Position numbers and translations under genes: made by a program
Shown: piece after piece, positions 1-64,000 of the stretch
Layout: every line of letters starts with the position of its first letter
Position numbering within the stretch: position 1 is the stretch's first letter
From: Nitrospira sp. MA-1
GTDB lineage: Bacteria > Nitrospirota > Nitrospiria > Nitrospirales > UBA8639
NCBI GenBank assembly: GCA_032139905.1
Contig: JAQJDB010000003.1
Coordinates: 1 to 64,000, forward strand
Direction: 5' to 3'
Length of the DNA: 64,000 bases
Notes under the pieces: generated by a model
Seen by the model: only the letters and a program-made list of their open reading frames with translations
Told to the model about the DNA's origin: nothing
The model's database searches: none

Positions 1-280
1 CCGGTGTTTGACTGATCACACTCCCCGCCGGCACCGACGCATGACTACTGTTCGTAATGGTTCCTACCGTCAGGCCCGCTCCCATAATGGCCGACTCCGC
101 CGCCCCCTGACTCAACCCAATCACATCGGGGACATCTTCGGCCCATACTGTTGGCAACGCGAAGGTGGGTAACAACAGACCCACCAAAACCATGACCTGA
201 AAAAGATGTATCAGCCAACCATGGGCTTCACTTCGTTTGAGTTTTCGGACTTCATGTACCTGTTGCTCTGCGGCGTTCAT
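1..280 (-). CDS. Secreted or anchored PASTA-domain protein (partial)
   Basis: Reading from the reverse strand, 93 codons are present and the 3' end lies outside the window. The start ATG (278-280) is preceded by AAGAGG at 8-nt spacing. Residues ~17-40 form a hydrophobic segment ending VWA-ED, a plausible signal peptide or membrane anchor. From residue ~43 the sequence VPDVIGLSQGAAESAIMGAG and the following residues match the PASTA fold (VPxVxG, a mid-domain alanine-rich helix, and a closing SVISQTP). PASTA domains in other bacteria bind muropeptides or occur as repeats in serine/threonine kinases and penicillin-binding proteins; here there is no room for a kinase upstream, so a repeat-only exported protein is likelier. 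Number of repeats unknown because the gene is cut. Confidence 0.75.
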   Translation of the reverse strand, partial: MNAAEQQVHEVRKLKRSEAHGWLIHLFQVMVLVGLLLPTFALPTVWAEDVPDVIGLSQGAAESAIMGAGLTVGTITNSSHASVPAGSVISQTP

Positions 281-604
281 GCGCAATGCCTCTTGGGGGT
301 GGAAGCAAGCGAAACATCTTTGTAAAAGGGATGAAAAACACGGACATCTATGCCCGTAATTCTCTCCTCAGATAAAAAATTATGGATGCAGCCTAGCCGA
401 ACACCACCTTCTTTTCAACGTACCTTTATCTCCCACTTTTTTAGCCTTTTATATGCATCCGGGGAAAGAGTGAAACCTTTAGCAAAGATGAGATTCTGAC
501 AGAGGGTTTTTGGAAAATGTAATTGTTGCCACGGCAAATTTCCCGATACAACCAATGAGGCTGAGGATTGTAAGAGTCCTCCGGATCTCACTCCATCTAA
601 ACGG
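281..604. other. Divergent intergenic region
   Basis: Together with the promoter and leader that follow, about 420 bases separate the PASTA gene and the DUF3386 gene, which are divergently transcribed. I see no convincing gene. A reverse-strand open frame at 415-666 lacks a ribosome site and family resemblance and overlaps the promoter of the downstream gene, so I do not call it. Confidence 0.5.
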
Positions 605-633
605 TTGTCGACCTCTTCTGAGATCCTTATAAT
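605..633 (+). promoter_or_regulatory. Sigma70-like promoter for the DUF3386 gene
   Basis: TTGTCG (605-610), a 17-nt spacer and a perfect TATAAT (628-633). A start near 640 would give a leader of about 59 nt ending at the GGAAAAGGAG ribosome site (681-690). The -35 matches consensus at 4 of 6 positions. Confidence 0.55.
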
Positions 634-698
634 GATCCTCAGTGTTCGCTCAATCAGCCTGGTCACATACCGACATCACAGGAAAAGGAGTCTTCGCC

Positions 699-1376
699 AT
701 GGAAAAGAATACAGAAGTAAAACAAACCACAGAGGTCCAGGATGATCCAAAGGCCCGCGAACTGCTACAAGCGGCCTTTGCCAAAACGGCCCGGTGGCAA
801 CCTGACTTCAAGGGCTTTCAGTCCGACCTTCGGGTTAATGTCAACGGGAAAGAAACCAAAGGGACTGTGACCGTGAAAGGACCACGGGATGTGACGGTGG
901 TCATCGATGATGCGGAACTACAAACCTGGGCTCAAAACCAAATTGGAATGATTGCGGTGCACCGGGGGCCCAGAACCTTTCAGGAATCAGACGGAAAACA
1001 TACCCTGACTTTAGAGGGAGATGACCAGCACCCTTTGGGACAACGGATCACCATTCATGGAGATGGCATGGGTTCCTGGTACAGGGTGAAGGACAACCGC
1101 ATAACGCAGATCAACCGCAACATGCCACAAGCGGCTTTTACCATCAACGTCGAAGATAGTGCAGTCACCCAGGATCACCATCATCTCACCACCCGATATA
1201 CGGTCTACTATTTTTCACCAAAAGACCGGTCACTGAAAAATGTCGACAGTTTTTCAGATACACACATCAGGGTCGGCAACTCAGATCTTCCGGCCACCCG
1301 TCGCATTATTTCTTATGAAAATGGTGAAATTGTCGTGCGTTCGTTAACGTTTGAAAATCATAAAATGTTGTCATAA
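699..1376 (+). CDS. DUF3386 family protein
   Basis: 225 residues from ATG 699, chosen because GGAAAAGGAG lies 8 nt upstream; an earlier in-frame ATG at 642 has no ribosome site and sits right behind the predicted promoter. The sequence opens DDPKARELLQAAFAKTARW and continues with a beta-rich body (FQSDLRVNVNGKETKGTVTV, LTLEGDDQHPLGQRI, DSFSDTHIRVGNSDLPATRR), the pattern of DUF3386, a family common in cyanobacteria and of unknown function. No signal peptide or membrane segment is visible, so it is probably cytosolic. It is monocistronic, with an inverted repeat just downstream. Family call is from memory of motif order. Confidence 0.7.
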   Translation: MEKNTEVKQTTEVQDDPKARELLQAAFAKTARWQPDFKGFQSDLRVNVNGKETKGTVTVKGPRDVTVVIDDAELQTWAQNQIGMIAVHRGPRTFQESDGKHTLTLEGDDQHPLGQRITIHGDGMGSWYRVKDNRITQINRNMPQAAFTINVEDSAVTQDHHHLTTRYTVYYFSPKDRSLKNVDSFSDTHIRVGNSDLPATRRIISYENGEIVVRSLTFENHKMLS

Positions 1377-1385
1377 ACCATATCC

Positions 1386-1414
1386 TCCCAGGCCGGCATA
1401 AAGTTGGCCTGGGA
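1386..1414 (+). terminator. Inverted repeat behind the DUF3386 gene
   Basis: TCCCAGGCC / GGCCTGGGA, a perfect 9-bp stem with an 11-nt loop, 10 nt after the stop codon. No T-run follows, so a termination function is tentative; it lies between convergent genes and could serve either strand. Confidence 0.4.
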
Positions 1415-1589
1415 ATATCGGATTTCTAGTCGTGATCGACCTTCCCAACAATTTCATTTCCAGAAGTCTCAAAAAATCCATGGAGAGGGTTGGAGCATCA
1501 CATAGCCGGATTTCGAGAAAACGGTCCCAAAAATCCACCCACATATTTCATGATGAGAAAAGGGATGGTCGATAGGTTCAGTCACCCCT

Positions 1590-2324
1590 TCAACGTAAGC
1601 CCTGGCCACCCGTTCCTCCGCCAAATCCACCAAAGTTTCCACCAAATCCCCCCTGGCCCGTTCCCCAATACTCTCCATTTTTCCAACGGGGAAAGGGATG
1701 ACGCCGTTCGGGACGGGTGAACCGCCATAACGCATACAACATCATCACCACTACCCCTATGTTCAACCAAAAAGCGGCTGATCGCTGAGGGGTGGGTTTG
1801 TCCTTCGGAATAGGAGCCCGAGCGGCCAACGTCGAAAGGGATACGGCAGATCTGTAGATATTGATCCCATACTCTCCGGAACGAAACATGGGGCGCAAAT
1901 GCTTGAGAGAAATCTCATCCAATTGTTGTGGAGTGAGGATCGGCAAAAGGTTCTTTCCAACCACCACCACGGCCTGGCGTTCTTTGACAGCTACCAGCAG
2001 CAGAATGCCACGCTCCTGTTGCGCCGTACCAATCCGCCAGGCTTCATAGAGGCGGGAAGCATATTCCTGGGCATGGGCAAGAGGGCTGATGGTTGGGAGA
2101 GTCACCACCAGCATTTCAATGCCGGAGGAGGATTCAAGGTCTTTGCACACTGATCGAATTTGTTTGTGCCATTCCTCATCAAGCAGGTTGGCATAGTCAC
2201 TCACGTATCCCAGTGGGGTTGGGAGATTTTGTTCCTTGGGAGTCATTCCCAGCGAGGGTGCAGAGAAAACCAGCAGGAGTAGCAGGATGAGCGGACCGAC
2301 AAACCGCTTTTCATACATGGTCAT
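1590..2324 (-). CDS. TPM-domain membrane protein (YgcG-like)
   Basis: 244 residues. A signal peptide covers residues 1-26 (FVGPLILLLLLVFSAPSLGM). Residues ~38-165 carry the TPM domain (YVSDYANLLDEEW, SGIEMLVVTLPTI, RGILLLVAVKERQAVVVVG). A transmembrane helix follows at about 186-202, and the tail is glycine-rich (GGFGGNFGGFGGGTGGQG). TPM proteins sit in the periplasm or outer face of the membrane; roles proposed include photosystem II repair in plants and an acid phosphatase-like activity, none testable here. The start overlaps the stop of the upstream nucleotidyltransferase-like gene by ATGA (2321-2324), so the two are translationally coupled. Because the tail is so repetitive, the last few residues are the least certain part. 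Confidence 0.75.
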   Translation of the reverse strand: MTMYEKRFVGPLILLLLLVFSAPSLGMTPKEQNLPTPLGYVSDYANLLDEEWHKQIRSVCKDLESSSGIEMLVVTLPTISPLAHAQEYASRLYEAWRIGTAQQERGILLLVAVKERQAVVVVGKNLLPILTPQQLDEISLKHLRPMFRSGEYGINIYRSAVSLSTLAARAPIPKDKPTPQRSAAFWLNIGVVVMMLYALWRFTRPERRHPFPRWKNGEYWGTGQGGFGGNFGGFGGGTGGQGLR

Positions 2325-3085
2325 AGCCCCCTATTCTGACGAACCGCCTGAACCCGTTCGCACAAGTCCTCCAAAGTCTGAAGATATCGATCATACACCT
2401 TTGGCCATTCAAGGGAACCCGGACTATTGATGCCTCGCTTCATCTGAAGCATTTCTAGGAGGACCGTGGGTTCAAACTGCAAGGCAGAAGGGAGGCATTC
2501 AAGAATCTGTACATCTTTTCTCTTTGAGGGTTGTCCTAAGGCCCGAAGAATTCCTCGCACACAGGGGAGAACGGCAGTAATGGATAAAATCAGCAAAGCC
2601 TGGATGGCCTCCGCTCGTCCTTCTCCCTCGACAAACCGTTGCCGCACCCGAAACACATTGGCCAGGAGTTCCTGCTCACATTGCCATCCTAACTGTGTCC
2701 CATCAATTTGCCCGGCACCGAATGGGTCTTTCCCTACCAGAAGCACATGGTGCTCTTGCATTTGAAAATATTCCAAGGGGAACAGATAACATGATCGGGA
2801 CAAGTCCTCCTGTGTCATCACCAGTGGTGCGACGATATGGTGCTTACCCCATTGGCGATGCAATTGCCCTGCACGCTGAAGCCCGCTCACTGAAAGTTTC
2901 CGGACCAGCACCAAAAAATTGATATTGGACCGGCCCGCAATGAAATCTCCCCTGGCCGCACTTCCATACAGGAGAACTCCTTCTAAATCAGCACCCCAAT
3001 CCTTCTGAAGCTGCGTTAAATATTGTTCAAGGATTTCCCGAAGGTCCTCGGGAAGTTCAAGCGACTGCAACGTTGTTGTTGGCAT
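2321..3085 (-). CDS. Degenerate nucleotidyltransferase-fold protein
   Basis: 254 residues. Residues 37-60 read LYGSAARGDFIAGRSNINFL, which has the GSxxRG signature of the pol-beta/MNT nucleotidyltransferase superfamily. However, the two metal-binding aspartates expected in SDIDLLV are both asparagine (SNIN), so nucleotide transfer in the usual way is unlikely. The C-terminal 150 residues look helical (QALLILSITAVLPCVRGILRALG) as in HEPN or substrate-binding partners of such proteins. It is the first gene of a two-gene unit with the TPM protein (ATGA overlap). It may be a binding or scaffold protein in this family. Confidence 0.6.
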   Translation of the reverse strand: MPTTTLQSLELPEDLREILEQYLTQLQKDWGADLEGVLLYGSAARGDFIAGRSNINFLVLVRKLSVSGLQRAGQLHRQWGKHHIVAPLVMTQEDLSRSCYLFPLEYFQMQEHHVLLVGKDPFGAGQIDGTQLGWQCEQELLANVFRVRQRFVEGEGRAEAIQALLILSITAVLPCVRGILRALGQPSKRKDVQILECLPSALQFEPTVLLEMLQMKRGINSPGSLEWPKVYDRYLQTLEDLCERVQAVRQNRGL

Positions 3086-3143
3086 AGGATACAGACCAAA
3101 TATTGGAAAAATGATGAGTGACGAAGATGGACTCCGGAGTTAA

Positions 3144-4418
3144 TTATGCAGACCGGGCATGATCGGGAATCTGGTGGGCCCGGGGATCGGGTAACAATCC
3201 TGCAGCTTGAAACCGATCCACCCATCCAAATGGTGATGTGGTCCGCAGCCCTGCTGTGGCCGTCAAGATTTGATATTGCAAACGCGGATTTTTATCCATC
3301 GTAGAGAACACACGGTCTCGCAGCATTCCTAGGAGAGGATTTCCGGTATTCCAGAAAAAGACCTCTTCATCAGCCAGGCGCTGCAACATGGTGACCTGTG
3401 GGCGCCGTTGTGTTTCAAACCGCTTAAGAGCGGACGTCGACCAATTTCCGGTCCGGTGACATTCCTCAAGGACTTCCGCGAGGGTGACGGCATCGACCAT
3501 CGCCTGCATCCGTCCCTGGGAGGCATGTGGATTCATCCCATGCGCGGCATCACCCATGACGACGGCCCCATCCTGAACCCAGGTTTTCGCCCGGACCCTC
3601 CCGGTTCCCATATAGGTCGTCTGATTCCAATCCAGTAAGGAGTCAAAAACCGGGGCAAGATCCGGAGCAATGGTTTTCCATTTTTCCCGAAGGGCCGACA
3701 CCCCATCGGCCTTGACCTGATTCAGAGAATCGGACGAAACCATATAAAAGGCATAGACCTTTTGACCGGCCGCAGGAAAAATTCCCAGAATAGATTTTTT
3801 GCCCACATAATACTGGGCTTCCTCAAGTGGACCTGGTGATTCCAACATGGCCACGAGATAACTGTCGAGATATCGATGAAGTGCCGTGGGAATCCCAAGG
3901 GCTCCTCGAACCTCAGAAAACGGTCCGTCTGCCCCAACCACCAATTGAGATCCAATAGTAACCGGGCTTCCCCCTATGTCCGCTTTGACGCCTACGATGC
4001 CTTTGCCATTGCGGATAAGGGACTGAAAGGTTGCCCCATACCGAAGTCCCTCTGGATTCTCCCGGCGCAGAGCGTCGAGAATGGTGTGATGAACGACATG
4101 AGGCCACATCACCAGCGCCCGATTAAAAGGCGGCGGCAACATCCCATAGTCAATGGTACAGAGCCGCGTTCCTCCACTTTGACGGAAATGAAAAAATCTC
4201 ACCGGTTTGTAGGCATGAACAGGCAGTTGGTCTAAGAGGCCGAGCCCCTGAAGAATTTGCTGTCCATTGGGTTGAAGAATCTCCCCCCGCAAGCCCTGCG
4301 GAGGCCCCGAAGCCTGTTCCAGAACAATGTTGGCAATCCCTTTTCGGGCTAAGAGAAGGCCCAGGACAGCTCCCCCGCCACCAGCACCGACGATCACAAC
4401 CTGTGTCTGTAGGTCCAC
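3144..4418 (-). CDS. FAD-dependent monooxygenase (UbiH/PHBH type)
   Basis: 424 residues from GTG 4418, with AAAGG 9 nt upstream. The N-terminus is a Rossmann dinucleotide site (VVIVGAGGGGAVLGLLLARK) with the acidic end of the second strand in IVLEQASGP. A central VVGADGPFSEVRG is the DG motif and GDAAHGMNPHASQGRMQAM is the FAD-ribityl (GD) motif, so all three fingerprints of class A flavoprotein hydroxylases are present. Length is usual for the family. The substrate cannot be read from sequence; quinone-ring, phenolic or carotenoid substrates are all possible. It is probably transcribed with the genes downstream on the same strand, although 58 bases separate them. Confidence 0.85.
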   Translation of the reverse strand: MDLQTQVVIVGAGGGGAVLGLLLARKGIANIVLEQASGPPQGLRGEILQPNGQQILQGLGLLDQLPVHAYKPVRFFHFRQSGGTRLCTIDYGMLPPPFNRALVMWPHVVHHTILDALRRENPEGLRYGATFQSLIRNGKGIVGVKADIGGSPVTIGSQLVVGADGPFSEVRGALGIPTALHRYLDSYLVAMLESPGPLEEAQYYVGKKSILGIFPAAGQKVYAFYMVSSDSLNQVKADGVSALREKWKTIAPDLAPVFDSLLDWNQTTYMGTGRVRAKTWVQDGAVVMGDAAHGMNPHASQGRMQAMVDAVTLAEVLEECHRTGNWSTSALKRFETQRRPQVTMLQRLADEEVFFWNTGNPLLGMLRDRVFSTMDKNPRLQYQILTATAGLRTTSPFGWVDRFQAAGLLPDPRAHQIPDHARSA

Positions 4419-4545
4419 GACTAATACCTTTGCATCCCTTCACAAAAAAATTCGACCTGTTCCCGCACCACCAGGGTGAGCGGGAAACCGATTTATCAAC
4501 AGTCCGATTGCACAAATCGATCGTCCTCCAGCGTGGAGGAGGAGG

Positions 4546-4923
4546 TCAGGGTTCTGAAAAAATTGACTGAAAGTGGTCATCAGACTCTTCCCAGGCTGGG
4601 GGATAGGAACTCGACAACCACTGCCGAAGATACATTTTCTGCGCGGAGGACAACATGGATTTTATTTGGTGGGTCCGTCCTTGAAGCGGCTGAAGAAATC
4701 CAACCCCTTTCTCGGGATCTAACGTGGCCGTTCGAACATACACCGTCGTATAGACCAGTGGCTTGGTCTCATCGCCATCCCCTTGAAGCCAGACGGAAAT
4801 ATATTTATCCATCTGCAAGCCTGAACTATCCAGGGCCGGGTCCGTATCATGAAATAACTCGTTTTCGGTCTGCTCCAGAGGCACCGCCCCTTCGGCTCGA
4901 AACAAAAAATTATGCTTCCACAT
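4546..4923 (-). CDS. Small protein of unknown function
   Basis: 125 residues from ATG 4923, chosen because AAAGGAAA lies 7 nt upstream; two upstream in-frame starts lack this. The protein alternates short beta-like segments (KYISVWLQGDGDETKPLVYTT, VYVRTATLDPE) and ends SDDHFQSIFSEP. There are no membrane segments or metal motifs, and I do not recognise the family. It lies 127 bases upstream of the monooxygenase gene on the same strand and could share its transcript. Confidence 0.6.
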   Translation of the reverse strand: MWKHNFLFRAEGAVPLEQTENELFHDTDPALDSSGLQMDKYISVWLQGDGDETKPLVYTTVYVRTATLDPEKGVGFLQPLQGRTHQIKSMLSSAQKMYLRQWLSSSYPPAWEESDDHFQSIFSEP

Positions 4924-5226
4924 GAAGAATTTCCTTTGGATTAACAATCAAACCAGGTATGATAGTGTCAAGTGGTTTACGGCAATGTCAAGACAGATCA
5001 TGCTTCATCATAAGGTGGCATTGTGCTGGAATCATTCATTCATGCTCATGACTGACAATCAACGCAAGACTAGATAAAATCCTGCAGGTTTATTATTCTT
5101 ACGCTTTCCAACATTGAGGATGGATGTGTGGTGCAGACATGGTAGGGTATCGGCAGCAACATCCCTCTCCCGTCACAGCATAAACGCTCATCTGATATTC
5201 ACTTTCTATACATGGAGGTTCCACGA

Positions 5227-5877
5227 GTGAAGACGCAAGCCAAGTGGTTTATCATGGTGTTCATTGCCAGCCTAGGGGTCGTAGGATGTGGTGGGTCCGG
5301 GCAAACCGTGAATTTTGATCCCCATGCCCTCCCGTCCACAACGAAGGTCACGACCAACCCTCACGAAGATCTGACCATTCTGGTGGAACCGTTTCAGGAT
5401 AAACGACCACAGAAAACTCGTCTTGGGTCCCGGACGCATTTTTGGGGAGGTGCAACTCACTTTAATGCCTGGAATGGGGACCTCGGCGAGGGTATGGCGG
5501 ATCTTGCCCTGGAATACCTTCAACAGGAAAAGTGGCAAGCCTCCCGGGCGACAACATCTGAAACCGAGGCGGAAAGTGCTCCGGCCGATGTCACCCTGAC
5601 AGGCGATATTTTGGTCTTGGAGACGAATGCGAAAAGCGGGTTTGGCTTTACGGATATTGAGGTCAAAATGCGCGTGGCCTTTGAAGCAAAAAATGCGGCG
5701 GATGGCAGCACTGTCCGGATGGTGCTCGGCGCGAATGGGACCAACAGCGTCGTGACATTCAATCCCAAGGATGTTGAAGAACTCACCAATCATGTCGCCA
5801 AAGATTTGTTCAACCAATTATTTCAAGATCTGACAGTCAAAGATCGGGTATTTCATTTAAAATCTGAAAATTTATAA
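5227..5877 (+). CDS. Conserved lipoprotein
   Basis: 216 residues from GTG 5227; an ATG at 5212 is in frame, but its own bases form the GGAGG (5214-5218) that sits 8 nt before the GTG, which therefore is the better start. The N-terminus VKTQAKWFIMVFIASLGVVG-C is a lipoprotein signal peptide with lipobox LGVVGC. The mature part begins with a glycine/serine linker, then VEPFQDKRPQKTRLGSRTHF and LGEGMADLALEYLQQEKWQ, a pattern of periplasmic lipoproteins of unknown function in which a variable-specificity domain assembles in the outer membrane. It stands alone between divergent and unrelated genes. Confidence 0.7.
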   Translation: MKTQAKWFIMVFIASLGVVGCGGSGQTVNFDPHALPSTTKVTTNPHEDLTILVEPFQDKRPQKTRLGSRTHFWGGATHFNAWNGDLGEGMADLALEYLQQEKWQASRATTSETEAESAPADVTLTGDILVLETNAKSGFGFTDIEVKMRVAFEAKNAADGSTVRMVLGANGTNSVVTFNPKDVEELTNHVAKDLFNQLFQDLTVKDRVFHLKSENL

Positions 5878-6104
5878 GATGACGGCTCTTTTTCCCTATC
5901 CCCGGTTGTTCCCTCCTCATCTCTCGGCTGGAGAGAACCGGTTTTGTCGTCAGGAGGTGAATCGCCACTAAACATGATGGTATCCTCACACGGAGTAGGA
6001 AATCACTCCGACTTCATCCTAAGAAGCGAACAGTTACGCTCTCATGAACTATTTATTTTTTTTACTGTCTTCATGGGTCGCTTCATTTGGAAAAGGAGTC
6101 GTTG

Positions 6105-7106
6105 ATGGAAACTACTGGTACTGAATCCTCCGTCCCTCAAGCAAATATTTTAATTGTTGAGGACGAGGAAGGTCCGCGCGAGGCCTTAAAATTAATTCTT
6201 TCTCCCTACTTCAATCTCTTTACGGTTGATCGGGCTGAAATTGCGCATCAAATTCTCAAAACCCACCCCATTGATCTCATCACCCTCGATTTAAAACTCC
6301 CTGATCTGTCAGGAAACGATCTTCTTTCTCAGATTCGGAAAGACGGGAAAGATGTGGATATCATCATCATCACCGGATATGGCACACTCCAATCCGCCAT
6401 CGAAGCCATCCGCCACGGGGTGGCCGCCTATATTCTCAAGCCATTCAATGTGGCCGAGCTGCTTGACACAATCAATAACACGCTCGATCGCCGTCGCCGT
6501 TATTCCTCCCTTCAAGCCGCGTTGCAAGCATTTGGAAGCCTTTGGGCTTCCGGGATCGATGTCAAATCCGCCCTGGCCAATATTAAAACCCTCCTGGCAG
6601 CCAAACACCCCGAACTGATTCAACATGGAAGCCGGGTGAATTTTTATGCCGCTCTGCTCATTGAACATCTTCAATTAACCAAGGAGGAGCAGGAGGGCAT
6701 ACAACTCGGGGCCTATCTCCATGACATCGGGAAAATCGGCATTCATGATCACCTCATTTCCGGACTTCATTCCCCGACGGAACAAGACCAGGAACTTCTC
6801 AAATGCCATCCCGCCATCGGAGGCAAAATGATGAAGGGCCTTCCATTTCATGCCTGTGTCGAACAGATCATCCTCCATCACCATGAAAAATTTAATGGGT
6901 CCGGATATCCGGATGGATTAATCGGCGAACAAATTCCCTTGTCGGCACGCATTGTCGGGCTGGCGAATATCTTCGATCATTTCGTGACCGGCTATGGTTC
7001 CCAAAGGGCTATGCCCGTCCCGGAAGCACGAGAAAAAATTCGCCAGGAAGCGGGCAAAAGTGTCGATCCCCATCTGGCAGAATTATTCGCGAAAGTCGTC
7101 TGGTAG
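6105..7106 (+). CDS. Response regulator with HD-GYP output domain
   Basis: 333 residues from ATG 6105 (AAAAGGAG 6091-6098). Residues ~14-130 are a receiver domain: acidic pair in VEDEEGP, phosphoacceptor aspartate in ITLDLKLPDLSG, threonine in IIITGYG and lysine in YILKPF. Residues ~165-330 are HD-GYP: YLHDIGKIGI, HHHEKFNGSGYPDGLIGE and IPLSARIVGLANIFD. Such proteins hydrolyse cyclic-di-GMP when the receiver is phosphorylated. The GYPDG signature is intact, so phosphodiesterase activity is expected. The hybrid kinase that follows 60 bases downstream is the obvious partner. Confidence 0.88.
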   Translation: METTGTESSVPQANILIVEDEEGPREALKLILSPYFNLFTVDRAEIAHQILKTHPIDLITLDLKLPDLSGNDLLSQIRKDGKDVDIIIITGYGTLQSAIEAIRHGVAAYILKPFNVAELLDTINNTLDRRRRYSSLQAALQAFGSLWASGIDVKSALANIKTLLAAKHPELIQHGSRVNFYAALLIEHLQLTKEEQEGIQLGAYLHDIGKIGIHDHLISGLHSPTEQDQELLKCHPAIGGKMMKGLPFHACVEQIILHHHEKFNGSGYPDGLIGEQIPLSARIVGLANIFDHFVTGYGSQRAMPVPEAREKIRQEAGKSVDPHLAELFAKVVW

Positions 7107-7128
7107 CGATATCAGAGGCGGGAGACAC

Positions 7129-7173
7129 ATGAGCGAACAGGAGGCGGCGGCGCTGCTGAGACACCATGACTAA
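7129..7173 (+). CDS. Short upstream ORF coupled to the histidine kinase
   Basis: ATG 7129 opens 14 codons (MSEQEAAALLRHHD) ending in TAA 7171-7173. A strong GAGGCGGGAG site precedes it, whereas the kinase ATG at 7166 has no good ribosome site of its own and lies 5 bases before the uORF stop. That arrangement fits re-initiation or translational coupling. The peptide itself has no recognisable function and may be only a translation device. Confidence 0.4.
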   Translation: MSEQEAAALLRHHD

Positions 7174-9547
7174 GAACCTTCAAGGGGCTTCAAAAATAAC
7201 CACCCCTGTGCAGTCGGTCGAGAAATGGGAGCAGGCCTTTGATGCCCTCACGGATCATGTCATGATTTTAGACAGCACAGGGACGATTGTCTGGACCAAT
7301 CGAGCCATTCGTGACCAGGTCCAACCAAAAATCGGCCCATTGGTCGGACAACATTACCGCATACCCTACTATGGAGCGACCATCCCTAAAAACCCTCCGC
7401 CATGGGAAACGGTGTTAGCAGGCGCCCTGTCTGCGGTGGTGGAAACACAGTTTCCTTCTCTCCCAGGGGATTTCCTGGTCTCATGCTACCCCCTCTTCGA
7501 CTCCAATGGCATTCAATGGGGTGCCATTTCTGTGGTTAAAGATATTACAGAACGCAAACGGATTGATGAAGCACTGCGAAAAATAGCCCAAAGTGATCCG
7601 GCTCCCGGCAGTATGGCGTTTTTGCGATTTCTGGTGAGAGATCTCTGTCAGGCCCTAAATGTGCCCTATGCCATATTAGCGGAATTGGAATCGCCGACTC
7701 ACCCGCTCACCCAAACTGTCGCCATTTGGTCCAACGGGACCTTTGGCGAGAATATGCCTTGGACGCCACCTCCCAGGATTTTTGAAGAACTTTTGAAAGT
7801 CAAAGGATGCCATGGGGACAATTTGGAATCGCCGCTCTTTCCTCCCGACTCCCCTCTCGGGTCATGGTCGATCATCAGCTATTTGGGAACGGCCCTCCGT
7901 GGCCAGACGGGACAAATTATCGGGCTCCTGTTTATCTTTAGTCCAATGGCCATTCGCAACATTCATGTGGCGCAATCCATCATTCAACTCTTTGCAGCTA
8001 GAGCGGCAGGTGAACTCCAACGTAAAAAAGCCGAAGATGCCTTGCGGGATAGTGAGCAGCGCTATCGAGCCATCGTGGAACATGCCTATGACTTAATCAT
8101 TGAAACCACCGCGACGGGTGAATGTCAGTACGTCACACCAAATTGTCTCAAGGTCCTGGGCTATGGGGCTGCCGACATGCTGGGAAAAAGTTTTTTTGAC
8201 TTTGTCCATCCCGAAGAACGGGGGCCTTTATCTGCGTCCTTTCATTCTCATCTCAAGGCACTTCAGGAAATTGATATGGTATGCCGGTTGCAAACGAAAC
8301 AGTCTGAGTGGCGATGGTTTGAAAGTCACATCCATCCCTTCCGAACCAGCGTCGGGACGGTCGTGGGCGTGATCGTGACACGAGACATCACGGAATGGAA
8401 ACGCCTGGAGGAAGAACGCATACGTGCCACCAAACTCGAGTCTGTTGGGTTACTGGCCGGCGGGATTGCGCATGATTTCAATAATATTCTCACGTCCGTA
8501 TTTGCCAATATCGGGCTGGCCAAAATGGTCACGGCCAAACATACGCCACCCCATGGAGAGAAAGTTATTGAACGACTGGAGGCGGCAGAAAAAGCCTGTT
8601 TGCGTGCGCGGGACCTTACCAAGCAACTGCTGACTTTTGCGAAAGGAGGGGCTCCGGTTAAAAGCACGACATCGGTGGCCTCAATCATTACCGACACGAT
8701 TCAATTTGCCTTACGAGGCTCTGCCGTCCGATGCACCACGCATCTTCCCGATGACCTCTGGCCGGTTGAGGTCGATGAAGGACAAATCAGTCAGGTCATA
8801 CAAAATCTTGTGATTAATAGCGACCAGGCGATGCCGGAGGGAGGCACCATTAGCGTCGTCGCAAAGAAATTTCTGGTGAACGCTCAATCCACCCTTCCTC
8901 TCAAATCCGGCAAGTATGTCTGTGTATCCGTCGCTGATCAAGGGATCGGCATTCCTGACGACCATCTCCAAAAGATCTTTGATCCTTACTTTACAACCAA
9001 ACAAAAAGGGAGCGGACTGGGCCTCGCCACGACCTATTCCATCATGAAACGACATGGAGGGCATGTGACCGTGACCTCTTCTCTCGGCCACGGCACATGC
9101 TTCACCCTGTATCTCCCCGCTTCAACCTCCCTGACGACGAAAAACGAGGAGACACCGGAAAGCCTCGTGCAAGGAACAGGACGGATTTTAGTGATGGATG
9201 ATGAAGAGGACATCCAGGATGTGCTAGGGAAAATGCTCGAGCACCTCGGATTTGACGTGGACTATACCGACGATGGGCTGAAAGCCATTGCGCTCTATAC
9301 TCGTGCCGTTCAGGACGGCAATCCCTATGTGGCCACCATTCTTGATCTCACTATACCCGGAGGAATGGGAGGGAAGGAAACGTTGCGCCTCATTAAAGAC
9401 TATGATCCAGATGCCAAAGTGATTGTTTCAAGCGGGTATTCCAACGACCCGGTCATGGCGCATGCCAGCCAATTCGGATTTTCAGGTTTTATTGCCAAAC
9501 CGTATAATCTCCTTGATCTGTCTAAAGTTTTAAGTCGTATCTTTTGA
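7166..9547 (+). CDS. Hybrid PAS-GAF-PAS sensor histidine kinase with receiver
   Basis: 793 residues, no transmembrane segments, so a cytosolic sensor. In order: PAS (about 16-130, ending SVVKDITERKR), GAF (about 150-285), second PAS (about 296-420, SEQRYRAIVEHAYDLI to VTRDITEWKR), phosphoacceptor helix with histidine ~438 in LAGGIAHDFNNIL, HATPase with N box NLVINSDQAM (~546), G1 DQGIGIPDDH (~591) and GSGLGLATTYSIMKRHGG, then a C-terminal receiver with RILVMDDEED, phosphoacceptor in ILDLTIPGG (~727), SSGYS and AKPYN. It probably phosphorylates the HD-GYP regulator encoded just upstream, linking redox or ligand sensing to cyclic-di-GMP turnover (inference). Confidence 0.9.
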   Translation: MTKNLQGASKITTPVQSVEKWEQAFDALTDHVMILDSTGTIVWTNRAIRDQVQPKIGPLVGQHYRIPYYGATIPKNPPPWETVLAGALSAVVETQFPSLPGDFLVSCYPLFDSNGIQWGAISVVKDITERKRIDEALRKIAQSDPAPGSMAFLRFLVRDLCQALNVPYAILAELESPTHPLTQTVAIWSNGTFGENMPWTPPPRIFEELLKVKGCHGDNLESPLFPPDSPLGSWSIISYLGTALRGQTGQIIGLLFIFSPMAIRNIHVAQSIIQLFAARAAGELQRKKAEDALRDSEQRYRAIVEHAYDLIIETTATGECQYVTPNCLKVLGYGAADMLGKSFFDFVHPEERGPLSASFHSHLKALQEIDMVCRLQTKQSEWRWFESHIHPFRTSVGTVVGVIVTRDITEWKRLEEERIRATKLESVGLLAGGIAHDFNNILTSVFANIGLAKMVTAKHTPPHGEKVIERLEAAEKACLRARDLTKQLLTFAKGGAPVKSTTSVASIITDTIQFALRGSAVRCTTHLPDDLWPVEVDEGQISQVIQNLVINSDQAMPEGGTISVVAKKFLVNAQSTLPLKSGKYVCVSVADQGIGIPDDHLQKIFDPYFTTKQKGSGLGLATTYSIMKRHGGHVTVTSSLGHGTCFTLYLPASTSLTTKNEETPESLVQGTGRILVMDDEEDIQDVLGKMLEHLGFDVDYTDDGLKAIALYTRAVQDGNPYVATILDLTIPGGMGGKETLRLIKDYDPDAKVIVSSGYSNDPVMAHASQFGFSGFIAKPYNLLDLSKVLSRIF

Positions 9548-9559
9548 CGGTGCCCCCGA

Positions 9560-10600
9560 TCAGGAACAGGTCGACGAAAAATGTTCGGATAAGGCTTGTG
9601 GAGCAAAAATACCCCGTTCAGTGATGATACCGGCAATCAAGTCGGCCGGGGTCACGTCGAATGCCGGGTTCCAGACTTCCACACCGTGAGGAGCAATCAT
9701 TTGCCCACTATGCAAAGAGGTCACTTCGGACGGGCTCCGCTCTTCAATGGGAATACCGTTCCCATCCGCTGTTTCCATATCAATGGTCGATGAAGGGGCG
9801 GCCACATAAAAAGGGATGCCATGGGCATGGGCCAGGACCGCCACCGAATAGGTTCCGATCTTATTGGCCACATCGCCATTGGCAGCAATCCGGTCAGCCC
9901 CCACGACGCAACAGTGAATCCGGCCCTGTCGCATCAGGGCCCCCGCCGCATTATCGGTAATCAAGGTCACGGGAATACCATCCTGCTGAAGCTCCCAGGC
10001 CGTCAGACGGGCCCCTTGGAGAACGGGTCGGGTCTCATCGGCAAAGACCCGAATCTTTTTCCCCTGCTCCCAGGCCGCCCTGACCACTCCCAAAGCCGTT
10101 CCATAGCCTGCCGTTGCCAGGGCTCCGGCGTTACAATGCGTGAGAATATGATCTCCATCACGAATAATTGCGGCGCCAAACGTGCCAATGGCCCGGTTCA
10201 CCCGAAGGTCCTCCTCCAAAATAACCAGAGCTTCTTCCTGTAATCGTTTTTGGATTTCTTGAACAGGTGCACTGGACATATCCGTCATCACACGTTTCAT
10301 CCGGTCGACGGCCCAGAATAAATTCACGGCGGTCGGACGCGTCGCGGCCAGCGTGCGACAGACCTCTTCCATATAGCCGGAAAACCGCTCATGCTGAGTC
10401 TCCTCACATTGCCGGGCCCCTAAGGCGATGCCCAAAGCCGCCGTCACTCCAATGGCAGGCGCACCCCGTACGCTCAAATTCCGAATCGCTTCAGCCACCT
10501 CCTGATAGGTGCCACAATGAAGAAATCGCACTTCTCCGGGGAGGGCCCGTTGATCCAGAATCACGACATGATTATTTTTCCATTCAACCGTTGGAATCAT
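9560..10600 (-). CDS. mtnA: S-methyl-5-thioribose-1-phosphate isomerase
   Basis: 346 residues, the usual MtnA length, starting at ATG 10600 with AAGGAAG 8 nt upstream. It converts methylthioribose-1-phosphate to methylthioribulose-1-phosphate in the methionine salvage pathway. Family signatures are present: [19 protein letters not shown], the catalytic cysteine in [20 protein letters not shown], and the catalytic aspartate in [20 protein letters not shown]. eIF2B-alpha-like relatives lack this cysteine context, so the isomerase call is firm. It is convergent with the histidine kinase (12 bases apart) and downstream of the AsmA-like gene on the same strand; no other salvage gene is in the window. 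Confidence 0.95.
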
Positions 10601-10707
10601 CCTGGCTTCCTTTCACTCGATCTGTTCTCGCCACCTCAATTGGTTCATCACCCTTCCCACTTTCTCTCAAGGTCCATCAGAAAGTCGCATCGGCAAAGAT
10701 ACGCGGC

Positions 10708-13700
10708 TCACAAGGTACCGGGTACGCCGGATATGTTGGAATCAGGAGAGAGGGAATCCTCGTCTCCCTTAGAGCCTTTCAATAAATCATAGGGCAGAGT
10801 CAATGTATTTTTCAAAACATCAAACGCTAATTTGGCCAAACCGGTCAACCCTGTTTTCACGGATTCCATGGGAAGATATTCGACCTCCGGCTCACCCAAC
10901 GGTCCTGCAATTGAAAACATGGCTGTGGCGATGCCCTTCCGATCTCCGGAAAAAATTCGTCCAAAGAGAGGAAGGTCTTTCAAGAGATCCGAATAGGCCC
11001 CAAAAGGGCTGACGGCGGAAATGCCTTCAAGCCGATCACCTTTCCAGTCATACATGCCTGCCGCCGAGATTTTCATGATTGGACTCTGTATCAACATATC
11101 TTTGGTGGAAAATACACCGTCTTCCACCGTAAGTTTGCTGCTCACGGTCGTAAACGGAAATCCATTCGCTTCAAGATCAACTTTTTCCCTGAGGACATGC
11201 GGTAAGTTTAAAAGCGTCAATATTCGCGGGACAATAGTGCCTTTACGGATATAGCCTTCGCCCAGCGAAACTTCAAGACTTCCATTGAGAGTGGGAATGA
11301 TGCCGCGGTCATCCCGCCCATGGCCTTGGAGCATGCCTCGCACAGCCATCTTTCCGGTGATCCATCGACGTTCCTCGCCAAAGAGACTCAAGACGTTCTC
11401 AAAAGGCAAATCCTTCGCCTGAAATGACGCGCGCATGGCGGCCGGTCGATTTTCAGGAAGATGAACAAAGAACCGCCCCCCGACGGTGCCATGTTCCGCC
11501 ACTATCGCTTGCACTTTATCCACTGACACCAGATTGTCATGAATCCTCAACACGCCCGATAATTTTTTTCCGGAAAGCGTCTTATAGCTCGGACGGTCGA
11601 TATACACAGAACCTTCCAGCGATCCATGCGCTGCTAACCACTCGATCCCATCCCGGATGGCTGATCGTCCTTCCTTGGGAATCAGTAAATCAATATCGAA
11701 TTGAGGCGAGTCAAACAGGACACTGACGATCGGTGTGGTTTTCCAGTTTTTCATAAATCCCGTGATGACGGCTTCACTATTTTTCAGGCGAAACTCCATG
11801 CGCTTCAGATCAAGCAGATTCTCATCCACTTTCAGTCGAACAAACAAATTCGAAATTGGATCGGTCATCCCGCGAAGAGCCACGACCCCTTCGGTTAAGG
11901 CGACCCAACCTTTGGTGTTCCACTGGGTCCAATCGGTTCCGCGTCCGCTGCCTTTCAGTTGAACTTCGAGAATTCCTGACTGGATGATATCTCCCAGAAC
12001 ACGGATGCCTTCCGGCAGCACACCTAAATACACCGGTCCGGAATCAAACCGGGCCTCCCAGGTGACCTTCGGGCGATACCGTATGGTCCCCTGTCCCCGA
12101 AGACGTAGAGGCAGCATGATCAGTTCCACTCGTTCAAAATGCACCCGACTCCCGGGACGGAACTGTCCCTCAAACTCAAGGCGTCCATCCTGACCCGCAT
12201 GTTTCCGCAAAAGAGACGGTACGGCAATGAGAGCGTCTCGCGCATCAATCCACCCTTTCAATTTGGGATGACCGGTCGGACCGGTCAGAATGACCGAGGC
12301 GGTAAGCGGACCGGTCATTTGCATCCCAGGTGATGTCGCCTGAGTCTCGGAAACCGGCAACAGGTCCTCACCGGCAAACCCGCCCTGAATGGTGAGCGAA
12401 TCAAACCGGGGGACTCCCTGATAGTTGATAGTCCCATTCAACGCCAGTGGGAAGGCACCCACATTTCCCTGTATGCCTTGAAACACGGTACTCTCCCGGG
12501 AAAAAATAATCGTACCGTGGCCTTCAGTCAAAGGATGAGGAAGACCCGGAATCTGAATCACCAGGCCCTCAGGATTAAACTCACCAGACTGGAACATCAA
12601 TCCGGGAGATTCCAAAAGATTACCGGTAAACTGCAGGCGAAGCAGGCCGGTGCCATCCAAGACCTTCCATGAACTCAACAGACCAAAATCGGTTGGCGCT
12701 CCCAACTGCGTCACGACCTGTCGAACCTTCTCCGCAGGTACAGGCCCTTGAATGCCCACATTCCCCCACGGGCCTGACTCTTTTAACAAAAAGAGGCCTT
12801 CCGTCACTTCAACCGGAATACCGTCATAAATGCCGTGCACCTCGGACAATTGAATTCGATCGGGTTCCACCACCACCGTCCCTTGGATGTGGTCGGTGGT
12901 AGGCCAATCAGGAATACGGAGATAGCCATCGGTTAAACGAAACGTGCCGGTGACGGAAGTCCTCACATCTTCACGCGTGGAGCCGGTAACCCGTGCTTCG
13001 GCAATATTCAGTCCGCCTCCCCACTCGCCTGTGCCCCATACGGGCAGCAGGTCATCCGGCATCCACGTCCTGGGCAGATATTGTCGAATCATGTCGAGAT
13101 CCACATTGGAGGATCGCATGGAGAACCCCATCATATGATGTCCGTCTTCCAGCATTTCAGTATTGGCCGAACCATCCAAATCAATAAAAGAACTGGACAG
13201 GTTAATTTTAGAGAGAGAAAGTCGGGAAGTTTTCGCATTCTGGACCCAGGTGACCTGAGACTTGACCGACAGCGTACCGGGGACCTCCACCAGCGATTGA
13301 CCGTTCGGCAGGAATTCCCCAATTTGCTTGATCTCCAAGTCATCAGCCCTCACCTTCCCGGAGAAGGTAATCTGCTCAAAACCAACCGGCTCGTTGATGA
13401 CGGAATGCAGCGGAGTCTCCCAAAGCGCCTCAAGTTCCCCCTTGATGCGAAAAGGCGCCAACTCTTCGGTCTGACGGATTTTTCCAGACAAATCGAACGT
13501 CGAGTCAATTGAGGACCCTTCATGACTGGTCTCAGAGACGAAGGCCACATCTTCAATAACAAATCCTCGAACGCTTTCTCGAGGTGACTCATCAATCACG
13601 ATAATTTTGCCGTCCGTCACCTCAAATTTTCCCAGCACCAGAAATTCCGCTAAGGACACAATGGGCGAATCATTGCTGGCATAGCTCAGAAAACGCCATT

Positions 13701-14067
13701 CCCCCCCTGACTCACGACGCAATTCAATTTCGGGAGACTCTACCAAAAACTCCCGCACCACAATTTTTTTCATGAGCAACGGCCAGATTCCCAGGTCCAA
13801 ACTCATGGATTTCGCACGAAACACCGCATGCGACTCAGGCTGCTCCTGAACCACAATGTCCGAAACCAAAAAATGCGGAGAGGGAAATAGAGCGAAGGAA
13901 GTCTGTCCCACCGTCACGTGCGAACCAAACGTGCGTTGAATTTGTTGCAGAGCCAGATTCTTCAGATAATCGGGATTTAAAAACAAGGGAAGCACGATCA
14001 GCGCAATCGTCAAGATGAGGGCAGCGAATGCGCCCCACCAGAACATCTGTTTGCCGGACCATCGCAC
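10708..14067 (-). CDS. Large AsmA/TamB-type envelope protein
   Basis: 1119 residues from GTG 14067 (GAGGAG upstream). One N-terminal transmembrane helix at about 8-28 (FWWGAFAALILTIALIVLPL), then NPDYLKNLALQQIQRTFGSH and VTVGQTSFALFPSPHFLVSD, the AsmA opening in which the helix is followed by a long repetitive beta-strand body. The C-terminal part (GSLEVSLGEGYIRKGTIVPR, LNLPHVL, KDMLIQSPIMKISAAGMYDW) matches the DUF3971/AsmA_2 end of the YhdP/TamB-like family. Members span the periplasm as a lipid-conducting groove between inner and outer membrane. A role in phospholipid traffic is therefore likely from family knowledge. Confidence 0.82.
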   Translation of the reverse strand: MRWSGKQMFWWGAFAALILTIALIVLPLFLNPDYLKNLALQQIQRTFGSHVTVGQTSFALFPSPHFLVSDIVVQEQPESHAVFRAKSMSLDLGIWPLLMKKIVVREFLVESPEIELRRESGGEWRFLSYASNDSPIVSLAEFLVLGKFEVTDGKIIVIDESPRESVRGFVIEDVAFVSETSHEGSSIDSTFDLSGKIRQTEELAPFRIKGELEALWETPLHSVINEPVGFEQITFSGKVRADDLEIKQIGEFLPNGQSLVEVPGTLSVKSQVTWVQNAKTSRLSLSKINLSSSFIDLDGSANTEMLEDGHHMMGFSMRSSNVDLDMIRQYLPRTWMPDDLLPVWGTGEWGGGLNIAEARVTGSTREDVRTSVTGTFRLTDGYLRIPDWPTTDHIQGTVVVEPDRIQLSEVHGIYDGIPVEVTEGLFLLKESGPWGNVGIQGPVPAEKVRQVVTQLGAPTDFGLLSSWKVLDGTGLLRLQFTGNLLESPGLMFQSGEFNPEGLVIQIPGLPHPLTEGHGTIIFSRESTVFQGIQGNVGAFPLALNGTINYQGVPRFDSLTIQGGFAGEDLLPVSETQATSPGMQMTGPLTASVILTGPTGHPKLKGWIDARDALIAVPSLLRKHAGQDGRLEFEGQFRPGSRVHFERVELIMLPLRLRGQGTIRYRPKVTWEARFDSGPVYLGVLPEGIRVLGDIIQSGILEVQLKGSGRGTDWTQWNTKGWVALTEGVVALRGMTDPISNLFVRLKVDENLLDLKRMEFRLKNSEAVITGFMKNWKTTPIVSVLFDSPQFDIDLLIPKEGRSAIRDGIEWLAAHGSLEGSVYIDRPSYKTLSGKKLSGVLRIHDNLVSVDKVQAIVAEHGTVGGRFFVHLPENRPAAMRASFQAKDLPFENVLSLFGEERRWITGKMAVRGMLQGHGRDDRGIIPTLNGSLEVSLGEGYIRKGTIVPRILTLLNLPHVLREKVDLEANGFPFTTVSSKLTVEDGVFSTKDMLIQSPIMKISAAGMYDWKGDRLEGISAVSPFGAYSDLLKDLPLFGRIFSGDRKGIATAMFSIAGPLGEPEVEYLPMESVKTGLTGLAKLAFDVLKNTLTLPYDLLKGSKGDEDSLSPDSNISGVPGTL

Positions 14068-14321
14068 TACATGACTCTCCTCGGATGAGCAGATACCCTA
14101 ACCGTTGTGTGTGTGACGTGAGGAATGGGAACCATGAAAATTACTTCTCCATCATACCGAAATCCGTTGGAAATGTAAGAATGACTCCAACCCTCCATGG
14201 ACTGCAGGGAAGCACAGACGGCAGAAGTCATTCGCCCTCCCCGGCCCGCCATCCGGGGAAATTGGCATCGTAGTGGTTCGTTATCGGATAGCCGTCCCAT
14301 GTTAGGTGCCCCAGCGGTTTC

Positions 14322-14350
14322 TTGACAGCTCCCCAGGGCTGGGATATCCT
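14322..14350 (+). promoter_or_regulatory. Sigma70-like promoter for the HD-domain gene
   Basis: A perfect TTGACA (14322-14327), 17-nt spacer and TATCCT (14345-14350). An in-frame TTG that would extend the HD gene coincides with the -35 box, which argues that the gene starts farther downstream. Confidence 0.6.
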
Positions 14351-14432
14351 GCCACACTCTTATACACTGCATAATCCTTACGCTTTTTGTCATGAGGATT
14401 ATATCATTCTAGCCGTTGTTTCCCGGCAAACA

Positions 14433-15287
14433 TTGAAATCTACCCACACCGTTCTCACCCGCACACAGGTGGTCTCGCTGCTGAAATGGTACGACCGGCC
14501 GCATCCCACCCGACCCGATCGCATGATTCCCGGATATGACAAAGCGCATGCGCTCCGGACGTCACGCATGTGTGTGGCGGTCGCGGCGGCTCTAGGACAT
14601 CCACTCTCCCGACTCCGTCAATTTGAAGCCGCCTGTCTGCTGCATGATATGGGGCGAGCCGGGCTTGATCCGGTCCTGTTCGGCCAAATCTGGTCATGGG
14701 CCAAGGAACAGAAGATCCCGACCCGGCCGCGGGAATGGCGCACCCGCTATCCCGACACCCCCTATGGCCGTGAATCGCACGCCTTCATCGCCCAGTATGG
14801 AGCAGAACTCCAAGCCCGAGGCGTGAAGCTCACCCCTGCGGTCAAAGATCACATCGACATGCGGTTGGGATTTGCCCGACGCCTCAAAAAATATCTCCGT
14901 CCGGTGAAAACGGCCATCGCCACAATGGACATCCCCTGGTCGCCCTGGATGGAACGCATCATGTTGTACTACTATTACCCGGAAAAACTCGAACGCGCTG
15001 CCCCCTGGACACACCAACTCGCGGAAATCTTAGTCGCCTGCGAACAATTGGAAGCCTATAGCAATCACCGGCGCGGAAAAGATTATTACGCGCGCGCAGA
15101 AGAAAGTTTTGCCGCCGCCTTCACCTATCTCCGTCAACTCACCTCCCAGCGGATCGTCAGTCAAGAGGTCTTGGATCTCATCTGCCGGCTCACCAGGGAA
15201 GGGCGTTTCACGTCGGTTTTACGACAGGCGCGCGGGGGCACCCTTTCACCAGCCGATCAACAATTTTTACAAACCGTCTCGTGCTAA
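14433..15287 (+). CDS. HD-domain protein
   Basis: About 284 residues if TTG 14433 is used; the stop at 15285-15287 is firm and the start is not, because no good ribosome site is visible and a promoter occupies 14322-14350. A histidine in GYDKAHALRTSRM, the HD pair in ACLLHDMGRAGLDP and later YYYPEKLERAAPWTHQLAEI with a C-terminal helical bundle make it an HD-superfamily metal-dependent phosphohydrolase. The GYP signature of cyclic-di-GMP phosphodiesterases is absent. Substrate unknown. The next gene starts 9 bases downstream, so the two probably form an operon with the protease behind them. Confidence 0.6.
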   Translation: MKSTHTVLTRTQVVSLLKWYDRPHPTRPDRMIPGYDKAHALRTSRMCVAVAAALGHPLSRLRQFEAACLLHDMGRAGLDPVLFGQIWSWAKEQKIPTRPREWRTRYPDTPYGRESHAFIAQYGAELQARGVKLTPAVKDHIDMRLGFARRLKKYLRPVKTAIATMDIPWSPWMERIMLYYYYPEKLERAAPWTHQLAEILVACEQLEAYSNHRRGKDYYARAEESFAAAFTYLRQLTSQRIVSQEVLDLICRLTREGRFTSVLRQARGGTLSPADQQFLQTVSC

Positions 15288-15295
15288 GGATGCCC

Positions 15296-15718
15296 ATGTC
15301 CGTCATCACTCACTCCCTCAACATTTCCATGACCGGCGATTCGAACATCGAGAACCTCACAGGGCACATTCAACGCATACTCGCAGAGTCCGGCCTTCAA
15401 GGTGGAATACTCACCCTCTTCGTGCAACATACGACGGCCTCGGTCATGATCATCGAAGATGAGCCAGGCATTCGTGCCGATACGAAAAAATTTTGGAACC
15501 GCACCATACCGGCTGATCCTCATTTAGAACATAATACGCGGAACGCCGGAGAAGATAACGGCCACTCCCACCTTCGCGGTCAGTTACAGGGGCCTTCGCT
15601 GACCATTCCGTTCGTGAATGGTGCCTTAACCCTGGGCACGTGGCAACAAGTCGTTTTGATCGATTTTGATACCAGACCACGAACTAGAAATCTGGTCCTC
15701 CAGCTCATGGGAGAATAG
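15296..15718 (+). CDS. YjbQ family protein (thiamine-phosphate synthase-like)
   Basis: 140 residues from ATG 15296, with TAAGGA 5 nt upstream; ATG 15290 is an alternative. The family signature is complete: GILTLFVQHTTASVMIIEDE, HNTRNAGEDNGHSHLRGQ, GPSLTIPFVNGALTLGTWQ and LIDFDTRPRTRNLVLQL. Histidines line one pocket in known structures. Members can substitute weakly for thiamine-phosphate synthase when overproduced in E. coli, but the physiological role is open. It follows the HD gene by 8 bases and precedes the protease by 24. Confidence 0.88.
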   Translation: MSVITHSLNISMTGDSNIENLTGHIQRILAESGLQGGILTLFVQHTTASVMIIEDEPGIRADTKKFWNRTIPADPHLEHNTRNAGEDNGHSHLRGQLQGPSLTIPFVNGALTLGTWQQVVLIDFDTRPRTRNLVLQLMGE

Positions 15719-15742
15719 CACCGAACCGGGAAACACTTTCGT

Positions 15743-16930
15743 ATGCGTCTTCACCACATTCCCCGGACCATCCATCCTCGCCAGGAAATACCCAGAGACC
15801 AACCATACCGGCTCTCCACCGAATGGCAGGGGCTTCTCCTCCCGGTCCTGTTCGTCACGCTTCTTTTGCCACACACCGCCATGGGCGAGGCATTCGTCCC
15901 GAAACAGGCGCAATCGGTTCCTGCCCAGCCCTCGCATCTATACCTCGTCGCCCAGCAATCGCTTGGTCCAGAAGAACTCAACACCATTGCCGTCTTTGAA
16001 AAAGCGGCACAGTCGGTGGTCTACATCACCAATACGGCTGTCCGTCGGGATATCTGGTCGCTCAATACATTCGAAGTCCCGCAAGGGTCGGGATCCGGAT
16101 TCATATGGAACCGGCAGGGACATATTGTTACCAATTACCACGTCATCTATGGCGCGGATTCCATACAAGTGGTGCTGGACGATCAATCCACCCGTGACGC
16201 GCGCATCATCGGGGTCGACCCTGATCATGATCTGGCCGTGCTCCAGATCACCGGCAAGACCGACACACTTATGCCGTTGGACATCGGAAATTCTCAGGAC
16301 CTTCGCGTCGGTCAACGCGTATTGGCCATCGGCAATCCCTTCGGACTAGATCACACCCTCACCACCGGGGTCGTCAGTGCCCTGGGACGTTCGATTAAAT
16401 CGGTGAATGACCGGACGATTGAAGGTGCCATCCAAACCGATGCGGCCATCAACCCCGGCAATTCCGGTGGACCGCTCTTAAACAGCGCAGGGAAACTCAT
16501 TGGCGTCAACACCCAGATTGTCAGTCCCAGTGGAGCCTACGCGGGCATTGGCTTTGCGGTGCCGGTCGACATTGTCAAACGTATTGTCCCGCAACTCATT
16601 CAACATGGAAAAGTCATTCGTCCCGGCCTGGGCATCTCACTCATCCCGGATGCCATCGCCGCCCGCTGGGGGATCAAAGGCATCGTCATTGCCAAAGTCC
16701 TGCCGGGAAGTATGGCGGACAAGGCGGGCCTGCAAGGCTTAGAAGAAACGGCAAACGGACGGATTCGATTAGGTGACGTGATCACCGCCATTGATGGAGA
16801 GACGCTACGAACCTATGACGACCTCGCTCGCATGTTAGACCGGCACAATGTCGGAGACCGCATCAAACTCGGCATCCGACGCAACGGCAAAGAACACACG
16901 CTCTCCCTCCATCTCCAAGCCGTCCAATAA
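15743..16930 (+). CDS. HtrA/DegP-type periplasmic serine protease with PDZ domain
   Basis: 395 residues. The N-terminus has a long polar stretch, then a hydrophobic core at about 30-46 (GLLLPVLFVTLLLPHTAMGE), consistent with export. The trypsin-like domain shows the full triad: histidine in VTNYHVIYGAD, aspartate in DPDHDLAVLQI and serine in INPGNSGGPLLNSAG. One PDZ domain follows (PGLGISLIPD to VGDRIKLGIRRNGK, with the carboxylate loop near GLGI). One PDZ makes it DegS/HhoA-like rather than two-PDZ DegP. The IS element starts five bases after its stop codon, so the insertion spared the gene but probably cut its natural terminator. Confidence 0.9.
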   Translation: MRLHHIPRTIHPRQEIPRDQPYRLSTEWQGLLLPVLFVTLLLPHTAMGEAFVPKQAQSVPAQPSHLYLVAQQSLGPEELNTIAVFEKAAQSVVYITNTAVRRDIWSLNTFEVPQGSGSGFIWNRQGHIVTNYHVIYGADSIQVVLDDQSTRDARIIGVDPDHDLAVLQITGKTDTLMPLDIGNSQDLRVGQRVLAIGNPFGLDHTLTTGVVSALGRSIKSVNDRTIEGAIQTDAAINPGNSGGPLLNSAGKLIGVNTQIVSPSGAYAGIGFAVPVDIVKRIVPQLIQHGKVIRPGLGISLIPDAIAARWGIKGIVIAKVLPGSMADKAGLQGLEETANGRIRLGDVITAIDGETLRTYDDLARMLDRHNVGDRIKLGIRRNGKEHTLSLHLQAVQ

Positions 16931-16996
16931 ATAATGGTCTTCCCCCGAATTTACGGACACATCTAAAAAGCCTCATACTAGGCAAGGAGGTGTGTC

Positions 16997-17284
16997 ATGG
17001 AGCAACGGAGAAAGTACAGCCAAGAGTTTAAGCAGGAAGCCGTTCAACTGACCAAACAGGCCGGTGGGGCGATTACCCAAGTGGCGAAGGCTTTAGGCCT
17101 TAATGCGGCCATGTTGGGGCGGTGGTGTCGGGAGGCCGGACGGCGAGGGGCGAAAGCTTTTCCAGGCACTGGGATGCCTCACGATCAAGAGTTGGCTCGC
17201 CTCAAACGTGAATTGGCCCTGGTCACTCGCGAGCGGGATTTTTTAAAAGAGGCGGCAGCGTTCTTCGCCAAGACCTCCCGATAA
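16997..17284 (+). CDS. IS3 transposase OrfA
   Basis: 95 residues, preceded by CAAGGAGGTGTGTC. Residues 5-50 are the helix-turn-helix of IS3 OrfA (YSQEFKQEAVQLTKQ, ITQVAKALGLNAAMLGRWCR) and residues 60-92 a leucine-rich coiled coil (LARLKRELALVTRERDFLKE) used for multimerisation. It recognises the inverted repeats. The frame ends in TAA, but a slippery site at 17242-17248 lies in the coiled-coil segment and should yield an OrfAB fusion. Confidence 0.93.
   Translation: MEQRRKYSQEFKQEAVQLTKQAGGAITQVAKALGLNAAMLGRWCREAGRRGAKAFPGTGMPHDQELARLKRELALVTRERDFLKEAAAFFAKTSR
17242..17248 (+). promoter_or_regulatory. Slippery heptamer for programmed -1 frameshifting
   Basis: T TTA AAA in the OrfA reading phase (preceded by GAT TT). 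Slipping back one base enters the OrfB frame, which is open from here to OrfB with no stop. The heptamer fits X XXY YYZ. I did not find an obvious stimulatory stem, so efficiency cannot be judged. Confidence 0.55.
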
Positions 17285-17292
17285 GGGATGCC

Positions 17293-18162
17293 ATGATTCA
17301 ACGTTGTCGCACCATGTTTCCTCTGCGTCTGATGTGTCGTCTCCTCCACGTCTCCCCGAGTGGGTTTTATGCCCGGCAGCGCCGCTCTCCGAGTCCCTGG
17401 GCTCAAGACTGTCAGCGCCTGACGGCCGCCATTCGCATCATCCATGCAGACAGTGATGGGGTCTATGGGAGCCCGAAGATCTGGCAGGTGTTACGCAGGC
17501 AAGGCGAGGGCTGTGGGAAACATCGTGTTGCCCGTTTAATGCAACGGGAGCGGTTGCGAGGGATTCCTGCTCCCACGCGTTGGAAACGGCGGAGATCTGG
17601 AGACCGACCGGCTGGAATCACGAATCAGTTGGCCCGGGATTTTTCAGCCCCAGGTCCGAATGCCAAATGGGTGACGGATATCACCTATATTCCCACGCAA
17701 GAAGGCTGGCTGTACTTGGCGGTGGTGCTCGATTTGTTCTCTCGGCAAGTGATTGGGTGGTCGATGCAGCCACAACTGGGACGGGACCTGGTCCTCCAAG
17801 CCGTGCTGATGGCCGTGTGGCAGCGGACGAGTGCGGCCCCTGTCATCCTGCATTCCGACCGAGGCACCCAGTATACCTCACAGGAGTTTCAAGCCTTTCT
17901 CCAGGCTCATGGGATTGTCAGCAGTATGAGTGGCGTGGGAAGTTGTTATGACAATGCCGTGGCAGAGAGTTTCTTTGGCCTCCTCAAACGAGAGCGAGTC
18001 CATCGGCGGCAGTACCAAACCCGGGCAGAGGCCCGCGCCGATATTTTTGACTACATTGAGCGGTTTTACAATCATCAGCGGAGCCACTCCTTTACTCAGG
18101 GACTGGCCCCGAAGAATTTTAGGGAGCAACACGATCCACAGTCTTCTTTAACCCGTCCGTGA
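17293..18162 (+). CDS. IS3 transposase OrfB (DDE integrase)
   Basis: 289 residues. An N-terminal HTH_21-type region (ADSDGVYGSPKIWQVLRRQG) precedes the rve integrase core. The catalytic triad is visible: aspartate in WVTDITYIPT, aspartate in ILHSDRGTQYTS and glutamate in DNAVAESFFGLLK, followed by YNHQRSHSFTQGLAP at the end. The frame is -1 relative to OrfA and remains open upstream of its ATG, in agreement with a fused transposase. It has no disruption. Confidence 0.95.
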   Translation: MIQRCRTMFPLRLMCRLLHVSPSGFYARQRRSPSPWAQDCQRLTAAIRIIHADSDGVYGSPKIWQVLRRQGEGCGKHRVARLMQRERLRGIPAPTRWKRRRSGDRPAGITNQLARDFSAPGPNAKWVTDITYIPTQEGWLYLAVVLDLFSRQVIGWSMQPQLGRDLVLQAVLMAVWQRTSAAPVILHSDRGTQYTSQEFQAFLQAHGIVSSMSGVGSCYDNAVAESFFGLLKRERVHRRQYQTRAEARADIFDYIERFYNHQRSHSFTQGLAPKNFREQHDPQSSLTRP

Positions 18163-18387
18163 AACTGGGGGAAGACCATAACCGTTCCTTGCCGCTAAGA
18201 ATCATCCGTCATTCCTGCAAACCGTTTCAGAACTTCCTCCAAAAAATGTCATCCTAAGCGCAGGGAAAGATCTTGGTACTTAAACAAGAAATCACCAAAA
18301 TTTCTATTCTTCTATTTTTAAAATTTTAAGCCCTGCGAGTTGGCCTGCCCTCCATGGATCTCCACCGCCACGTTTTAACTTTGATCC

Positions 18388-18573
18388 GACGCCTGCCGGC
18401 CGGCTCCAGGGAGGGACGCTCTTGGCATCAAGCGGCACTTGTCTGAGGCAGGCGAGTTGGCCGCTCTTCTCTGATTAGCGTCCCTCTCCTCCAATGAGGC
18501 CTGAGGGAACGTCAATGGCTGTGGCCACTTTGGCCAAAACAAAAGTAACTCAGCTGTCTGGCCGCCCCCCGGC
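18388..18573 (+). repeat. Structured repeat copy R1 (type I, degenerate)
   Basis: Begins GACGCCTGCCGG, has GAGGGACGCT/AGCGTCCCT and GCGGC/GCCGC stems around TTGTCTGAGG...GCGAGTTGG. The 3' hairpin arm is decayed (CCACTTTGGCC.. AAAAGTAAC). First copy after the IS element. Confidence 0.8.
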
Positions 18574-18597
18574 TCTAAAAAAGGCTCTACAAAATTC

Positions 18598-18624
18598 TGT
18601 ACTTTAATCAATGGGTTGGGTACA
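18598..18624 (+). promoter_or_regulatory. TGTAC-N17-GTACA motif, copy 1
   Basis: TTCTGTACTTT followed by GGTTGGGTACATT; the two half-sites TGTAC (18598-18602) and GTACA (18620-18624) are 17 nt apart. It lies 46 bases before the DUF2281 gene. The same motif with the same spacing recurs at 22505 and 27097, so it is probably an operator or promoter of TA-type genes. Confidence 0.5.
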
Positions 18625-18669
18625 TTGGTCCTACAACGTATCCCTGACAGAGGAAATGAGGAGCACGCC

Positions 18670-18870
18670 ATGTCAACGGCCGAACAAATCATGAGAGAAA
18701 TTCAAAAGCTTCCAGAACCTTTAGCGAAGGAAGTCTTAGATTTCATCGGGTACATTGAGTTGAAACATGGGCTCAAAGACAGGCTAGCTGAGGAACTCAA
18801 GCTCGCCCAGACTCCGGCCATGAAACATGCCTGGGACAATTCTGAGGATGAGGTTTGGAATGACGTGTAG
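18670..18870 (+). CDS. DUF2281-type antitoxin
   Basis: 66 residues from ATG 18670 (GAGGAG upstream). Sequence MSTAEQIMREIQKLPEPLAK, VLDFIGYIELKHG and the acidic, tryptophan-containing tail NSEDEVWNDV fit DUF2281, a family of antitoxins usually paired with VapC or PemK-like toxins. A PemK/MazF-like reading frame overlaps its end by 11 bases but is broken by two stops, so this antitoxin is probably without an active partner. Confidence 0.7.
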   Translation: MSTAEQIMREIQKLPEPLAKEVLDFIGYIELKHGLKDRLAEELKLAQTPAMKHAWDNSEDEVWNDV

Positions 18871-19195
18871 CGCCTAGGACCTTGTTCTGATTCCCTTTCC
18901 TTATGCCGATTTAAGTTCTTCAAAAAAGCGTCCGGTCCTCGTCCTGACAGCACCCGATCACCATGGGGATTTTATTGCCTTGGCCGTTACCACTGTCCCT
19001 CAAGAAGAACCTGCCATCCCATTAACTGCAATAGATCTCGTGGATGGTACTCTGCCCAAACCCAGTTAGATACGAGTGGATAAGGTATTTACCCTCTCAG
19101 ACCAAAACATCGTCAAGCACATCGGAAAGATCAAAACGGCATGCATGGAAAAGGTTTTAAAAAGTCTATGCCGTATTGTCGGTTATGCGAAATGA
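18860..19195 (+). pseudogene. PemK/MazF-like toxin, interrupted by two TAG codons
   Basis: Reading from ATG 18860 gives MTCSA-stop-DLVLIPFPYADLSSSKKRP, then VLVLTAPDHHGDFIALAVTT, then KPS-stop-IRVDKVFTLSDQNIV and a natural end GYAK. This is a complete PemK/MazF fold (PFPYADLS, RPVLVL, RVDKVFTL) with in-frame TAG at codon 6 and at the position where the family usually has tryptophan (KPSWIRVDK). Both are single-base changes from TGG. Overlap with the antitoxin gene is the typical TA arrangement. The toxin is almost certainly dead. Confidence 0.75.
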
Positions 19196-19276
19196 CGCCC
19201 TACCCGCAAACATCTTCTCAATCCATCCTTCGGCGTAATCCTTCCTTTTATGCAAACCCTCCTTTTCTCTTCAACC

Positions 19277-19464
19277 GACGCCTGCCGGCTGGCCTCAGGA
19301 GGGACGCTCTTCGCAGCTAGCGGACCGTGTGTGAGCCCTGCGAGTTGGTCCGCTCTTCTAAATCTTGGCGTCCCTCCCCTTCAGTAAGGCCAGACGGGGC
19401 GTCAATGGTTTTGGCTACTTTTGCCGAAACAAAAGTGGCTCGTCGAACGGGGGCGAAACCCCGG
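19277..19464 (+). repeat. Structured repeat copy R2 (type I)
   Basis: GACGCCTGCCGGCTGGCC to GGCGTC, with nested AGGGACGCT and GCGGACC/GGTCCGC stems around TTGTGTGAGC..GCGAGTT (left arm here reads CGTG for CTTG). Followed by GCTACTTTTG/CAAAAGTGGC (one mismatch) and CGGGGGCGAAACCCCG. Confidence 0.88.
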
Positions 19465-19494
19465 ACTGCACTAAAAAATGTCCCTTCACGGGCT

Positions 19495-19566
19495 GAGCCG
19501 AATAAAAGGCCTATTCAGCTCACTTTACTGGACGTTATTGAGCCGAATATCTGTTATAATCGGCTC
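19495..19566 (+). promoter_or_regulatory. Operator-like repeats and -10 box upstream of the Fic gene
   Basis: GAGCCGAATA occurs at 19495-19504 and again at 19540-19549, 45 bases apart. The second copy forms an inverted repeat with TCGGCTC (19560-19566), and a TATAAT (19555-19560) lies inside it. The Fic ATG follows at once (19567), so transcription from this -10 would give a nearly leaderless mRNA. No good -35 is visible. Autoregulation by the C-terminal winged helix of Fic is a possibility. Confidence 0.5.
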
Positions 19567-20676
19567 ATGACCTATAACTGGCAACAACCGGACTGGCCGG
19601 ACTTCCAATACGACCTTACCACCGTTGAAGACGCTTTACTGGCATTCGCCGAAAAAACAGGGAGAGCCAGCGGCCTGTTGAGCGGAATACCGCAAGAGAC
19701 GCAGACGGAAGCCATCATCGAGATGATGGTCGTGGAAGCTCTCAAGACATCAGAAATTGAAGGCGAATATTTAAGTCGTCAGGATGTCCTCTCCTCCATC
19801 CGGATAAATCTGGGATTGGGACAGCCTGGCGAACAGGTGCGGGATCAACGGGCGCAAGGGGCCGCCGCGCTCATGACGGATGTACGCACCAGGTATGCCG
19901 GGCCTCTGACCAAAGCCACACTCTGTTCCTGGCACCGCATGATCATGCAGGGCAGTCGTGGCATCACCGTCGGGAAATGGCGAAACCATGCGGAGCCCAT
20001 GCAGGTGGTATCCGGCCCGATCGGAAAACCCCGCATTCATTTTGAAGCCCCGCCCTCAACACGGGTTTCCAAAGAAATGTCGCGGTTCATCACCTGGTTT
20101 AATGACACCGGCCCACAGGGAAAGAAGGACATCAAAAAGCCCCTGATACGCTCCGCCATCGCCCATGTCTATTTTGAATCCATCCACCCGTTTGAGGACG
20201 GAAACGGCCGCATCGGGCGCGCCCTGTCGGAAAAAGCCTTATCGCAAGGTCTCGGGCGGCCGGCTCTGCTCAGCCTCTCTCGTGCCATTGAGGCAAACCG
20301 CGCACACTATTATGAAGCCTTGCAGAAAGCCCAACAATCCAACCAGATCACACCCTGGATAAGCTGGTTTGTGAATATCGCACTGGCTGCGCAACAGCAG
20401 GCAGAAGAGCAGATTGAATTCACCTTGCGAAAAACGAGATTGTTCGATCGACTACAAGACCAACTCAATTCACGACAGATGCAGGTGGTGCGCCGGATGT
20501 TAGAAGAAGGACCAAGCGGATTCACAGGCGGGATCAATGCCAAAAAATATATGGCCATCGCCCACACCTCCAAAGCGACAGCCACACGGGATTTACAGGA
20601 CCTGGTGGCACAAGGCGCACTCACCCTGGTAGGTGGCGGCCGCAGCACACGGTATGAGATCAATCTCGGCCAATAA
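19567..20676 (+). CDS. Fic family AMP-transferase with built-in inhibitory helix
   Basis: 369 residues from ATG 19567. N-terminal Fic_N/DUF4172-type region, then an inhibitory motif TSEIEG (S/T-xxx-E-G/N) at about residue 62, then the core motif HPFEDGNGRIGR at about 209-220 in which histidine is the catalytic base. A C-terminal winged helix (SKATATRDLQDLVAQGALTL) completes the usual class II layout. Fic proteins transfer AMP or other phosphates onto target hydroxyls; the glutamate of the inhibitory motif keeps the enzyme off until dislodged. Targets are unknown. It stands alone between two structured repeats. Confidence 0.9.
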   Translation: MTYNWQQPDWPDFQYDLTTVEDALLAFAEKTGRASGLLSGIPQETQTEAIIEMMVVEALKTSEIEGEYLSRQDVLSSIRINLGLGQPGEQVRDQRAQGAAALMTDVRTRYAGPLTKATLCSWHRMIMQGSRGITVGKWRNHAEPMQVVSGPIGKPRIHFEAPPSTRVSKEMSRFITWFNDTGPQGKKDIKKPLIRSAIAHVYFESIHPFEDGNGRIGRALSEKALSQGLGRPALLSLSRAIEANRAHYYEALQKAQQSNQITPWISWFVNIALAAQQQAEEQIEFTLRKTRLFDRLQDQLNSRQMQVVRRMLEEGPSGFTGGINAKKYMAIAHTSKATATRDLQDLVAQGALTLVGGGRSTRYEINLGQ

Positions 20677-20895
20677 GGAAGCAGAATAAAAAAAGGGAAA
20701 CCAAGGGAAGCGTACCATCTACTCTCACAGCAGGCATGGCGAAGGATCGGTGCCCCTCCCAAATTCAAAACATCGAAACGCGACGCCCCTCCCTCATTTC
20801 CGCCATCCGTCTCAAGCATCTATCTTCCCAACTCGGCCCTTCCTGCGCTCCTCCCTCTTGCTGGAAAGGCCCTAAAAAGCCTCCTCCTCTGTTCC

Positions 20896-21083
20896 GACGC
20901 CTGCCGGCTGGCCCCAGGGAGGGACGCTCTTAGCATTTAGCGGACCTTGTCTGAGCCTGGCTAGTTGGTCCGCTCCTCTCAGATTAGCGTCCCTCCCCTT
21001 CAATAAAGCCAGACGGGGCGTCACTGGTTTTGGGTCCTTTTGCCAAAACAAAAGGACCTCGCCGCACGGGGGCGAAACCCCGT
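20896..21083 (+). repeat. Structured repeat copy R3 (type I, GGTCC hairpin)
   Basis: Full type I nest. Its 3' hairpin is GGTCCTTTTG/CAAAAGGACC instead of GCCACTTTTG/CAAAAGTGGC, a fully compensated change; the last hairpin is ACGGGG/CCCCGT. Confidence 0.9.
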
Positions 21084-21307
21084 CCCCCATCAACTCTTTA
21101 CAACACCCCCAACAATCCCAATCAGACAACTCTTTCAGCTTGGTCCTTCGGGCAGCCCGCACCCTCATGCCCGGCATCAATCATCGAGAATCAAACCTCC
21201 CAAAACCCATCTACCCTTTTTCCTAAGGGTGCAGTAGGATAGGATATTCCTAAAGCTCTGAGAGGAGGAATTCTCGAAAACGCACAAAGGAACGAAGGAG
21301 AAAGTGT

Positions 21308-21535
21308 ATGCGACAACATTCCCAAGCCATACTGGAACAAGCACTCAAGTTACCCGTCCAGGAACGGGCCGCAGTAGCCCAGCAACTCATCCAAAGCCTG
21401 GATCCCGTCCAGGAAGCCGAGGTAGAGCAGGCATGGCAGGAGGAAATTCAACAACGAATATCAGACTTGGACAATGGCGTGGCCACTGCTATTACCTGGG
21501 AAGAGATCCAACGTCGGATAACACATGGAAAATGA
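21308..21535 (+). CDS. Addiction-module antitoxin
   Basis: 75 residues, GAAGGAGAAAGTGT before ATG. Helical LPVQERAAVAQQLIQSLDPV followed by EAEVEQAWQEEIQQRISDLD and a C-terminal ITWEEIQRRI is the layout of the short putative addiction-module component family (TIGR02574). It overlaps the toxin gene by 11 bases; the antitoxin is expected to bind the RelE-fold toxin and repress the operon. Confidence 0.8.
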   Translation: MRQHSQAILEQALKLPVQERAAVAQQLIQSLDPVQEAEVEQAWQEEIQQRISDLDNGVATAITWEEIQRRITHGK

Positions 21536-21830
21536 TGGCGACATCATCTTCCATTCGGACGCCTTCGCTGAACTCAAACAAGCTCACACCTGGTATGAGG
21601 AACAAGCACCAGGCATAGGAGGGTTATTTTTTCAAGAAGTACAATGCGCAGTGGCTCGAATATCCGAAACCCCGGAAGCATGGCCTGCTTATTCGCACGG
21701 AACAAGGAGATTCCTTCTTCACCGGTTTCCTTATGCGGTGGTTTATAGAGTGCAATCAGCTACGGTTCAAATACTTGCCGTCATGCATCTTAAACGAAAA
21801 CCAGGGTATTGGACTCGACGCAAGTTTTAA
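21525..21830 (+). CDS. RelE/ParE-family toxin
   Basis: 101 residues. FHSDAFAELKQAHTWYEEQA, an arginine-rich mid-strand (GTRRFLLHRFPYAVVYRVQS) and ILAVMHLKRKPGYWTRR are classic for the ParE/RelE fold. The conserved histidine and basic residues near the C-terminus (MHLKRKPGYW) fit the ParE-like branch more than mRNA-cleaving RelE. It pairs with the antitoxin just upstream. Confidence 0.85.
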   Translation: MENDGDIIFHSDAFAELKQAHTWYEEQAPGIGGLFFQEVQCAVARISETPEAWPAYSHGTRRFLLHRFPYAVVYRVQSATVQILAVMHLKRKPGYWTRRKF

Positions 21831-21987
21831 TGCACATCCCCTCTCCCTCAGCTTGTTCCCTCATTTCGACCACCTCGACTCTATCAGCCCTGCTATCCGT
21901 TTCAACCATCCATCTCAATCGTCTCCCTCATTTCTACACTTCTCCCTCTTTTATGGGATTTCCAAAAAAATTCGTCTTATATGATCC

Positions 21988-22172
21988 AACGCCTGCCGTC
22001 TGGCCCAAGGGAGGGACGCTCTTATCCGTTGCGGACCTTGTGTGAGTCCGCCGAGTTGGTCCGCCCCTCTCAGGTTAGCGTCCCTCCCCTCAATAAATCC
22101 AGACGGGGCGTCAATGGTTTTGGCCACTTTTGCCGAAACAAAAGTGGCTCGGCTGTCTGGCCGACCCCCGGC
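21988..22172 (+). repeat. Structured repeat copy R4 (type I)
   Basis: Outer stem slightly decayed (AACGCC). AGGGACGCT/AGCGTCCCT and GCGGACC/GGTCCGC intact, apical loop TTGTGTGAGTCCGCCGAGTT. Followed by GGCCACTTTTG/CAAAAGTGGC. Confidence 0.88.
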
Positions 22173-22186
22173 ATTCATCAAACATT

Positions 22187-22230
22187 CACCTTTCTCCTAC
22201 ATGCCAATCCCCCATTTTTCACCTTCAGGT
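22187..22230 (+). repeat. 44-bp direct repeat, copy 1
   Basis: CACCTTTCTCCTACATGCCA to TTCAGGT; recurs with a single mismatch at 24415-24458. Both copies sit between a type I or I/III repeat and a type II start, so spacer DNA has been duplicated along with the repeats. Confidence 0.7.
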
Positions 22231-22404
22231 CGGCTACCCGGGCTGACGTTTTATTCGTTAGGCGGACCTTGTTTGAGCCTTGCGAGTTGGGCCGCCCTCC
22301 CTGCTCCCACGTCAGCACGATTCTATAAGGCCGACCTGGGTGAGAATGGTTTTGGCTACTTTTGCCGAAACAAAAGTGGCTCGTCGTACCGGGGCGAAAC
22401 CCCT
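22228..22404 (+). repeat. Structured repeat copy R5 (type II)
   Basis: Stem set differs completely from type I: GGTCGGC/GCCGACC, GCTGACG/CGTCAGC, GGCGGACC/GGGCCGCC. The same apical loop TTGTTTGAGC..GCGAGTTG and 3' hairpin follow. Confidence 0.9.
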
Positions 22405-22422
22405 GAAGATACTAAAAAAAAA

Positions 22423-22480
22423 GAGGCGCACCAAGTGATGGTAACACCGTTCAGAATGGGATTTTCAAACCCTCGGCTGC
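22423..22480 (+). repeat. Extended flank of the repeat, copy 1
   Basis: GAGGCGCACCAAG, CACCGTTCAGAATGGGATT and the following CTTCAAACCCTCGGC are found on the other strand at 42622-42677 next to copy R12, at roughly 80 percent identity. Both adjoin the poly-A end of a repeat, so the element is longer than the hairpins alone. Confidence 0.6.
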
Positions 22481-22504
22481 AGGGCCGATCCCAGGAAAAC
22501 ATTC

Positions 22505-22531
22505 TGTACTTTATGAAAAAGGTTGGGTACA
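22505..22531 (+). promoter_or_regulatory. TGTAC-N17-GTACA motif, copy 2
   Basis: TTCTGTACTTT and GGTTGGGTACATT, with half-sites 22505-22509 and 22527-22531. It precedes the truncated HigB remnant and orphan HigA. Confidence 0.55.
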
Positions 22532-22584
22532 TTCCTCATGCAACGAATCCTATGTGGCACAAAAAGAAGGAGCCATCCTTCTCA

Positions 22585-22614
22585 AATGACGTCGAGATTA
22601 CCGATTATCACTAA
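22585..22614 (+). pseudogene. HigB toxin remnant (C-terminal end only)
   Basis: The codons before TAA 22612-22614 read NDVEITDYH, matching the conserved HigB ending (DVxxxDYH). Everything upstream in this frame lacks HigB features. It directly precedes higA by 12 bases, the normal HigB-HigA spacing, so the toxin gene has been deleted up to its last codons. Confidence 0.55.
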
Positions 22615-22626
22615 GGAGACGGCAAC

Positions 22627-22947
22627 ATGGTAAAAATTGGCATGCGCCCGATACATCCGGGAGAGATATTACTGGAAGAGTTCTTACAACCTTCTGATCC
22701 CCCGCTTAACGCCAACACCCTGGCCAAGGCGCTTGGCGTACCGGCAAACCGGATCACCGCCATCCTCAAAGGACAGCGTGGAATTACCGGCGATACGGCG
22801 TTACGACTTGGGACATTTTTCAATACGTCACCTGAATTCTGGATGAACCTTCAAAAGGCCTATGAGCTACGCCTGGCTGAAAAAGCCCTGCCCGGCAAAG
22901 TCAGAAAACACATCCAGAAAAGCAGGGAATCCTTCGTGTCGGTCTAA
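22627..22947 (+). CDS. higA: HigA-family antitoxin (orphan)
   Basis: 106 residues from ATG 22627 with AAGGAG 8 nt upstream. GMRPIHPGEILLEEFLQPSD followed by a helix-turn-helix (LAKALGVPANRITAILKGQR) and LRLGTFFNTSPEFWMNLQ is the signature HigA order. It would bind the operon operator. The partner toxin upstream is reduced to a few codons, so this is a solitary antitoxin, able at most to act as a repressor. Confidence 0.85.
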   Translation: MVKIGMRPIHPGEILLEEFLQPSDPPLNANTLAKALGVPANRITAILKGQRGITGDTALRLGTFFNTSPEFWMNLQKAYELRLAEKALPGKVRKHIQKSRESFVSV

Positions 22948-22956
22948 AACTGCCAC

Positions 22957-23105
22957 CCTCCGTTCATTCCGTGGCCGAATAACCTACCCCTCCGCTCCCA
23001 CACCTCTGCCGGAATCTACCTTTCCGTACTCCGCCGTTCACACAATCTCTCTAGCATCCCTGCAGTCCTCGCTCGCCCATGGAAGTCTCTAAAAATCCTT
23101 CTCCT
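22957..23105 (+). repeat. 149-bp direct repeat, copy 1
   Basis: Identical to 23898-24046 (offset 941). It begins with the last codons of a DUF2283 gene (SVHSVAE-stop), which here have no gene in front of them. So the copy downstream of higA was carried in by recombination. One base difference follows, then each copy runs into a structured repeat. Confidence 0.85.
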
Positions 23106-23112
23106 CTGTTCC

Positions 23113-23392
23113 GACGCCTGCTGGCTGGCCCCAAGAAGGGACGCTCTTTTCAGCAGCGGACCTTGTGTGAGCCCGGCGAGTTGGGCCGCAGTCCCCCGAT
23201 GGACGCCCCTGGCCTGGTGGCATGGCCGAGCCGTGCAACCGGCACCGGAAAAAAGGCGGGCAGTGTTTGAGCGCAGCGAGTTTGCCCGCTGCCGGGGCCG
23301 GTGAACCGCGGAGGGCACCCGAAGGGCCATGCCACGGCCAACATGGTTTTGGCCACTTTTGCCGAAACAAAAGTGGCTCGGCCGTCGGGATC
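23113..23392 (+). repeat. Structured repeat copy R6 (type I/III chimera)
   Basis: A type I left half (GACGCC to apical GGACC..GGGCC) leads into a complete type III nest: GGCATGGCC/GGCCATGCC, ACCGGCACCGG/CCGGGGCCGGT, GGCGGGCA/TGCCCGC around TGTTTGAGC..GCGAGTT. The CCACTTTTG/CAAAAGTGG hairpin ends it. Confidence 0.88.
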
Positions 23393-23465
23393 CACCCTCA
23401 CCATCTTTTCCTAATTGAGCTCCTCAAGACCAGCCATTCATTGGAAAACCAAGTATGTTAGCATC

Positions 23466-23708
23466 ATGCAAAGTTACAGATTCACAGAGTATTGTGAGAA
23501 AGAAGAATTACATAACCGTCCATATCTCAAAAAAGACTGGTGCATCCAAGTACTAGAAAATCCAACAAAGAGTGAACCTCAAGAAAAAAATCGTTTCCGA
23601 TTTTGGAGACCAATAGCTGAACTTGATGGCCTGATGTTACGTGTCATCACACTTGCCGATAAAAAGGCAATTCACAATGCCTTTCCCGATCGAGGATTCA
23701 GACCATGA
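23466..23708 (+). CDS. Small partner protein of the DUF2283 gene
   Basis: 80 residues from ATG 23466. Basic, with YRFTEYCEKEELHNRPYL and WRPIAELDGLMLRVITLADK, a fold-less-looking pattern typical of small proteins that precede DUF2283 genes in TA-like pairs. It overlaps the DUF2283 gene by ATGA. Toxin role is guessed from position. Confidence 0.6.
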   Translation: MQSYRFTEYCEKEELHNRPYLKKDWCIQVLENPTKSEPQEKNRFRFWRPIAELDGLMLRVITLADKKAIHNAFPDRGFRP

Positions 23709-23923
23709 AATTGAACTATTACCCAGACACCGATGCACTCTACATCGATCTGACCGAACACCCCAGCGTAGAAAGCCGGGAGGTTTCTGAGGGAATTGTC
23801 CTGGACTATGACGCTGCAGGCAATCTGGTAGGCATTGATATTGATAATGCGAGCGCCAAAGTGCATCTCAAGGAATTAACCTTGAACAAACTTCCAGCCT
23901 CCGTTCATTCCGTGGCCGAATAA
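23705..23923 (+). CDS. DUF2283 family protein
   Basis: 72 residues. MKLNYYPDTDALYIDLTEHP, REVSEGIVLDYDAAGNLVGI and DIDNAS are the DUF2283 signature. These short proteins are paired with small toxins or stand alone; biochemistry is unknown. Its last eight codons recur at the head of the 149-bp repeat downstream of higA. Confidence 0.85.
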   Translation: MKLNYYPDTDALYIDLTEHPSVESREVSEGIVLDYDAAGNLVGIDIDNASAKVHLKELTLNKLPASVHSVAE

Positions 23924-24046
23924 CCTACCCCTCCGCTCCCACACCTCTGCCGGAATCTACCTTTCCGTACTCCGCCGTTCACACAATCTCTCTAGCATCC
24001 CTGCAGTCCTCGCTCGCCCATGGAAGTCTCTAAAAATCCTTCTCCT
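23898..24046 (+). repeat. 149-bp direct repeat, copy 2 (original)
   Basis: Contains the true 3' end of the DUF2283 gene, so this copy is in its native context and the one at 22957 is the displaced one. It runs directly into structured repeat R7. Confidence 0.8.
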
Positions 24047-24053
24047 ATGTTCC

Positions 24054-24369
24054 GACGCCTGCCGGCTGGCCCCAGGGAGGGACGCTCTTAGCATTTAGCG
24101 GACCTTGTTTGAGCGGAGCGAGTTGGTCCACAGTCTCCCGATGGACTCCCCTGGCCTGGTGACATGGCCGAGCCGTGCAACCGGCACCGGTAAAAAGGCG
24201 GGCAGTGTTTGAGCCCTTCGGCGTTGTCTCAGGACAAGCGCAGCGAGTTTGCCCGCCTCCGGTGTCGGTGAACCGCGGAGGGCACCCGAAGGGCCATGCC
24301 ACGGCCAACATGGTTTTGGCCACTTTTGCCGAAACAAAAGTGGCTCGGCTGTCGGGCCGAGACCCGACA
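24054..24369 (+). repeat. Structured repeat copy R7 (type I/III chimera)
   Basis: Same chimera as R6, with a longer apical loop (GAGCCCTTCGGCGTTGTCTC insertion). Its last hairpin is GTCGGG/CCCGAC, a compensated alternative to ACGGGG/CCCCGT. Confidence 0.88.
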
Positions 24370-24414
24370 TTCATCAAACATTCAAATCACCCCCGACAGC
24401 CATCATCAAACAAA

Positions 24415-24458
24415 CACCTTTCTCCTACATGCCAATCCCCCACTTTTCACCTTCAGGT
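24415..24458 (+). repeat. 44-bp direct repeat, copy 2
   Basis: Partner of 22187-22230, one mismatch. It is followed by a degenerate type II beginning that does not complete. Confidence 0.7.
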
Positions 24459-24605
24459 CAGCCAACCGAGCTGTTGCTCTACCCAACCGACGGGAAAATT
24501 CCGTCTTACAAAAATACCCTCTATAATTCCATCAACACAAGTTCTGTACTTTTGTGTAAGGCTTGGATAGCATGATGTTTTGATTCCTCTGTGTACTCAG
24601 CGTAA

Positions 24606-25145
24606 ATGGCGAACACACCCAAGAAAAAAATTGTGATCCTTGCCGGCCCCAATGGGTCCGGGAAAACCACGTTTGCGCGCGAGTTCCTTCCGAAAGAAGC
24701 TGCCTGTCCACGCTTCATCAATGTGGATCTTATTGCGGAAGGACTCTCTCCATTCAACCCGGAAATTGCAACATTCCAGGCGGGCCGTCTCATGGTTCAA
24801 GAAATTACCGCATGCGTCCGTCGTGGAGAAAGCTTTGCCTTTGAAACCACCTTGAGTGGACTTCGGTATGCCCGTCTCATCCCTCAGTGGAGGAAGAAAG
24901 GCTATTTTGTCAAACTCATCTTCCTGAAACTTCCCAACTCCGAAATGGCCATAGCCCGCGTGGCGGCCCGTGTGTCCCAGGGCGGGCATGCCGTCGCGGA
25001 AAACATCATTCGAAGAAGGTTCCTGGCAGGGTGGCGAAATTTCCAGCAGATATATCGACCACTTGTGAACACATGGATTCTCTACGATAATGCATTGGAA
25101 AGACCGGAATATGTTGACTCGGAAGGAGAACCCAATGGCCAATAA
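24606..25145 (+). CDS. Zeta-toxin-like P-loop kinase
   Basis: 179 residues. Walker A ILAGPNGSGKTTFAREFLP at residues ~10-28, then a DLI acid site (NVDLIAEGLSPFNPE), FAFETTLSG and an arginine-rich lid (RRRFLAGWRNFQ). This is the zeta-toxin/UDP-GlcNAc kinase-like family. The small basic gene follows with an 11-base overlap, so the toxin comes first, whereas in classic epsilon-zeta the antitoxin does. A degenerate TGTAC motif (24544) lies upstream. Confidence 0.82.
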   Translation: MANTPKKKIVILAGPNGSGKTTFAREFLPKEAACPRFINVDLIAEGLSPFNPEIATFQAGRLMVQEITACVRRGESFAFETTLSGLRYARLIPQWRKKGYFVKLIFLKLPNSEMAIARVAARVSQGGHAVAENIIRRRFLAGWRNFQQIYRPLVNTWILYDNALERPEYVDSEGEPNGQ

Positions 25146-25389
25146 GCAGCCAAAAATCAAAGACCCGGATCTGGCCAAGGTGGGCGTGGCATTAGAACGC
25201 GCGGCGGCAAACGCGAGACAACTAGGCTTTGACACCAACACGCCAGTCTATGTCTTTCGAGATGGCAAAATTGTCGATATTGTTAAAGAACATCGAGCGA
25301 CCCAACCAAAGAAAAAGACGATAGCAAAGAATTCACAAAGAAAAACAACCGCACCGCACCGGAAAGCTCAATCAAAAAAAACCCGATAG
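25135..25389 (+). CDS. Small basic partner of the zeta-like kinase
   Basis: 84 residues from ATG 25135 (GGAAGGAG upstream). DLAKVGVALERAAANARQLG and FDTNTPVYVFRDGKIVDIVK end in a lysine/arginine-rich tail. The first part fits partner proteins found after zeta-like kinases; the basic tail could bind nucleic acid or the kinase. Antitoxin role is inferred from position. Confidence 0.65.
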   Translation: MANKQPKIKDPDLAKVGVALERAAANARQLGFDTNTPVYVFRDGKIVDIVKEHRATQPKKKTIAKNSQRKTTAPHRKAQSKKTR

Positions 25390-25434
25390 AGTCCGCAACG
25401 GGTGTCGCATCAGTCGGTATGTAAGGAGCAAATT

Positions 25435-25497
25435 CTGAATCGGGATATCCTTCAGACGGCCATTGAGAATGGTCGAATCGAATTAATCCTGACTTAA
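25435..25497 (+). pseudogene. DUF4258-like remnant
   Basis: The 20 codons LNRDILQTAIENGRIELILT end in TAA, resembling the DUF4258 segment that usually reads RxDILEAIENGEIIE. No start or N-terminus remains. It sits directly before the YgiT-type gene, which is normally the partner of DUF4258. Confidence 0.4.
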
Positions 25498-25513
25498 GAA
25501 CACGGAGGAATCG

Positions 25514-25753
25514 TTGACCCGACAACACCTACCATCTCAATGTCCACTCTGTGGTGGCACAAAAAAGCCCGGGACGACCACCTTTACAGCCGAGTTAGAG
25601 TTTGGCGTTGTCGTGGTCCGAAGGGTGCCGGCTTTACGCTGTTCAATGTGTGGTGCCGACTGGATTCAAGATGATATTGCGGCCCGTTTAGAAGTGATTG
25701 TCAATGAGGCCAAACAAAAGCGGCTGCAAGTCGAAGTCACCACCCTCGCGTGA
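25514..25753 (+). CDS. YgiT-type zinc finger protein (MqsA-like N-terminus)
   Basis: 79 residues from TTG 25514 with ACGGAGGAA upstream. Two CxxC zinc knuckles, CPLCGG and CSMCGADW, bracket a beta hairpin typical of the MqsA/YgiT zinc domain, and the C-terminal helix is short, with no HTH. Such proteins partner with DUF4258 toxins; only a scrap of one is left upstream, so this is another orphan antitoxin. Confidence 0.78.
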   Translation: MTRQHLPSQCPLCGGTKKPGTTTFTAELEFGVVVVRRVPALRCSMCGADWIQDDIAARLEVIVNEAKQKRLQVEVTTLA

Positions 25754-25898
25754 AACATCTGTTCGTGACCCTCCCTCCGATTGGTCTCTCTCCATCATCT
25801 CCACCATTCGTCCTCAGCCATCCATCTTCTCCACTCCGTAATGTCTGTCGTCTTCTCTCTTTCATGGAAGTTCCTGGACGGTTCGTCTTCTATAGTTG

Positions 25899-26005
25899 GA
25901 CGCCTGCCGGCTGGCCCCAAGGAGGGACGCTCTTAGCATCGAGCGGACCTTGTGTGAGCCCGGCGAGTTGATTCACCCCTCCCCCTTAGCCTCCCCTGGC
26001 CTGAT
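25899..26005 (+). repeat. Structured repeat copy R8 (truncated, type I)
   Basis: Left stems and apical loop of type I are present; the right arm decays after GCGAGTTG and no 3' hairpin follows. Confidence 0.75.
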
Positions 26006-26122
26006 GGCACACTCAGGAATTGCTCATCGGACAACAGAAAAATAGGAGGAGGTTCCCGTTTTCAAACACCTTCAGGTAGGCCAACCAGACCGACGTGCTA
26101 ATAAACAAGGGGACCGTTGATC

Positions 26123-26345
26123 GAAGCCTGCCGGCTGGCCCCCAGGAGGGACGCTCTTCTCAGCTGGCGGACCCTGTTTGAGCGGAGCGAGTTGGTTCGC
26201 TTCCCCTCACTGATCCCCTGGCCTGGTGGCATGGCCGAGCAGTGCAACCGGCACCGGGAAAAAGGCGGGCAGTGTTTGAGCCCTTCGGCGTTGGCTCAGG
26301 ACAAGCTCCGCGAGTTGGCCAGCCCTCCGTGGGTTTGCCTCAGTA
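26123..26345 (+). repeat. Structured repeat copy R9 (type I/III chimera, truncated)
   Basis: Type I left half, then type III up to the apical loop of the GGCGGGCA stem; the loop is the long GAGCCCTTCGGCG form. The right half of the nest and the tail hairpins are missing. Confidence 0.8.
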
Positions 26346-26362
26346 CGCTTTAATTTTGTTCC

Positions 26363-26550
26363 GACGCCTGCCGGCTGGCCCCAGGGAGGGTCGCTCTTAG
26401 AATTTAGCGGACCGTGTTTGAGCGGAGCGAGTTGGGCCGCTCTTCTCAGATTAGCGTCCCTCCCCTCCAATGCGGCCAGACGGGGCGTCAATGGTTTTGG
26501 GTCCTTTTGCCGAAACAAAAGGACCTCGCCGTACGGGGGCGAGACCCCGT
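26363..26550 (+). repeat. Structured repeat copy R10 (type I, GGTCC hairpin)
   Basis: Complete type I nest. Tail hairpin GGTCCTTTTG/CAAAAGGACC as in R3; last hairpin ACGGGGGCGAGACCCCGT. Confidence 0.9.
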
Positions 26551-26625
26551 CATCCATCAAACATTCAAATCATCTCCGACATCCATCATCGGGCATCCAT
26601 CTTCACAGTCTCCTCCCCACCTTCA

Positions 26626-26802
26626 GGTCGGCTAACCGGGCTGACGCACATATCAATAGGCGGCCCTTGTGTGAGCCTTGCGAGTTGGGCCGCCCTCCGT
26701 GGACCTGCGTCAGCACAATGTAATGTGGCCGACCTGGGTGAAAATGGTTTTGGCCACTTTTGCCGAAACAAAAGTGGCTCGGCTGTCGGGCCGAGACCCG
26801 AC
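26626..26802 (+). repeat. Structured repeat copy R11 (type II)
   Basis: GGTCGGC/GCCGACC, GCTGACGC/GCGTCAGC and GGCGGCCC/GGGCCGCC are all compensated relative to R5 (A to C in the left arm here keeps pairing). Tail GGCCACTTTTG/CAAAAGTGGC and GTCGGG/CCCGAC. Confidence 0.9.
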
Positions 26803-27096
26803 ACCCCACCCTTGAAATCTCAATGCCGCCTCCTTCATATAAATTAACCAATCCCCAGATCCCCGTATTTTCCAAAGAAATTCCTCAATCCTAGTTCTCA
26901 TAATCTAGGCCAATCCCCCACGAAATTTCGCGGCAGAAGTTGAAAAGCTTCACTCCCACAATTTTTTAAATCCCATCCGCGATTCTGCAGAAGACAGAGG
27001 ATCTTGTGAGAAATAATTTCCTCTAAATTTAATTCAAAAAAGATTCCCCCCATTTTTGTTAAACAAACCTAAAGCCGCCAATTCAAAAGTTTTTTC
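26803..27096. other. Intergenic region before the DUF6979 gene
   Basis: AT-rich stretch without a reading frame that I can support. It leads to the third TGTAC motif and a further 163 bases of leader before the next gene. Confidence 0.5.
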
Positions 27097-27123
27097 TGTA
27101 CTTAAATGGATGGCTGAGGTACA
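27097..27123 (+). promoter_or_regulatory. TGTAC-N17-GTACA motif, copy 3
   Basis: TTTCTGTACTTAAATGG followed by GGCTGAGGTACATTT. Spacing equals that of copies 1 and 2. It lies 164 bases before the DUF6979-like gene. Confidence 0.5.
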
Positions 27124-27286
27124 TTTCCAGAAATCAACTTTGCTCCAGCACGCCAAACCCTTTGGATACTACCTGAACTACCCCCAAGCAGGTTTATGCC
27201 AACAGCCTTCTACAAATCTTCCCAAGTAAATGACAGGCTCCGTTTCGTACCAACTGCAAAACACGGAGTAAATGTGAGGTAATGAT

Positions 27287-27739
27287 ATGGGGAATTATGG
27301 TGTAGCCGCAGTTAGAGCAACCAATTTATATACCAAGGGCCAAGCAAGCAGTCCTTTTAATGCCTGGAATCTATCCACCACCGCCCTGTTTGGGAAAGGC
27401 ACATCTTCTCAGACAAAATCATGTCCACGGGATGCTTACCTCGGACTGTGTGAATCAGGTTTAGTAAAGGGCATACCAACGGGGAATTACACGAAATCCG
27501 CAGACAACAAAGCATATGCGGTGACTGCCGCACAGCTACTGTTGTCAAAACCATCCTTAATAGACCTCAACAATATGGCGCTATGGAAAAGAGTGCTGAG
27601 GCATCGTAGAAAAGAAACAACCAAAACGCACAATCAACAGATGGATGTGGTACGAGGCCTGTTTCTTCATCACCTCCTCCTGCCCCGGTCGGCTGCCGGA
27701 ACGCAGTCATCCGGGAACCATCGAACAAAAGGCAACTGA
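27287..27739 (+). CDS. DUF6979-like protein with altered C-terminus
   Basis: 150 residues from ATG 27287 (GTGAGGTAATGAT upstream). MGNYGVAAVRATNLYTKGQA, SSQTKSCPRDAYLGLCESGL, VKGIPTGNYTKSADNKAYAV and HNQQMDVVRGLF agree with the DUF6979 family, in which the last motif is usually followed by only a few residues. Here the tail runs on for ~25 residues, ending four bases before hsdM, so the fusion of island DNA has probably replaced the natural stop. Function unknown. Confidence 0.6.
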   Translation: MGNYGVAAVRATNLYTKGQASSPFNAWNLSTTALFGKGTSSQTKSCPRDAYLGLCESGLVKGIPTGNYTKSADNKAYAVTAAQLLLSKPSLIDLNNMALWKRVLRHRRKETTKTHNQQMDVVRGLFLHHLLLPRSAAGTQSSGNHRTKGN

Positions 27740-27742
27740 CAC

Positions 27743-30235
27743 ATGGCCCTCAAAAAATCCGAACTTTACTCCTCGATCTGGCAAAGCTGCGATGAACTTC
27801 GCGGCGGCATGGATGCCAGCCAATATAAGGATTACGTCCTCGTCCTCCTGTTCATCAAGTATGTCAGCGACAAATACGCCGGCATCCCCTATGCCCCCAT
27901 CGCCATCCCCGAAGGCGCATCCTTCAAGGACATGGTCGCCCTCAAGGGCAAATCCGACATCGGCGACCAGATCAACAAGAAGATCATCGCCCCACTGGCC
28001 AATGCCAACAAGCTGTCCGACATGCCGGACTTCAATAGCGCGGAAAAACTCGGCAGCGGCAAGGAGATGGTGGAGCGGCTCACCAACCTCATCGCCATCT
28101 TCGAAAACAAGGCACTCGATTTCTCAAAGAACCGCGCCGAGGGCGACGACATTCTGGGCGATGCCTATGAATACCTCATGCGCCACTTCGCCACGCAGAG
28201 TGGCAAGAGCAAAGGGCAGTTTTACACTCCGGCTGAAGTCAGCCGCATCATCGCGCAGATCATCGGCATCCATGAGGCCAAGACGACCAGCGCCACCACC
28301 GTCTATGACCCCACCTGCGGTTCAGGCTCGCTGCTCCTGAAGGTGGGCGACGAAGCCGGTACGACCGTCACGCTCTACGGCCAGGAAAAGGACGCCGCCA
28401 CCAGCGGCCTTGCCCGGATGAACATGATCCTGCACAACAACCCCACGGCGCTCATCGCGCAGGGCAACACGCTGGCCGATCCCAAGTTTATGGACGGCGG
28501 CGATACGCTCAAGACCTTCGACTATGTCGTCGCCAATCCGCCGTTTTCCGACAAGCGCTGGAGCACCGGCATCGACCCGCTCAACGACCCCTTCGAGCGC
28601 TTCCAGCCCTTCGGCACACCACCCGGCAAGCAGGGGGACTATGCCTACCTGCTGCATATCGTCCGCTCGCTAAGAAGCACGGGTAAAGGCGCATGCATTC
28701 TGCCCCATGGCGTCCTGTTCCGCGGCAACGCCGAGGCCGACATTCGCAAGAACCTCATCCGCAAGGGCTACCTCAAGGGCATCATCGGCCTGCCTGCCAA
28801 CCTCTTCTTCGGCACCGGCATCCCCGCATGCATCGTCGTCGTCGACAAACAGGACGCCCATGCTCGCAAAGGCGTCTTTATGATTGACGCCAGCGCAGGC
28901 TTCATGAAGGACGGCCCAAAAAACCGCCTCCGCTCTCAAGACATCCATAAGATTGTGGATGTCTTCAACAAGCGCCTCGAGGTCCCCAAATACGCCCGCA
29001 TGGTCTCCTTTGAGGAAATCGAAAAAAACGAATTCAACCTCAACCTCCCACGCTACATTGATAGCCAAGAGCCGGAAGACCTCCAGGACATCGAAGGCCA
29101 CCTGAACGGCGGCATCCCCAACCATGACATCGAGGCAATGGAAAAGTATTGGTCCATCTGCCCCAACCTCAAAGCCGCCCTCTTCCAACCCCTCCGCCCC
29201 AATTATTCTCAATTATCCATTATCCCTTCTCAATTGAGGTCCACGATTTATGAGCACCCGGAGTTCGCCACCTTTATCACCGGCATGAACGCCCACTTCG
29301 CCGCGTGGCGGGACAAAAGCGCCAAGACGCTGAAGGCGTTGAAGGCTGGCTGCCATCCGAAGGAAGTCATCGTCGGCCTCTCCGAAGACCTGCTTGCCCA
29401 CTACACCGGCAAACCCCTCATCAGCCACTACGACGTCTATCAACATCTCATGGACTATTGGGCCGAGACGATGCAGGACGACTGCTACTTCATTGCCGCC
29501 GACGGCTGGAAGACCGAAACCACTCGCATCATCGAGAAGGATAAGAAAGGCAAGGAGAAGGACAAGGGCTGGACCTGCGACCTCATCCCCAAGACCCTCA
29601 TCGTCGCCCGCTACTTCGCCAAGGAACAGGAAGCCATTGACCAGCTCACGGTCGAACTGGAAAGCGTCACGGCGCAAATTACCGAGCTGGAAGAAGAACA
29701 CGGTGGCGAGGACGGCGCCTTCTCCGAGCTGGAAAAGGTGAATAAGGCGTCAGTCGTGGCGCGACTGAAGGAATTGAAAATGGAGAATGGAGAATTGAAA
29801 ACGAAAGAGAAAGGTGCGGAGCATTCTCCATTTTCAATTCTCAACTCTCAATTAGCCGACGGCGAAGGCGACATTCTCAACGAATGGCTTGATCTCAACA
29901 GCCGCGAGACGGAACTCAAACGAAAGATCAAGGAGGCTGAGGCCGCGCTGGATGCCAAGGCCTACGCCCAATATCCCAAGCTCACCGAGGCCGAGATCCA
30001 GACGCTGGTGGTGGATGACAAATGGCTCGCCGCGCTGGACCGCGACATCCATGGTGAGATGGATCGCATCAGCCAGGCCCTTACCCAGCGGGTCAAGGAA
30101 TTGGCCGAACGCTACGAAATCCCCATGCCGCAGCAGGTCCGCACGGTCGCCGAACTTGAGGACAAAGTGAACCGCCATTTAGCGAAAATGGGATTTTCGC
30201 TGAATGGAGAGTTGAAAGTGGTGAATGGAAAATGA
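27743..30235 (+). CDS. hsdM: Type I restriction-modification methyltransferase subunit
   Basis: 830 residues, longer than the common 500. N-terminal helical domain (DYVLVLLFIKYVSDKYAGIP), then the adenine methylase domain with S-adenosylmethionine motif I DPTCGSGSLLLK (~189) and catalytic motif IV NPPF (~265). The C-terminal 350 residues are a helical extension (VIVGLSEDLLAHYTGKPLIS, coiled coil ELESVTAQITELEEEHGG) seen in long HsdM variants. Two AT-rich palindromic inserts lie in the reading frame (29201-29238 and 29773-29838). Its TGA overlaps the hsdS ATG. It acts with HsdS to methylate and with HsdR to cut DNA. Confidence 0.95.
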   Translation: MALKKSELYSSIWQSCDELRGGMDASQYKDYVLVLLFIKYVSDKYAGIPYAPIAIPEGASFKDMVALKGKSDIGDQINKKIIAPLANANKLSDMPDFNSAEKLGSGKEMVERLTNLIAIFENKALDFSKNRAEGDDILGDAYEYLMRHFATQSGKSKGQFYTPAEVSRIIAQIIGIHEAKTTSATTVYDPTCGSGSLLLKVGDEAGTTVTLYGQEKDAATSGLARMNMILHNNPTALIAQGNTLADPKFMDGGDTLKTFDYVVANPPFSDKRWSTGIDPLNDPFERFQPFGTPPGKQGDYAYLLHIVRSLRSTGKGACILPHGVLFRGNAEADIRKNLIRKGYLKGIIGLPANLFFGTGIPACIVVVDKQDAHARKGVFMIDASAGFMKDGPKNRLRSQDIHKIVDVFNKRLEVPKYARMVSFEEIEKNEFNLNLPRYIDSQEPEDLQDIEGHLNGGIPNHDIEAMEKYWSICPNLKAALFQPLRPNYSQLSIIPSQLRSTIYEHPEFATFITGMNAHFAAWRDKSAKTLKALKAGCHPKEVIVGLSEDLLAHYTGKPLISHYDVYQHLMDYWAETMQDDCYFIAADGWKTETTRIIEKDKKGKEKDKGWTCDLIPKTLIVARYFAKEQEAIDQLTVELESVTAQITELEEEHGGEDGAFSELEKVNKASVVARLKELKMENGELKTKEKGAEHSPFSILNSQLADGEGDILNEWLDLNSRETELKRKIKEAEAALDAKAYAQYPKLTEAEIQTLVVDDKWLAALDRDIHGEMDRISQALTQRVKELAERYEIPMPQQVRTVAELEDKVNRHLAKMGFSLNGELKVVNGK
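29201..29238. repeat. AT-rich palindromic insert in hsdM, copy 1
   Basis: AATTATTCTCAATTATCCAT followed by TCTCAATTGA, a single-arm piece of the same family as copies 2 and 3. It keeps frame in hsdM, coding NYSQLSIIPSQL. Confidence 0.6.
29773..29838. repeat. AT-rich palindromic insert in hsdM, copy 2
   Basis: ATTGAAAATGGAGAATG (29773-29789) is a perfect inverted repeat of CATTCTCCATTTTCAAT (29822-29838) with a 32-nt spacer; a less regular repeat extends to 29853. It adds residues KMENGELKTKEKGAEHSPFS in a presumed linker without breaking the frame. Confidence 0.75.
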
Positions 30236-30278
30236 AAGAGGATAATAATTCTCAACTTTCCATTATCAATTCTCCATT
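30203..30278. repeat. Palindromic insert spanning the hsdM/hsdS junction, copy 3
   Basis: AATGGAGAGTTGA (30203-30215) pairs with TCAATTCTCCATT (30266-30278) with one mismatch. The hsdM stop and the hsdS start lie inside it. Confidence 0.7.
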
Positions 30279-31515
30279 AATCCCGCCCGGCTACAAGCAG
30301 ACCGAGGTGGGAGTGATTCCGGAGGAATGGCATACGGAAGCGGTTGCTAACTTAGTGGAGCCGACAGCACCGATTTGTTACGGCGTCGTCCAAGTAGGAC
30401 AGCACACAGAAAGCGGCGTTCCGATTGTGGCGATTAAATTTGTGAAGGAGATTGCGCATGCGCCACTCCATCGAACCGCCACCAGCCTCGAACAACCTTA
30501 CGCGAGGAGCAGACCAAGAGGTGGAGACGTTCTTATCTCAATCAAAGGAACAATTGGGCGAGTCGGCATTGTTCCAAACGGATTTAAGGGAAACATCAGT
30601 CGCGAATTGGCGAGGTTGCGAATCGGCGAAGATACGAGCGCTGAATACATCGCCCATCAGCTTGAGGCAGAAGCCACTCAAGAAAGGATTATGCGGTCCG
30701 TAGTGGGAACCACGCGACTCGAATTCTCGATCGCGACTCTCCGCAAGTTTCCCCTTCCACTTCCCCCCACCAAAGAGGAACAAAAAGCCATCGCCGAGGC
30801 GTTGAGCGATGCGGATGCCCTCATCGAATCCCTGGAGCAACTCCTCACCAAAAAACGCCACCTCAAACAAGGCGCCATGCAGGAACTCCTCACCGGCAAA
30901 AAGCGCCTGCCGGGCTTTGAAATCAAACCAGGCTACAAGCAAACCGAGGTGGGGGTGATTCCGGAAGATTGGAATGTCACAAAACTCGCAGCAACCTGCT
31001 CCATGAAAAGTGGTGAGGGAATAACGAGCCCAAGCATAGATCAGTTCTCCGAGTACCCTTGTTTCGGTGGCAATGGTCTGCGAGGTTTTACTACGCGCTT
31101 CACGCACGACGGACACTATGCGCTGATCGGACGTGTTGGGGCGCTGTGCGGAAATGTATTGGGCGTAGAAGGAAAGTTTTTCGCATCGGAGCACGCAATT
31201 GTTGTGACGGCCTCCGCACGAACGGACACCCGTTGGCTTACCTTCGTGTTGGGGGAAATGCAACTCAACCACTATTCCGAATCATCTGCGCAGCCTGTTC
31301 TAACTGTCTCGAAACTTCTGAAGCTCGAGGTGGCCCACCCGCCAACCAAAGCCGAACAAGAAGCCATCGCCGCCATCCTGAGCGATATGGACGCCGAAAT
31401 CGCCGCGCTGGAAACCAAGCTAACCAAAACACGCCAGCTCAAACAGGGCATGATGCAGGAACTCCTCACCGGAAGAATTCGTCTAATCAATGAGAAAAGA
31501 GATGACGAAGACTGA
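30232..31515 (+). CDS. hsdS: Type I restriction-modification specificity subunit
   Basis: 427 residues. Two target-recognition domains, each introduced by a near-identical stretch (PGYKQTEVGVIPEEW at ~20 and PGYKQTEVGVIPEDW at ~230) and closed by a helical conserved region (LTKKRHLKQGAMQELLTGKK and LTKTRQLKQGMMQELLTGRI). The repeats mark a circularly arranged duplicated gene. The two target domains differ, so a bipartite recognition sequence is expected. The tail RIRLI is followed by NEKRDDED, an extension past the usual stop, because the next gene begins in overlap (ATGA at 31490). Confidence 0.95.
   Translation: MKEDNNSQLSIINSPLIPPGYKQTEVGVIPEEWHTEAVANLVEPTAPICYGVVQVGQHTESGVPIVAIKFVKEIAHAPLHRTATSLEQPYARSRPRGGDVLISIKGTIGRVGIVPNGFKGNISRELARLRIGEDTSAEYIAHQLEAEATQERIMRSVVGTTRLEFSIATLRKFPLPLPPTKEEQKAIAEALSDADALIESLEQLLTKKRHLKQGAMQELLTGKKRLPGFEIKPGYKQTEVGVIPEDWNVTKLAATCSMKSGEGITSPSIDQFSEYPCFGGNGLRGFTTRFTHDGHYALIGRVGALCGNVLGVEGKFFASEHAIVVTASARTDTRWLTFVLGEMQLNHYSESSAQPVLTVSKLLKLEVAHPPTKAEQEAIAAILSDMDAEIAALETKLTKTRQLKQGMMQELLTGRIRLINEKRDDED
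31444..31481 (+). repeat. HsdS-tail direct repeat, copy J1
   Basis: 38 bp, CAGGGCATGATGCAGGAACT to AAGAATTCG, the coding end of hsdS. Identical to 34189-34226. Confidence 0.9.
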
Positions 31516-34090
31516 TGTGCAAACAGATATTGTTCAGTGGCTTCACTCGCAGCCGGATTGGTTGCAGGAAGCAGCCGAGCAATTGCTGGAGCATGGGGAA
31601 CTCCATGATAAAACTATTAGGCGTCTCTCTGAGCGTCTGAAGATACTCGACGCTCAAGAGAAGACGACGCATCGCGCTTTCCCCGGCCTTGCAACGGAAC
31701 CTTCTTCCTCATGTGCTCTCAGACTGGGTTCAATTGGAGATGTTCGCGGCATTGAAAATCTATCGCCACACAAGCCACTCGACTTCGGCTTAGGGAACCT
31801 TACCGTCATTTATGGCCCTAATGGATCTGGAAAGTCCAGCTATACACGAATCCTCAAAAAGGCTTGCGGCAAACCCCGTGCAATAGATTTAAAGCCAAAT
31901 GTATTTCAAGAGCCACCCCCTCTCCGACAGTGTGAAATCACATTCACCCCGAACGGTATTAGCCCGCCGATCAAGTGGGTGGCAAACAGTTCTCCTATTC
32001 CAGGCCTTGAGCAAGTCGATATTTTTGATGGAGATGCTGCAGGTTTCTATCTCAGCGAGGAATCCGAAGTGTCGTATTCCCCTCCAGAGGTCGCCTTGTT
32101 TGAAGAACTCGCGCAGACAGTGGACAAAATCAAAGCCCTACTACAGTCAGAACAAGATCAGCTTGTTAACAAACAGCCTATCTTGCCGCCCGAATATACC
32201 AAAACACCTGCCGGTGAAACGTATCAAGCTTTAAAGCCAGGACAAACTGAAGCCAGCCTCAAAAATATTCTTGAATGGAGTGAGTGCGATCAAGCAACGC
32301 TCGATCAGCTAGCCGAACGCCTGAAGAGCGAAGATCCTGGTTCGTTGGCCAAACAGAAGCGAGCCAGAAAAAAGCAATTAGACCAAATAGCTACGGAATT
32401 AAGCATTGCTTCGTCAGCGGTTAGCAAACAGGCGTTCATACAACTGCAGGAGTTGAGAAAAACCGCAGAGGATCATCGGAGACGGGCTATTGAAGCCGCA
32501 AAAGCTAATACGGCGTCTGGCAAATTAGAGGGTATCGGTACAGATACCTGGATTGCACTCTGGGAAGCAGCCAAGGTCTATTCTACCGGTCAAGCATACC
32601 CCGGGCAGGAGTTCCCATACACTGGGGACGATGCACGGTGCGTCCTCTGCCACCAGCCGCTTGATGTCGAGGCCAAACAGAGAATGATGGAATTTGAAGC
32701 CTTTGTTCAAGGCAAAATAGAAGCCGATGCCAGGGTGGCAGAAGAGACCTATCTAAAAGCTATAGAATCGTTGCCCAGCAGGCCTTCAGAAGAAGAAATC
32801 CGCACAAGTTGCCAGGCGGCCTGGCTGAAAGAGGAAGATTGGTTGGATAAACTGAAGGGATTCTGGCAGGGCATCCAGGTCGTGTGTAATAACTACAAGA
32901 AATCGGAGTCTAGTGATGCTATCGATGCTCTTGCTGCGGCAACTGAGCTTGTGGACGTTCTAAGTACTATGTCTCAAGCACTTGAAGCAGAGGCGGTGCA
33001 ACATGAGACGGATGCAAGGCTGTTCGATCGAGAGAAGGCTCTTAATCAGAAGGTTGAATTGGAGGCGAAAAGGTTTACCAGCCAACAGGCGACGGCCATT
33101 CGAGACGAGATAGATCGGCTTGGTAAATTCAGTACCTTTGAAGAATGGAAAAAACGTGCGAATTCCAGAGAAATATCATTAAAGGCCGGCGACATTTCAG
33201 AAAAGACCATCACCAAAGCCTATGTAGAGCGCTTCAATGCAGAGCTAAGAACACTTGGTGCGGCTCGAATCAAAGTTGAACTGGTCAAGACACGCACCGA
33301 ACGGGGAAAAGTTAAGCATCGGGTTAGACTGCGGGGCGTGACGTCACACCGTGAAACCCCAGGCTCGGTGTTAAGCGATGGAGAACGGCGCGTGGTCGCA
33401 CTCGCAGCATTTCTAGCGGACGTGTCCGGAAAACACCACCATGCTCCCTTTGTGTTTGACGATCCAATATCTTCTCTGGACCATGATTTCGAGTGGGAGG
33501 TAGCAATGCGGCTTGCCATGTTAGCCAAAGACCGCCAGGTGATTGTTTTCACACACCGCCTTTCTTTATACGGTGCCATGGAAGACGCCGCAAAGAAGTG
33601 CGGCGAGGAGTGGAGGAAAGAACATCTTACTCAGCTGTGCATCGAAGCATTTGCCGGCTCGGCTGGGCATCCCGCCAAAGAGGGCGTTTGGAATGCCAAT
33701 ACCACTAAGGCCAACAACATCCTTGTCACTCGCCTGGATGAGGCCAAGAAATTCTTTAACGCCAAAGATTCAGAAAGTTACAAAATCCATGCGCAGGCTA
33801 TCTGTACGGAATTTCGGAAACTTCTTGAGCGCACTGTTGAAGATGATCTTTTAAATCAAGTGGTCAAGCGCCATCGACGTAGCGTCACAACCGATAATCG
33901 TATTACGCAGCTTCCGAAAATCACCAACGATGACTGCGCGATTATTGACGGTTTGATGACTAAATATTCGTGCTATGAGCACAGTCAATCGCAGGAAATA
34001 CCGACATTTTTACCTGATGAACCAGAACTTCGCCAAGACCTTGAAAAATTGAAGAATTGGCGAAAATCGTTCAAGGAAAGATCAGTTTAG
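31490..34090 (+). CDS. RloC-like SMC-type ATPase in the type I RM operon
   Basis: 866 residues. N-terminal Walker A VIYGPNGSGKSSYTRILK (~108), a long coiled-coil insertion whose tip carries CVLCHQPLD (~384), matching the zinc-hook CxxC, then the ABC signature VLSDGERRVVALAAFLADV (~627), Walker B FVFDDPISSLDHD (~653) and H-loop VIVFTHRLSLYG. This is the AAA_13/RloC layout, a DNA-damage-sensing ATPase with an anticodon nuclease at its C-terminus. Residues FRKLLERTVEDDLL and a later YEHS are compatible with an R-x3-E...H catalytic triad, but the E-to-H spacing is longer than in PrrC, so nuclease activity is a conjecture. It starts in ATGA overlap with hsdS. Confidence 0.8.
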   Translation: MRKEMTKTDVQTDIVQWLHSQPDWLQEAAEQLLEHGELHDKTIRRLSERLKILDAQEKTTHRAFPGLATEPSSSCALRLGSIGDVRGIENLSPHKPLDFGLGNLTVIYGPNGSGKSSYTRILKKACGKPRAIDLKPNVFQEPPPLRQCEITFTPNGISPPIKWVANSSPIPGLEQVDIFDGDAAGFYLSEESEVSYSPPEVALFEELAQTVDKIKALLQSEQDQLVNKQPILPPEYTKTPAGETYQALKPGQTEASLKNILEWSECDQATLDQLAERLKSEDPGSLAKQKRARKKQLDQIATELSIASSAVSKQAFIQLQELRKTAEDHRRRAIEAAKANTASGKLEGIGTDTWIALWEAAKVYSTGQAYPGQEFPYTGDDARCVLCHQPLDVEAKQRMMEFEAFVQGKIEADARVAEETYLKAIESLPSRPSEEEIRTSCQAAWLKEEDWLDKLKGFWQGIQVVCNNYKKSESSDAIDALAAATELVDVLSTMSQALEAEAVQHETDARLFDREKALNQKVELEAKRFTSQQATAIRDEIDRLGKFSTFEEWKKRANSREISLKAGDISEKTITKAYVERFNAELRTLGAARIKVELVKTRTERGKVKHRVRLRGVTSHRETPGSVLSDGERRVVALAAFLADVSGKHHHAPFVFDDPISSLDHDFEWEVAMRLAMLAKDRQVIVFTHRLSLYGAMEDAAKKCGEEWRKEHLTQLCIEAFAGSAGHPAKEGVWNANTTKANNILVTRLDEAKKFFNAKDSESYKIHAQAICTEFRKLLERTVEDDLLNQVVKRHRRSVTTDNRITQLPKITNDDCAIIDGLMTKYSCYEHSQSQEIPTFLPDEPELRQDLEKLKNWRKSFKERSV

Positions 34091-34098
34091 GTTAATCA

Positions 34099-34236
34099 AT
34101 GAGCATCATCAACCAGCCCAACCCCGCCATGCGGAACCACGTCGTCACCGGACTGGAAGCTAAACTGGCCAATTTCTTCCAGCTCTGGCAGGGCATGATG
34201 CAGGAACTCCTCACCGGAAGAATTCGATTAATATGA
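34099..34236 (+). pseudogene. Scar 1: HsdR N-terminus fused to HsdS C-terminus
   Basis: A 45-codon open frame reads MSIINQPNPAMRNHVVT (cf. the HsdR start SEIGQTERATQNRIIAL) joined to GLEAKLANFFQLWQGMMQEL and LTGRIRLI, the HsdS tail (cf. ALETKLTKTRQLKQGMMQEL). The last 38 bases before the stop codon are identical to the hsdS end. Its stop is in ATGA overlap with the next gene. It is a recombination remnant rather than a functional gene, though it may be translated and couple translation of the next gene. Confidence 0.85.
34189..34226 (+). repeat. HsdS-tail direct repeat, copy J2
   Basis: 38/38 identical to 31444-31481. Confidence 0.9.
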
Positions 34237-34667
34237 CCGATTCAATAAGTGAGTCAGCCATAGTACGGGCGGTCGCAGAGCAAGCGGCTCGGCGTATCAC
34301 CCGAAAGGTTATCTCAGTATTGCAAATGATGTCCGAGACGTTGGCTGGCGATGACTCCGATCTGAAAACATCCTGGGACGAGATTTGCGTACAAGTGCAG
34401 ATTGAGGCGTCCTTTTCCTGGGACGCCTACGACGAGACCGTACGACATATCGTGGAAGGACACATCGTTAAGTTGCTGAAGCACGAGCGTGAGGCGATTT
34501 GGTTGCAGACTGATGCCGGTTGGGATTGGGCCTATGAGGAATCCGCGGACCGTGAGGCTGACCCAGAAATGGATGACGACATAGTCGATTACCTTACCCG
34601 CGAGTACGTGTATGCGGAGGCTGGCCATTGGTCGAACGCACGGATCAGAGCCCTTATTGAACGATAA
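34233..34667 (+). CDS. Acidic protein of unknown function, cargo of the RM operon
   Basis: 144 residues, strongly acidic in the second half (EESADREADPEMDDDIVDYL) with helical N-terminus (SAIVRAVAEQAARRITRKVI, SVLQMM). ATGA overlap with scar 1. No recognised domain, no membrane segment and no nuclease motif. Its neighbours are defence proteins and it lies between two hsdR/hsdS scars, so a defence or immunity role is inferred by position only. The acidic tail could suit DNA mimicry or a binding partner. Confidence 0.6.
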   Translation: MTDSISESAIVRAVAEQAARRITRKVISVLQMMSETLAGDDSDLKTSWDEICVQVQIEASFSWDAYDETVRHIVEGHIVKLLKHEREAIWLQTDAGWDWAYEESADREADPEMDDDIVDYLTREYVYAEAGHWSNARIRALIER

Positions 34668-34685
34668 AGCATGAGGGACTAACCG

Positions 34686-34821
34686 TTGATCATCATCGGT
34701 CAACGCGAACGCACCAAGCAGAACTGTAGCATCGACTCGCTGGAGACTAAGGAGACAAGGCTTCCCAGCTCCAACAGGACATGATGCAAGAACTCTTAAC
34801 TGAAAGGACTCAACTGATATG
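34686..34821 (+). pseudogene. Scar 2: decayed HsdR N-terminus plus frameshifted HsdS tail
   Basis: Codons from TTG 34686 read LIIIGQRERTKQNCSID (cf. HsdR SEIGQTERATQNRII) then SLETKETR, matching the HsdS pattern LETKLTKTR. After one frameshift the tail continues ASQLQQDMMQELLTERTQLI, stop, with the DUF262 gene starting in ATGA overlap at 34819. The architecture equals scar 1 but the sequence is more diverged, suggesting an older event or a different donor. Confidence 0.8.
34775..34812 (+). repeat. HsdS-tail direct repeat, copy J3 (diverged)
   Basis: CAGGACATGATGCAAGAACT to GGACTCA, about three quarters identical to J1 and J2. Confidence 0.7.
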
Positions 34822-36771
34822 AAAATCTCGACCGTCCTTGACCACATCGATAGCGGGCACATGGCTCTGCCCGAGTTCCAGCGCGGATATGTTTGGAACC
34901 GCGATCAGGTGCGCGGATTCTTTAATTCGCTCTACCGCCGGCATCCCGTGGGTGGTTTACTGGTGTGGGCTACCGAATCCAAGACCGCCGCGCACCGTGG
35001 CGATGGCCCTTTGGCCGCCGGGGTCGTGAAGCTTCTGCTCGACGGGCAGCAACGTATGACCTCGCTCTACGGAGTGGTTCGAGGCAAGCCGCCCAAGTTC
35101 TTTGACGGCAACACGCAAGCCTTCACTGGTCTGCGCTTTCATCTGGAAACGGAGACCTTCGCCTTCTACCAGCCTTTGAAGATGCAGGATGACCCGCTTT
35201 GGATTGACGTCACTGCACTCATGAAGAAGGGGACGGCCGGGCTTGGCGAGTTCGTTACGCGGCTGAGTACGCAGGCGGCGCTGGCCCCTAAGGTGGGCGA
35301 TTACGTGGCGCGGCTGAGTGGTCTGCTCGGTGTGACCGAAATTGACCTTCATATCGAGGAAGTCTCCGGGGCTGATAAGACGCTGGATGTGGTGGTGGAC
35401 ATCTTCAACCGGGTCAACAGCGGCGGTACCAAACTCTCCAAGGGCGACCTGGCGCTGGCAAAAATCTGTGCCGATTGGCCGGAGGCTCGCGACACCATGA
35501 AGGCCAAGCTCAAAGAGTGGGGCAAGGCCGATTACCACTTCAACCTTGACTGGCTGTTGCGCTCGGTAAACACGGCGCTAACCGGTGAGGCGAAGTTCCA
35601 GTTTCTGCATGAGAAAACGGCAGAGGAAATTCAGGATGGTCTGAAGCGCGCGGTCAAACACATCGACACCAGTTTGAATCTGATCAGCGGGAGGCTGGGG
35701 CTGGACCATGACCAAGTGTTTTTCGGCCGGTTCGGGGTTCCAGTGATGGTGCGCTACCTCGACCAACGCACTGGAACGATGAACGAGAAGGAGCGCGACA
35801 AGCTTCTGTTCTGGTTCGTGCAGGCTGGGATGTGGGGACGTTTCTCCGGCTCCACGGAATCCTTCATCGATCAGGACCTGGCGGCCCTCGAAGGTGCAGA
35901 TGGCGGACTGGACAAGCTGTTGGAACAATTACGCCTCTGGCATGGCGGGCTGCGTGTAGAGCCGGGGAACTTTACCGGTTGGAGCCTCGGCGCACGATTC
36001 TATCCCGTTCTCTACCTACTCACCCGCATGGGGGAGGCGCGCGACTGGGGCACAGGTTTGCCCTTAAAAGCCAACCTCCTTGGAAAAATGAGTCGTCTTG
36101 AAGTGCATCACATTTTCCCCAAAGCGCAGCTTTATAAGCGAAAGTTTAAGAAGCCTGAGGTCAATGCGCTTGCGAATTTCTGCTTTCTCACCAAAGACAC
36201 AAACCTCGACATCAGGGATCGCCTGCCAGAGGAATACTACCTTGAAGTGGAGAAGAACCATCCGGGCGCCTTGGCATCGCAATGGATTCCGATGGACAGG
36301 GCGCTCTGGAAGATCGAGTGCTTTCGAGAATTCTTGGAGGCCCGAAAGGAATTGCTTGCGCTGGAAGTCAACCGGCGAATGGAGGAATTATTGCACGGTA
36401 ACAGTCGATGGTTGAAGGGTCCAACGGCGGCCGTCCCAACGATCGTGGGTGTTGGCGTAGGGACTAGCAGCGAAGAGGAGGACGCTCAGCTCAAAGCATT
36501 GAACGATTGGATGGAGGGCCAGAGTCTGCCGCCTGGCGCCTTGGCCTATGACTTCGCCGACCCGGCCACAGGCGAGCAAAAAGCGTTGCTTGACTTGGCT
36601 TGGCCCAACGGCATTCAGGAGGAACTCAGCCAGCCGGTTGCCGTGCTCTTGAACGAAGGCGCGGAGACGATTGCTATCGCCAGCCAGGCGGGTTATCGCT
36701 GTTTCACTTCGGTCTCTGAGTTTCAAAAGTATGTGCATGCGGAGGTCTTGGCTGAGGAGGCACTGAATTGA
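34819..36771 (+). CDS. DUF262/HNH protein (GmrSD-like type IV restriction)
   Basis: 650 residues. DUF262 at the N-terminus (STVLDHIDSGHMALPEFQRG, LLLDGQQRMTSLYG with the DGQQR motif at ~74, and DIFNRVNSGGTKLSKGD), then a C-terminal HNH-like region LEVHHIFPKAQLYKRKF with ANFCFLTKDTN at ~427-455, as in DUF1524. The single-chain fusion resembles GmrSD/BrxU, which cut modified phage DNA after NTP hydrolysis. The last 150 residues add a domain I do not recognise. It starts in ATGA overlap with scar 2 and ends in overlap with hsdR. Confidence 0.82.
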   Translation: MKISTVLDHIDSGHMALPEFQRGYVWNRDQVRGFFNSLYRRHPVGGLLVWATESKTAAHRGDGPLAAGVVKLLLDGQQRMTSLYGVVRGKPPKFFDGNTQAFTGLRFHLETETFAFYQPLKMQDDPLWIDVTALMKKGTAGLGEFVTRLSTQAALAPKVGDYVARLSGLLGVTEIDLHIEEVSGADKTLDVVVDIFNRVNSGGTKLSKGDLALAKICADWPEARDTMKAKLKEWGKADYHFNLDWLLRSVNTALTGEAKFQFLHEKTAEEIQDGLKRAVKHIDTSLNLISGRLGLDHDQVFFGRFGVPVMVRYLDQRTGTMNEKERDKLLFWFVQAGMWGRFSGSTESFIDQDLAALEGADGGLDKLLEQLRLWHGGLRVEPGNFTGWSLGARFYPVLYLLTRMGEARDWGTGLPLKANLLGKMSRLEVHHIFPKAQLYKRKFKKPEVNALANFCFLTKDTNLDIRDRLPEEYYLEVEKNHPGALASQWIPMDRALWKIECFREFLEARKELLALEVNRRMEELLHGNSRWLKGPTAAVPTIVGVGVGTSSEEEDAQLKALNDWMEGQSLPPGALAYDFADPATGEQKALLDLAWPNGIQEELSQPVAVLLNEGAETIAIASQAGYRCFTSVSEFQKYVHAEVLAEEALN

Positions 36772-39700
36772 GCGAAATTGGTCAAACCGAACGCGCCACG
36801 CAGAACCGGATCATTGCCTTGTTCCGTGATGAGTTGCACTATCGCTATCTGGACGACTGGACCGACCGCGAGGGCAATAGCAACATTGAGGAAGGGTTAC
36901 TCACCGACTACCTGACCAAAAGTGGCTATACCCCGGCACAGATCAGCAAGGCCAGCTACGATCTACGCACTGAAGCGGATAACCACAGCCGTGGCCTCTA
37001 TGGCAATAATCAGAAGGTTTACAACCTGCTGCGCTATGGCGTGCCGGTGAAGATCGAAGCAGGCAAAGTGACGGATACGGTTCAGCTCATCAACTGGAAG
37101 CGCCCGGAGCAGAATGTTTTTGCCATTGCGGAGGAAGTGACGCTCAAGGGTAACCACGAACGGCGACCCGATATTGTGCTGTATGTCAACGGCATCGCTA
37201 TTGGCTTGCTGGAGCTGAAGAACAGCCGCGTGTCAATTGGCGACGGCATCCGCCAAAGCCTATCTAACCAGCAACTCGAATTTAATGGGTGGTTCTTTAG
37301 CACGTTGCAGTTCATCTTCGCCGGTAACGACTCCGAGGGGCTACAATACGGCACCATCGGAACGCCGGAGAAATACTTCCTGAAGTGGAAGGAGGAGGAG
37401 GAGGAGGACAATACCCGCTTCAAGTTAGACAAGTACCTGCTTAAAATGTGCCGCAAGGATCGCCTTCTCGAGTTAATGCATGACTTCGTGCTCTTCGACG
37501 GTGGCATAAAGAAACTGCCACGTGCACATCAGTATTTCGGCGTCAAGGCGGCGCAGCAGCATGTGCGTCAGAAGAAGGACGGCATCATCTGGCACACGCA
37601 GGGCAGCGGCAAGAGCATCGTGATGGTTCTGCTCGCGAAGTGGATACTGGAGAACAATCCCCACGCCCGCGTCGCTATCCTCACCGATCGGGACGAACTG
37701 GACAAACAGATCGAACGGGTGTTTACCGAATCGGGCGAGGCAATCAAGCGCACCAGCAGCGGCCGTGATCTCATGCAGCAGCTCAGTCAGGCCACACCGC
37801 GACTGCTCTGTTCGCTGGTGCATAAGTTTGGCAAGAAGGGCAAGAAGACGGATGAGGAATTCAAACAATTCATCGAAGAACTGAAGTCTCAGCCATCACA
37901 TGCCGTTGGCGAGGTATTTGTCTTCGTTGACGAGTGTCATCGCACGCAGAGCGGCAGGTTGCACAAGACCATGAAAGCCCTCATGCCCAACGCTGTCTTC
38001 ATCGGGTTCACCGGTACGCCCCTGCTTAAGGAGGATAAACAGACGAGTCTTGAAGTCTTTGGTGGCTACATCCACACCTACAAATTCAGCGAGGGCGTTG
38101 AAGATGGGGTCGTGTTGGATCTCGTCTATGAGGCGCGGGACATCGATCAGCGCCTCGGCTCCGTAGACAAGATTGACGCGTGGTTCGAGGCCAAGACCAA
38201 GGGCCTCAACGACTGGCAGAAGGCTGAGCTGAAGCAGAAGTGGGGAACGATGCAGAACGTGCTCAGCTCCAAGTCGCGCATGGATCGGGTGATAAGCGAC
38301 ATTGTGTTCGACTTCAGTGTGAAGCCGCGCCTTTCCAGCGAACGTGGCAACGCCATCCTGGTCGCCTCTAGTATTTACGAGGCGTGCAAATATTTCAGCC
38401 TATTTCAAAAGACTCCCTTCAAGGGCAAATGCGCGGTGGTGACCTCCTACAATCCCTTGGCCAAGGATGTGACGCTGGAGGAAACTGGGGCGAACACAGA
38501 GACGGACAAGCAGTTCATTTTCAACATCTACTCTGAGTTGCTGGAAGAGATTGAAGCAAAGCCTGGCATGACTAAGACGGAGACCTATGAGGACTGGGCC
38601 AAAGCATTGTTTACGAAGGAACCTGCGAATATGAAGCTGCTCGTCGTGGTAGACAAGCTGCTCACTGGCTTTGATGCCCCACCCTGCACCTATCTCTACA
38701 TCGACAAGTCCATGCAGGACCATGGCCTGTTCCAGGCCATCTGCCGTGTTAACCGGCTGGATGGCGAGGACAAGGATTTCGGTTACATCGTAGATTACAA
38801 GGACCTGTTTAAGAAAGTAGAGAACGCCATCGCCGTCTATACCTCAGAGTTGGATCACAGCGCGGGGGGTGCCGATCCCGAGGTGCTGTTGCAGGATCGA
38901 CTCAAGAAAGGGAGGGAACGGCTCGACCAGGCGCTGGAAGCCCTTGGCCTGCTGTGCGAGCCGGTGGAACCGCCGAAGGGTGAGCTGGAGCACATCCACT
39001 ACTTTTGCGGCAACACGGAAATTCCAGCCGACCTGCAAGAACGGGAACCGCAACGCGCCGCGCTCTATAAGGGGACCGTGGCGCTGGTGCGCGCCTATGC
39101 GAATATCGCCGACGAACTGGAGGCCGCCGGATATAGTGAGGCCGACATCAGCCGCATCAAGCAACAGCTTGACCATTACCTGAATGTGCGGGAAATCATT
39201 CGCAAGGCCAGCGGGGAAAGCCTGGACTTGAAAGCCTACGAGGCGGACATGCGCCACCTCCTGGATACCTATATTGAAGCCGATGAACCCAGGAAGATTT
39301 CTCCCTTCGACAACATGGGTCTGTTGGAGCTGATAGTCAAGACCGGGATTGCGAATGCCATCGCTACTCAGCTTGGCGGATTGAAGGGCAACAAAAACGC
39401 CATTGCCGAGACCATTGAGAACAACGTCCGCCGTAAAATCATTAAAGAGCACCTGAGCGATCCGGCATATTACGATAAGATGTCCGCATTGCTGAATGAG
39501 ATCATTGCAGCACGCAGGTCGAAGGCCATCGAATATGAAGAGTATCTGAAGCGCATCGCCGAGTTGGCGAAAAAAGTGGAGGCCGGGCAGGCGGAGGATC
39601 TGCCTGTGCAATTGAATACGCCGGGATGCCGCGCACTCTACAACAACCTCAGGCGGGGGGCTGCCGGCAATGCGAACGCCGCTGAGACCTCCCCTTCCTA

Positions 39701-39896
39701 TGGGAACACACCACACGATGCTGTGCTGGAACTGGCAATCAAGATCGATGACACCGTCAAGCGCACCAGACCCGATGGCTGGCGAGGTGTGCAAGCCCGC
39801 GAGCGGGTCATTAAAGCGGCCTTGTATGGCATCTTGCAGAACGAGGTCGAGGTCGAACGCATTTTTCTTATCATCAAGCAGCAGAAGGAATACTGA
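36768..39896 (+). CDS. hsdR: Type I restriction-modification restriction subunit
   Basis: 1042 residues from TTG 36768 (GAGGAGGCACTGAA upstream). PD-(D/E)xK endonuclease site RPDIVLYVNGIAIGLLELKN at ~131-150, SF2 motor with Walker A WHTQGSGKS (~277), DECH box VFVDECHRTQ (~386), GFTGTPLL and the arginine-finger region QAICRVNRLDGEDKDFGY. The C-terminus is helical and binds HsdM. With HsdM and HsdS it translocates and cuts unmethylated DNA. Its first codons are the source of the HsdR part of both scars. Confidence 0.95.
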   Translation: MSEIGQTERATQNRIIALFRDELHYRYLDDWTDREGNSNIEEGLLTDYLTKSGYTPAQISKASYDLRTEADNHSRGLYGNNQKVYNLLRYGVPVKIEAGKVTDTVQLINWKRPEQNVFAIAEEVTLKGNHERRPDIVLYVNGIAIGLLELKNSRVSIGDGIRQSLSNQQLEFNGWFFSTLQFIFAGNDSEGLQYGTIGTPEKYFLKWKEEEEEDNTRFKLDKYLLKMCRKDRLLELMHDFVLFDGGIKKLPRAHQYFGVKAAQQHVRQKKDGIIWHTQGSGKSIVMVLLAKWILENNPHARVAILTDRDELDKQIERVFTESGEAIKRTSSGRDLMQQLSQATPRLLCSLVHKFGKKGKKTDEEFKQFIEELKSQPSHAVGEVFVFVDECHRTQSGRLHKTMKALMPNAVFIGFTGTPLLKEDKQTSLEVFGGYIHTYKFSEGVEDGVVLDLVYEARDIDQRLGSVDKIDAWFEAKTKGLNDWQKAELKQKWGTMQNVLSSKSRMDRVISDIVFDFSVKPRLSSERGNAILVASSIYEACKYFSLFQKTPFKGKCAVVTSYNPLAKDVTLEETGANTETDKQFIFNIYSELLEEIEAKPGMTKTETYEDWAKALFTKEPANMKLLVVVDKLLTGFDAPPCTYLYIDKSMQDHGLFQAICRVNRLDGEDKDFGYIVDYKDLFKKVENAIAVYTSELDHSAGGADPEVLLQDRLKKGRERLDQALEALGLLCEPVEPPKGELEHIHYFCGNTEIPADLQEREPQRAALYKGTVALVRAYANIADELEAAGYSEADISRIKQQLDHYLNVREIIRKASGESLDLKAYEADMRHLLDTYIEADEPRKISPFDNMGLLELIVKTGIANAIATQLGGLKGNKNAIAETIENNVRRKIIKEHLSDPAYYDKMSALLNEIIAARRSKAIEYEEYLKRIAELAKKVEAGQAEDLPVQLNTPGCRALYNNLRRGAAGNANAAETSPSYGNTPHDAVLELAIKIDDTVKRTRPDGWRGVQARERVIKAALYGILQNEVEVERIFLIIKQQKEY

Positions 39897-40612
39897 TGGT
39901 CTCGCAGATTACCCTGGGAGACATCACCGTGGATGTGGTAAAGAAGGGCATCAGGAACATCCACCTGAGCGTCAACCCTCCAACGGGCCACGTGCGAATC
40001 TCCGCGCCGCTCCGAATGGACCTCGACACCATCCGCGTCTTTGCTATTACCAAGCTCGGCTGGATCAAGAGCCAGCAGCACAAGATGTGTGAACAAGCCC
40101 GTGAAACTCCACGCGAGTATCTCAACCGTGAAAGTCATTATGTGTGGGGAACGCGCTACCTGCTAACGGTCAACGAGAGGGACCAATCACCGTCCGTCGA
40201 ATTGACGCACAACCGGATGCGTCTGCGCGTTCGCCCGGACACCGATGCGCACAAGAGGCAAACCATCATAGAGGATTGGTATCGCGCCCAGCTCAAGCAA
40301 GCCGTGGCGCCTTTGATCGCAAAATGGGAACCGCTCATCGGCGTGAAGGTGAAGCAGTTTTTTGTACAGCGCATGAAGACCAAATGGGGTAGCTGCAACC
40401 CGGTTGCGCGCAGTATTCGCCTCAACTCCGATCTCGCCAAGAAACCCCAGGAATGCCTTGAATACATCGTGGTTCACGAAATGGTTCACTTACTTGAATC
40501 GACGCACAACGCTCGTTTTGTCTCACTCATGGACCGATTTATGCCCAAGTGGCAGTTCTATCGGGACCAGCTCAACCGCCTCCCGGTTCGCCATCAACAT
40601 TGGGGATATTAA
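39896..40612 (+). CDS. YgjP-like zinc metallopeptidase (DUF45)
   Basis: 238 residues, overlapping the hsdR stop (TGATG). N-terminal beta domain and C-terminal HExxH motif VVHEMVHLLESTHNARF followed by a distal glutamate region, typical of DUF45/YgjP. Such genes commonly close type I RM operons, where the role is unknown. Residues MKTKWGSCNPVARSIRLNSD are the conserved core before the zinc site. Confidence 0.88.
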   Translation: MVSQITLGDITVDVVKKGIRNIHLSVNPPTGHVRISAPLRMDLDTIRVFAITKLGWIKSQQHKMCEQARETPREYLNRESHYVWGTRYLLTVNERDQSPSVELTHNRMRLRVRPDTDAHKRQTIIEDWYRAQLKQAVAPLIAKWEPLIGVKVKQFFVQRMKTKWGSCNPVARSIRLNSDLAKKPQECLEYIVVHEMVHLLESTHNARFVSLMDRFMPKWQFYRDQLNRLPVRHQHWGY

Positions 40613-40746
40613 GCCAGCCAGGCAGCAATCTTGGGAAACTGATAGAGCGCGTTTCTAACAATAACGACAACTTGCCTCTAGACCCCAAATTGGTAATGAC
40701 ACATTCTCCATTCCTTAAGGAACCCACTCGCCAGATTCATTCTCGT

Positions 40747-41133
40747 TTAGCCCATCTCTTCTATCACGACAACTTCCATTCCGTTGAAACTCTCTAACAA
40801 CGGTCGCATAATGGAGTCATCCTTTGCGCAAAGCGCGACAGACCGGATAGACGCCGGTTCGAATTGTTGCATCAGCTCAGCAGAAAACAATGTCTGCCCC
40901 ATCAGATACATTCCCCGTCGATTCGCCTTGGCTTGCACCACAATGACGTCTTGCCCCTTGAGGATGACATCCCGCCAGCTTGCTTTTATTTTTGGTCCAT
41001 TTGGCAAAATGACGGCGTCTAATCGTCGCGGACCGTTTCCATTCGCCTGCCGGACTGCAGGGAACTCTTCAATTAAGGTGCCGCCTACCTTTTCCCAATA
41101 CTTCATCATCATCGGAATTTCCCGCTTGCTCAT
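40747..41133 (-). CDS. Small PD-(D/E)XK-like protein
   Basis: 128 residues from ATG 41133 (AAAGG upstream). RRLDAVILPNGPKIKASW and VIVVQAKANRRGMYLMG place D and QxK as in restriction-endonuclease folds (D-x(n)-Q/ExK). It lies convergent with the RM operon's last gene and could be a stand-alone nuclease or a catalytically reduced relative, since glutamine replaces the usual glutamate. Not assignable further. Confidence 0.55.
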   Translation of the reverse strand: MSKREIPMMMKYWEKVGGTLIEEFPAVRQANGNGPRRLDAVILPNGPKIKASWRDVILKGQDVIVVQAKANRRGMYLMGQTLFSAELMQQFEPASIRSVALCAKDDSIMRPLLESFNGMEVVVIEEMG

Positions 41134-41209
41134 GAATTTCTACCTTTTCTAGGGCGGCATTGATTTGGAGGTTCTCCCTCTCCAAAACAACATTTTCCAC
41201 GACAAGTCT

Positions 41210-42286
41210 TTATACAATATTAAAGGCCCGGGCACAGCCTAAACTTTTATTTTTCAGATACCAGGTTAAATTGGCGAAGGCATCCTGCCCTTTGATGGTC
41301 AATTGAAAGAGTTCTTCCCACGTCATATGAGAAAAATGTTTCTTATACTGGGGCTGTAAAAGGGATCGCATATTTCGCATCACGGGATGGCTCTCCGGCC
41401 TCCCTCTTTTCACATTCATGACATGTTGGTTCCGGAGGTTCACCACATGCCACTCCGCATCACCTTCCAGTTTGGCCATAGAAGCCGCAAAGATCATATT
41501 TCGAAATAATTGCTCATAGAACAGGGGTGGGAGGTTCTCAAGGTCGATGATGTGACTGGCGTCGATGATCGTATTGTTGGTGCAATACCGTTGGATCAGC
41601 TTTTCTTTTTTCTTTGGTTTATCCCCCTCGCTCTCTTCTTTGTCCATGGCCAACGAGTTTTTACTCCCGAATTTGGCCTCGATACAGATGACCGCCTTTT
41701 GCGGGACGATCAACATAATATCCGGCTCCGTCCCGAATCGTTTCATATCTCCCTCTAATTGACGGCGAACTTCTTCCAAAGGGGGATACTTGCTAAAGGT
41801 CTGATGCTTCAGGTCGATCTTTCCTCCCCACAAATAGAGCTCCACTTCTTCCTCAACTTTTCTCCGCAAGAAATGACTGACGAGCCTCTGCAGGGCTTCC
41901 CCATTAGCGAGCAACTCCGTAAACACATTGTAGGTGAGGGCGTCTTCGCTGTTTTCATAACATAACCGCCCGGACTCCAATTTATTCCCGTTTTTAAGAA
42001 AATTTTGAATGTAATAGTCACTGTGAAATAATAAATTTCTCTTGGTAGCCGTAATGAGGGCATTTCGGTCTTGCCCGTTGTGATAGACAAACCCATTGCT
42101 ATGCACTCGAATGCCGTGTTCAGGACAAAAAGGCAGGTACCGCATGGTTCCCTTATATTTTTGAAACGGCGCTTTATGGCGGCCCATATCCGTGGAACAG
42201 TTTTTCACGGGACATTGACTGTTCCATAATCGAGTCACCTGGAGATCATTGCGAAGGAAGGACATGGTGCAAGTCGAGTGAGCCAT
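41210..42286 (-). CDS. PD-(D/E)XK superfamily protein with cysteine motif
   Basis: 358 residues from ATG 42286 (AGGAG 8 nt upstream; an earlier in-frame ATG at 42334 lacks a ribosome site). N-terminus has CPVKNCSTDMGRH...LPFCPEHG, a four-cysteine/histidine cluster that could bind zinc. Residues EPDIMLIVPQKAVICIEAKF carry the D-x(n)-EAK nuclease signature. DNA cleavage is plausible; the family is not recognised. It sits just past the RM operon, on the opposite strand. Confidence 0.65.
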   Translation of the reverse strand: MAHSTCTMSFLRNDLQVTRLWNSQCPVKNCSTDMGRHKAPFQKYKGTMRYLPFCPEHGIRVHSNGFVYHNGQDRNALITATKRNLLFHSDYYIQNFLKNGNKLESGRLCYENSEDALTYNVFTELLANGEALQRLVSHFLRRKVEEEVELYLWGGKIDLKHQTFSKYPPLEEVRRQLEGDMKRFGTEPDIMLIVPQKAVICIEAKFGSKNSLAMDKEESEGDKPKKKEKLIQRYCTNNTIIDASHIIDLENLPPLFYEQLFRNMIFAASMAKLEGDAEWHVVNLRNQHVMNVKRGRPESHPVMRNMRSLLQPQYKKHFSHMTWEELFQLTIKGQDAFANLTWYLKNKSLGCARAFNIV

Positions 42287-42696
42287 TGGTACATCTCCTA
42301 TTGACCAAGTTTTTGGCATTGTCTGCAGTTCCAAACAAGGTATTCAAAGCCAATCGCCGAGGAGGGCCTTCCATCCAGAAGAGGGGCCTTTCCTTCTCAT
42401 TCATCGGCTCGACCCTCCATGAAACTGAATGAAAATGGCTCATGGAGAGTCTGATAAACGCCCTTCATACTCTCTCACCATCGACTCCAAGCCGATTACT
42501 ACCCCAACTGATCGAATGATCAAAAAGAAAAGGTGTATTCCGGCTGATGATCGGCGGGGATGACGGAGGGGAAGATGGATTGAACTTGTCTTTTAAGTTA
42601 GATGCCGGGGTTCGTCCAGGCCGCAGAGGTTTTGAGAATCTCATTCTGCACGGTGCCATTATCTCTTGGGGCGCCTCTTCCTTTTTCAGTGCATTC
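42287..42696. other. Intergenic region with the second extended flank
   Basis: No supportable gene. 42622-42677 is the reverse-strand counterpart of 22423-22480 (GAGGCGCCCCAAG, CACCGTGCAGAATGAGATT), adjoining repeat R12. Confidence 0.6.
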
Positions 42697-42986
42697 CGGG
42701 GTTTCGCCCCCGTACGACGAGCCACTTTTGTTTCGGCAAAAGTGGCCAAAACCATGTTGACCGTGGCATGGCCCTTCGGGTGCCCTGCGCGGTTCACCAG
42801 CACCGGCGGCGGGCAAACTCGCTGCGCTCAGACACTGCCCGCCTTTTTTCCGGTGCCGGTTGCACGGCTCGGCCATGTCACAAGGTCGGGGGATCATAAA
42901 GGAGGAGGGCGGCCCAACTCGCAGGGCTCACACAAGGGCCGCTAGCGGATAAGAGCGTCCCTCCCTTGGGCCAGCCGGCAGGCGTC
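42697..42986 (-). repeat. Structured repeat copy R12 (type III/I chimera)
   Basis: First copy in reverse orientation. Tail hairpins (CCCCGT.., GCCACTTTTG/CAAAAGTGGC) come first on the + strand, then GGCATGGCC nest, then type I left half ending GGCGTC. Confidence 0.9.
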
Positions 42987-43444
42987 GAACTACAGAAGAA
43001 ACACCGTTCGCGCCACAGGGTCAGGGCTTCCATTCACACATCACTCCCACCTTTTCCCCTCTACTTCAGCCCCTTCTCCCCTCCCCCATTTCTATTGGAT
43101 AACATCCGGTTTGAGTGGGAAAGACTTTATCTTTTCGTTTTTCTCCGGCCTTAATTGGTTGAGAGGATAAAGATGGGTACCCAATAACGAATGTCGGGCA
43201 TGACGAAGAGGGATGGATTGATGGAGAAGAGCAGATGGTTTCCCGTTGAAAAATATCGAGCAAGACAGGGGAGGATGAATTCCTGCCAAGGACCTGCGAG
43301 AATAACTATAGTGTAAGGAATGGGATCAACCCTTTTGTTGAGTAATTATTTGCCAACTAGCGAAAAAAGGGGGAAGATGCCTTTCAGAAAATAAAGAATG
43401 AACCAGTGGTCTTTCCTAAAACCATGAAGAAAACTTAACAGCCC
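42987..43444. other. Intergenic region without a visible gene
   Basis: About 460 bases of low-complexity, pyrimidine-rich then mixed DNA. I see no reading frame with a ribosome site and no repeat copy. Confidence 0.5.
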
Positions 43445-43630
43445 ATGACCCCCGAAGATTACATGCGCCTAGCAATCGTCATGGCGCAGAAGGTCCCCCA
43501 ATATCTATTCGGAGCCGTAATCGTTCGCAGGACAACTGGGGATATCGGCAAAGTCTTCACCGGCTTCCAAAAGTACCTCTACCAACCTCAAGCCGTGGCA
43601 TGGACACCATCCAGGAAATCTATTGGGTAG
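43445..43630 (+). pseudogene. Truncated paralogue of the nucleoside deaminase
   Basis: MTPEDYMRLAIVMAQKVPQY, then LFGAVIVRRTTGD, matches residues 4-36 of the deaminase gene at 44445, then continues as unrelated sequence to a stop. The catalytic HxE and PCxxC motifs are absent, so it is an N-terminal fragment of a duplicate copy. Confidence 0.75.
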
Positions 43631-43703
43631 TGGATGAACGCACACAAAGAGGGGTCAATTGGAAGACTGATGACCCCCAGGCAATGTAAGATGGACCTTT
43701 GCC

Positions 43704-44036
43704 ATGAAACTCTCTAATGCCGCCAGGGCTATTGTGGATGTCAGAAAGCTTCGCGACTATTGTCTCAGCCGTGAACATCCGCGAGGTCAACACAAAGCCC
43801 GTGTCTTTCAGAGCGCCTTGGGATGGACTGCCGCCTCGGCAGAAGAGGTTCGTCGAAGGCTACTTGAAGTCGTACAGAGGGAAGAAGCCACTTTCCTCGG
43901 TTCAGATGACTATGGAAAACGGTATGCGCTAGACTTTTCAGTACACGGCCCCGCTGGGCCAGTAACTGTTCGAAGCTTGTGGATCGTTCGCCGTGATGAG
44001 GACTTTCCACGATTCGCCTCATGCTATATCCTATAG
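43704..44036 (+). CDS. DUF6883 family protein
   Basis: 110 residues. NAARAIVDVRKLRDYCLSRE, RVFQSALGWTAASAEEVRRR and VTVRSLWIVRRDEDFPRFAS are the DUF6883 pattern; its partner DUF4926 gene follows by 15 bases. Such pairs occur in polymorphic toxin or TA-like loci. The C-terminal WIVRRDEDFPR recurs as a fragment at 45715. Confidence 0.75.
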   Translation: MKLSNAARAIVDVRKLRDYCLSREHPRGQHKARVFQSALGWTAASAEEVRRRLLEVVQREEATFLGSDDYGKRYALDFSVHGPAGPVTVRSLWIVRRDEDFPRFASCYIL

Positions 44037-44051
44037 GAAGGAGATTACCTC

Positions 44052-44261
44052 ATGATTCAAGATATTTGTGTCCTGGATGTGGTCGCCTTGACTCAGGATA
44101 TTCCTGAGAGCAGCTTGCTGCGAGGACAAGTGGGGACCGTGGTGGAATCCCTTGGACCAGATATGTTTGAAGTGGAATTTGTGGATAATGACGGCCGAAC
44201 CTACGCGACGCTCCCCCTGAATTCCAGCCAACTCCTCGTGCTGCATTACCAACCTGCGTGA
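44052..44261 (+). CDS. DUF4926 family protein
   Basis: 69 residues, AAGGAG before ATG. LDVVALTQDIPESSLLRGQV, GTVVESLGPDMFEVEFVDND is DUF4926, a small SH3-like beta barrel. It pairs with the DUF6883 gene and probably binds it. Confidence 0.82.
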   Translation: MIQDICVLDVVALTQDIPESSLLRGQVGTVVESLGPDMFEVEFVDNDGRTYATLPLNSSQLLVLHYQPA

Positions 44262-44444
44262 TCTCGCTATTTTATCCGTTCCTGTCATTTTCGATGGAGG
44301 GAATTTTCCTAATGAGGGGTTTATGCCTGAAGGGGTAAGGTGTGATCCAGAGACGGGCAGACCTCCAAATGGACTCTCATTAGATTGAACACCTTCATTG
44401 TCTCTGGCAAACGATGTGAGGAATTCTGGTAAGCGTGAAAAAAA

Positions 44445-44909
44445 ATGAACATGAGCCCCTCTGATTATATGCGCCTGGCCATTGTCATGGCGCAAAAGGT
44501 CCCCCAATATCCATTTGGGGCCGTGATCGTTCGACAGGCAACCGGAGAGGTCCTCGCAAAAGGGTACAACCGTTCTTCCCGCAATCCTATCGTTCACGGT
44601 GAAATCGATGTCATCAATCGTTGTGCGGCGGCCCATGCACCGGTGGATTGGACCACCCTAGATTTGTATACGACCGCTGAACCCTGTCCCATGTGTCAGA
44701 GTGCGATCGAGTGGGCCGGCATGGCCAACGTATACTTTGGCACGTCGATTCCGTTTCTCCAACAACATGGGTGGCGGCAAATTGATATTCGGGCTGAGGA
44801 GGTGGCACGGCGGACGCCTTTTCGGAATACGAAAGTTATTGGGGGGATTCTGGAGCAAGAATGTAATGCGTTGTTTGAGGCGGCGCAGCGCGATGTCTTG
44901 AAGAAATAA
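44445..44909 (+). CDS. Cytidine/guanine deaminase family protein
   Basis: 154 residues. A zinc-dependent nucleoside deaminase: HGEIDVI (histidine and catalytic glutamate) at about residue 53 and PCPMCQSAIEWAGMANVYFG with two zinc cysteines at about 85-88. The C-terminus (ARRTPFRNTKVIGGILEQEC) is like guanine and nucleoside deaminases rather than TadA. ATG 44445 or 44451 could start it. A truncated paralogue lies at 43445. Confidence 0.85.
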   Translation: MNMSPSDYMRLAIVMAQKVPQYPFGAVIVRQATGEVLAKGYNRSSRNPIVHGEIDVINRCAAAHAPVDWTTLDLYTTAEPCPMCQSAIEWAGMANVYFGTSIPFLQQHGWRQIDIRAEEVARRTPFRNTKVIGGILEQECNALFEAAQRDVLKK

Positions 44910-44941
44910 ATTTCTCGACTTTCAATTTAAAAAAATCATGC

Positions 44942-45128
44942 GCCGGGTGTCGGCCCGGCAGCCGAGGCACTTTTGTTTCGGCAAAAGTAGCCAAAACCAT
45001 TTTGGCCGTGGCATGGCCCTTCGGGTGTCCTCCGCGGTTCACCGTCACCGGCGGCGGGCAAACTCGCTGCGCTCAAACACTGCCCGCCTTTTCTCCGGTG
45101 CCGGCTGCACTGCTCGGCCATGCCACCA
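44942..45128 (-). repeat. Structured repeat copy R13 (type III)
   Basis: Tail hairpin GGCACTTTTG/CAAAAGTAGCC (one mismatch), then GGCATGGCC/GGCCATGCC with CACCGGCGGCGGGCA nest. No type I half is joined to it. Confidence 0.88.
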
Positions 45129-45192
45129 GGCCAGGGATGCATAGAGGAAAAGGGTGAATGAACAAACCGGCTGGAAAAAGTAGGGGGACCGT

Positions 45193-45405
45193 ATGCGATA
45201 TGCCATTGTGATTGAAAAATCGCCTGCAAACTTTGCGGCGTATGTGCCGGATTTACCTGGGTGTGTGGCAACCGGGGCGACCCTGGATGAAACTGAAACA
45301 CTCATACGAGAAGCGATTGAATTCCATCTCGAAGGAATACAGGCCGATGGCCAACCTCTCCCACCTCCCAGTTGCCAAGTCGAATACGTCGAAGTTTCAG
45401 TCTAA
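45193..45405 (+). CDS. HicB-like antitoxin (orphan, copy 1)
   Basis: 70 residues. MRYAIVIEKSPANFAAYVPD, LPGCVATGATLDETETLIRE, AIEFHLEG is the HicB N-terminal pattern, without a C-terminal HTH. No HicA gene is beside it. A nearly identical gene lies at 49753, in a duplicated block of about 290 bp that includes the leader and the following repeat. Confidence 0.85.
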   Translation: MRYAIVIEKSPANFAAYVPDLPGCVATGATLDETETLIREAIEFHLEGIQADGQPLPPPSCQVEYVEVSV

Positions 45406-45432
45406 CTCCTCTTTCCACTGTGTTCCTTACAT

Positions 45433-45621
45433 ACGGGGTTTCGTCCCCGTGCGACGAGCCACTTTTGTTTCGGCAAAAGTGGCCAAAACCATTCACGCCC
45501 CGGCTGGCCTCATTGCAGAGGAGGGACGCCAACTCTGAAGAGGGCGGCCCAACTCGCAGGGCTCAAACAAGGTCCGCTAAATGCTAGGAGCGTCCCTCCT
45601 TGGGGCCAGCCGGCAGGCGTC
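45433..45621 (-). repeat. Structured repeat copy R14 (type I)
   Basis: Complete type I nest in reverse, with GCCACTTTTG/CAAAAGTGGC tail. It directly follows the HicB gene. Confidence 0.88.
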
Positions 45622-45714
45622 GAATCAATGGGCCGCCTGCTGATTTGAGCGCCGGACCGCTTGGCTGACCTGCAGGTGATAGTTCGGAAAAAACCTAGCC
45701 ATATTTTCCTCTGT

Positions 45715-45839
45715 TCGATGATGGTATGGTACTGACACCGAAGGGTCAGTCCGTCATCGTGCGGACCATATGGATTGTTGATAAGGGCGAAAATCGGCCT
45801 CGATTGGTGACGGCCTATCCACGAGAACAGGAGTCTTGA
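45715..45839 (+). pseudogene. DUF6883 C-terminal fragment
   Basis: Reads FDDGMVLTPKGQSVIVRTIW and IVDKGENRPRLVTAYPREQES, stop, matching the last third of the DUF6883 protein at 43704 (VTVRSLWIVRRDEDFPRF). The start and first two thirds are missing, and repeat R14 lies 90 bases upstream. Confidence 0.65.
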
Positions 45840-45841
45840 CC

Positions 45842-46072
45842 ATGATCAAAGAACATGACCGGGTAGTTTTAGCCGTTGACGTTCCCTCTGAAGCCCTTGT
45901 GGCGGGAGATGTCGGAACGATCGTTCATGTCTATCAGGACAAGCAGGCCTACGAGGTGGAATTTACCACCCTGGAAGGGAAAACCGCTGCAGTCGTGACA
46001 TTGGAGGTTCTTCAGGTTCGTCCGGTGGGCAAACGCGAGATCACTCATGCTCGCGAGTTGGCTTCTCGATAA
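45842..46072 (+). CDS. DUF4926 family protein (second copy)
   Basis: 76 residues from ATG 45842 (AGGAG 9 nt upstream). KEHDRVVLAVDVPSEALVAG, DVGTIVHVYQDKQAYEVEFT is a diverged paralogue of the gene at 44052. Its DUF6883 partner upstream is truncated. Confidence 0.78.
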   Translation: MIKEHDRVVLAVDVPSEALVAGDVGTIVHVYQDKQAYEVEFTTLEGKTAAVVTLEVLQVRPVGKREITHARELASR

Positions 46073-46298
46073 CCCAAATCCCCACGCCGCGTCACCGATC
46101 TACATCTCGGATGTTTTGATTCGCTTATCTCTCTCACACAGCCGCGCATTCGCGCGATGGGTTTCCTTCTCTCTACCACAAAATGAGTCTCTCAGCTGTC
46201 GTTCAAAAACTGTGGAACTCATGCCACGTCCTTCGTGAGGACGGAATGACCTAGGGCAATTTCCTTTCGGACAGCACGTGAAGGACCGATCTATTCCT

Positions 46299-46480
46299 GG
46301 GTTCGTCCCGGCAGCCGAGGTCCTTTTGTTTCGGCAAAAGTGGCCAAAACCATTGACGCCCCGTCTGGCCTCATTGGAGCGGAGGGACGCCACATATGAA
46401 GAGGGCGGCCCAACTCGCATGGCTCAAACAAGGCCTCCCAGATGCGAAGAGCGTCCCCCCCGTGTCAGCCGGCATGCGTC
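46299..46480 (-). repeat. Structured repeat copy R15 (type I, chimeric hairpin)
   Basis: Type I nest with a tail hairpin whose arms come from different subtypes: GGTCCTTTTG on one side and CAAAAGTGGCC on the other, so the top pairs are broken. The breakpoint is at the loop. Confidence 0.85.
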
Positions 46481-46690
46481 GGACTAAAACGAACCTTGCA
46501 GGGCTTCCGCCGAGATCTATTTGAAAACAAGAGAAGATGGGCTCGGCTTTAAGGAGGCTCAGGGTCTTGGGCTTTGCTATGGGCATGACCTTACGGGAGG
46601 AATTTTTCCTATTAACCCCAATTCTAGCTTACAATAAGGAAGTCTGGTAGATTGCCAAAATTTACAACTTCGGACAGAGGGAGAATATTC

Positions 46691-46990
46691 ATGAATACCA
46701 GAACGTTGGATCAGCATATCGAGTGCACGCCTGAAATAGCGGGGGGAAAACCACGCATTGCCGGACATCGCATTACCGTGCAGAATGTGGTGATTTGGCA
46801 TGAGAGCTTTGGTAAAAGTGCAGATGAAATCGCGAGCGAATATGGGCTGACCTTAGCAGATGTCTATGCGGCGTTGGCGTACTATTTTGATCGCAGGGAG
46901 GAAATTGACCGGGATATCACTGAGCACAAGGCCTTTATTGCAATGTTGCGACAGGAGATTCCTTCGAAACTGAAAGAAAAGCTTCGGTGA
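46691..46990 (+). CDS. DUF433 antitoxin
   Basis: 99 residues from ATG 46691 (GAGGGAGAATATTC). IECTPEIAGGKPRIAGHRIT, VQNVVIWHES and EIASEYGLTLADVYAALAYY give the winged-helix DUF433 family, partner of PIN-like toxins. It overlaps the downstream gene by 4 bases. Confidence 0.85.
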   Translation: MNTRTLDQHIECTPEIAGGKPRIAGHRITVQNVVIWHESFGKSADEIASEYGLTLADVYAALAYYFDRREEIDRDITEHKAFIAMLRQEIPSKLKEKLR

Positions 46991-47319
46991 GCCAAAAGAT
47001 CCGGTTTTATGCAGATGAGCACATAGCCAAAGCGGTTATACTTGGATTACGACAGCGTGGCGTAGACATCCTCGCTGTGAAGGAAACTGACATGCTGAGT
47101 GCTTCTGATGCGGAACATTTTACGCGGGCTCAACGTGATAACAGAGTAATCGTCACTCAAGATGACGATTTCCTTCGTTTCCACGCGGCTGGCAAAAACC
47201 ATAGTGGAATCGTGTACGCACCTCAAGGAATATCCATAGGCGAGATGATACAGGGATTGCTATTGATAACTCAGGTCCTGGATGCAGAAGAAATGCAAGG
47301 CCAGGTTGAATTTTTGTAA
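46987..47319 (+). CDS. DUF5615 PIN-like toxin
   Basis: 110 residues from GTG 46987. IRFYADEHIAKAVILGLRQR, GVDILAVKET and RVIVTQDDDFLRFHAAG hold the acid residues of the PIN-like Mut7-C/DUF5615 fold. A ribonuclease toxin controlled by the DUF433 partner is likely. Confidence 0.82.
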   Translation: MSQKIRFYADEHIAKAVILGLRQRGVDILAVKETDMLSASDAEHFTRAQRDNRVIVTQDDDFLRFHAAGKNHSGIVYAPQGISIGEMIQGLLLITQVLDAEEMQGQVEFL

Positions 47320-47400
47320 AAAAATAAAAATATCGGGTGACATTCAGCATCTACTTTGTCTTCCTGTTTCTCCTTCCACATTCTCACTCTTCGAAGATGT

Positions 47401-47588
47401 CGGGGGTTCGTCCCCGTGCGACGAGGTCCTTTTGTTTCGGCAAAAGGCCCCAAACCCATTGACGCCCCGTCTGGACTCCTTGCAGAGGAGGGACGCCAAC
47501 TCTGAAGAGGGCGGCCCAACTCGCAAGGCTCAGACAAGGCCCGCCAGATGCTAAGAGCGTCCCTCCTATGCGCCAGCCTGCAGGCGTC
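47401..47588 (-). repeat. Structured repeat copy R16 (type I)
   Basis: Complete nest. Tail hairpin is GGTCCTTTTG/CAAAAGGCCC, mostly the GGTCC subtype with one mismatch. Confidence 0.85.
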
Positions 47589-47715
47589 CGACCATAGAGA
47601 CAAAACTTTCATTGATGACCATGAAAGAGGGAGGAGCGAAGAGCCAACAAGAAATTAGAGAATTTTTTATAATTTGAGGAAGGGAGGCTCTGTCCCCTAT
47701 ACTTTTCAAGCCTAA

Positions 47716-48426
47716 TTACCACATGACTTCAAGCACTTCATGGTCATGGTGGGGTTCCACAATCGCAGCTAGTCCTTGCCCGTCGGAGCTTTGTCCATCC
47801 CGCACACACCATGCGAGACCTTTGCCCTCCAACTTGATGACGAATACTCCGCCCAGGAAATAGTTCACGAGCCAGGCGAACGTGGGAGTCCCCCCGGTCG
47901 TCGACGCCGACCAATAGTTGGCCGACTGCACGTTTTGAAACGGATGGACATCCGGCAAACAGAGCCCCCCACCTAGGCACAGCACCGAATTGATATCCAG
48001 CAGACTCGCCAGTTGTTCCCGCATGGGCAATGCCCAGCCTTTTCGTCCCCCCACCTCGCGGGTGGTACAATGGCTGATGGCTCCGGCCCAGTTAAAGGCC
48101 TTCATCGACGGGGAGGTCTCCCACACGAGGCCCGTTTCCCGGTCACAAAACGCGACGCCATACAGGACCGGGACAAACCGGTTCGCACCCGCGAATTTTT
48201 GTCCCCTCATCTTTGATCCACCACACTGCCCCATCGCGTCAGGTTCGGTGGAGGCATATATCTTATTGTTCGGGATTTCGATGTGCGGGAGAATGTCATG
48301 AATCGGCTGGCCCGGTTTGTTCTCTGGTGGTCCATTATGGGCCAAGATGACTCCCGGCAGCGCCAGACACACAACTAGAGTCGCCGCCGCCCCCATACCC
48401 GCAAGGGTTAATCGTTGAGCAAACAT
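47716..48426 (-). CDS. DUF1566 (Lcl C-terminal) secreted protein
   Basis: 236 residues from ATG 48426 (GGGAG 8 nt upstream). Signal peptide 1-29 (AATLVVCLALPGVILAHNGP), then VAFCDRETGLVWETSP, NWAGAISHCTTREVGGRKGW and YWSASTTGGTPTFAWLVNYF with a final WCVRDG, the C-type-lectin-like Lcl/DUF1566 pattern. It is exported and probably binds surface ligands. Base composition looks like the core genes, so it may be a displaced chromosomal gene. Confidence 0.8.
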   Translation of the reverse strand: MFAQRLTLAGMGAAATLVVCLALPGVILAHNGPPENKPGQPIHDILPHIEIPNNKIYASTEPDAMGQCGGSKMRGQKFAGANRFVPVLYGVAFCDRETGLVWETSPSMKAFNWAGAISHCTTREVGGRKGWALPMREQLASLLDINSVLCLGGGLCLPDVHPFQNVQSANYWSASTTGGTPTFAWLVNYFLGGVFVIKLEGKGLAWCVRDGQSSDGQGLAAIVEPHHDHEVLEVMW

Positions 48427-48599
48427 CCAATATCTCCCTGAATAACGTAGGACCGATAACCCTGCTGGTTCTTCCCACTGGTTCGGAATGAGGAATCAAT
48501 ATTTCCTTCCTTAATATACTGTAGCCCATACGAATGCTATCTGGTAAGACGGGCGCGCAATCACGGCAACCGTGTTGTCTCTCTGCGATTATTGTTGCC

Positions 48600-48786
48600 G
48601 GGGTTTCGCCCCCGGACGGCGAGGTCCTTTTGTTTCGGCAAAAGGACCCAAAACCATTGACGCCCCGTCTGGACTCATTGCAGAGGAGGGCCGCTAACTT
48701 TTTTAAGAGCGGACCAACTCGCAAGGCTCAAACAAGGTCCGCTAAATGCGAAGAGCGTCCCTCCCCAGGGCCAGCCGGCAGGCGTC
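48600..48786 (-). repeat. Structured repeat copy R17 (type I, GGTCC hairpin)
   Basis: Intact nest and GGTCCTTTTG/CAAAAGGACC hairpin, CCCCGG type last hairpin. Confidence 0.88.
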
Positions 48787-48966
48787 GAAACATATGGGTG
48801 AGAATTTTTTAGAAATTTCCATTAGAGAGGGAAGAGCGCAGGCATAATGACAGAGGAAAGTGGGATTACCTATTACGAACCTCTGGCCCTCGGAGAAGGC
48901 CCACGCTTGACTGAAAAATCGTATGACGATAACATGATCGATCATGAATTGGTAAGGAGACTTGAT

Positions 48967-49176
48967 ATGGCCACAACCACGATTTCACCGAAATTTCAAA
49001 TTGTGATTCCCAAGGACGTGCGGGAAAAACTTCACCTCAGTCCTCAGCAGCGTTTGCAGGTTGTAGAAAAGGGTGGAGTCATTACACTGGTGCCGGAAGT
49101 GCCGCTTAAAAATCTAAAGGGGGCACTAAAGGGCATGTCTAAGGCAGCCATTCGCGAAAAACAGGATCGGTTGTGA
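48967..49176 (+). CDS. AbrB/MazE-type antitoxin
   Basis: 69 residues from ATG 48967 (AAGGAG 8 nt upstream). TTTISPKFQIVIPKDVREKL, HLSPQQRLQVVEKGG is a swapped-hairpin AbrB DNA-binding domain, with a C-terminal toxin-neutralising tail. It overlaps the PIN gene by GTGA. Confidence 0.88.
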   Translation: MATTTISPKFQIVIPKDVREKLHLSPQQRLQVVEKGGVITLVPEVPLKNLKGALKGMSKAAIREKQDRL

Positions 49177-49544
49177 AGATCTTAATGGATTCCAGCGGAT
49201 GGATTGAATACTTCACCGCAGGTCCTCTTGCCGAGCGTTATGCGACCTATTTCACACCCCGCTATGTCTGCATCATCCCAACCATCGTCCTGTATGAGGT
49301 GTATAAAAAAATCAAACGGGAGAAAGGAGAAGAGACGGCATTATTGCTTTCGGGACAACTCAGTGCCAACCATATGATTCCGCTCACTGAATCCATCGCT
49401 TATCTGGCCGCCGATTTGAGCTTGTTGCACGGTTTAGCCATGGCCGATGCCATCGTGTATGCCACCGCCAAGGATCAGAATGCACAAGTTGTCACGGGAG
49501 ACGCAGACCTGAAGACTCTGCCTGGTGTGATCTATATCAAATAG
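49173..49544 (+). CDS. VapC-type PIN ribonuclease
   Basis: 123 residues from GTG 49173. ILMDSSGWIEYFTAG, IVLYEVYKKI, LAMADAIVYATAKDQNAQVV and TGDADLKTLPGV carry the PIN acidic residues. It is the toxin of the pair with the AbrB antitoxin. Confidence 0.9.
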   Translation: MKILMDSSGWIEYFTAGPLAERYATYFTPRYVCIIPTIVLYEVYKKIKREKGEETALLLSGQLSANHMIPLTESIAYLAADLSLLHGLAMADAIVYATAKDQNAQVVTGDADLKTLPGVIYIK

Positions 49545-49752
49545 GAAAACCCGCAAGGAGTCAGAACGCTTTTTTTGGGGAGGAATCTGCTCTGCCTGGA
49601 ATGGCGGTCCGGGCATATTCTATGACCCGACACCGCATGATTGTGTGATGGCCTTTTCTTTTCGTTTTACTTTGGCTTCCCGTGTGAGAAAAGGTGGTAA
49701 ATTTTGTGTTGAATAGTTTGCTGCCCACAAGCGGACCAAGATAGGGGACCGT

Positions 49753-49965
49753 ATGCGATATGCCATAGTGATTAAAAAATCTCCCACAAACTTTGCGTCG
49801 TATGTGCCGGATTTACCTGGGTGTGTGGCAACCGGGGCGACCCTGGATGAAACTGAAACACTCATACGAGAAGCGATTGTATTCCATCTTGAAGGAATAC
49901 AGGCCGTTGACCAACCCCTCCCATCTCCAAGTTGCCAGGTCGAATACGTGGAGTTGTCAGTCTAA
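49753..49965 (+). CDS. HicB-like antitoxin (orphan, copy 2)
   Basis: 70 residues, nine residues different from the gene at 45193. The block from about 49744 to 50040 duplicates 45184 to 45480, including the start of the next repeat. No HicA lies beside it either. Confidence 0.85.
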   Translation: MRYAIVIKKSPTNFASYVPDLPGCVATGATLDETETLIREAIVFHLEGIQAVDQPLPSPSCQVEYVELSV

Positions 49966-49992
49966 CTCCTCTTTCCACTGTGTTCCTTACAT

Positions 49993-50181
49993 ACGGGGTT
50001 TCGGCCCCGTGCGACGAGCCACTTTTGTTTCGGCAAAAGGACCCAAAACCATTGACGCCCCGTCTGGACTCATTGCAGAGGAGGGCCGCTAACTTTTTTA
50101 AGAGCGGACCAACTCGCAAGGCTCAAACAAGGTCCGCTGAATGCTAGGAGCGTCCCTCCGGGGGGCCAGCCGGCAGGCGTC
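49993..50181 (-). repeat. Structured repeat copy R18 (type I, chimeric hairpin)
   Basis: Left hairpin arm is CCACTTTTG and right arm CAAAAGGACCC, so the pairing is broken; the crossover lies in the loop. Upstream sequence is shared with R14, the rest with R17. Confidence 0.88.
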
Positions 50182-50304
50182 GGACCATAAGGGATCATTC
50201 AGGAATTTCTATGAAAAACAGAGGAACATCGGAAGGACGATGGCGGGAAGATAGGTGCGGGGGTGCGGCCCGGCGAAATTATTTCGGTGGGGTGGCTGGT
50301 GTGA

Positions 50305-51243
50305 TTATCTTCTATTCACTGACATTGTGGGGGGTTGAGAGCGGTTTTTTCTTTTTGCTTTTCCCCGGGTTCCATTGATCTTTGATATTTTTCTGTTGAC
50401 CCATTCGTTTAAGGCTATCCATACGGTGTTCTCGCCACTATCGGCTCTGGCTATCTCCTGTGCAAGCGTGAGAATCTCTTGATACGAACGCACGTGTAAT
50501 GCTACCTGATCCTGTCTGACCATCTGCGTGAATTCTCCCCATTCATGGGATTTGACCTTTTTGGCCATGGGCAGATCCGCATTGTCTGCATAGACGATGA
50601 CCACCGCCGGTTGCTTGTTTTTCTGCCGTGCCAGCTTATAGGCCACCACCAGATTGCGCATCCATTGGTAGGCCGCTCCCGCGAATGGGCAGGGCTGGTA
50701 ATCAGTTTCGGCATCCAGATAAAAGACCTTCGGAATGATGTCCCAATATTGGATGCCTTTGTCACTTAAGGGGCAACGACTGGTCATGGTAATTCCGCGA
50801 AGGCTTTTCTGCATATAGTTTCCCTGGCACGGGATAGAGCCATTGCGCCGTACCGTTTGCGAACAGGCGCCTCCATCCTGCTCGGTGAATTTACATTCAA
50901 ACAGAATCACCGAATTGGGACTTTCCGCATAGACATCCACTTGCGTCGGGCGAGGTTCATTGAGCAATGATGGGCGAACGCGCGATTCCAGGGTGATGTT
51001 CCAGGGACCGCCGGCCGGAACCCCAAGGTTGGTTGCCAGCGCATCAAGAATCACATCACAATCGGATGAGGTTTTGATGGTACCGAAGACATCAATGGCC
51101 AGGGCTTGGGATGAATGTGTCACATGCGTATCGATGGCTTCTCCCCGGCCTGTGTGCCACGGAAATGTTTCCCATGGTTCACAGGCTTGATGCGCGGGGG
51201 GAAAGATATTGCGTTCGATGCGTGTTCTGGTGGCTTGGTCCAT
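50305..51243 (-). CDS. PD-(D/E)XK-type nuclease-like protein
   Basis: 312 residues. RPTQVDVYAESPNSVILFEC-K carries D-x(n)-ExK (VDVY and FECKF), followed by cysteines (CSQT, CQGN, SRCPL), then helical sequence and a basic tail. It could be a stand-alone restriction enzyme or a related repair nuclease; no partner methylase is beside it. The start has no clear ribosome site. Confidence 0.65.
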   Translation of the reverse strand: MDQATRTRIERNIFPPAHQACEPWETFPWHTGRGEAIDTHVTHSSQALAIDVFGTIKTSSDCDVILDALATNLGVPAGGPWNITLESRVRPSLLNEPRPTQVDVYAESPNSVILFECKFTEQDGGACSQTVRRNGSIPCQGNYMQKSLRGITMTSRCPLSDKGIQYWDIIPKVFYLDAETDYQPCPFAGAAYQWMRNLVVAYKLARQKNKQPAVVIVYADNADLPMAKKVKSHEWGEFTQMVRQDQVALHVRSYQEILTLAQEIARADSGENTVWIALNEWVNRKISKINGTRGKAKRKNRSQPPTMSVNRR

Positions 51244-51546
51244 AGGCGTCGGCTTTCATTGTGAGACTGGGATGTCGGAATGTGGTGTTTATGGTTTGTA
51301 TCGGTAAATGGGGCTTGAAGCTGAATATAGAGGGGAATCGAGATTAGCGTTTTTATTTTTAAAAAGGCTGCATAAGGATGAAAATTGTTTCACCTACCGC
51401 ACCTCTGGGATTTCGGAGTGAGAGAAGAAGGCCCACTCCACATCCCCTATTGTGCCTCTTTGACATGAAACCTTCTTACAACGAATGAGAAAAAGATCGC
51501 TGACCGATCGGGAATGTTCGAAGCGATGCGAATAAATGATTGATCC
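51244..51546. other. Intergenic region between the nuclease-like gene and R19
   Basis: About 300 bases with no supportable reading frame, no ribosome site and no repeat. AT-rich around 51340-51400. Confidence 0.5.
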
Positions 51547-51684
51547 CGGGTTTCGGCCCGGCAGCCGAGCCACTTTTGCTTCGGCAAAAGTAACCAAAAC
51601 CATTGACGCCCCGTCTGGCCGCATTGGAGGGGAGGGACGCTAACCTGAGAGGAGCGACCCTCCTGGGGCCAGCCGGCAGGCGTC
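51547..51684 (-). repeat. Structured repeat copy R19 (type I, apical stem deleted)
   Basis: Outer stem and AGGGACGCT stem remain, but the GCGGACC stem and the apical loop have been lost (direct jump from CTAACCTGAGAG to AGCGACCCT). Confidence 0.8.
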
Positions 51685-51725
51685 GGAACAACATTAAAGC
51701 GTACCGAGACAAAGCCACGGACGGC

Positions 51726-51921
51726 AGGCAAACTCGCGGAGTTTATCCTGAGCCAACGCCGAAGGGCTCAAACACTGCCCGCCTTTCCTCCGGTGCCGGT
51801 TGCACGGCTCGGTCATGCCACAAGGCCAGGAGAGGCTAGCGGGGATGAATGAATTCGCCGGGCTCATACACGGTCCACTAGAGGGAAGAGCGTCCCTCCT
51901 GTAGACCAGCCGGCAGTCGTC
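51726..51921 (-). repeat. Structured repeat copy R20 (III/I hybrid, no tail)
   Basis: Right half of type III (GCAAACTCGC to CGGTGCCGG, GGCTCGGTCATGCC) joined to the type I left half ending CAGTCGTC. It lacks the tail hairpins. It is the last repeat of the island. Confidence 0.8.
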
Positions 51922-52110
51922 GATCTATTAGGAACATTCCAGGGCCTCCCATGAAGCAGACTGGAGAGATGGAAGGCTGCCTTGTCTGAACACCACTGCC
52001 GCTGCAGATTTTTTCAGCATACTGCGGGGTGGCACTTTTTCCCTAACCGATGGCTGGGGGCATTGCGTTTATCGAAGATTTTCTTTTCCTCGATTGGGTA
52101 TAATCCCGCT

Positions 52111-53181
52111 ATGCGTGACTTGATAATATCGACTCTTCGATGCCACGTTCCCATGATGAGGACTTCGGCCTTTCTCATGCCGTTTTTCACTGCGCTCTGC
52201 CTCATCATCCTCCCGGTATCTGCGCAATCGGTACAGTCCGAGACGGACCAGGGCGCATGGCAGACGGAAACCCCGGCACCCACGAAGCGGACTGAGGTGG
52301 CAGCCGCGACCTTGAACAATACAATTTACGTCGTGGGCGGTTTTGAGCAGCCCGGCTTGAGCAACTTCATCAATCTTGGGATCACTCCATCCCTCCAAGC
52401 CTACGATCCCGCCACAGACCGATGGACGGCCAAAGCGCCCATGCCCATCGGCCTACACCATCTGGGTATCGGGGTGGTAGGCGGCAAGCTGTATGTCATT
52501 GGCGGTTACAAGCAGGGGGGGCTCAGCGTCTGGCAGCCCGTGGCCACGGTGTATGCCTACGATCCAGCCATGGACACTTGGACGGAGCGCGCCCCCATGC
52601 CGACTCCTCGCGGGGCCTTGTCCGTGACAGCGCACGACGGAAAACTGTATGCCATCGGCGGCTACGACGGGAAGGCCAATAGCCCTGCCGTCGAGATCTA
52701 CGATCCCCAAACCAATACCTGGACTGTGCGCACGCCGTTGCCGACCCCTCGCGATCATCTTGCGGCCGCAACCGTGTCCGGTAAGGTGTACGCAATCGGC
52801 GGACGAGTAAACGGCGACTATCGGCAAAATCTCGCTGTCATGGAGGTGTACGATCCCGTCACCGACCGCTGGTCGCGGGCCGCAGATCTTCCGGCTGCCC
52901 GCAGTGGAATCACCGCGGCCGAAGTTGGCGGTCGGATTTATGTTTTCGGCGGCGAAAAGGAAGAGGGTACCTTTCGTGAAAACGAGGCGTATGATCCGGC
53001 GCGTAACGTCTGGCAAACCATGGCACCCATGACGACAGGACGCCACGGCCTCGGGTCTGCGGTAGTGGATGGCCGTATATACGTCATCAGTGGCGGGCCG
53101 ACTCCAGGAGGCTCCTTTAGTGATCTGAACGAAGTCTTTACTCCACCTGAATCCGGTACCTCCAAACGCTCTAACCCATGA
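52111..53181 (+). CDS. Secreted Kelch-repeat beta-propeller protein
   Basis: 356 residues from ATG 52111, chosen over ATG 52153 because a TATAAT (52099-52104) sits just before it; both give an exported protein. Signal segment AFLMPFFTALCLIILPVSAQ. Six Kelch motifs with a GG pair: IYVVGGFEQ, LYVIGGYKQ, LYAIGGYDG, VYAIGGRVN, IYVFGGEKE, IYVISGGPT. A six-bladed propeller in the periplasm. Ligand unknown; a glycan or protein is typical. Confidence 0.78.
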   Translation: MRDLIISTLRCHVPMMRTSAFLMPFFTALCLIILPVSAQSVQSETDQGAWQTETPAPTKRTEVAAATLNNTIYVVGGFEQPGLSNFINLGITPSLQAYDPATDRWTAKAPMPIGLHHLGIGVVGGKLYVIGGYKQGGLSVWQPVATVYAYDPAMDTWTERAPMPTPRGALSVTAHDGKLYAIGGYDGKANSPAVEIYDPQTNTWTVRTPLPTPRDHLAAATVSGKVYAIGGRVNGDYRQNLAVMEVYDPVTDRWSRAADLPAARSGITAAEVGGRIYVFGGEKEEGTFRENEAYDPARNVWQTMAPMTTGRHGLGSAVVDGRIYVISGGPTPGGSFSDLNEVFTPPESGTSKRSNP

Positions 53182-53320
53182 GGCGCAAATCAGCCTGACA
53201 GATCTGGTCCCTCGAAATATTTGAGATGACATATTTTCATGGGGCATCGTATAATTTAGTCAGTAGATAGGAATTGGTGATGTTTAGCGGATTTTGATTC
53301 AGGGCTTGAAAGGAGAATGT

Positions 53321-53599
53321 ATGGAGTGGAGAGCGAGTCATATTTTAGTGAAAGAAAAAGGGTTAGCGGACGACCTGAGAAAACGCCTGAAAACCGGTGG
53401 TAAATTTGCCGAATTGGCGAAAGAATTCTCGACCTGCCCCAGTGGTTCCAAAAGTGGGGATCTTGGCTGGTTTGGTCCCGGCAAAATGGTCAAGGCCTTT
53501 GAAGATGCGGTCAAACGCCTGGGGCATGGCAGTCTGAGCCCTGTGGTTAAAACCCAATTCGGGTACCACATCATTAAAAAAACCGGACAGAAGGAATAA
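53321..53599 (+). CDS. Parvulin-type peptidyl-prolyl isomerase (PpiC-like)
   Basis: 92 residues from ATG 53321 (AAGGAG upstream). ASHILVKEKG, GGKFAELAKEFSTCPSGSK, SGDLGWFGPGKMVKAF and TQFGYHIIKK are the complete single parvulin domain. No signal peptide, so a cytosolic folding catalyst. Confidence 0.92.
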   Translation: MEWRASHILVKEKGLADDLRKRLKTGGKFAELAKEFSTCPSGSKSGDLGWFGPGKMVKAFEDAVKRLGHGSLSPVVKTQFGYHIIKKTGQKE

Positions 53600-54415
53600 T
53601 CTTCCTGACAGATTCATCTTCCGCGATTCTCAAAGATTATTTCGAACAGATGACCCGGAGGTTTTCCTGCCCTACATTTTCGGGATCATACGTAAATGAT
53701 GGCTCGAGCCCTTCAACGTGACTCTCAGGACAAGTTCTAGAAGGCTCCGTGCCTCTGCTGGTCATCCTCAAACGTATAGGCCCTCCTTAGTTATCGGTTC
53801 AGAATGATGAGCGCTGTGGGGCTGGCGGTTTGACCGCCTTGCGGCTTCGTGATTAAGGCCGTCATGCCGAAATAGCCACCTGATGTGAGCCTAGGCCTTG
53901 TCATTGTCGATAATGGATTGGCGTGCTTGCGAATCGTTCCGACGATGAAACTCACGACACATGCTTCTTCAATTAGGACAGACCCCATAGGTTTTCCTGG
54001 CGTATTGTGGCCATATCACCAATGGGCTCCCTATATAAATAATGAACGCGCGTTTCGTCAAAGAATTTCTCCATCACGTATCTGATCGGATACAGGATCG
54101 TATCTGATTGGATACGCAATCTCCCACTCCACACATATTCCATTTTCCATTGGCGTTCCTTTTGTTTCTTTCTTTTTCTATAATCCCGCTGATTTGTCAT
54201 GTGATCAGCCAGTGACGGAGGAGCCTTCCGTTGCGCTCGCATGAATCTTGAGTTTCCAGTAGGCAGGAACGGGAGAGTGGCTGTCATTTTTTATCAAATG
54301 GAGGACGTTTTGAGTTGTCCAACCACACAGATGTTCTTTCCCTTCAGCAATGAGACGAAGCCGAAATGCCTTATCCGACAGGTATCGGATTCCAGGGAAA
54401 ACTTGCGAGTGAATC
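53600..54415. other. Long intergenic region before the 1050-residue membrane protein
   Basis: 816 bases. Open frames on the reverse strand (53791-53988, 53973-54287, 54205-54456) lack ribosome sites and family resemblance. It holds the palindromes below and 54373-54390 ATCCGA/TCGGAT. Probably regulatory or remnant DNA. Confidence 0.5.
54078..54115. promoter_or_regulatory. Paired operator-like palindromes
   Basis: GTATC-TGATCG-GATAC (54078-54093) and GTATC-TGATTG-GATAC (54100-54115): two 16-bp palindromes 22 bp apart, or two helical turns, an arrangement suiting cooperative binding of a dimeric regulator. 300 bases upstream of the membrane protein. Confidence 0.55.
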
Positions 54416-57400
54416 ATGTCTTTTGAAAAAAGTGATGACTCAAAAATTCCTGTCACGGGGTTATTGATTCTGCTAACCGTGCTTGGAGGATTTCTGTATT
54501 ACCAACAACCCTTTCGAAGTGAACGACCCGTTAATGAACAACAAGGCAAGTCGTTGATCGTTGGGGACAAGCGGGTTCAAAGCCGGCTCTGGCAGGACCC
54601 TTTCGCATCGGTAAAGGCTCATAAAAATGCCGAACCCAAGGCCAACCAATCTCAGTCTGAGGCCCCGTCATTACAAGATTCCTCCAATGGTTCCGGGACC
54701 AGGGATCATCATAAATTAGGCATTCAGTTGCGTGAGATCACAGAGACCATAGGGACAACCGAACCACCATTCAAAGTCCTGATCGTCGTGACAGAAGGGA
54801 CTCCCTTTGCTTCCGGAACAGAATACCGGTTACGCCATAGATACGCGGTGGTGTCCGCTCTCGGGGAGGCCGGGTATATCCCCGAAGAAGGGGAGTTTTT
54901 CCGATATTTTGGGTGGGACCGCACAAAACTTAAAGGAAATGATACCTGCTGGGATGAAAGTTGTCCCGCCCTTGATGTGCCGCTCGAATGGTTTAAACCA
55001 CAGGACAAGCAAAAAAACAATGTCCTGGTCTTATGGGTCAAGGATCAGGACCTGGAGAAAAAGCCCTTGGCGTCCCTGGAAGGCCTCGTGGCATTCGTCA
55101 AAAATCCAGAACCGGACTTTCGAAAGAATCAACAAGGTAAACATTCACCTGATCCCACCATGTCGTTTACGGTTTTAGGGCCCTTTCATTCCGGAACGTT
55201 ACGCGCCATGATCGGCGAAGTGCTCGCAAAGCGGAGTCAGGAACCTCCCTCCACCTCTCCAACAGAGGGTTCGCACGCGATTGAATACCTTTCCTTTTCT
55301 GCAACGGCGTCTGATGCCGTTCTATTTGAAGGTTTCCCTCTTGGGAGAGAAGAATGTGTGAGTGAAGCCACGTGCTGGGAGTATATGAGGTCCTTGAACT
55401 TTGATGTGCATCGTGTCATCGGAACAGATGAAGAACTGGCTAGAACACTCGTCGAGGAATTAACCAAACGAAGGGTGGACCTTCAAAATGGACATGATCA
55501 TATTGCCTTGATCGGCGAGTGGGATACGCTCTATGGGCGGAAATTGCCTCTGACCTTTCTTGAGGTGACGAAAACGACTCCGGATCTTGATCTGATATCC
55601 AAAATTGAAAATTTAGGAGACGTCGACTGGCCGGATTGGGCCCATCGCTTTAGCTATCTTCGTGGAATTGACGGTGAGCTTCCCCAGAATATGAATGGCT
55701 CTGACGGAAACTCCAAGGGTGACGGAACCGATTCCGGAAACTTTTTAAATTTCCGCAATAGAGGTCTTGAACGCCCCGAAGGCCCGTCGCAATTCGATTA
55801 CCTGAGGCGTTTGGCCTTACAAATTAAAGTCGAAGATCAAAAGATTCGTGAACGCTGTATGGACAATGTGGGGGAAGGATCGTGGCCCATCTGTCCGGGC
55901 TTTAAGGCCATGGGCATTTTGGCAGGAGATGTCTATGACAAACTGCTGCTCCTCCAAGCGTTACGGAAGGAATTTCCCGGGGTCATTTTCTTTACCACCG
56001 ATCTTGATACCCGTCTCCTCCATCCGGCCCAATATCAATGGACACGGAATCTTCTGATTGCTTCCCATTTTGGCCTACGCCTTCATCCCCAGATTCAGGG
56101 CTCGATTCCCCCCTTTCGTGATGCCTATCAAACCTCGTTATTCTTATCCACGCTGCTGGCTCTTGACCCTGTCACCGTATGTCGGACAGCTTCCTCCTTT
56201 TTTTCTCATGGGACATGCGACGACTCACCAGACACCCACTCTTACAAAAGAACGCCGAGAGTCTTCGAGGTCGGACTGACAGGCGCGTACGACCTGAGTG
56301 CCGACCCCAGCACCATTCATGCTGCACGACCGGATTTTGAAAAGGGAAAGCCGGCCCCCCTCATTAGCTTGCGGACGTTCTTACTGCTGGGATGTATTGT
56401 ATTAGGTGGTTGGGTGATTTATGCGGCCATGAGCCGGAGAGCCGTGTTTCTTGCCAAGACCACGTGCAAGTCCCATATGTTTTGGATTTTCCTGGCCGCA
56501 ATCGTCGGTATGTACTCCTTGCTTTTGGTGTCCATCACAGACCAACTCAAGGATGGAGAACCATTTGTCTGGCTGGAAGGCATCAGTGCTTGGCCCACCG
56601 AAGTACTCCGGTTAGCGGCGTTCTTTTTGAGTCTCTTGTTCCTTTGCCGAGGATACAGAACCCTTCAGGCCAAATTTCGTCAAATGGAAGAGGAATTTCA
56701 ACTCCATCCAGGGCAATGTTCAGGATGGTTCGAATGGAAAAAATGGATGGAATTCGGCCCTGATCCTATAGGGAGTCGCGTATCCCCCAAAAATACCGTT
56801 CGGGAATGCTGGGAAGTCTATACGGCATTAATGAGCCTCAAATGCGCGGGATCCCGTGTGGTCGTTCAAACGATCGTCTACTTGTTTCTTTTTGCCTTTC
56901 CAATCTTTTTTCTCATTGGATTTCCCACCACCCCTTGCCGGGGTGACACGTGTTTCATCTGGGATAAGATGATTCTCTTATTGAGCGTGGTCACCATGTG
57001 GCTCCTGGTGTTTTTTGTGGTGTATGCGACACGGCTTTGCGCCCGGATGGTGGATTGGGCATTACAACGAGGGGTTCACTGGCCCATTCAGGATTCGGTC
57101 CGGGAACCCTGGTTCCACAGTACACTGAACATTTCCCTGGCCCATATCCAACAGAGTCTGCGGTTCTGTGGCCAGCTCACAGAAGTGGTTGGGACCTTAA
57201 TCTATTATCCCTTTATTATCGTCCTGGTCATGATTGTGTCACGCTCTTCATTTTTTGATGACTGGGATCTTCCGATCAGTCTTCTTCTCGTGATAGGGAG
57301 CAACATCGGGCTGGCCATTTTTTCAGCCTTCCATTTCCGGCAAACGGCTGAGAACGCCAGGGGACGCGTTCTCAATGAGTTGACGTCCATGTTGAGCACG

Positions 57401-57568
57401 AGTTCAGGCTCTGCACGAAAAGCTCAAATACAGAAGGTCATCAGCGGGGTGCAGCACTTTAGAAAAGGGGCGTTTTGCCCGTTTGCCGAACAACCCATTT
57501 TGAAGGCCTTTGCGATTCCTTCCGGTGGCTATTTCCTCATGCTGTTTATTGAATATCTTGGCAGGTGA
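54416..57568 (+). CDS. Large multi-pass membrane protein of unknown function
   Basis: 1050 residues. One N-terminal membrane helix (~13-28, VTGLLILLTVLGGFLYY), then about 600 soluble residues with periplasmic-binding-like features (FKVLIVVTEGTPFASGTEYR, GLVAFVK, LIGEWDTLYGRKLPLTFLEV, HFGLRLHPQIQGSIPPFRDA), then about seven transmembrane segments (TFLLLGCIVLGGWVIYAAM, FWIFLAAIVGMYSLLLVSI, MILLLSVVTMWLLVFFVVYA and others). I do not recognise the family. It could be a sensor or a transport component. Preceded by paired palindromes. Confidence 0.7.
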   Translation: MSFEKSDDSKIPVTGLLILLTVLGGFLYYQQPFRSERPVNEQQGKSLIVGDKRVQSRLWQDPFASVKAHKNAEPKANQSQSEAPSLQDSSNGSGTRDHHKLGIQLREITETIGTTEPPFKVLIVVTEGTPFASGTEYRLRHRYAVVSALGEAGYIPEEGEFFRYFGWDRTKLKGNDTCWDESCPALDVPLEWFKPQDKQKNNVLVLWVKDQDLEKKPLASLEGLVAFVKNPEPDFRKNQQGKHSPDPTMSFTVLGPFHSGTLRAMIGEVLAKRSQEPPSTSPTEGSHAIEYLSFSATASDAVLFEGFPLGREECVSEATCWEYMRSLNFDVHRVIGTDEELARTLVEELTKRRVDLQNGHDHIALIGEWDTLYGRKLPLTFLEVTKTTPDLDLISKIENLGDVDWPDWAHRFSYLRGIDGELPQNMNGSDGNSKGDGTDSGNFLNFRNRGLERPEGPSQFDYLRRLALQIKVEDQKIRERCMDNVGEGSWPICPGFKAMGILAGDVYDKLLLLQALRKEFPGVIFFTTDLDTRLLHPAQYQWTRNLLIASHFGLRLHPQIQGSIPPFRDAYQTSLFLSTLLALDPVTVCRTASSFFSHGTCDDSPDTHSYKRTPRVFEVGLTGAYDLSADPSTIHAARPDFEKGKPAPLISLRTFLLLGCIVLGGWVIYAAMSRRAVFLAKTTCKSHMFWIFLAAIVGMYSLLLVSITDQLKDGEPFVWLEGISAWPTEVLRLAAFFLSLLFLCRGYRTLQAKFRQMEEEFQLHPGQCSGWFEWKKWMEFGPDPIGSRVSPKNTVRECWEVYTALMSLKCAGSRVVVQTIVYLFLFAFPIFFLIGFPTTPCRGDTCFIWDKMILLLSVVTMWLLVFFVVYATRLCARMVDWALQRGVHWPIQDSVREPWFHSTLNISLAHIQQSLRFCGQLTEVVGTLIYYPFIIVLVMIVSRSSFFDDWDLPISLLLVIGSNIGLAIFSAFHFRQTAENARGRVLNELTSMLSTSSGSARKAQIQKVISGVQHFRKGAFCPFAEQPILKAFAIPSGGYFLMLFIEYLGR

Positions 57569-57595
57569 TTGGACCGGAATCCATTGAAGAGAACC

Positions 57596-57632
57596 ATCCC
57601 ACGGGGAGCCACGATTATACTCCCCGTGGGAT
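57596..57632. terminator. Bidirectional hairpin terminator
   Basis: ATCCCACGGGGAG/CTCCCCGTGGGAT, a perfect 13-bp GC-rich stem with an 11-nt loop between convergent genes. The reverse strand has a pyrimidine-rich tail. Confidence 0.7.
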
Positions 57633-57645
57633 TGATGGAGTGGCG

Positions 57646-60246
57646 TTAGGCCTCTCCATTTTCCCGGGCGGTGAGGACGAATTTGCCGTCGACCATCTCG
57701 CCCACGATTCGTTGCCCATCCATGGCTTTCCCCTGGATGATCAGGCGTGAGAGCGGGGTTTCGATTTCCTGTTGAAGCAGGCGCTTCAACGGCCTGGCTC
57801 CGTAGACCGGGTCATAGCCCCGCGCAGCCAGGTCGGCCAGGGCCGCCGGAGAGAGTTCCAGTGACATTCGCCGATCCGCTAATCTGACCCTGAGGCGTTC
57901 CAATTGGATTTCCACGATTTGCGCCAGCTCTTCCCGTTTTAACGGATGGAAGACGACGATTTCATCGACCCGATTCAAGAATTCGGGCCGGAAGTGCTGT
58001 TGGATTTCTTTGAGCACTAACGCGCGAATGCCTTCGTAGTCCATATTCTGTTGCTGCGCTTCGAGAATCTCCTGACTGCCCAGATTGGAGGTCATGATGA
58101 GCACGGTATTTTTAAAGTCCACCGTTCGGCCTTGCGAATCGGTTAACCGCCCGTCGTCTAAGACTTGGAGCAGGACGTTAAAGACATCGTGATGCGCCTT
58201 TTCGATTTCATCAAAGAGGATGACCGAGAAGGGTCTGCGCCTCACCGCTTCGGTTAACTGACCGCCTTCTTCATACCCCACATACCCTGGAGGAGCGCCG
58301 ATCAATCGGGCTACGGTATGTTTTTCCATATACTCCGACATATCAATACGGACCATGTTGGCTTCGTTATCGAAGAGCGTATGCGCCAGCGCCCGTGCCA
58401 ACTCGGTTTTACCCACGCCGGTCGGGCCCAGAAAGAGGAACGAACCGATGGGTCGATTGGGATCTTTGATGCCGGACCGCGCGCGCAACACGGCTTCGGC
58501 CACCGCCTTGACCGCTTCATCCTGACCGATGACGCGTTTGTGTAACCATTCATCGAGGTGCAGCAGCTTTTCCACTTCGCCTTGAAGTAGCCGGCTCACG
58601 GGAATGCCGGTCCATCGACTGACCACCTCGGCAATGTCATCTTCATCGACCTCTTCCTTGAGCAGTCGGCTCGTCCCCTGTTGATTGGCCAGCCGCTCTT
58701 CTTCGTCTTTCATGGATTTTTCCAGTTTGGGCAATGTCCCATAGCGCAACTCCGCCACACGATTCAGGTCATACTGCCGCTCAGCCTGCTCAATTTGTTG
58801 TTTGGCACCCTCGATCTCCTGCCGGATCGTTTGTAATTTCCCGACAGACGATTTCTCGGCATCCCACTGGGTTTTTAAGTCTTTCAGGGCTTCCTGTTTG
58901 CCTTTCAACTCCTGTTCGATCGTGGTCAACCGGGTGCGAGAGGCCGCATCGGTTTCTTTCTTTAAGGCTTCCCGTTCAATTTCCAATTGCAGAACTTTTC
59001 GAGAGATCTCATCCATTTCGGCGGGCATGCTGTCGATTTCAGTCCGTAAGCGCGCACTCGCCTCATCAATGAGGTCAATCGCTTTATCAGGCAGAAACCG
59101 GTCACCGATATATCGATTGGATAAGCGGGAGGCTGCCACTAATGCCGAATCTTTAATGCGCACCCCATGATGGACTTCATACCGCTCCTTTAACCCGCGC
59201 AGGATGGAGATGGTATCTTCCACCGAAGGCTGATCGACCACGACCGGTTGGAACCGCCGCTCCAAGGCCGCATCTTTTTCAATATGTTTCCGGTATTCAT
59301 CAAGAGTGGTAGCGCCAATCAGATGGAGTTCCCCTCTGGCCAACATCGGCTTCAGCAAATTGGCGGCATCCATGGACCCCTCTGCCGCTCCGGCCCCCAC
59401 AACTGTATGCAACTCATCGATGAACAACAGGATCTGTCCCTGAGAGGATTGAATTTCTTTGAGGACGGCTTTTAATCGCTCCTCAAACTCCCCGCGAAAT
59501 TTGGCACCCGCTACCAGGGCACCCATATCGAGCACGATCAAGCGTTTATTTTTAAGTCCATCGGGCACATCCCCTTTAATGATCCGTTGTGCCAGTCCTT
59601 CGACAATGGCAGTTTTTCCCACTCCAGGTTCACCGATCAGGACCGGATTGTTCTTGGTGCGGCGGGACAGGATTTGCACGACCCGACGAATTTCTTCATC
59701 CCGGCCGATGACCGGATCCAATTTGCCCTGGCTGGCCAATCGGGTCAAATCACGCCCATATTTTTCTAGTGATTGATAGGTCCCTTCCGGATCCTGGCTG
59801 GTGACGCGTTGATTGCCTCGCACCTCCTGGAGACCGGCGAGCACCTTATCCCGCTTGAGTCCCATGGACGTAAAGACGCCTCCTTCGGCTACCATGGCCA
59901 GGATGACATGCTCGACACTCAGGTAGTCATCCCGCAGTTCCTTCATCTCCGTTTCCGCCTGATTGAGCACCTTTGCCAGGCGAGGAGAGAGATGCACCTG
60001 CCCTGGAGGTGCCCCACTGCCCTGAACCTGAGGAACCTTCTGAAGCGCTTGTTCTGCGGCATTTTTGACGGCGGTGGGCGAGACACCCGTATGCTCTAAT
60101 ATCGGGTGAGCCAATCCACCGGATTGCTCCAGCAAGGCCAGCAGGAGATGCTCCACGTCAATCCCTTGATGGCTTCGTCGCATCGCGATCCCCGAGGCAG
60201 CCTGCAGAGCTTCCTGTAATTTGATCGTCATCCGGTTAAGGTCCAT
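57646..60246 (-). CDS. clpB: ClpB-type disaggregase
   Basis: 866 residues from ATG 60246 (GGGGAGAAG upstream). N domain with two Clp_N repeats, first AAA+ module with Walker [10 protein letters not shown], the ClpB middle coiled coil ([20 protein letters not shown] and similar), second AAA+ module with GPTGVGKTE and the ClpB C-terminal D2-small domain. The middle coiled coil distinguishes it from ClpA/ClpC. It works with DnaK to rescue aggregated proteins. Confidence 0.97.
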
Positions 60247-60418
60247 TGGCTTCTCCCCGAAAAAAGAATGAATAAATGTAAAATTTTCCTCTCACTATAA
60301 GAGATAACAATCCCTGGATCGTTTTCAACCCCTCTGGACTGATTCACACCTGACATTCCTCCTGCTGCTAGAAACACCCAGAGAAAACGAAGTGTGAAAA
60401 AGGTATATGCCGGATTCG

Positions 60419-62053
60419 CTAGGAGGGTGACGAGCACAGAATGCGTTCGTACAACTGATGCACCCTGGTGGTATGTCGACGATAGTCGCTCAGGAACGCT
60501 TCCATGGCCTGGGCAACGGTGGCCTGTTTGAGGTAACCCATTCTGACGGCACATTTGGCAATCTCTTCGGACTTGTTCGGAAGCAGATGCGTTTGAAATT
60601 CATGAACCATTTGAAGTTTGTTCTCAAGATTTCTTAGAAACACATACGACTCTTTTAGCAGGCGAGCGTCCTGTGCCGTCAGTTTCTCAATGTGCGTCAA
60701 CTTCACCAATGCTTTGAGTGTTTGCCGATCGCGTATTTTAGGATACGCCTGTCCCCAACGCAGTTGAAGGGCTTGCACAATAAACTCTATTTCCCGAATG
60801 CCTCCGATGCCCAGCTTGACATGTCGGTCGACTTCCCCCCGGCGAATCATTTTGGAAATGATTTGTGACCGGAGCGAATGAATAGCCGGAAAGACCTGCC
60901 CTTCGTCTTCTTCATTCCCATACACAAAGTCTGTCAGCCCCTTAATTAAGGCCTGCCCCACACGGAGATTGCCGGCAATGGGCTTGGCTTTGAGAAAGGC
61001 CAGACGTTCCCAGGTTCGGCCTCGACCCGCGTAATAATGAAGGGCATCCTCAAGGGAGGAGGCCAACGGCCCGACCATTCCTTCCGGACGGAGACGGAGA
61101 TCGACTCGAAACAAGGCGCCTTCGGCTGTCGGCGCCGTCAAGACCGCCGTGAGTTCCCTGGCCAGAGTCTCACAATACAGCACACGAGCAATACTGGTTT
61201 GTCCCCTCCCCGCTTCCGTCTTCCCTTCGGGCGCATGGTACACATAAATAAGATCGACATCCGAGCTGTAATTCAGCTCCCAGCCTCCGAGTTTCCCCAT
61301 TGCCAGCACGGAAAAACCGTCAGCCTTTTTCCCGGTCGATCCTCCCTCTCCAAAATCGCCAAACCGCTTGGTTAATTCCTGGCTCACCAGTTCATACACC
61401 GCCTGAATAACTACGGAGGCGAGATCCGACAACACGGTATAGGTTTCTACGGGCGTGGCGATGCCCAACAAATCGCGAATCCCGATTCGGAGCATTTCGC
61501 GCCGCTTCATCCGCCGTAACGCTTCACATTTCGCCTCGAAACTCGTTACGGTACCAAGGGCGGCCTGCACGTTGGCCTCAAGGGCAATCCGGGTCATCCG
61601 CCGGCGCAGGACCCCGTCATCTTCGATCCAATACACGAGTAACGGATCACGGATAAATGTTTGCGCCATGGCCGGGCTATTCCCGAATGCCGTGCCCATC
61701 ACTTCGACCACATGCGGGACCATTGCTAAATATTGAAAGAGTTGAAGCCGTTGGATACCGGAGTCGACATACCGTTCCCATTCATTCATGGCCTGATCCG
61801 GATCCGCCGTACGCGCAACACTGCGTAACACGGCGGGCAGAATGGTCGCCAGGGCTTTCCGGGTGACCGGTTCCCCGGCCATGGCCTGAAGGTTTTGGTC
61901 GGCGCGTTTCCAATCCTGTAGGCCATAGGCCTGAAGTATCCGGGCTACGTCCTGCGTGATAAGTCCTGAAGCCAGGAGTAAAGGCGTGGGATCGGGAAGG
62001 CGGGCTGCGGGAGGATCCTCTTTGGAAGCTGCGTGTGGTTTGAAAGCAGTCAT
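60419..62053 (-). CDS. GlnE-family adenylyltransferase, single catalytic module
   Basis: 544 residues. Helical N-part, then the nucleotidyltransferase core AMGKLGGWELNYSSDVDLIY at ~247 and the third acid in FRVDLRLRPEG at ~314, then LGIGGIREIEFIVQALQLRW and a helical end. These are the motifs of glutamine synthetase adenylyltransferase/adenylyl-removing domain. Classic GlnE has two such domains on one chain; here only one is present and the second is divergently encoded 73 bases away. Confidence 0.85.
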   Translation of the reverse strand: MTAFKPHAASKEDPPAARLPDPTPLLLASGLITQDVARILQAYGLQDWKRADQNLQAMAGEPVTRKALATILPAVLRSVARTADPDQAMNEWERYVDSGIQRLQLFQYLAMVPHVVEVMGTAFGNSPAMAQTFIRDPLLVYWIEDDGVLRRRMTRIALEANVQAALGTVTSFEAKCEALRRMKRREMLRIGIRDLLGIATPVETYTVLSDLASVVIQAVYELVSQELTKRFGDFGEGGSTGKKADGFSVLAMGKLGGWELNYSSDVDLIYVYHAPEGKTEAGRGQTSIARVLYCETLARELTAVLTAPTAEGALFRVDLRLRPEGMVGPLASSLEDALHYYAGRGRTWERLAFLKAKPIAGNLRVGQALIKGLTDFVYGNEEDEGQVFPAIHSLRSQIISKMIRRGEVDRHVKLGIGGIREIEFIVQALQLRWGQAYPKIRDRQTLKALVKLTHIEKLTAQDARLLKESYVFLRNLENKLQMVHEFQTHLLPNKSEEIAKCAVRMGYLKQATVAQAMEAFLSDYRRHTTRVHQLYERILCSSPS

Positions 62054-62090
62054 CGTGAAAAAAGAAAATTATACGGGAGCGCGTCCGACC

Positions 62091-62118
62091 TTACAATCCA
62101 ACATTTTTTCAGTATACT
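62091..62118 (+). promoter_or_regulatory. Promoter of the ACT-GlnE gene
   Basis: TTACAA (62091-62096), 16-nt spacer, TATACT (62113-62118). The predicted start near 62125 coincides with the ATG at 62127, and no ribosome site is present, so the transcript is likely leaderless. Confidence 0.55.
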
Positions 62119-62126
62119 CGGGCACC

Positions 62127-64000
62127 ATGACCGAAGCAGAGCGGATCCAGTCGTATCAAACCCAATGTCCTGATCTTCGTCCGGCCTTAATCAGAGATTT
62201 TGTCCAGCAGATGGACCCGGATTATTTTGAAAGCTTTCCTCCCGCCGCCATCCTGGAACATTTAGTCCTGGCGAACCAGCTCACGTTTGAACGACCCTGT
62301 GCGATCTCGATCCGGACCCTGCCCACCCGGCAATTTCAACTGACGCTGGTGGGTTACGATTATTTTTCCGAGTTTGCCACATTCTGTGGCGTCTTATCCT
62401 CCTTTGGGCTGGATATTCGAGAGGCCACGATTTTTACGTCTTTAGAAAAGATGTCTCCAACTTTTCCCTCAACATCATCATTGCAAGGCCATACCTCCAC
62501 GGGCTCCTCCTCACAAGCGACTCGAGGGTTGACCCGGAAAATTGTCGTGGATGTCTTTCATGTGCAGGCTCTTGAAGATCTGAAATTTGCCGAACCCGAA
62601 CAACGTGAGTTTCAAGAGATGGTGACGGCCCTTCTCGTCCTTCTTCAAAAGAATCAGATCCGGCAAGCCCGTCGACAGGTGAATCGCCGGCTCGTTGAAA
62701 ATTTAGAGAACATGCGTCAAAAACCGACGGAGTTGGTCCATCCAGTCCACATCACATTTTCCAACCCGCGCGGCGGTCATGAAACCATTCTGGATATTAG
62801 CTCAACCGATACGCCGGCGTTTTTGTACACCTTTGCCAATGCCCTGGCCATGCGCGGGATCTATATTGTGAAAGCCAAGATTGAAGTCGCCAACCACCGC
62901 GTCCGCAACCGTCTTTACGTCCGCGGACGCCAAGGCGGAAAAATTCAGGGAAAAGGCGAACAACAGGAACTACGAACGGCGGCCACCTTACTCAAAGAAT
63001 TCACCCATTATCTGAGGTGGGCACCGGACCCCGGGAAAGCGCTCGATCATTTTGATCAATTCCTGGATCTCTGGTTAGAGCAGGCCAATTCCCCCTCGCA
63101 TCTCACCAAGCTGAGCCAGGCTTCCACGCTGGAACGACTGGCTCAACTCTTTGGCAGCAGTGATTACCTCTGGGAGGATTTACTCCGACGGCAACATGAC
63201 AATTTGTTGCCCATGATGAATCAATATCAAAAAGGCCCCCTGATTCGATCAAAATCGGTACTCACCAGGGCCATCGAGCCGTTATTGCTGAAAGCCAAAA
63301 CTCCTGTCCACAAAAAACAACGCTTGAATCAATGGAAAGACGAAGAGCTGTTTCGAATCGACATGCGTCATCTCCTGGAAAATAGTCCCCTCCCCGACTT
63401 TTCACAGGCCCTGACCAATCTCGCTGATGTCATTCTCAACCAGGCCCTTCTGCATTCTCAACAGGCGATCAATCCGAAAGCCTCCCTCTCCGCTCCTCCA
63501 TCGATGGCGATTTTTGGTTTAGGAAAACTCGGTGGCGGCGAATTAGGCTATGCCTCGGATATCGAAATTCTGTTCGTCTATCACATGCCGGGTAAACCCT
63601 CGCGAGGCCAGACGGACCAAAAATCCTCAGATTATTTTGAACGTTGGGCGCAGGAATTTCTCCAATGGATTGAAGCGAAGCAGGAAGGCATTTTTCACCT
63701 GGATACCCGATTGCGGCCGCATGGAGAAAAAGGCCTCCTCGCCAATTCCCTCCAAGAAATTCAGCGCTATTATGCGCCGGAAGGTGGAGCCGCTCCTTTT
63801 GAACGACAGGCGTTACTCAAGCTCCGTTTTCTTGCTGGAAATCGTGCGGTAGGAAAAGCCGTTGAACGGCATCGTGACCAATTTGTGTATGCTCCCGACA
63901 CGTGGGATCTTCAGACGGCCATCCATCTTCGTGAGCGTCAAATCAAAGAGCTGGTCCAGCCGGGAACGACGCATGTCAAATACGGAGCCGGTGGCCTGCT
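62127..64000 (+). CDS. ACT-domain GlnE-family adenylyltransferase (partial)
   Basis: 624 codons to the window end, no stop. N-terminal ACT-like segments at ~70-115 (QFQLTLVGYDYFSEFATFCG) and ~213-265 (LDISSTDTPAFLYTFANALA) are amino-acid-sensing modules, as in GlnD. Then the nucleotidyltransferase core GLGKLGGGELGYASDIEILF at ~463 and LDTRLRPHG at ~524. The second acid of the SDxD motif is glutamate (SDIE). It is divergent from the partner at 60419, and the two are expected to adenylylate and deadenylylate glutamine synthetase. Confidence 0.85.
   Translation, partial: MTEAERIQSYQTQCPDLRPALIRDFVQQMDPDYFESFPPAAILEHLVLANQLTFERPCAISIRTLPTRQFQLTLVGYDYFSEFATFCGVLSSFGLDIREATIFTSLEKMSPTFPSTSSLQGHTSTGSSSQATRGLTRKIVVDVFHVQALEDLKFAEPEQREFQEMVTALLVLLQKNQIRQARRQVNRRLVENLENMRQKPTELVHPVHITFSNPRGGHETILDISSTDTPAFLYTFANALAMRGIYIVKAKIEVANHRVRNRLYVRGRQGGKIQGKGEQQELRTAATLLKEFTHYLRWAPDPGKALDHFDQFLDLWLEQANSPSHLTKLSQASTLERLAQLFGSSDYLWEDLLRRQHDNLLPMMNQYQKGPLIRSKSVLTRAIEPLLLKAKTPVHKKQRLNQWKDEELFRIDMRHLLENSPLPDFSQALTNLADVILNQALLHSQQAINPKASLSAPPSMAIFGLGKLGGGELGYASDIEILFVYHMPGKPSRGQTDQKSSDYFERWAQEFLQWIEAKQEGIFHLDTRLRPHGEKGLLANSLQEIQRYYAPEGGAAPFERQALLKLRFLAGNRAVGKAVERHRDQFVYAPDTWDLQTAIHLRERQIKELVQPGTTHVKYGAGGL

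Follow-up and report, generated by a model that had tools for sequence, protein, structure and literature searches.

Introduction

Accessory genes located between hsdS and hsdR of type I RM operons have been described as rlo genes (R-linked ORFs; PMC12255303, PMC11411939, PMC4619093, PMC5183652), and the hsdS-hsdR site has been proposed as a possible hotspot of recombination (PMC12255303). RloF, PrrC, TgvAB and DarTG2 are defence genes known from within type I RM operons (PMC12255303, PMC11411939, PMC4619093, PMC5183652, PMC12707154). All of these genes lie inside a type I RM operon, as do the cargo genes described here, and the rlo genes, RloF and DarTG2 share with our locus the specific position between hsdS and hsdR. 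Nested defence genes are common in type I RM operons.

We analysed a 64,000-nucleotide stretch of DNA from Nitrospira sp. MA-1 (contig JAQJDB010000003.1, positions 1 to 64,000; hereafter the window). An original prediction, made from the sequence alone, held that two short chimeras of an HsdR start and an HsdS end ('scars') separate the cargo genes of a type I RM operon in the window, and that the operon appears to have stacked cargo from several such loci, deletion between tandem operons being a route that would leave this pattern. Here we describe the scars, related remnants in other loci, and the routes by which they may have formed.

Results

The operon is intact, with whole hsdM, hsdS and hsdR genes, and has the rlo-type layout, three cargo genes sitting between hsdS and hsdR. 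Its features (window coordinates, strand in brackets) are as follows.

27743-30235 (+): hsdM, 830 aa, intact (Pfam N6_Mtase, 334 bits; PADLOC MTase_I, 1253 bits)
30232-31515 (+): hsdS, 427 aa, intact (Pfam Methylase_S, 98 bits)
about 31402-31488 (+): conserved C-terminal tail of hsdS, the parent type of the scar tails (repeat families D1/D2)
31490-34090 (+): cargo 1, 866 aa, PDC-S06/RloC-like ATPase (PADLOC PDC-S06, 1049 bits; Pfam AAA_13, 63 bits)
34099-34146 (+): scar 1, left half, about 16 codons of an hsdR start (MSIINQPNPAMRNHVV; R profile, 8.1 bits)
34147-34236 (+): scar 1, right half, about 28 codons of an hsdS end (S profile, 59.4 bits), with ATGA shared with cargo 2
34233-34667 (+): cargo 2, 144 aa, matching no known family
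34686-34735 (+): scar 2, left half, about 16 codons of an hsdR start (LIIIGQRERTKQNCSI; R profile, 24.6 bits)
34736-34822 (+): scar 2, right half, a decayed, frameshifted hsdS end (S profile, 36.9 bits), with ATGA shared with cargo 3
34819-36771 (+): cargo 3, 650 aa, GmrSD/DUF262 gene of the PADLOC HEC-05 type, the GmrSD domain being N-terminal (Pfam GmrSD_N, 86 bits; HEC-05, 146 bits)
36768-39896 (+): hsdR, 1042 aa, intact (HSDR_N, SWI2_SNF2; PADLOC REase_I, 1439 bits), with a TTG start codon at 36768 overlapping the cargo 3 stop

Scar 1 (34099-34236) stays open over 45 codons (MSIINQPNPAMRNHVVTG/LEAKLANFFQLWQGMMQELLTGRIRLI), and 38 of its bases (34189-34226) are identical to hsdS 31444-31481. 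Scar 2 (34686-34822) has a TTG start and is frameshifted after about 22 codons; it is diverged, as expected, and ends at 34822 rather than at the predicted 34821. Together with copies in mid-hsdS and at the hsdS end, the scars bring the HsdS tail to four copies in the operon (repeat families D1/D2). Both scars close in an ATGA junction with the next cargo gene. The same ending had been predicted for hsdS, whose frame instead continues beyond the ancestral ATGA position to 31515 and overlaps cargo 1 (ATG 31490) by 26 nt rather than 4.

DNA profiles of the R start and the S tail were built from 65 hsd loci, and the opposite strand of the same loci (775 kb) served as the null. Scar 1 scored 8.1 and 59.4 bits and scar 2 scored 24.6 and 36.9 bits with the R and S profiles, respectively, against null maxima of -2.0 and -7.0 bits. 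By these profiles the scars are HsdR-start/HsdS-end joins, far above chance, and the 38-base identity bears out the same reading. Protein profiles of both parts had no match in the downstream flanks or on the opposite strands of 80 hsd loci, in line with the prediction that the tail repeat is confined to hsd operons. As a proposed class, such scars have as their right half an hsdS tail that closes in ATGA with the following gene, as found here, and a left half that continues the native hsdR junction of the preceding cargo, as found for scar 2 (from loci L034 and L028) and for locus L093 (with L097).

Cargo 1 can be compared with the anticodon nuclease RloC, which is characterized by an SMC-type ATPase, a zinc hook and a C-terminal nuclease domain. 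It has the AAA_13 match, a Walker A motif (GPNGSGKS at 109), a CxxC motif (CVLC at 384) and an RxxxE motif (776) followed by a later His. No relative of cargo 1 was found in viral contigs. For cargo 2, no plasmid copy was found, and the predicted fold is helical (mean pLDDT 68), with no PDB match with E below 0.6.

The anticipated hsdS-cargo-hsdR loci with a single cargo were found for cargo 2. A relative of cargo 2 alone separates hsdS from hsdR in L034 (Acetobacteraceae, 58% identity) and L028 (Desulfatitalea, 65% identity), both of which have the S-cargo 2-R order without a scar. The cargo 2-hsdR junctions of these loci align with the end of cargo 2 and the first half of scar 2, including a ATGAGGGA(C/T)T motif immediately 5' of the start codon, and they part some 48 nt inside hsdR, at the point where the window sequence passes into an hsdS tail. 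The left half of scar 2 is therefore a former hsdR start, and the R-like codons, which had been expected to match HsdR starts, do so. For cargo 1 and cargo 3, no locus with either as the single cargo was found; plasmid relatives inspected in this search were placed outside hsd operons.

Genome G1264 (Nitrospirales, the order of Nitrospira sp. CR1.2) carries two hsd loci, so that a scar-free and a scar-bearing operon coexist in one genome. The scar-free L097 has the order M-S-Kiwa-R, and the scar-bearing L093 the order M-S-Kiwa-[51 nt of R start/S tail]-GmrSD-like gene-R stub-R. From the S tail through Kiwa to the R start, L093 and L097 are 93% identical, the similarity ending at R codon 17; the second S tail of L093 is 81% identical to the S tail of L097, and the terminal hsdR genes are 91% identical. 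Blocks of 150-300 nt that are 100% identical occur within this approximately 90% identical sequence and show recent DNA exchange between the two loci.

In L003 (Nitrospiraceae), the hsdS end, cargo 1 and scar 1 are 96% identical to the window over 2.9 kb. The similarity stops at the end of scar 1 and returns at the first bases of hsdR. Between these points the window has cargo 2, scar 2 and the GmrSD gene, and L003 has a gene for 103 aa, another R-start/S-tail scar and a PDC-S02 gene. Six other loci (L014, L017, L040, L052, L067 and L076) have this PDC-S02 gene as their single cargo.

A search of other genomes for similar scars had been suggested, and comparable remnants span several phyla. 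Survey loci were picked by similarity to the window HsdR or to the chimera (a 45-aa query run against about 1,970 genomes, a few of which enter the count two times), and frequencies are not population estimates: among the 65 loci with both ends in view, the window included, hsdS directly abuts hsdR in 13, and in 52 the interval is long enough for cargo. Remnants were present in L003, L007, L010, L038, L045 and L053 of the HsdR-selected set, and the chimera query added L083, L084, L089, L093, L094, L098, L099 and L103. Besides those of the window and L093, R-start/S-tail joins occur in L003 (its scar 2), L083, L098 and L099. R-start stubs occur in L007, L045 and L085, with a second one in L093, and S-tail relics in L010, L038, L053, L084, L089, L094 and L103. 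The remnants are of three kinds, in which an R start runs into an S tail, an R start runs into the end of another cargo (L045), or a cargo end runs into an S tail before hsdR (L053, L038, L010). In L084 and L094 no hsdR start was found 5' of the tail, and in L089 and L102 the S tails are locally duplicated. Two profile matches were set aside (L050, a mis-set hsdS end; L019, only 2.3 bits), and L064 8446 is doubtful. Two decayed tails lie on plasmids without annotated hsd genes.

The joins differ in length, the R part being 16-17 codons in five of them, about 27 in L083 and 43 in L099, and the S part 28 to about 50 codons, which argues for several independent events. The R half is nearer to a foreign than to the resident hsdR in WIN-1, L003-1, L003-2, L083-a, L083-b, L098-a and L093-b, and in L093-a and L099-a it is the resident hsdR that comes closest; these parents are inferred from a sample of loci, and their ranking is noisy because most R halves comprise only 48-51 nt. 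For scar 1 the nearest hsdR starts are foreign (L062/L064/L034). At the breakpoints, 0-2 nt are exactly common to both of the available parents. Overlap in local alignments is 6-9 nt in L093 and L099; matches of 6-10 nt between hsdR starts and hsdS ends are common. Exact microhomology at the joins was not upheld, the breakpoints resolving to these 0-2 nt and the R codon 16/S codon -3 site being just one of several such matches. No scar had homologous cargo on both sides.

Discussion

The chimeras have one build and one polarity at several places, and their left halves continue real cargo-hsdR junctions. We consider it highly likely that the scars are fossil traces left when different copies of a type I restriction operon recombined out of register. 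One operon would give M, S, cargo A and about 16 codons of R, and the other an S tail, cargo B and R; after such a join M, S and R would each be present once in full, and a short chimera of R start and S end would separate cargo A from cargo B. Physically, the join may have arisen by crossing over, either between two loci or with DNA entering the cell and with homology at another site of the operon as the anchor, or else by loss of a segment from a tandem array. An extra S tail, once in place, could serve as a region of homology for swapping the cargo behind it. The comparisons with L034 and L028, of L093 with L097, and with L003 support the original view that the scars mark cargo stacked from several hsd operons. 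Counted against out-of-register recombination are the resident-nearest R halves of L093-a and L099-a, which simple local duplication also explains, the noisy parent ranking given by such short R halves, the lack of a single-cargo locus for cargo 1 or cargo 3, the S-tail relics of L084 and L094 that have no hsdR start before them, and the fact that clear microhomology at the breakpoints is not demonstrable.

What keeps the S tail in place is probably its use as the translation start for the following gene, whose ribosome-binding region and ATGA stop-start it carries. For nearly every relic tail the gene behind it begins at the ATGA, with a largely conserved GGAAGG-like site some 11 nt before the start. 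The ratio of matches in relic to functional tails rises towards the ATG (0.74, 0.88, 0.90, 0.95, 1.04); this better preservation near the start codon fits a leader function, and the placement of the joins also affects it. A leader or relay role of the tail or scar is thus plausible from the sequence features. A further reading, compatible with a fossil origin, is that the chimera is kept as a minigene, with its start behind the upstream stop and ATGA at its close, relaying ribosomes between cargo genes, whatever its peptide. The reading frame is continuous in seven of nine joins (P = 0.008 against an expectation of one third, post hoc, two of the nine not being classic R/S joins), and scar 1 has stayed open in both the window and L003. 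However, scar 2, the second scar of L003, L083 and L099 are frameshifted or contain stops, and the differences between the window and L003 in scar 1 are protein-changing about as often as not. We regard such a relay as possible, though short of probable. More doubtfully, the hsdS end might be a self-copying docking site, each acquisition leaving a new tail that gives homology and a translation start, so that operons could stack and swap defence genes without an integrase.

The route originally proposed for the scars, a deletion in tandem whole hsd operons that begins early in the hsdR of one copy and ends late in the hsdS of the copy behind it, would yield precisely the build seen and would account for R halves unlike the resident hsdR. 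It needs a long tandem intermediate, however, which may be short-lived and was not seen: there was no tandem hsd array among the 80 loci, and the genome of the window has one full copy of its HsdR family, no second being found. A single out-of-register crossover, on different molecules or ectopic within one genome (as for L093/L097), would yield the same product, and we consider the tandem-array route possible but, on the whole, unlikely.

Local tandem duplication of the interval from S tail to R start, cargo included, with one cargo copy later diverging or being replaced, would take one short duplication, and the resident-nearest R halves of L093 and L099 and the duplicated tails of L089 and L102 are what it would produce. 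No scar is flanked on both sides by homologous cargo genes, though, and foreign hsdR starts are closer in several scars, most clearly in L083 and L098. The nearness of R halves to foreign hsdR genes therefore fits recombination between different hsd operons and not simple local duplication as a general route, for which we hold the latter improbable; as a purely local, general model it was rejected because the cargos flanking scars are unrelated and R halves often match foreign hsdR better. Chance resemblance or an assembly artefact, which the short and decayed left halves might suggest, is vanishingly improbable and was dismissed on the profile scores well above the null maxima, the presence of scar 1 at the same place in independent assemblies (the window and L003) and the alignment of the L034/L028 junctions with the left half of scar 2.

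On the preferred reading, recombination between operon copies, the remnants preserve the partners of past joins and reveal that hsd loci in the same genome trade DNA, and the recurrence of such leftovers in other bacteria shows operons gathering extra defence genes one behind another. An hsdR start followed by an hsdS tail offers a concrete signature for genome searches and for reconstruction in the laboratory. Remnants may also flag unannotated defence candidates such as cargo 2, which stands alone between hsdS and hsdR in two bacteria that are only distantly related.

That hsdS and hsdR can be separated by cargo is already known. For the published rlo and embedded systems, the accessible portions of the sources describe the cargo, without hsdR/hsdS remnants between stacked cargos or a stacking mechanism. 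No description of R-start/S-tail remnants or of a cargo-stacking route was found in the open-access papers searched.

Two known recombination processes offer the closest parallels. Homology-facilitated illegitimate recombination occurs in natural transformation. A homologous anchor combined with an illegitimate join would likewise insert a donor S-tail-cargo-R segment beside a resident R start, but no anchor or microhomology is proven at the scars. In hsdS domain shuffling, mosaics arise from recombination at conserved hsdS segments. At the scars, by contrast, the hsdS end would be the entry point for new genes and not for new target-recognition domains.

A small acidic protein between hsdS and hsdR

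The second of the accessory (cargo) genes lying between hsdS and hsdR encodes an acidic, mostly helical protein of 144 residues with no credible match to any family. In two distantly related bacteria, relatives of this gene are the only gene separating hsdS from hsdR:

Window 34233–34667 (+), cargo 2
L028 (Desulfatitalea) 297–731, cargo 2 relative
L034 (Acetobacteraceae) 9549–9983, cargo 2 relative

Cargo 2 is a candidate defence or RM-control gene.

Other features of the window operon

Window positions 29201–30292, which take in the last part of hsdM and the first bases of hsdS, contain an AT-rich 35-nt repeat (ATTCTCAATTATCCATT...) and a perfect 19-nt inverted repeat (29771–29789/29822–29840); an HsdM insert (LKMENGELKTKEKGAEHSPFSILNSQ) that is poorly conserved in L003, a Nitrospiraceae locus, is encoded here. 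Downstream, a YgjP-like metallopeptidase gene (39896–40612) overlaps the hsdR end by 1 base.

HsdS tails and locus layouts elsewhere

In the scars, an hsdR start is joined to an hsdS end. At L102 (G1653:C1:3504500-3520500, reverse complement 3230–7180), an HsdS tail is followed by six more copies of the tail end, five of them within a 232-nt tandem array alongside a repeat coding for GFWTPAIPAGVTAP; these copies precede an HsdR-like start. At L099 (4980–5230), the scar is split by ~170 nt of a palindromic repeat (GGGTTCAGA...), behind which lies a second tail copy. On Photobacterium damselae plasmid pPDD-Na-1-4 (L100, 6900–7120), a decayed HsdS tail stands immediately ahead of a DUF262 gene with no hsd genes annotated nearby, and this gene may be cargo that has survived the loss of its operon.

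Both hsd loci of one Nitrospirales genome (L093 and L097) carry a Kiwa pair (KwaA-like and KwaB genes) between hsdS and hsdR, and L104 (G1861:C4:666000-680000), in a genome from the class of Methanosarcina, has two tandem hsdS genes upstream of hsdR.
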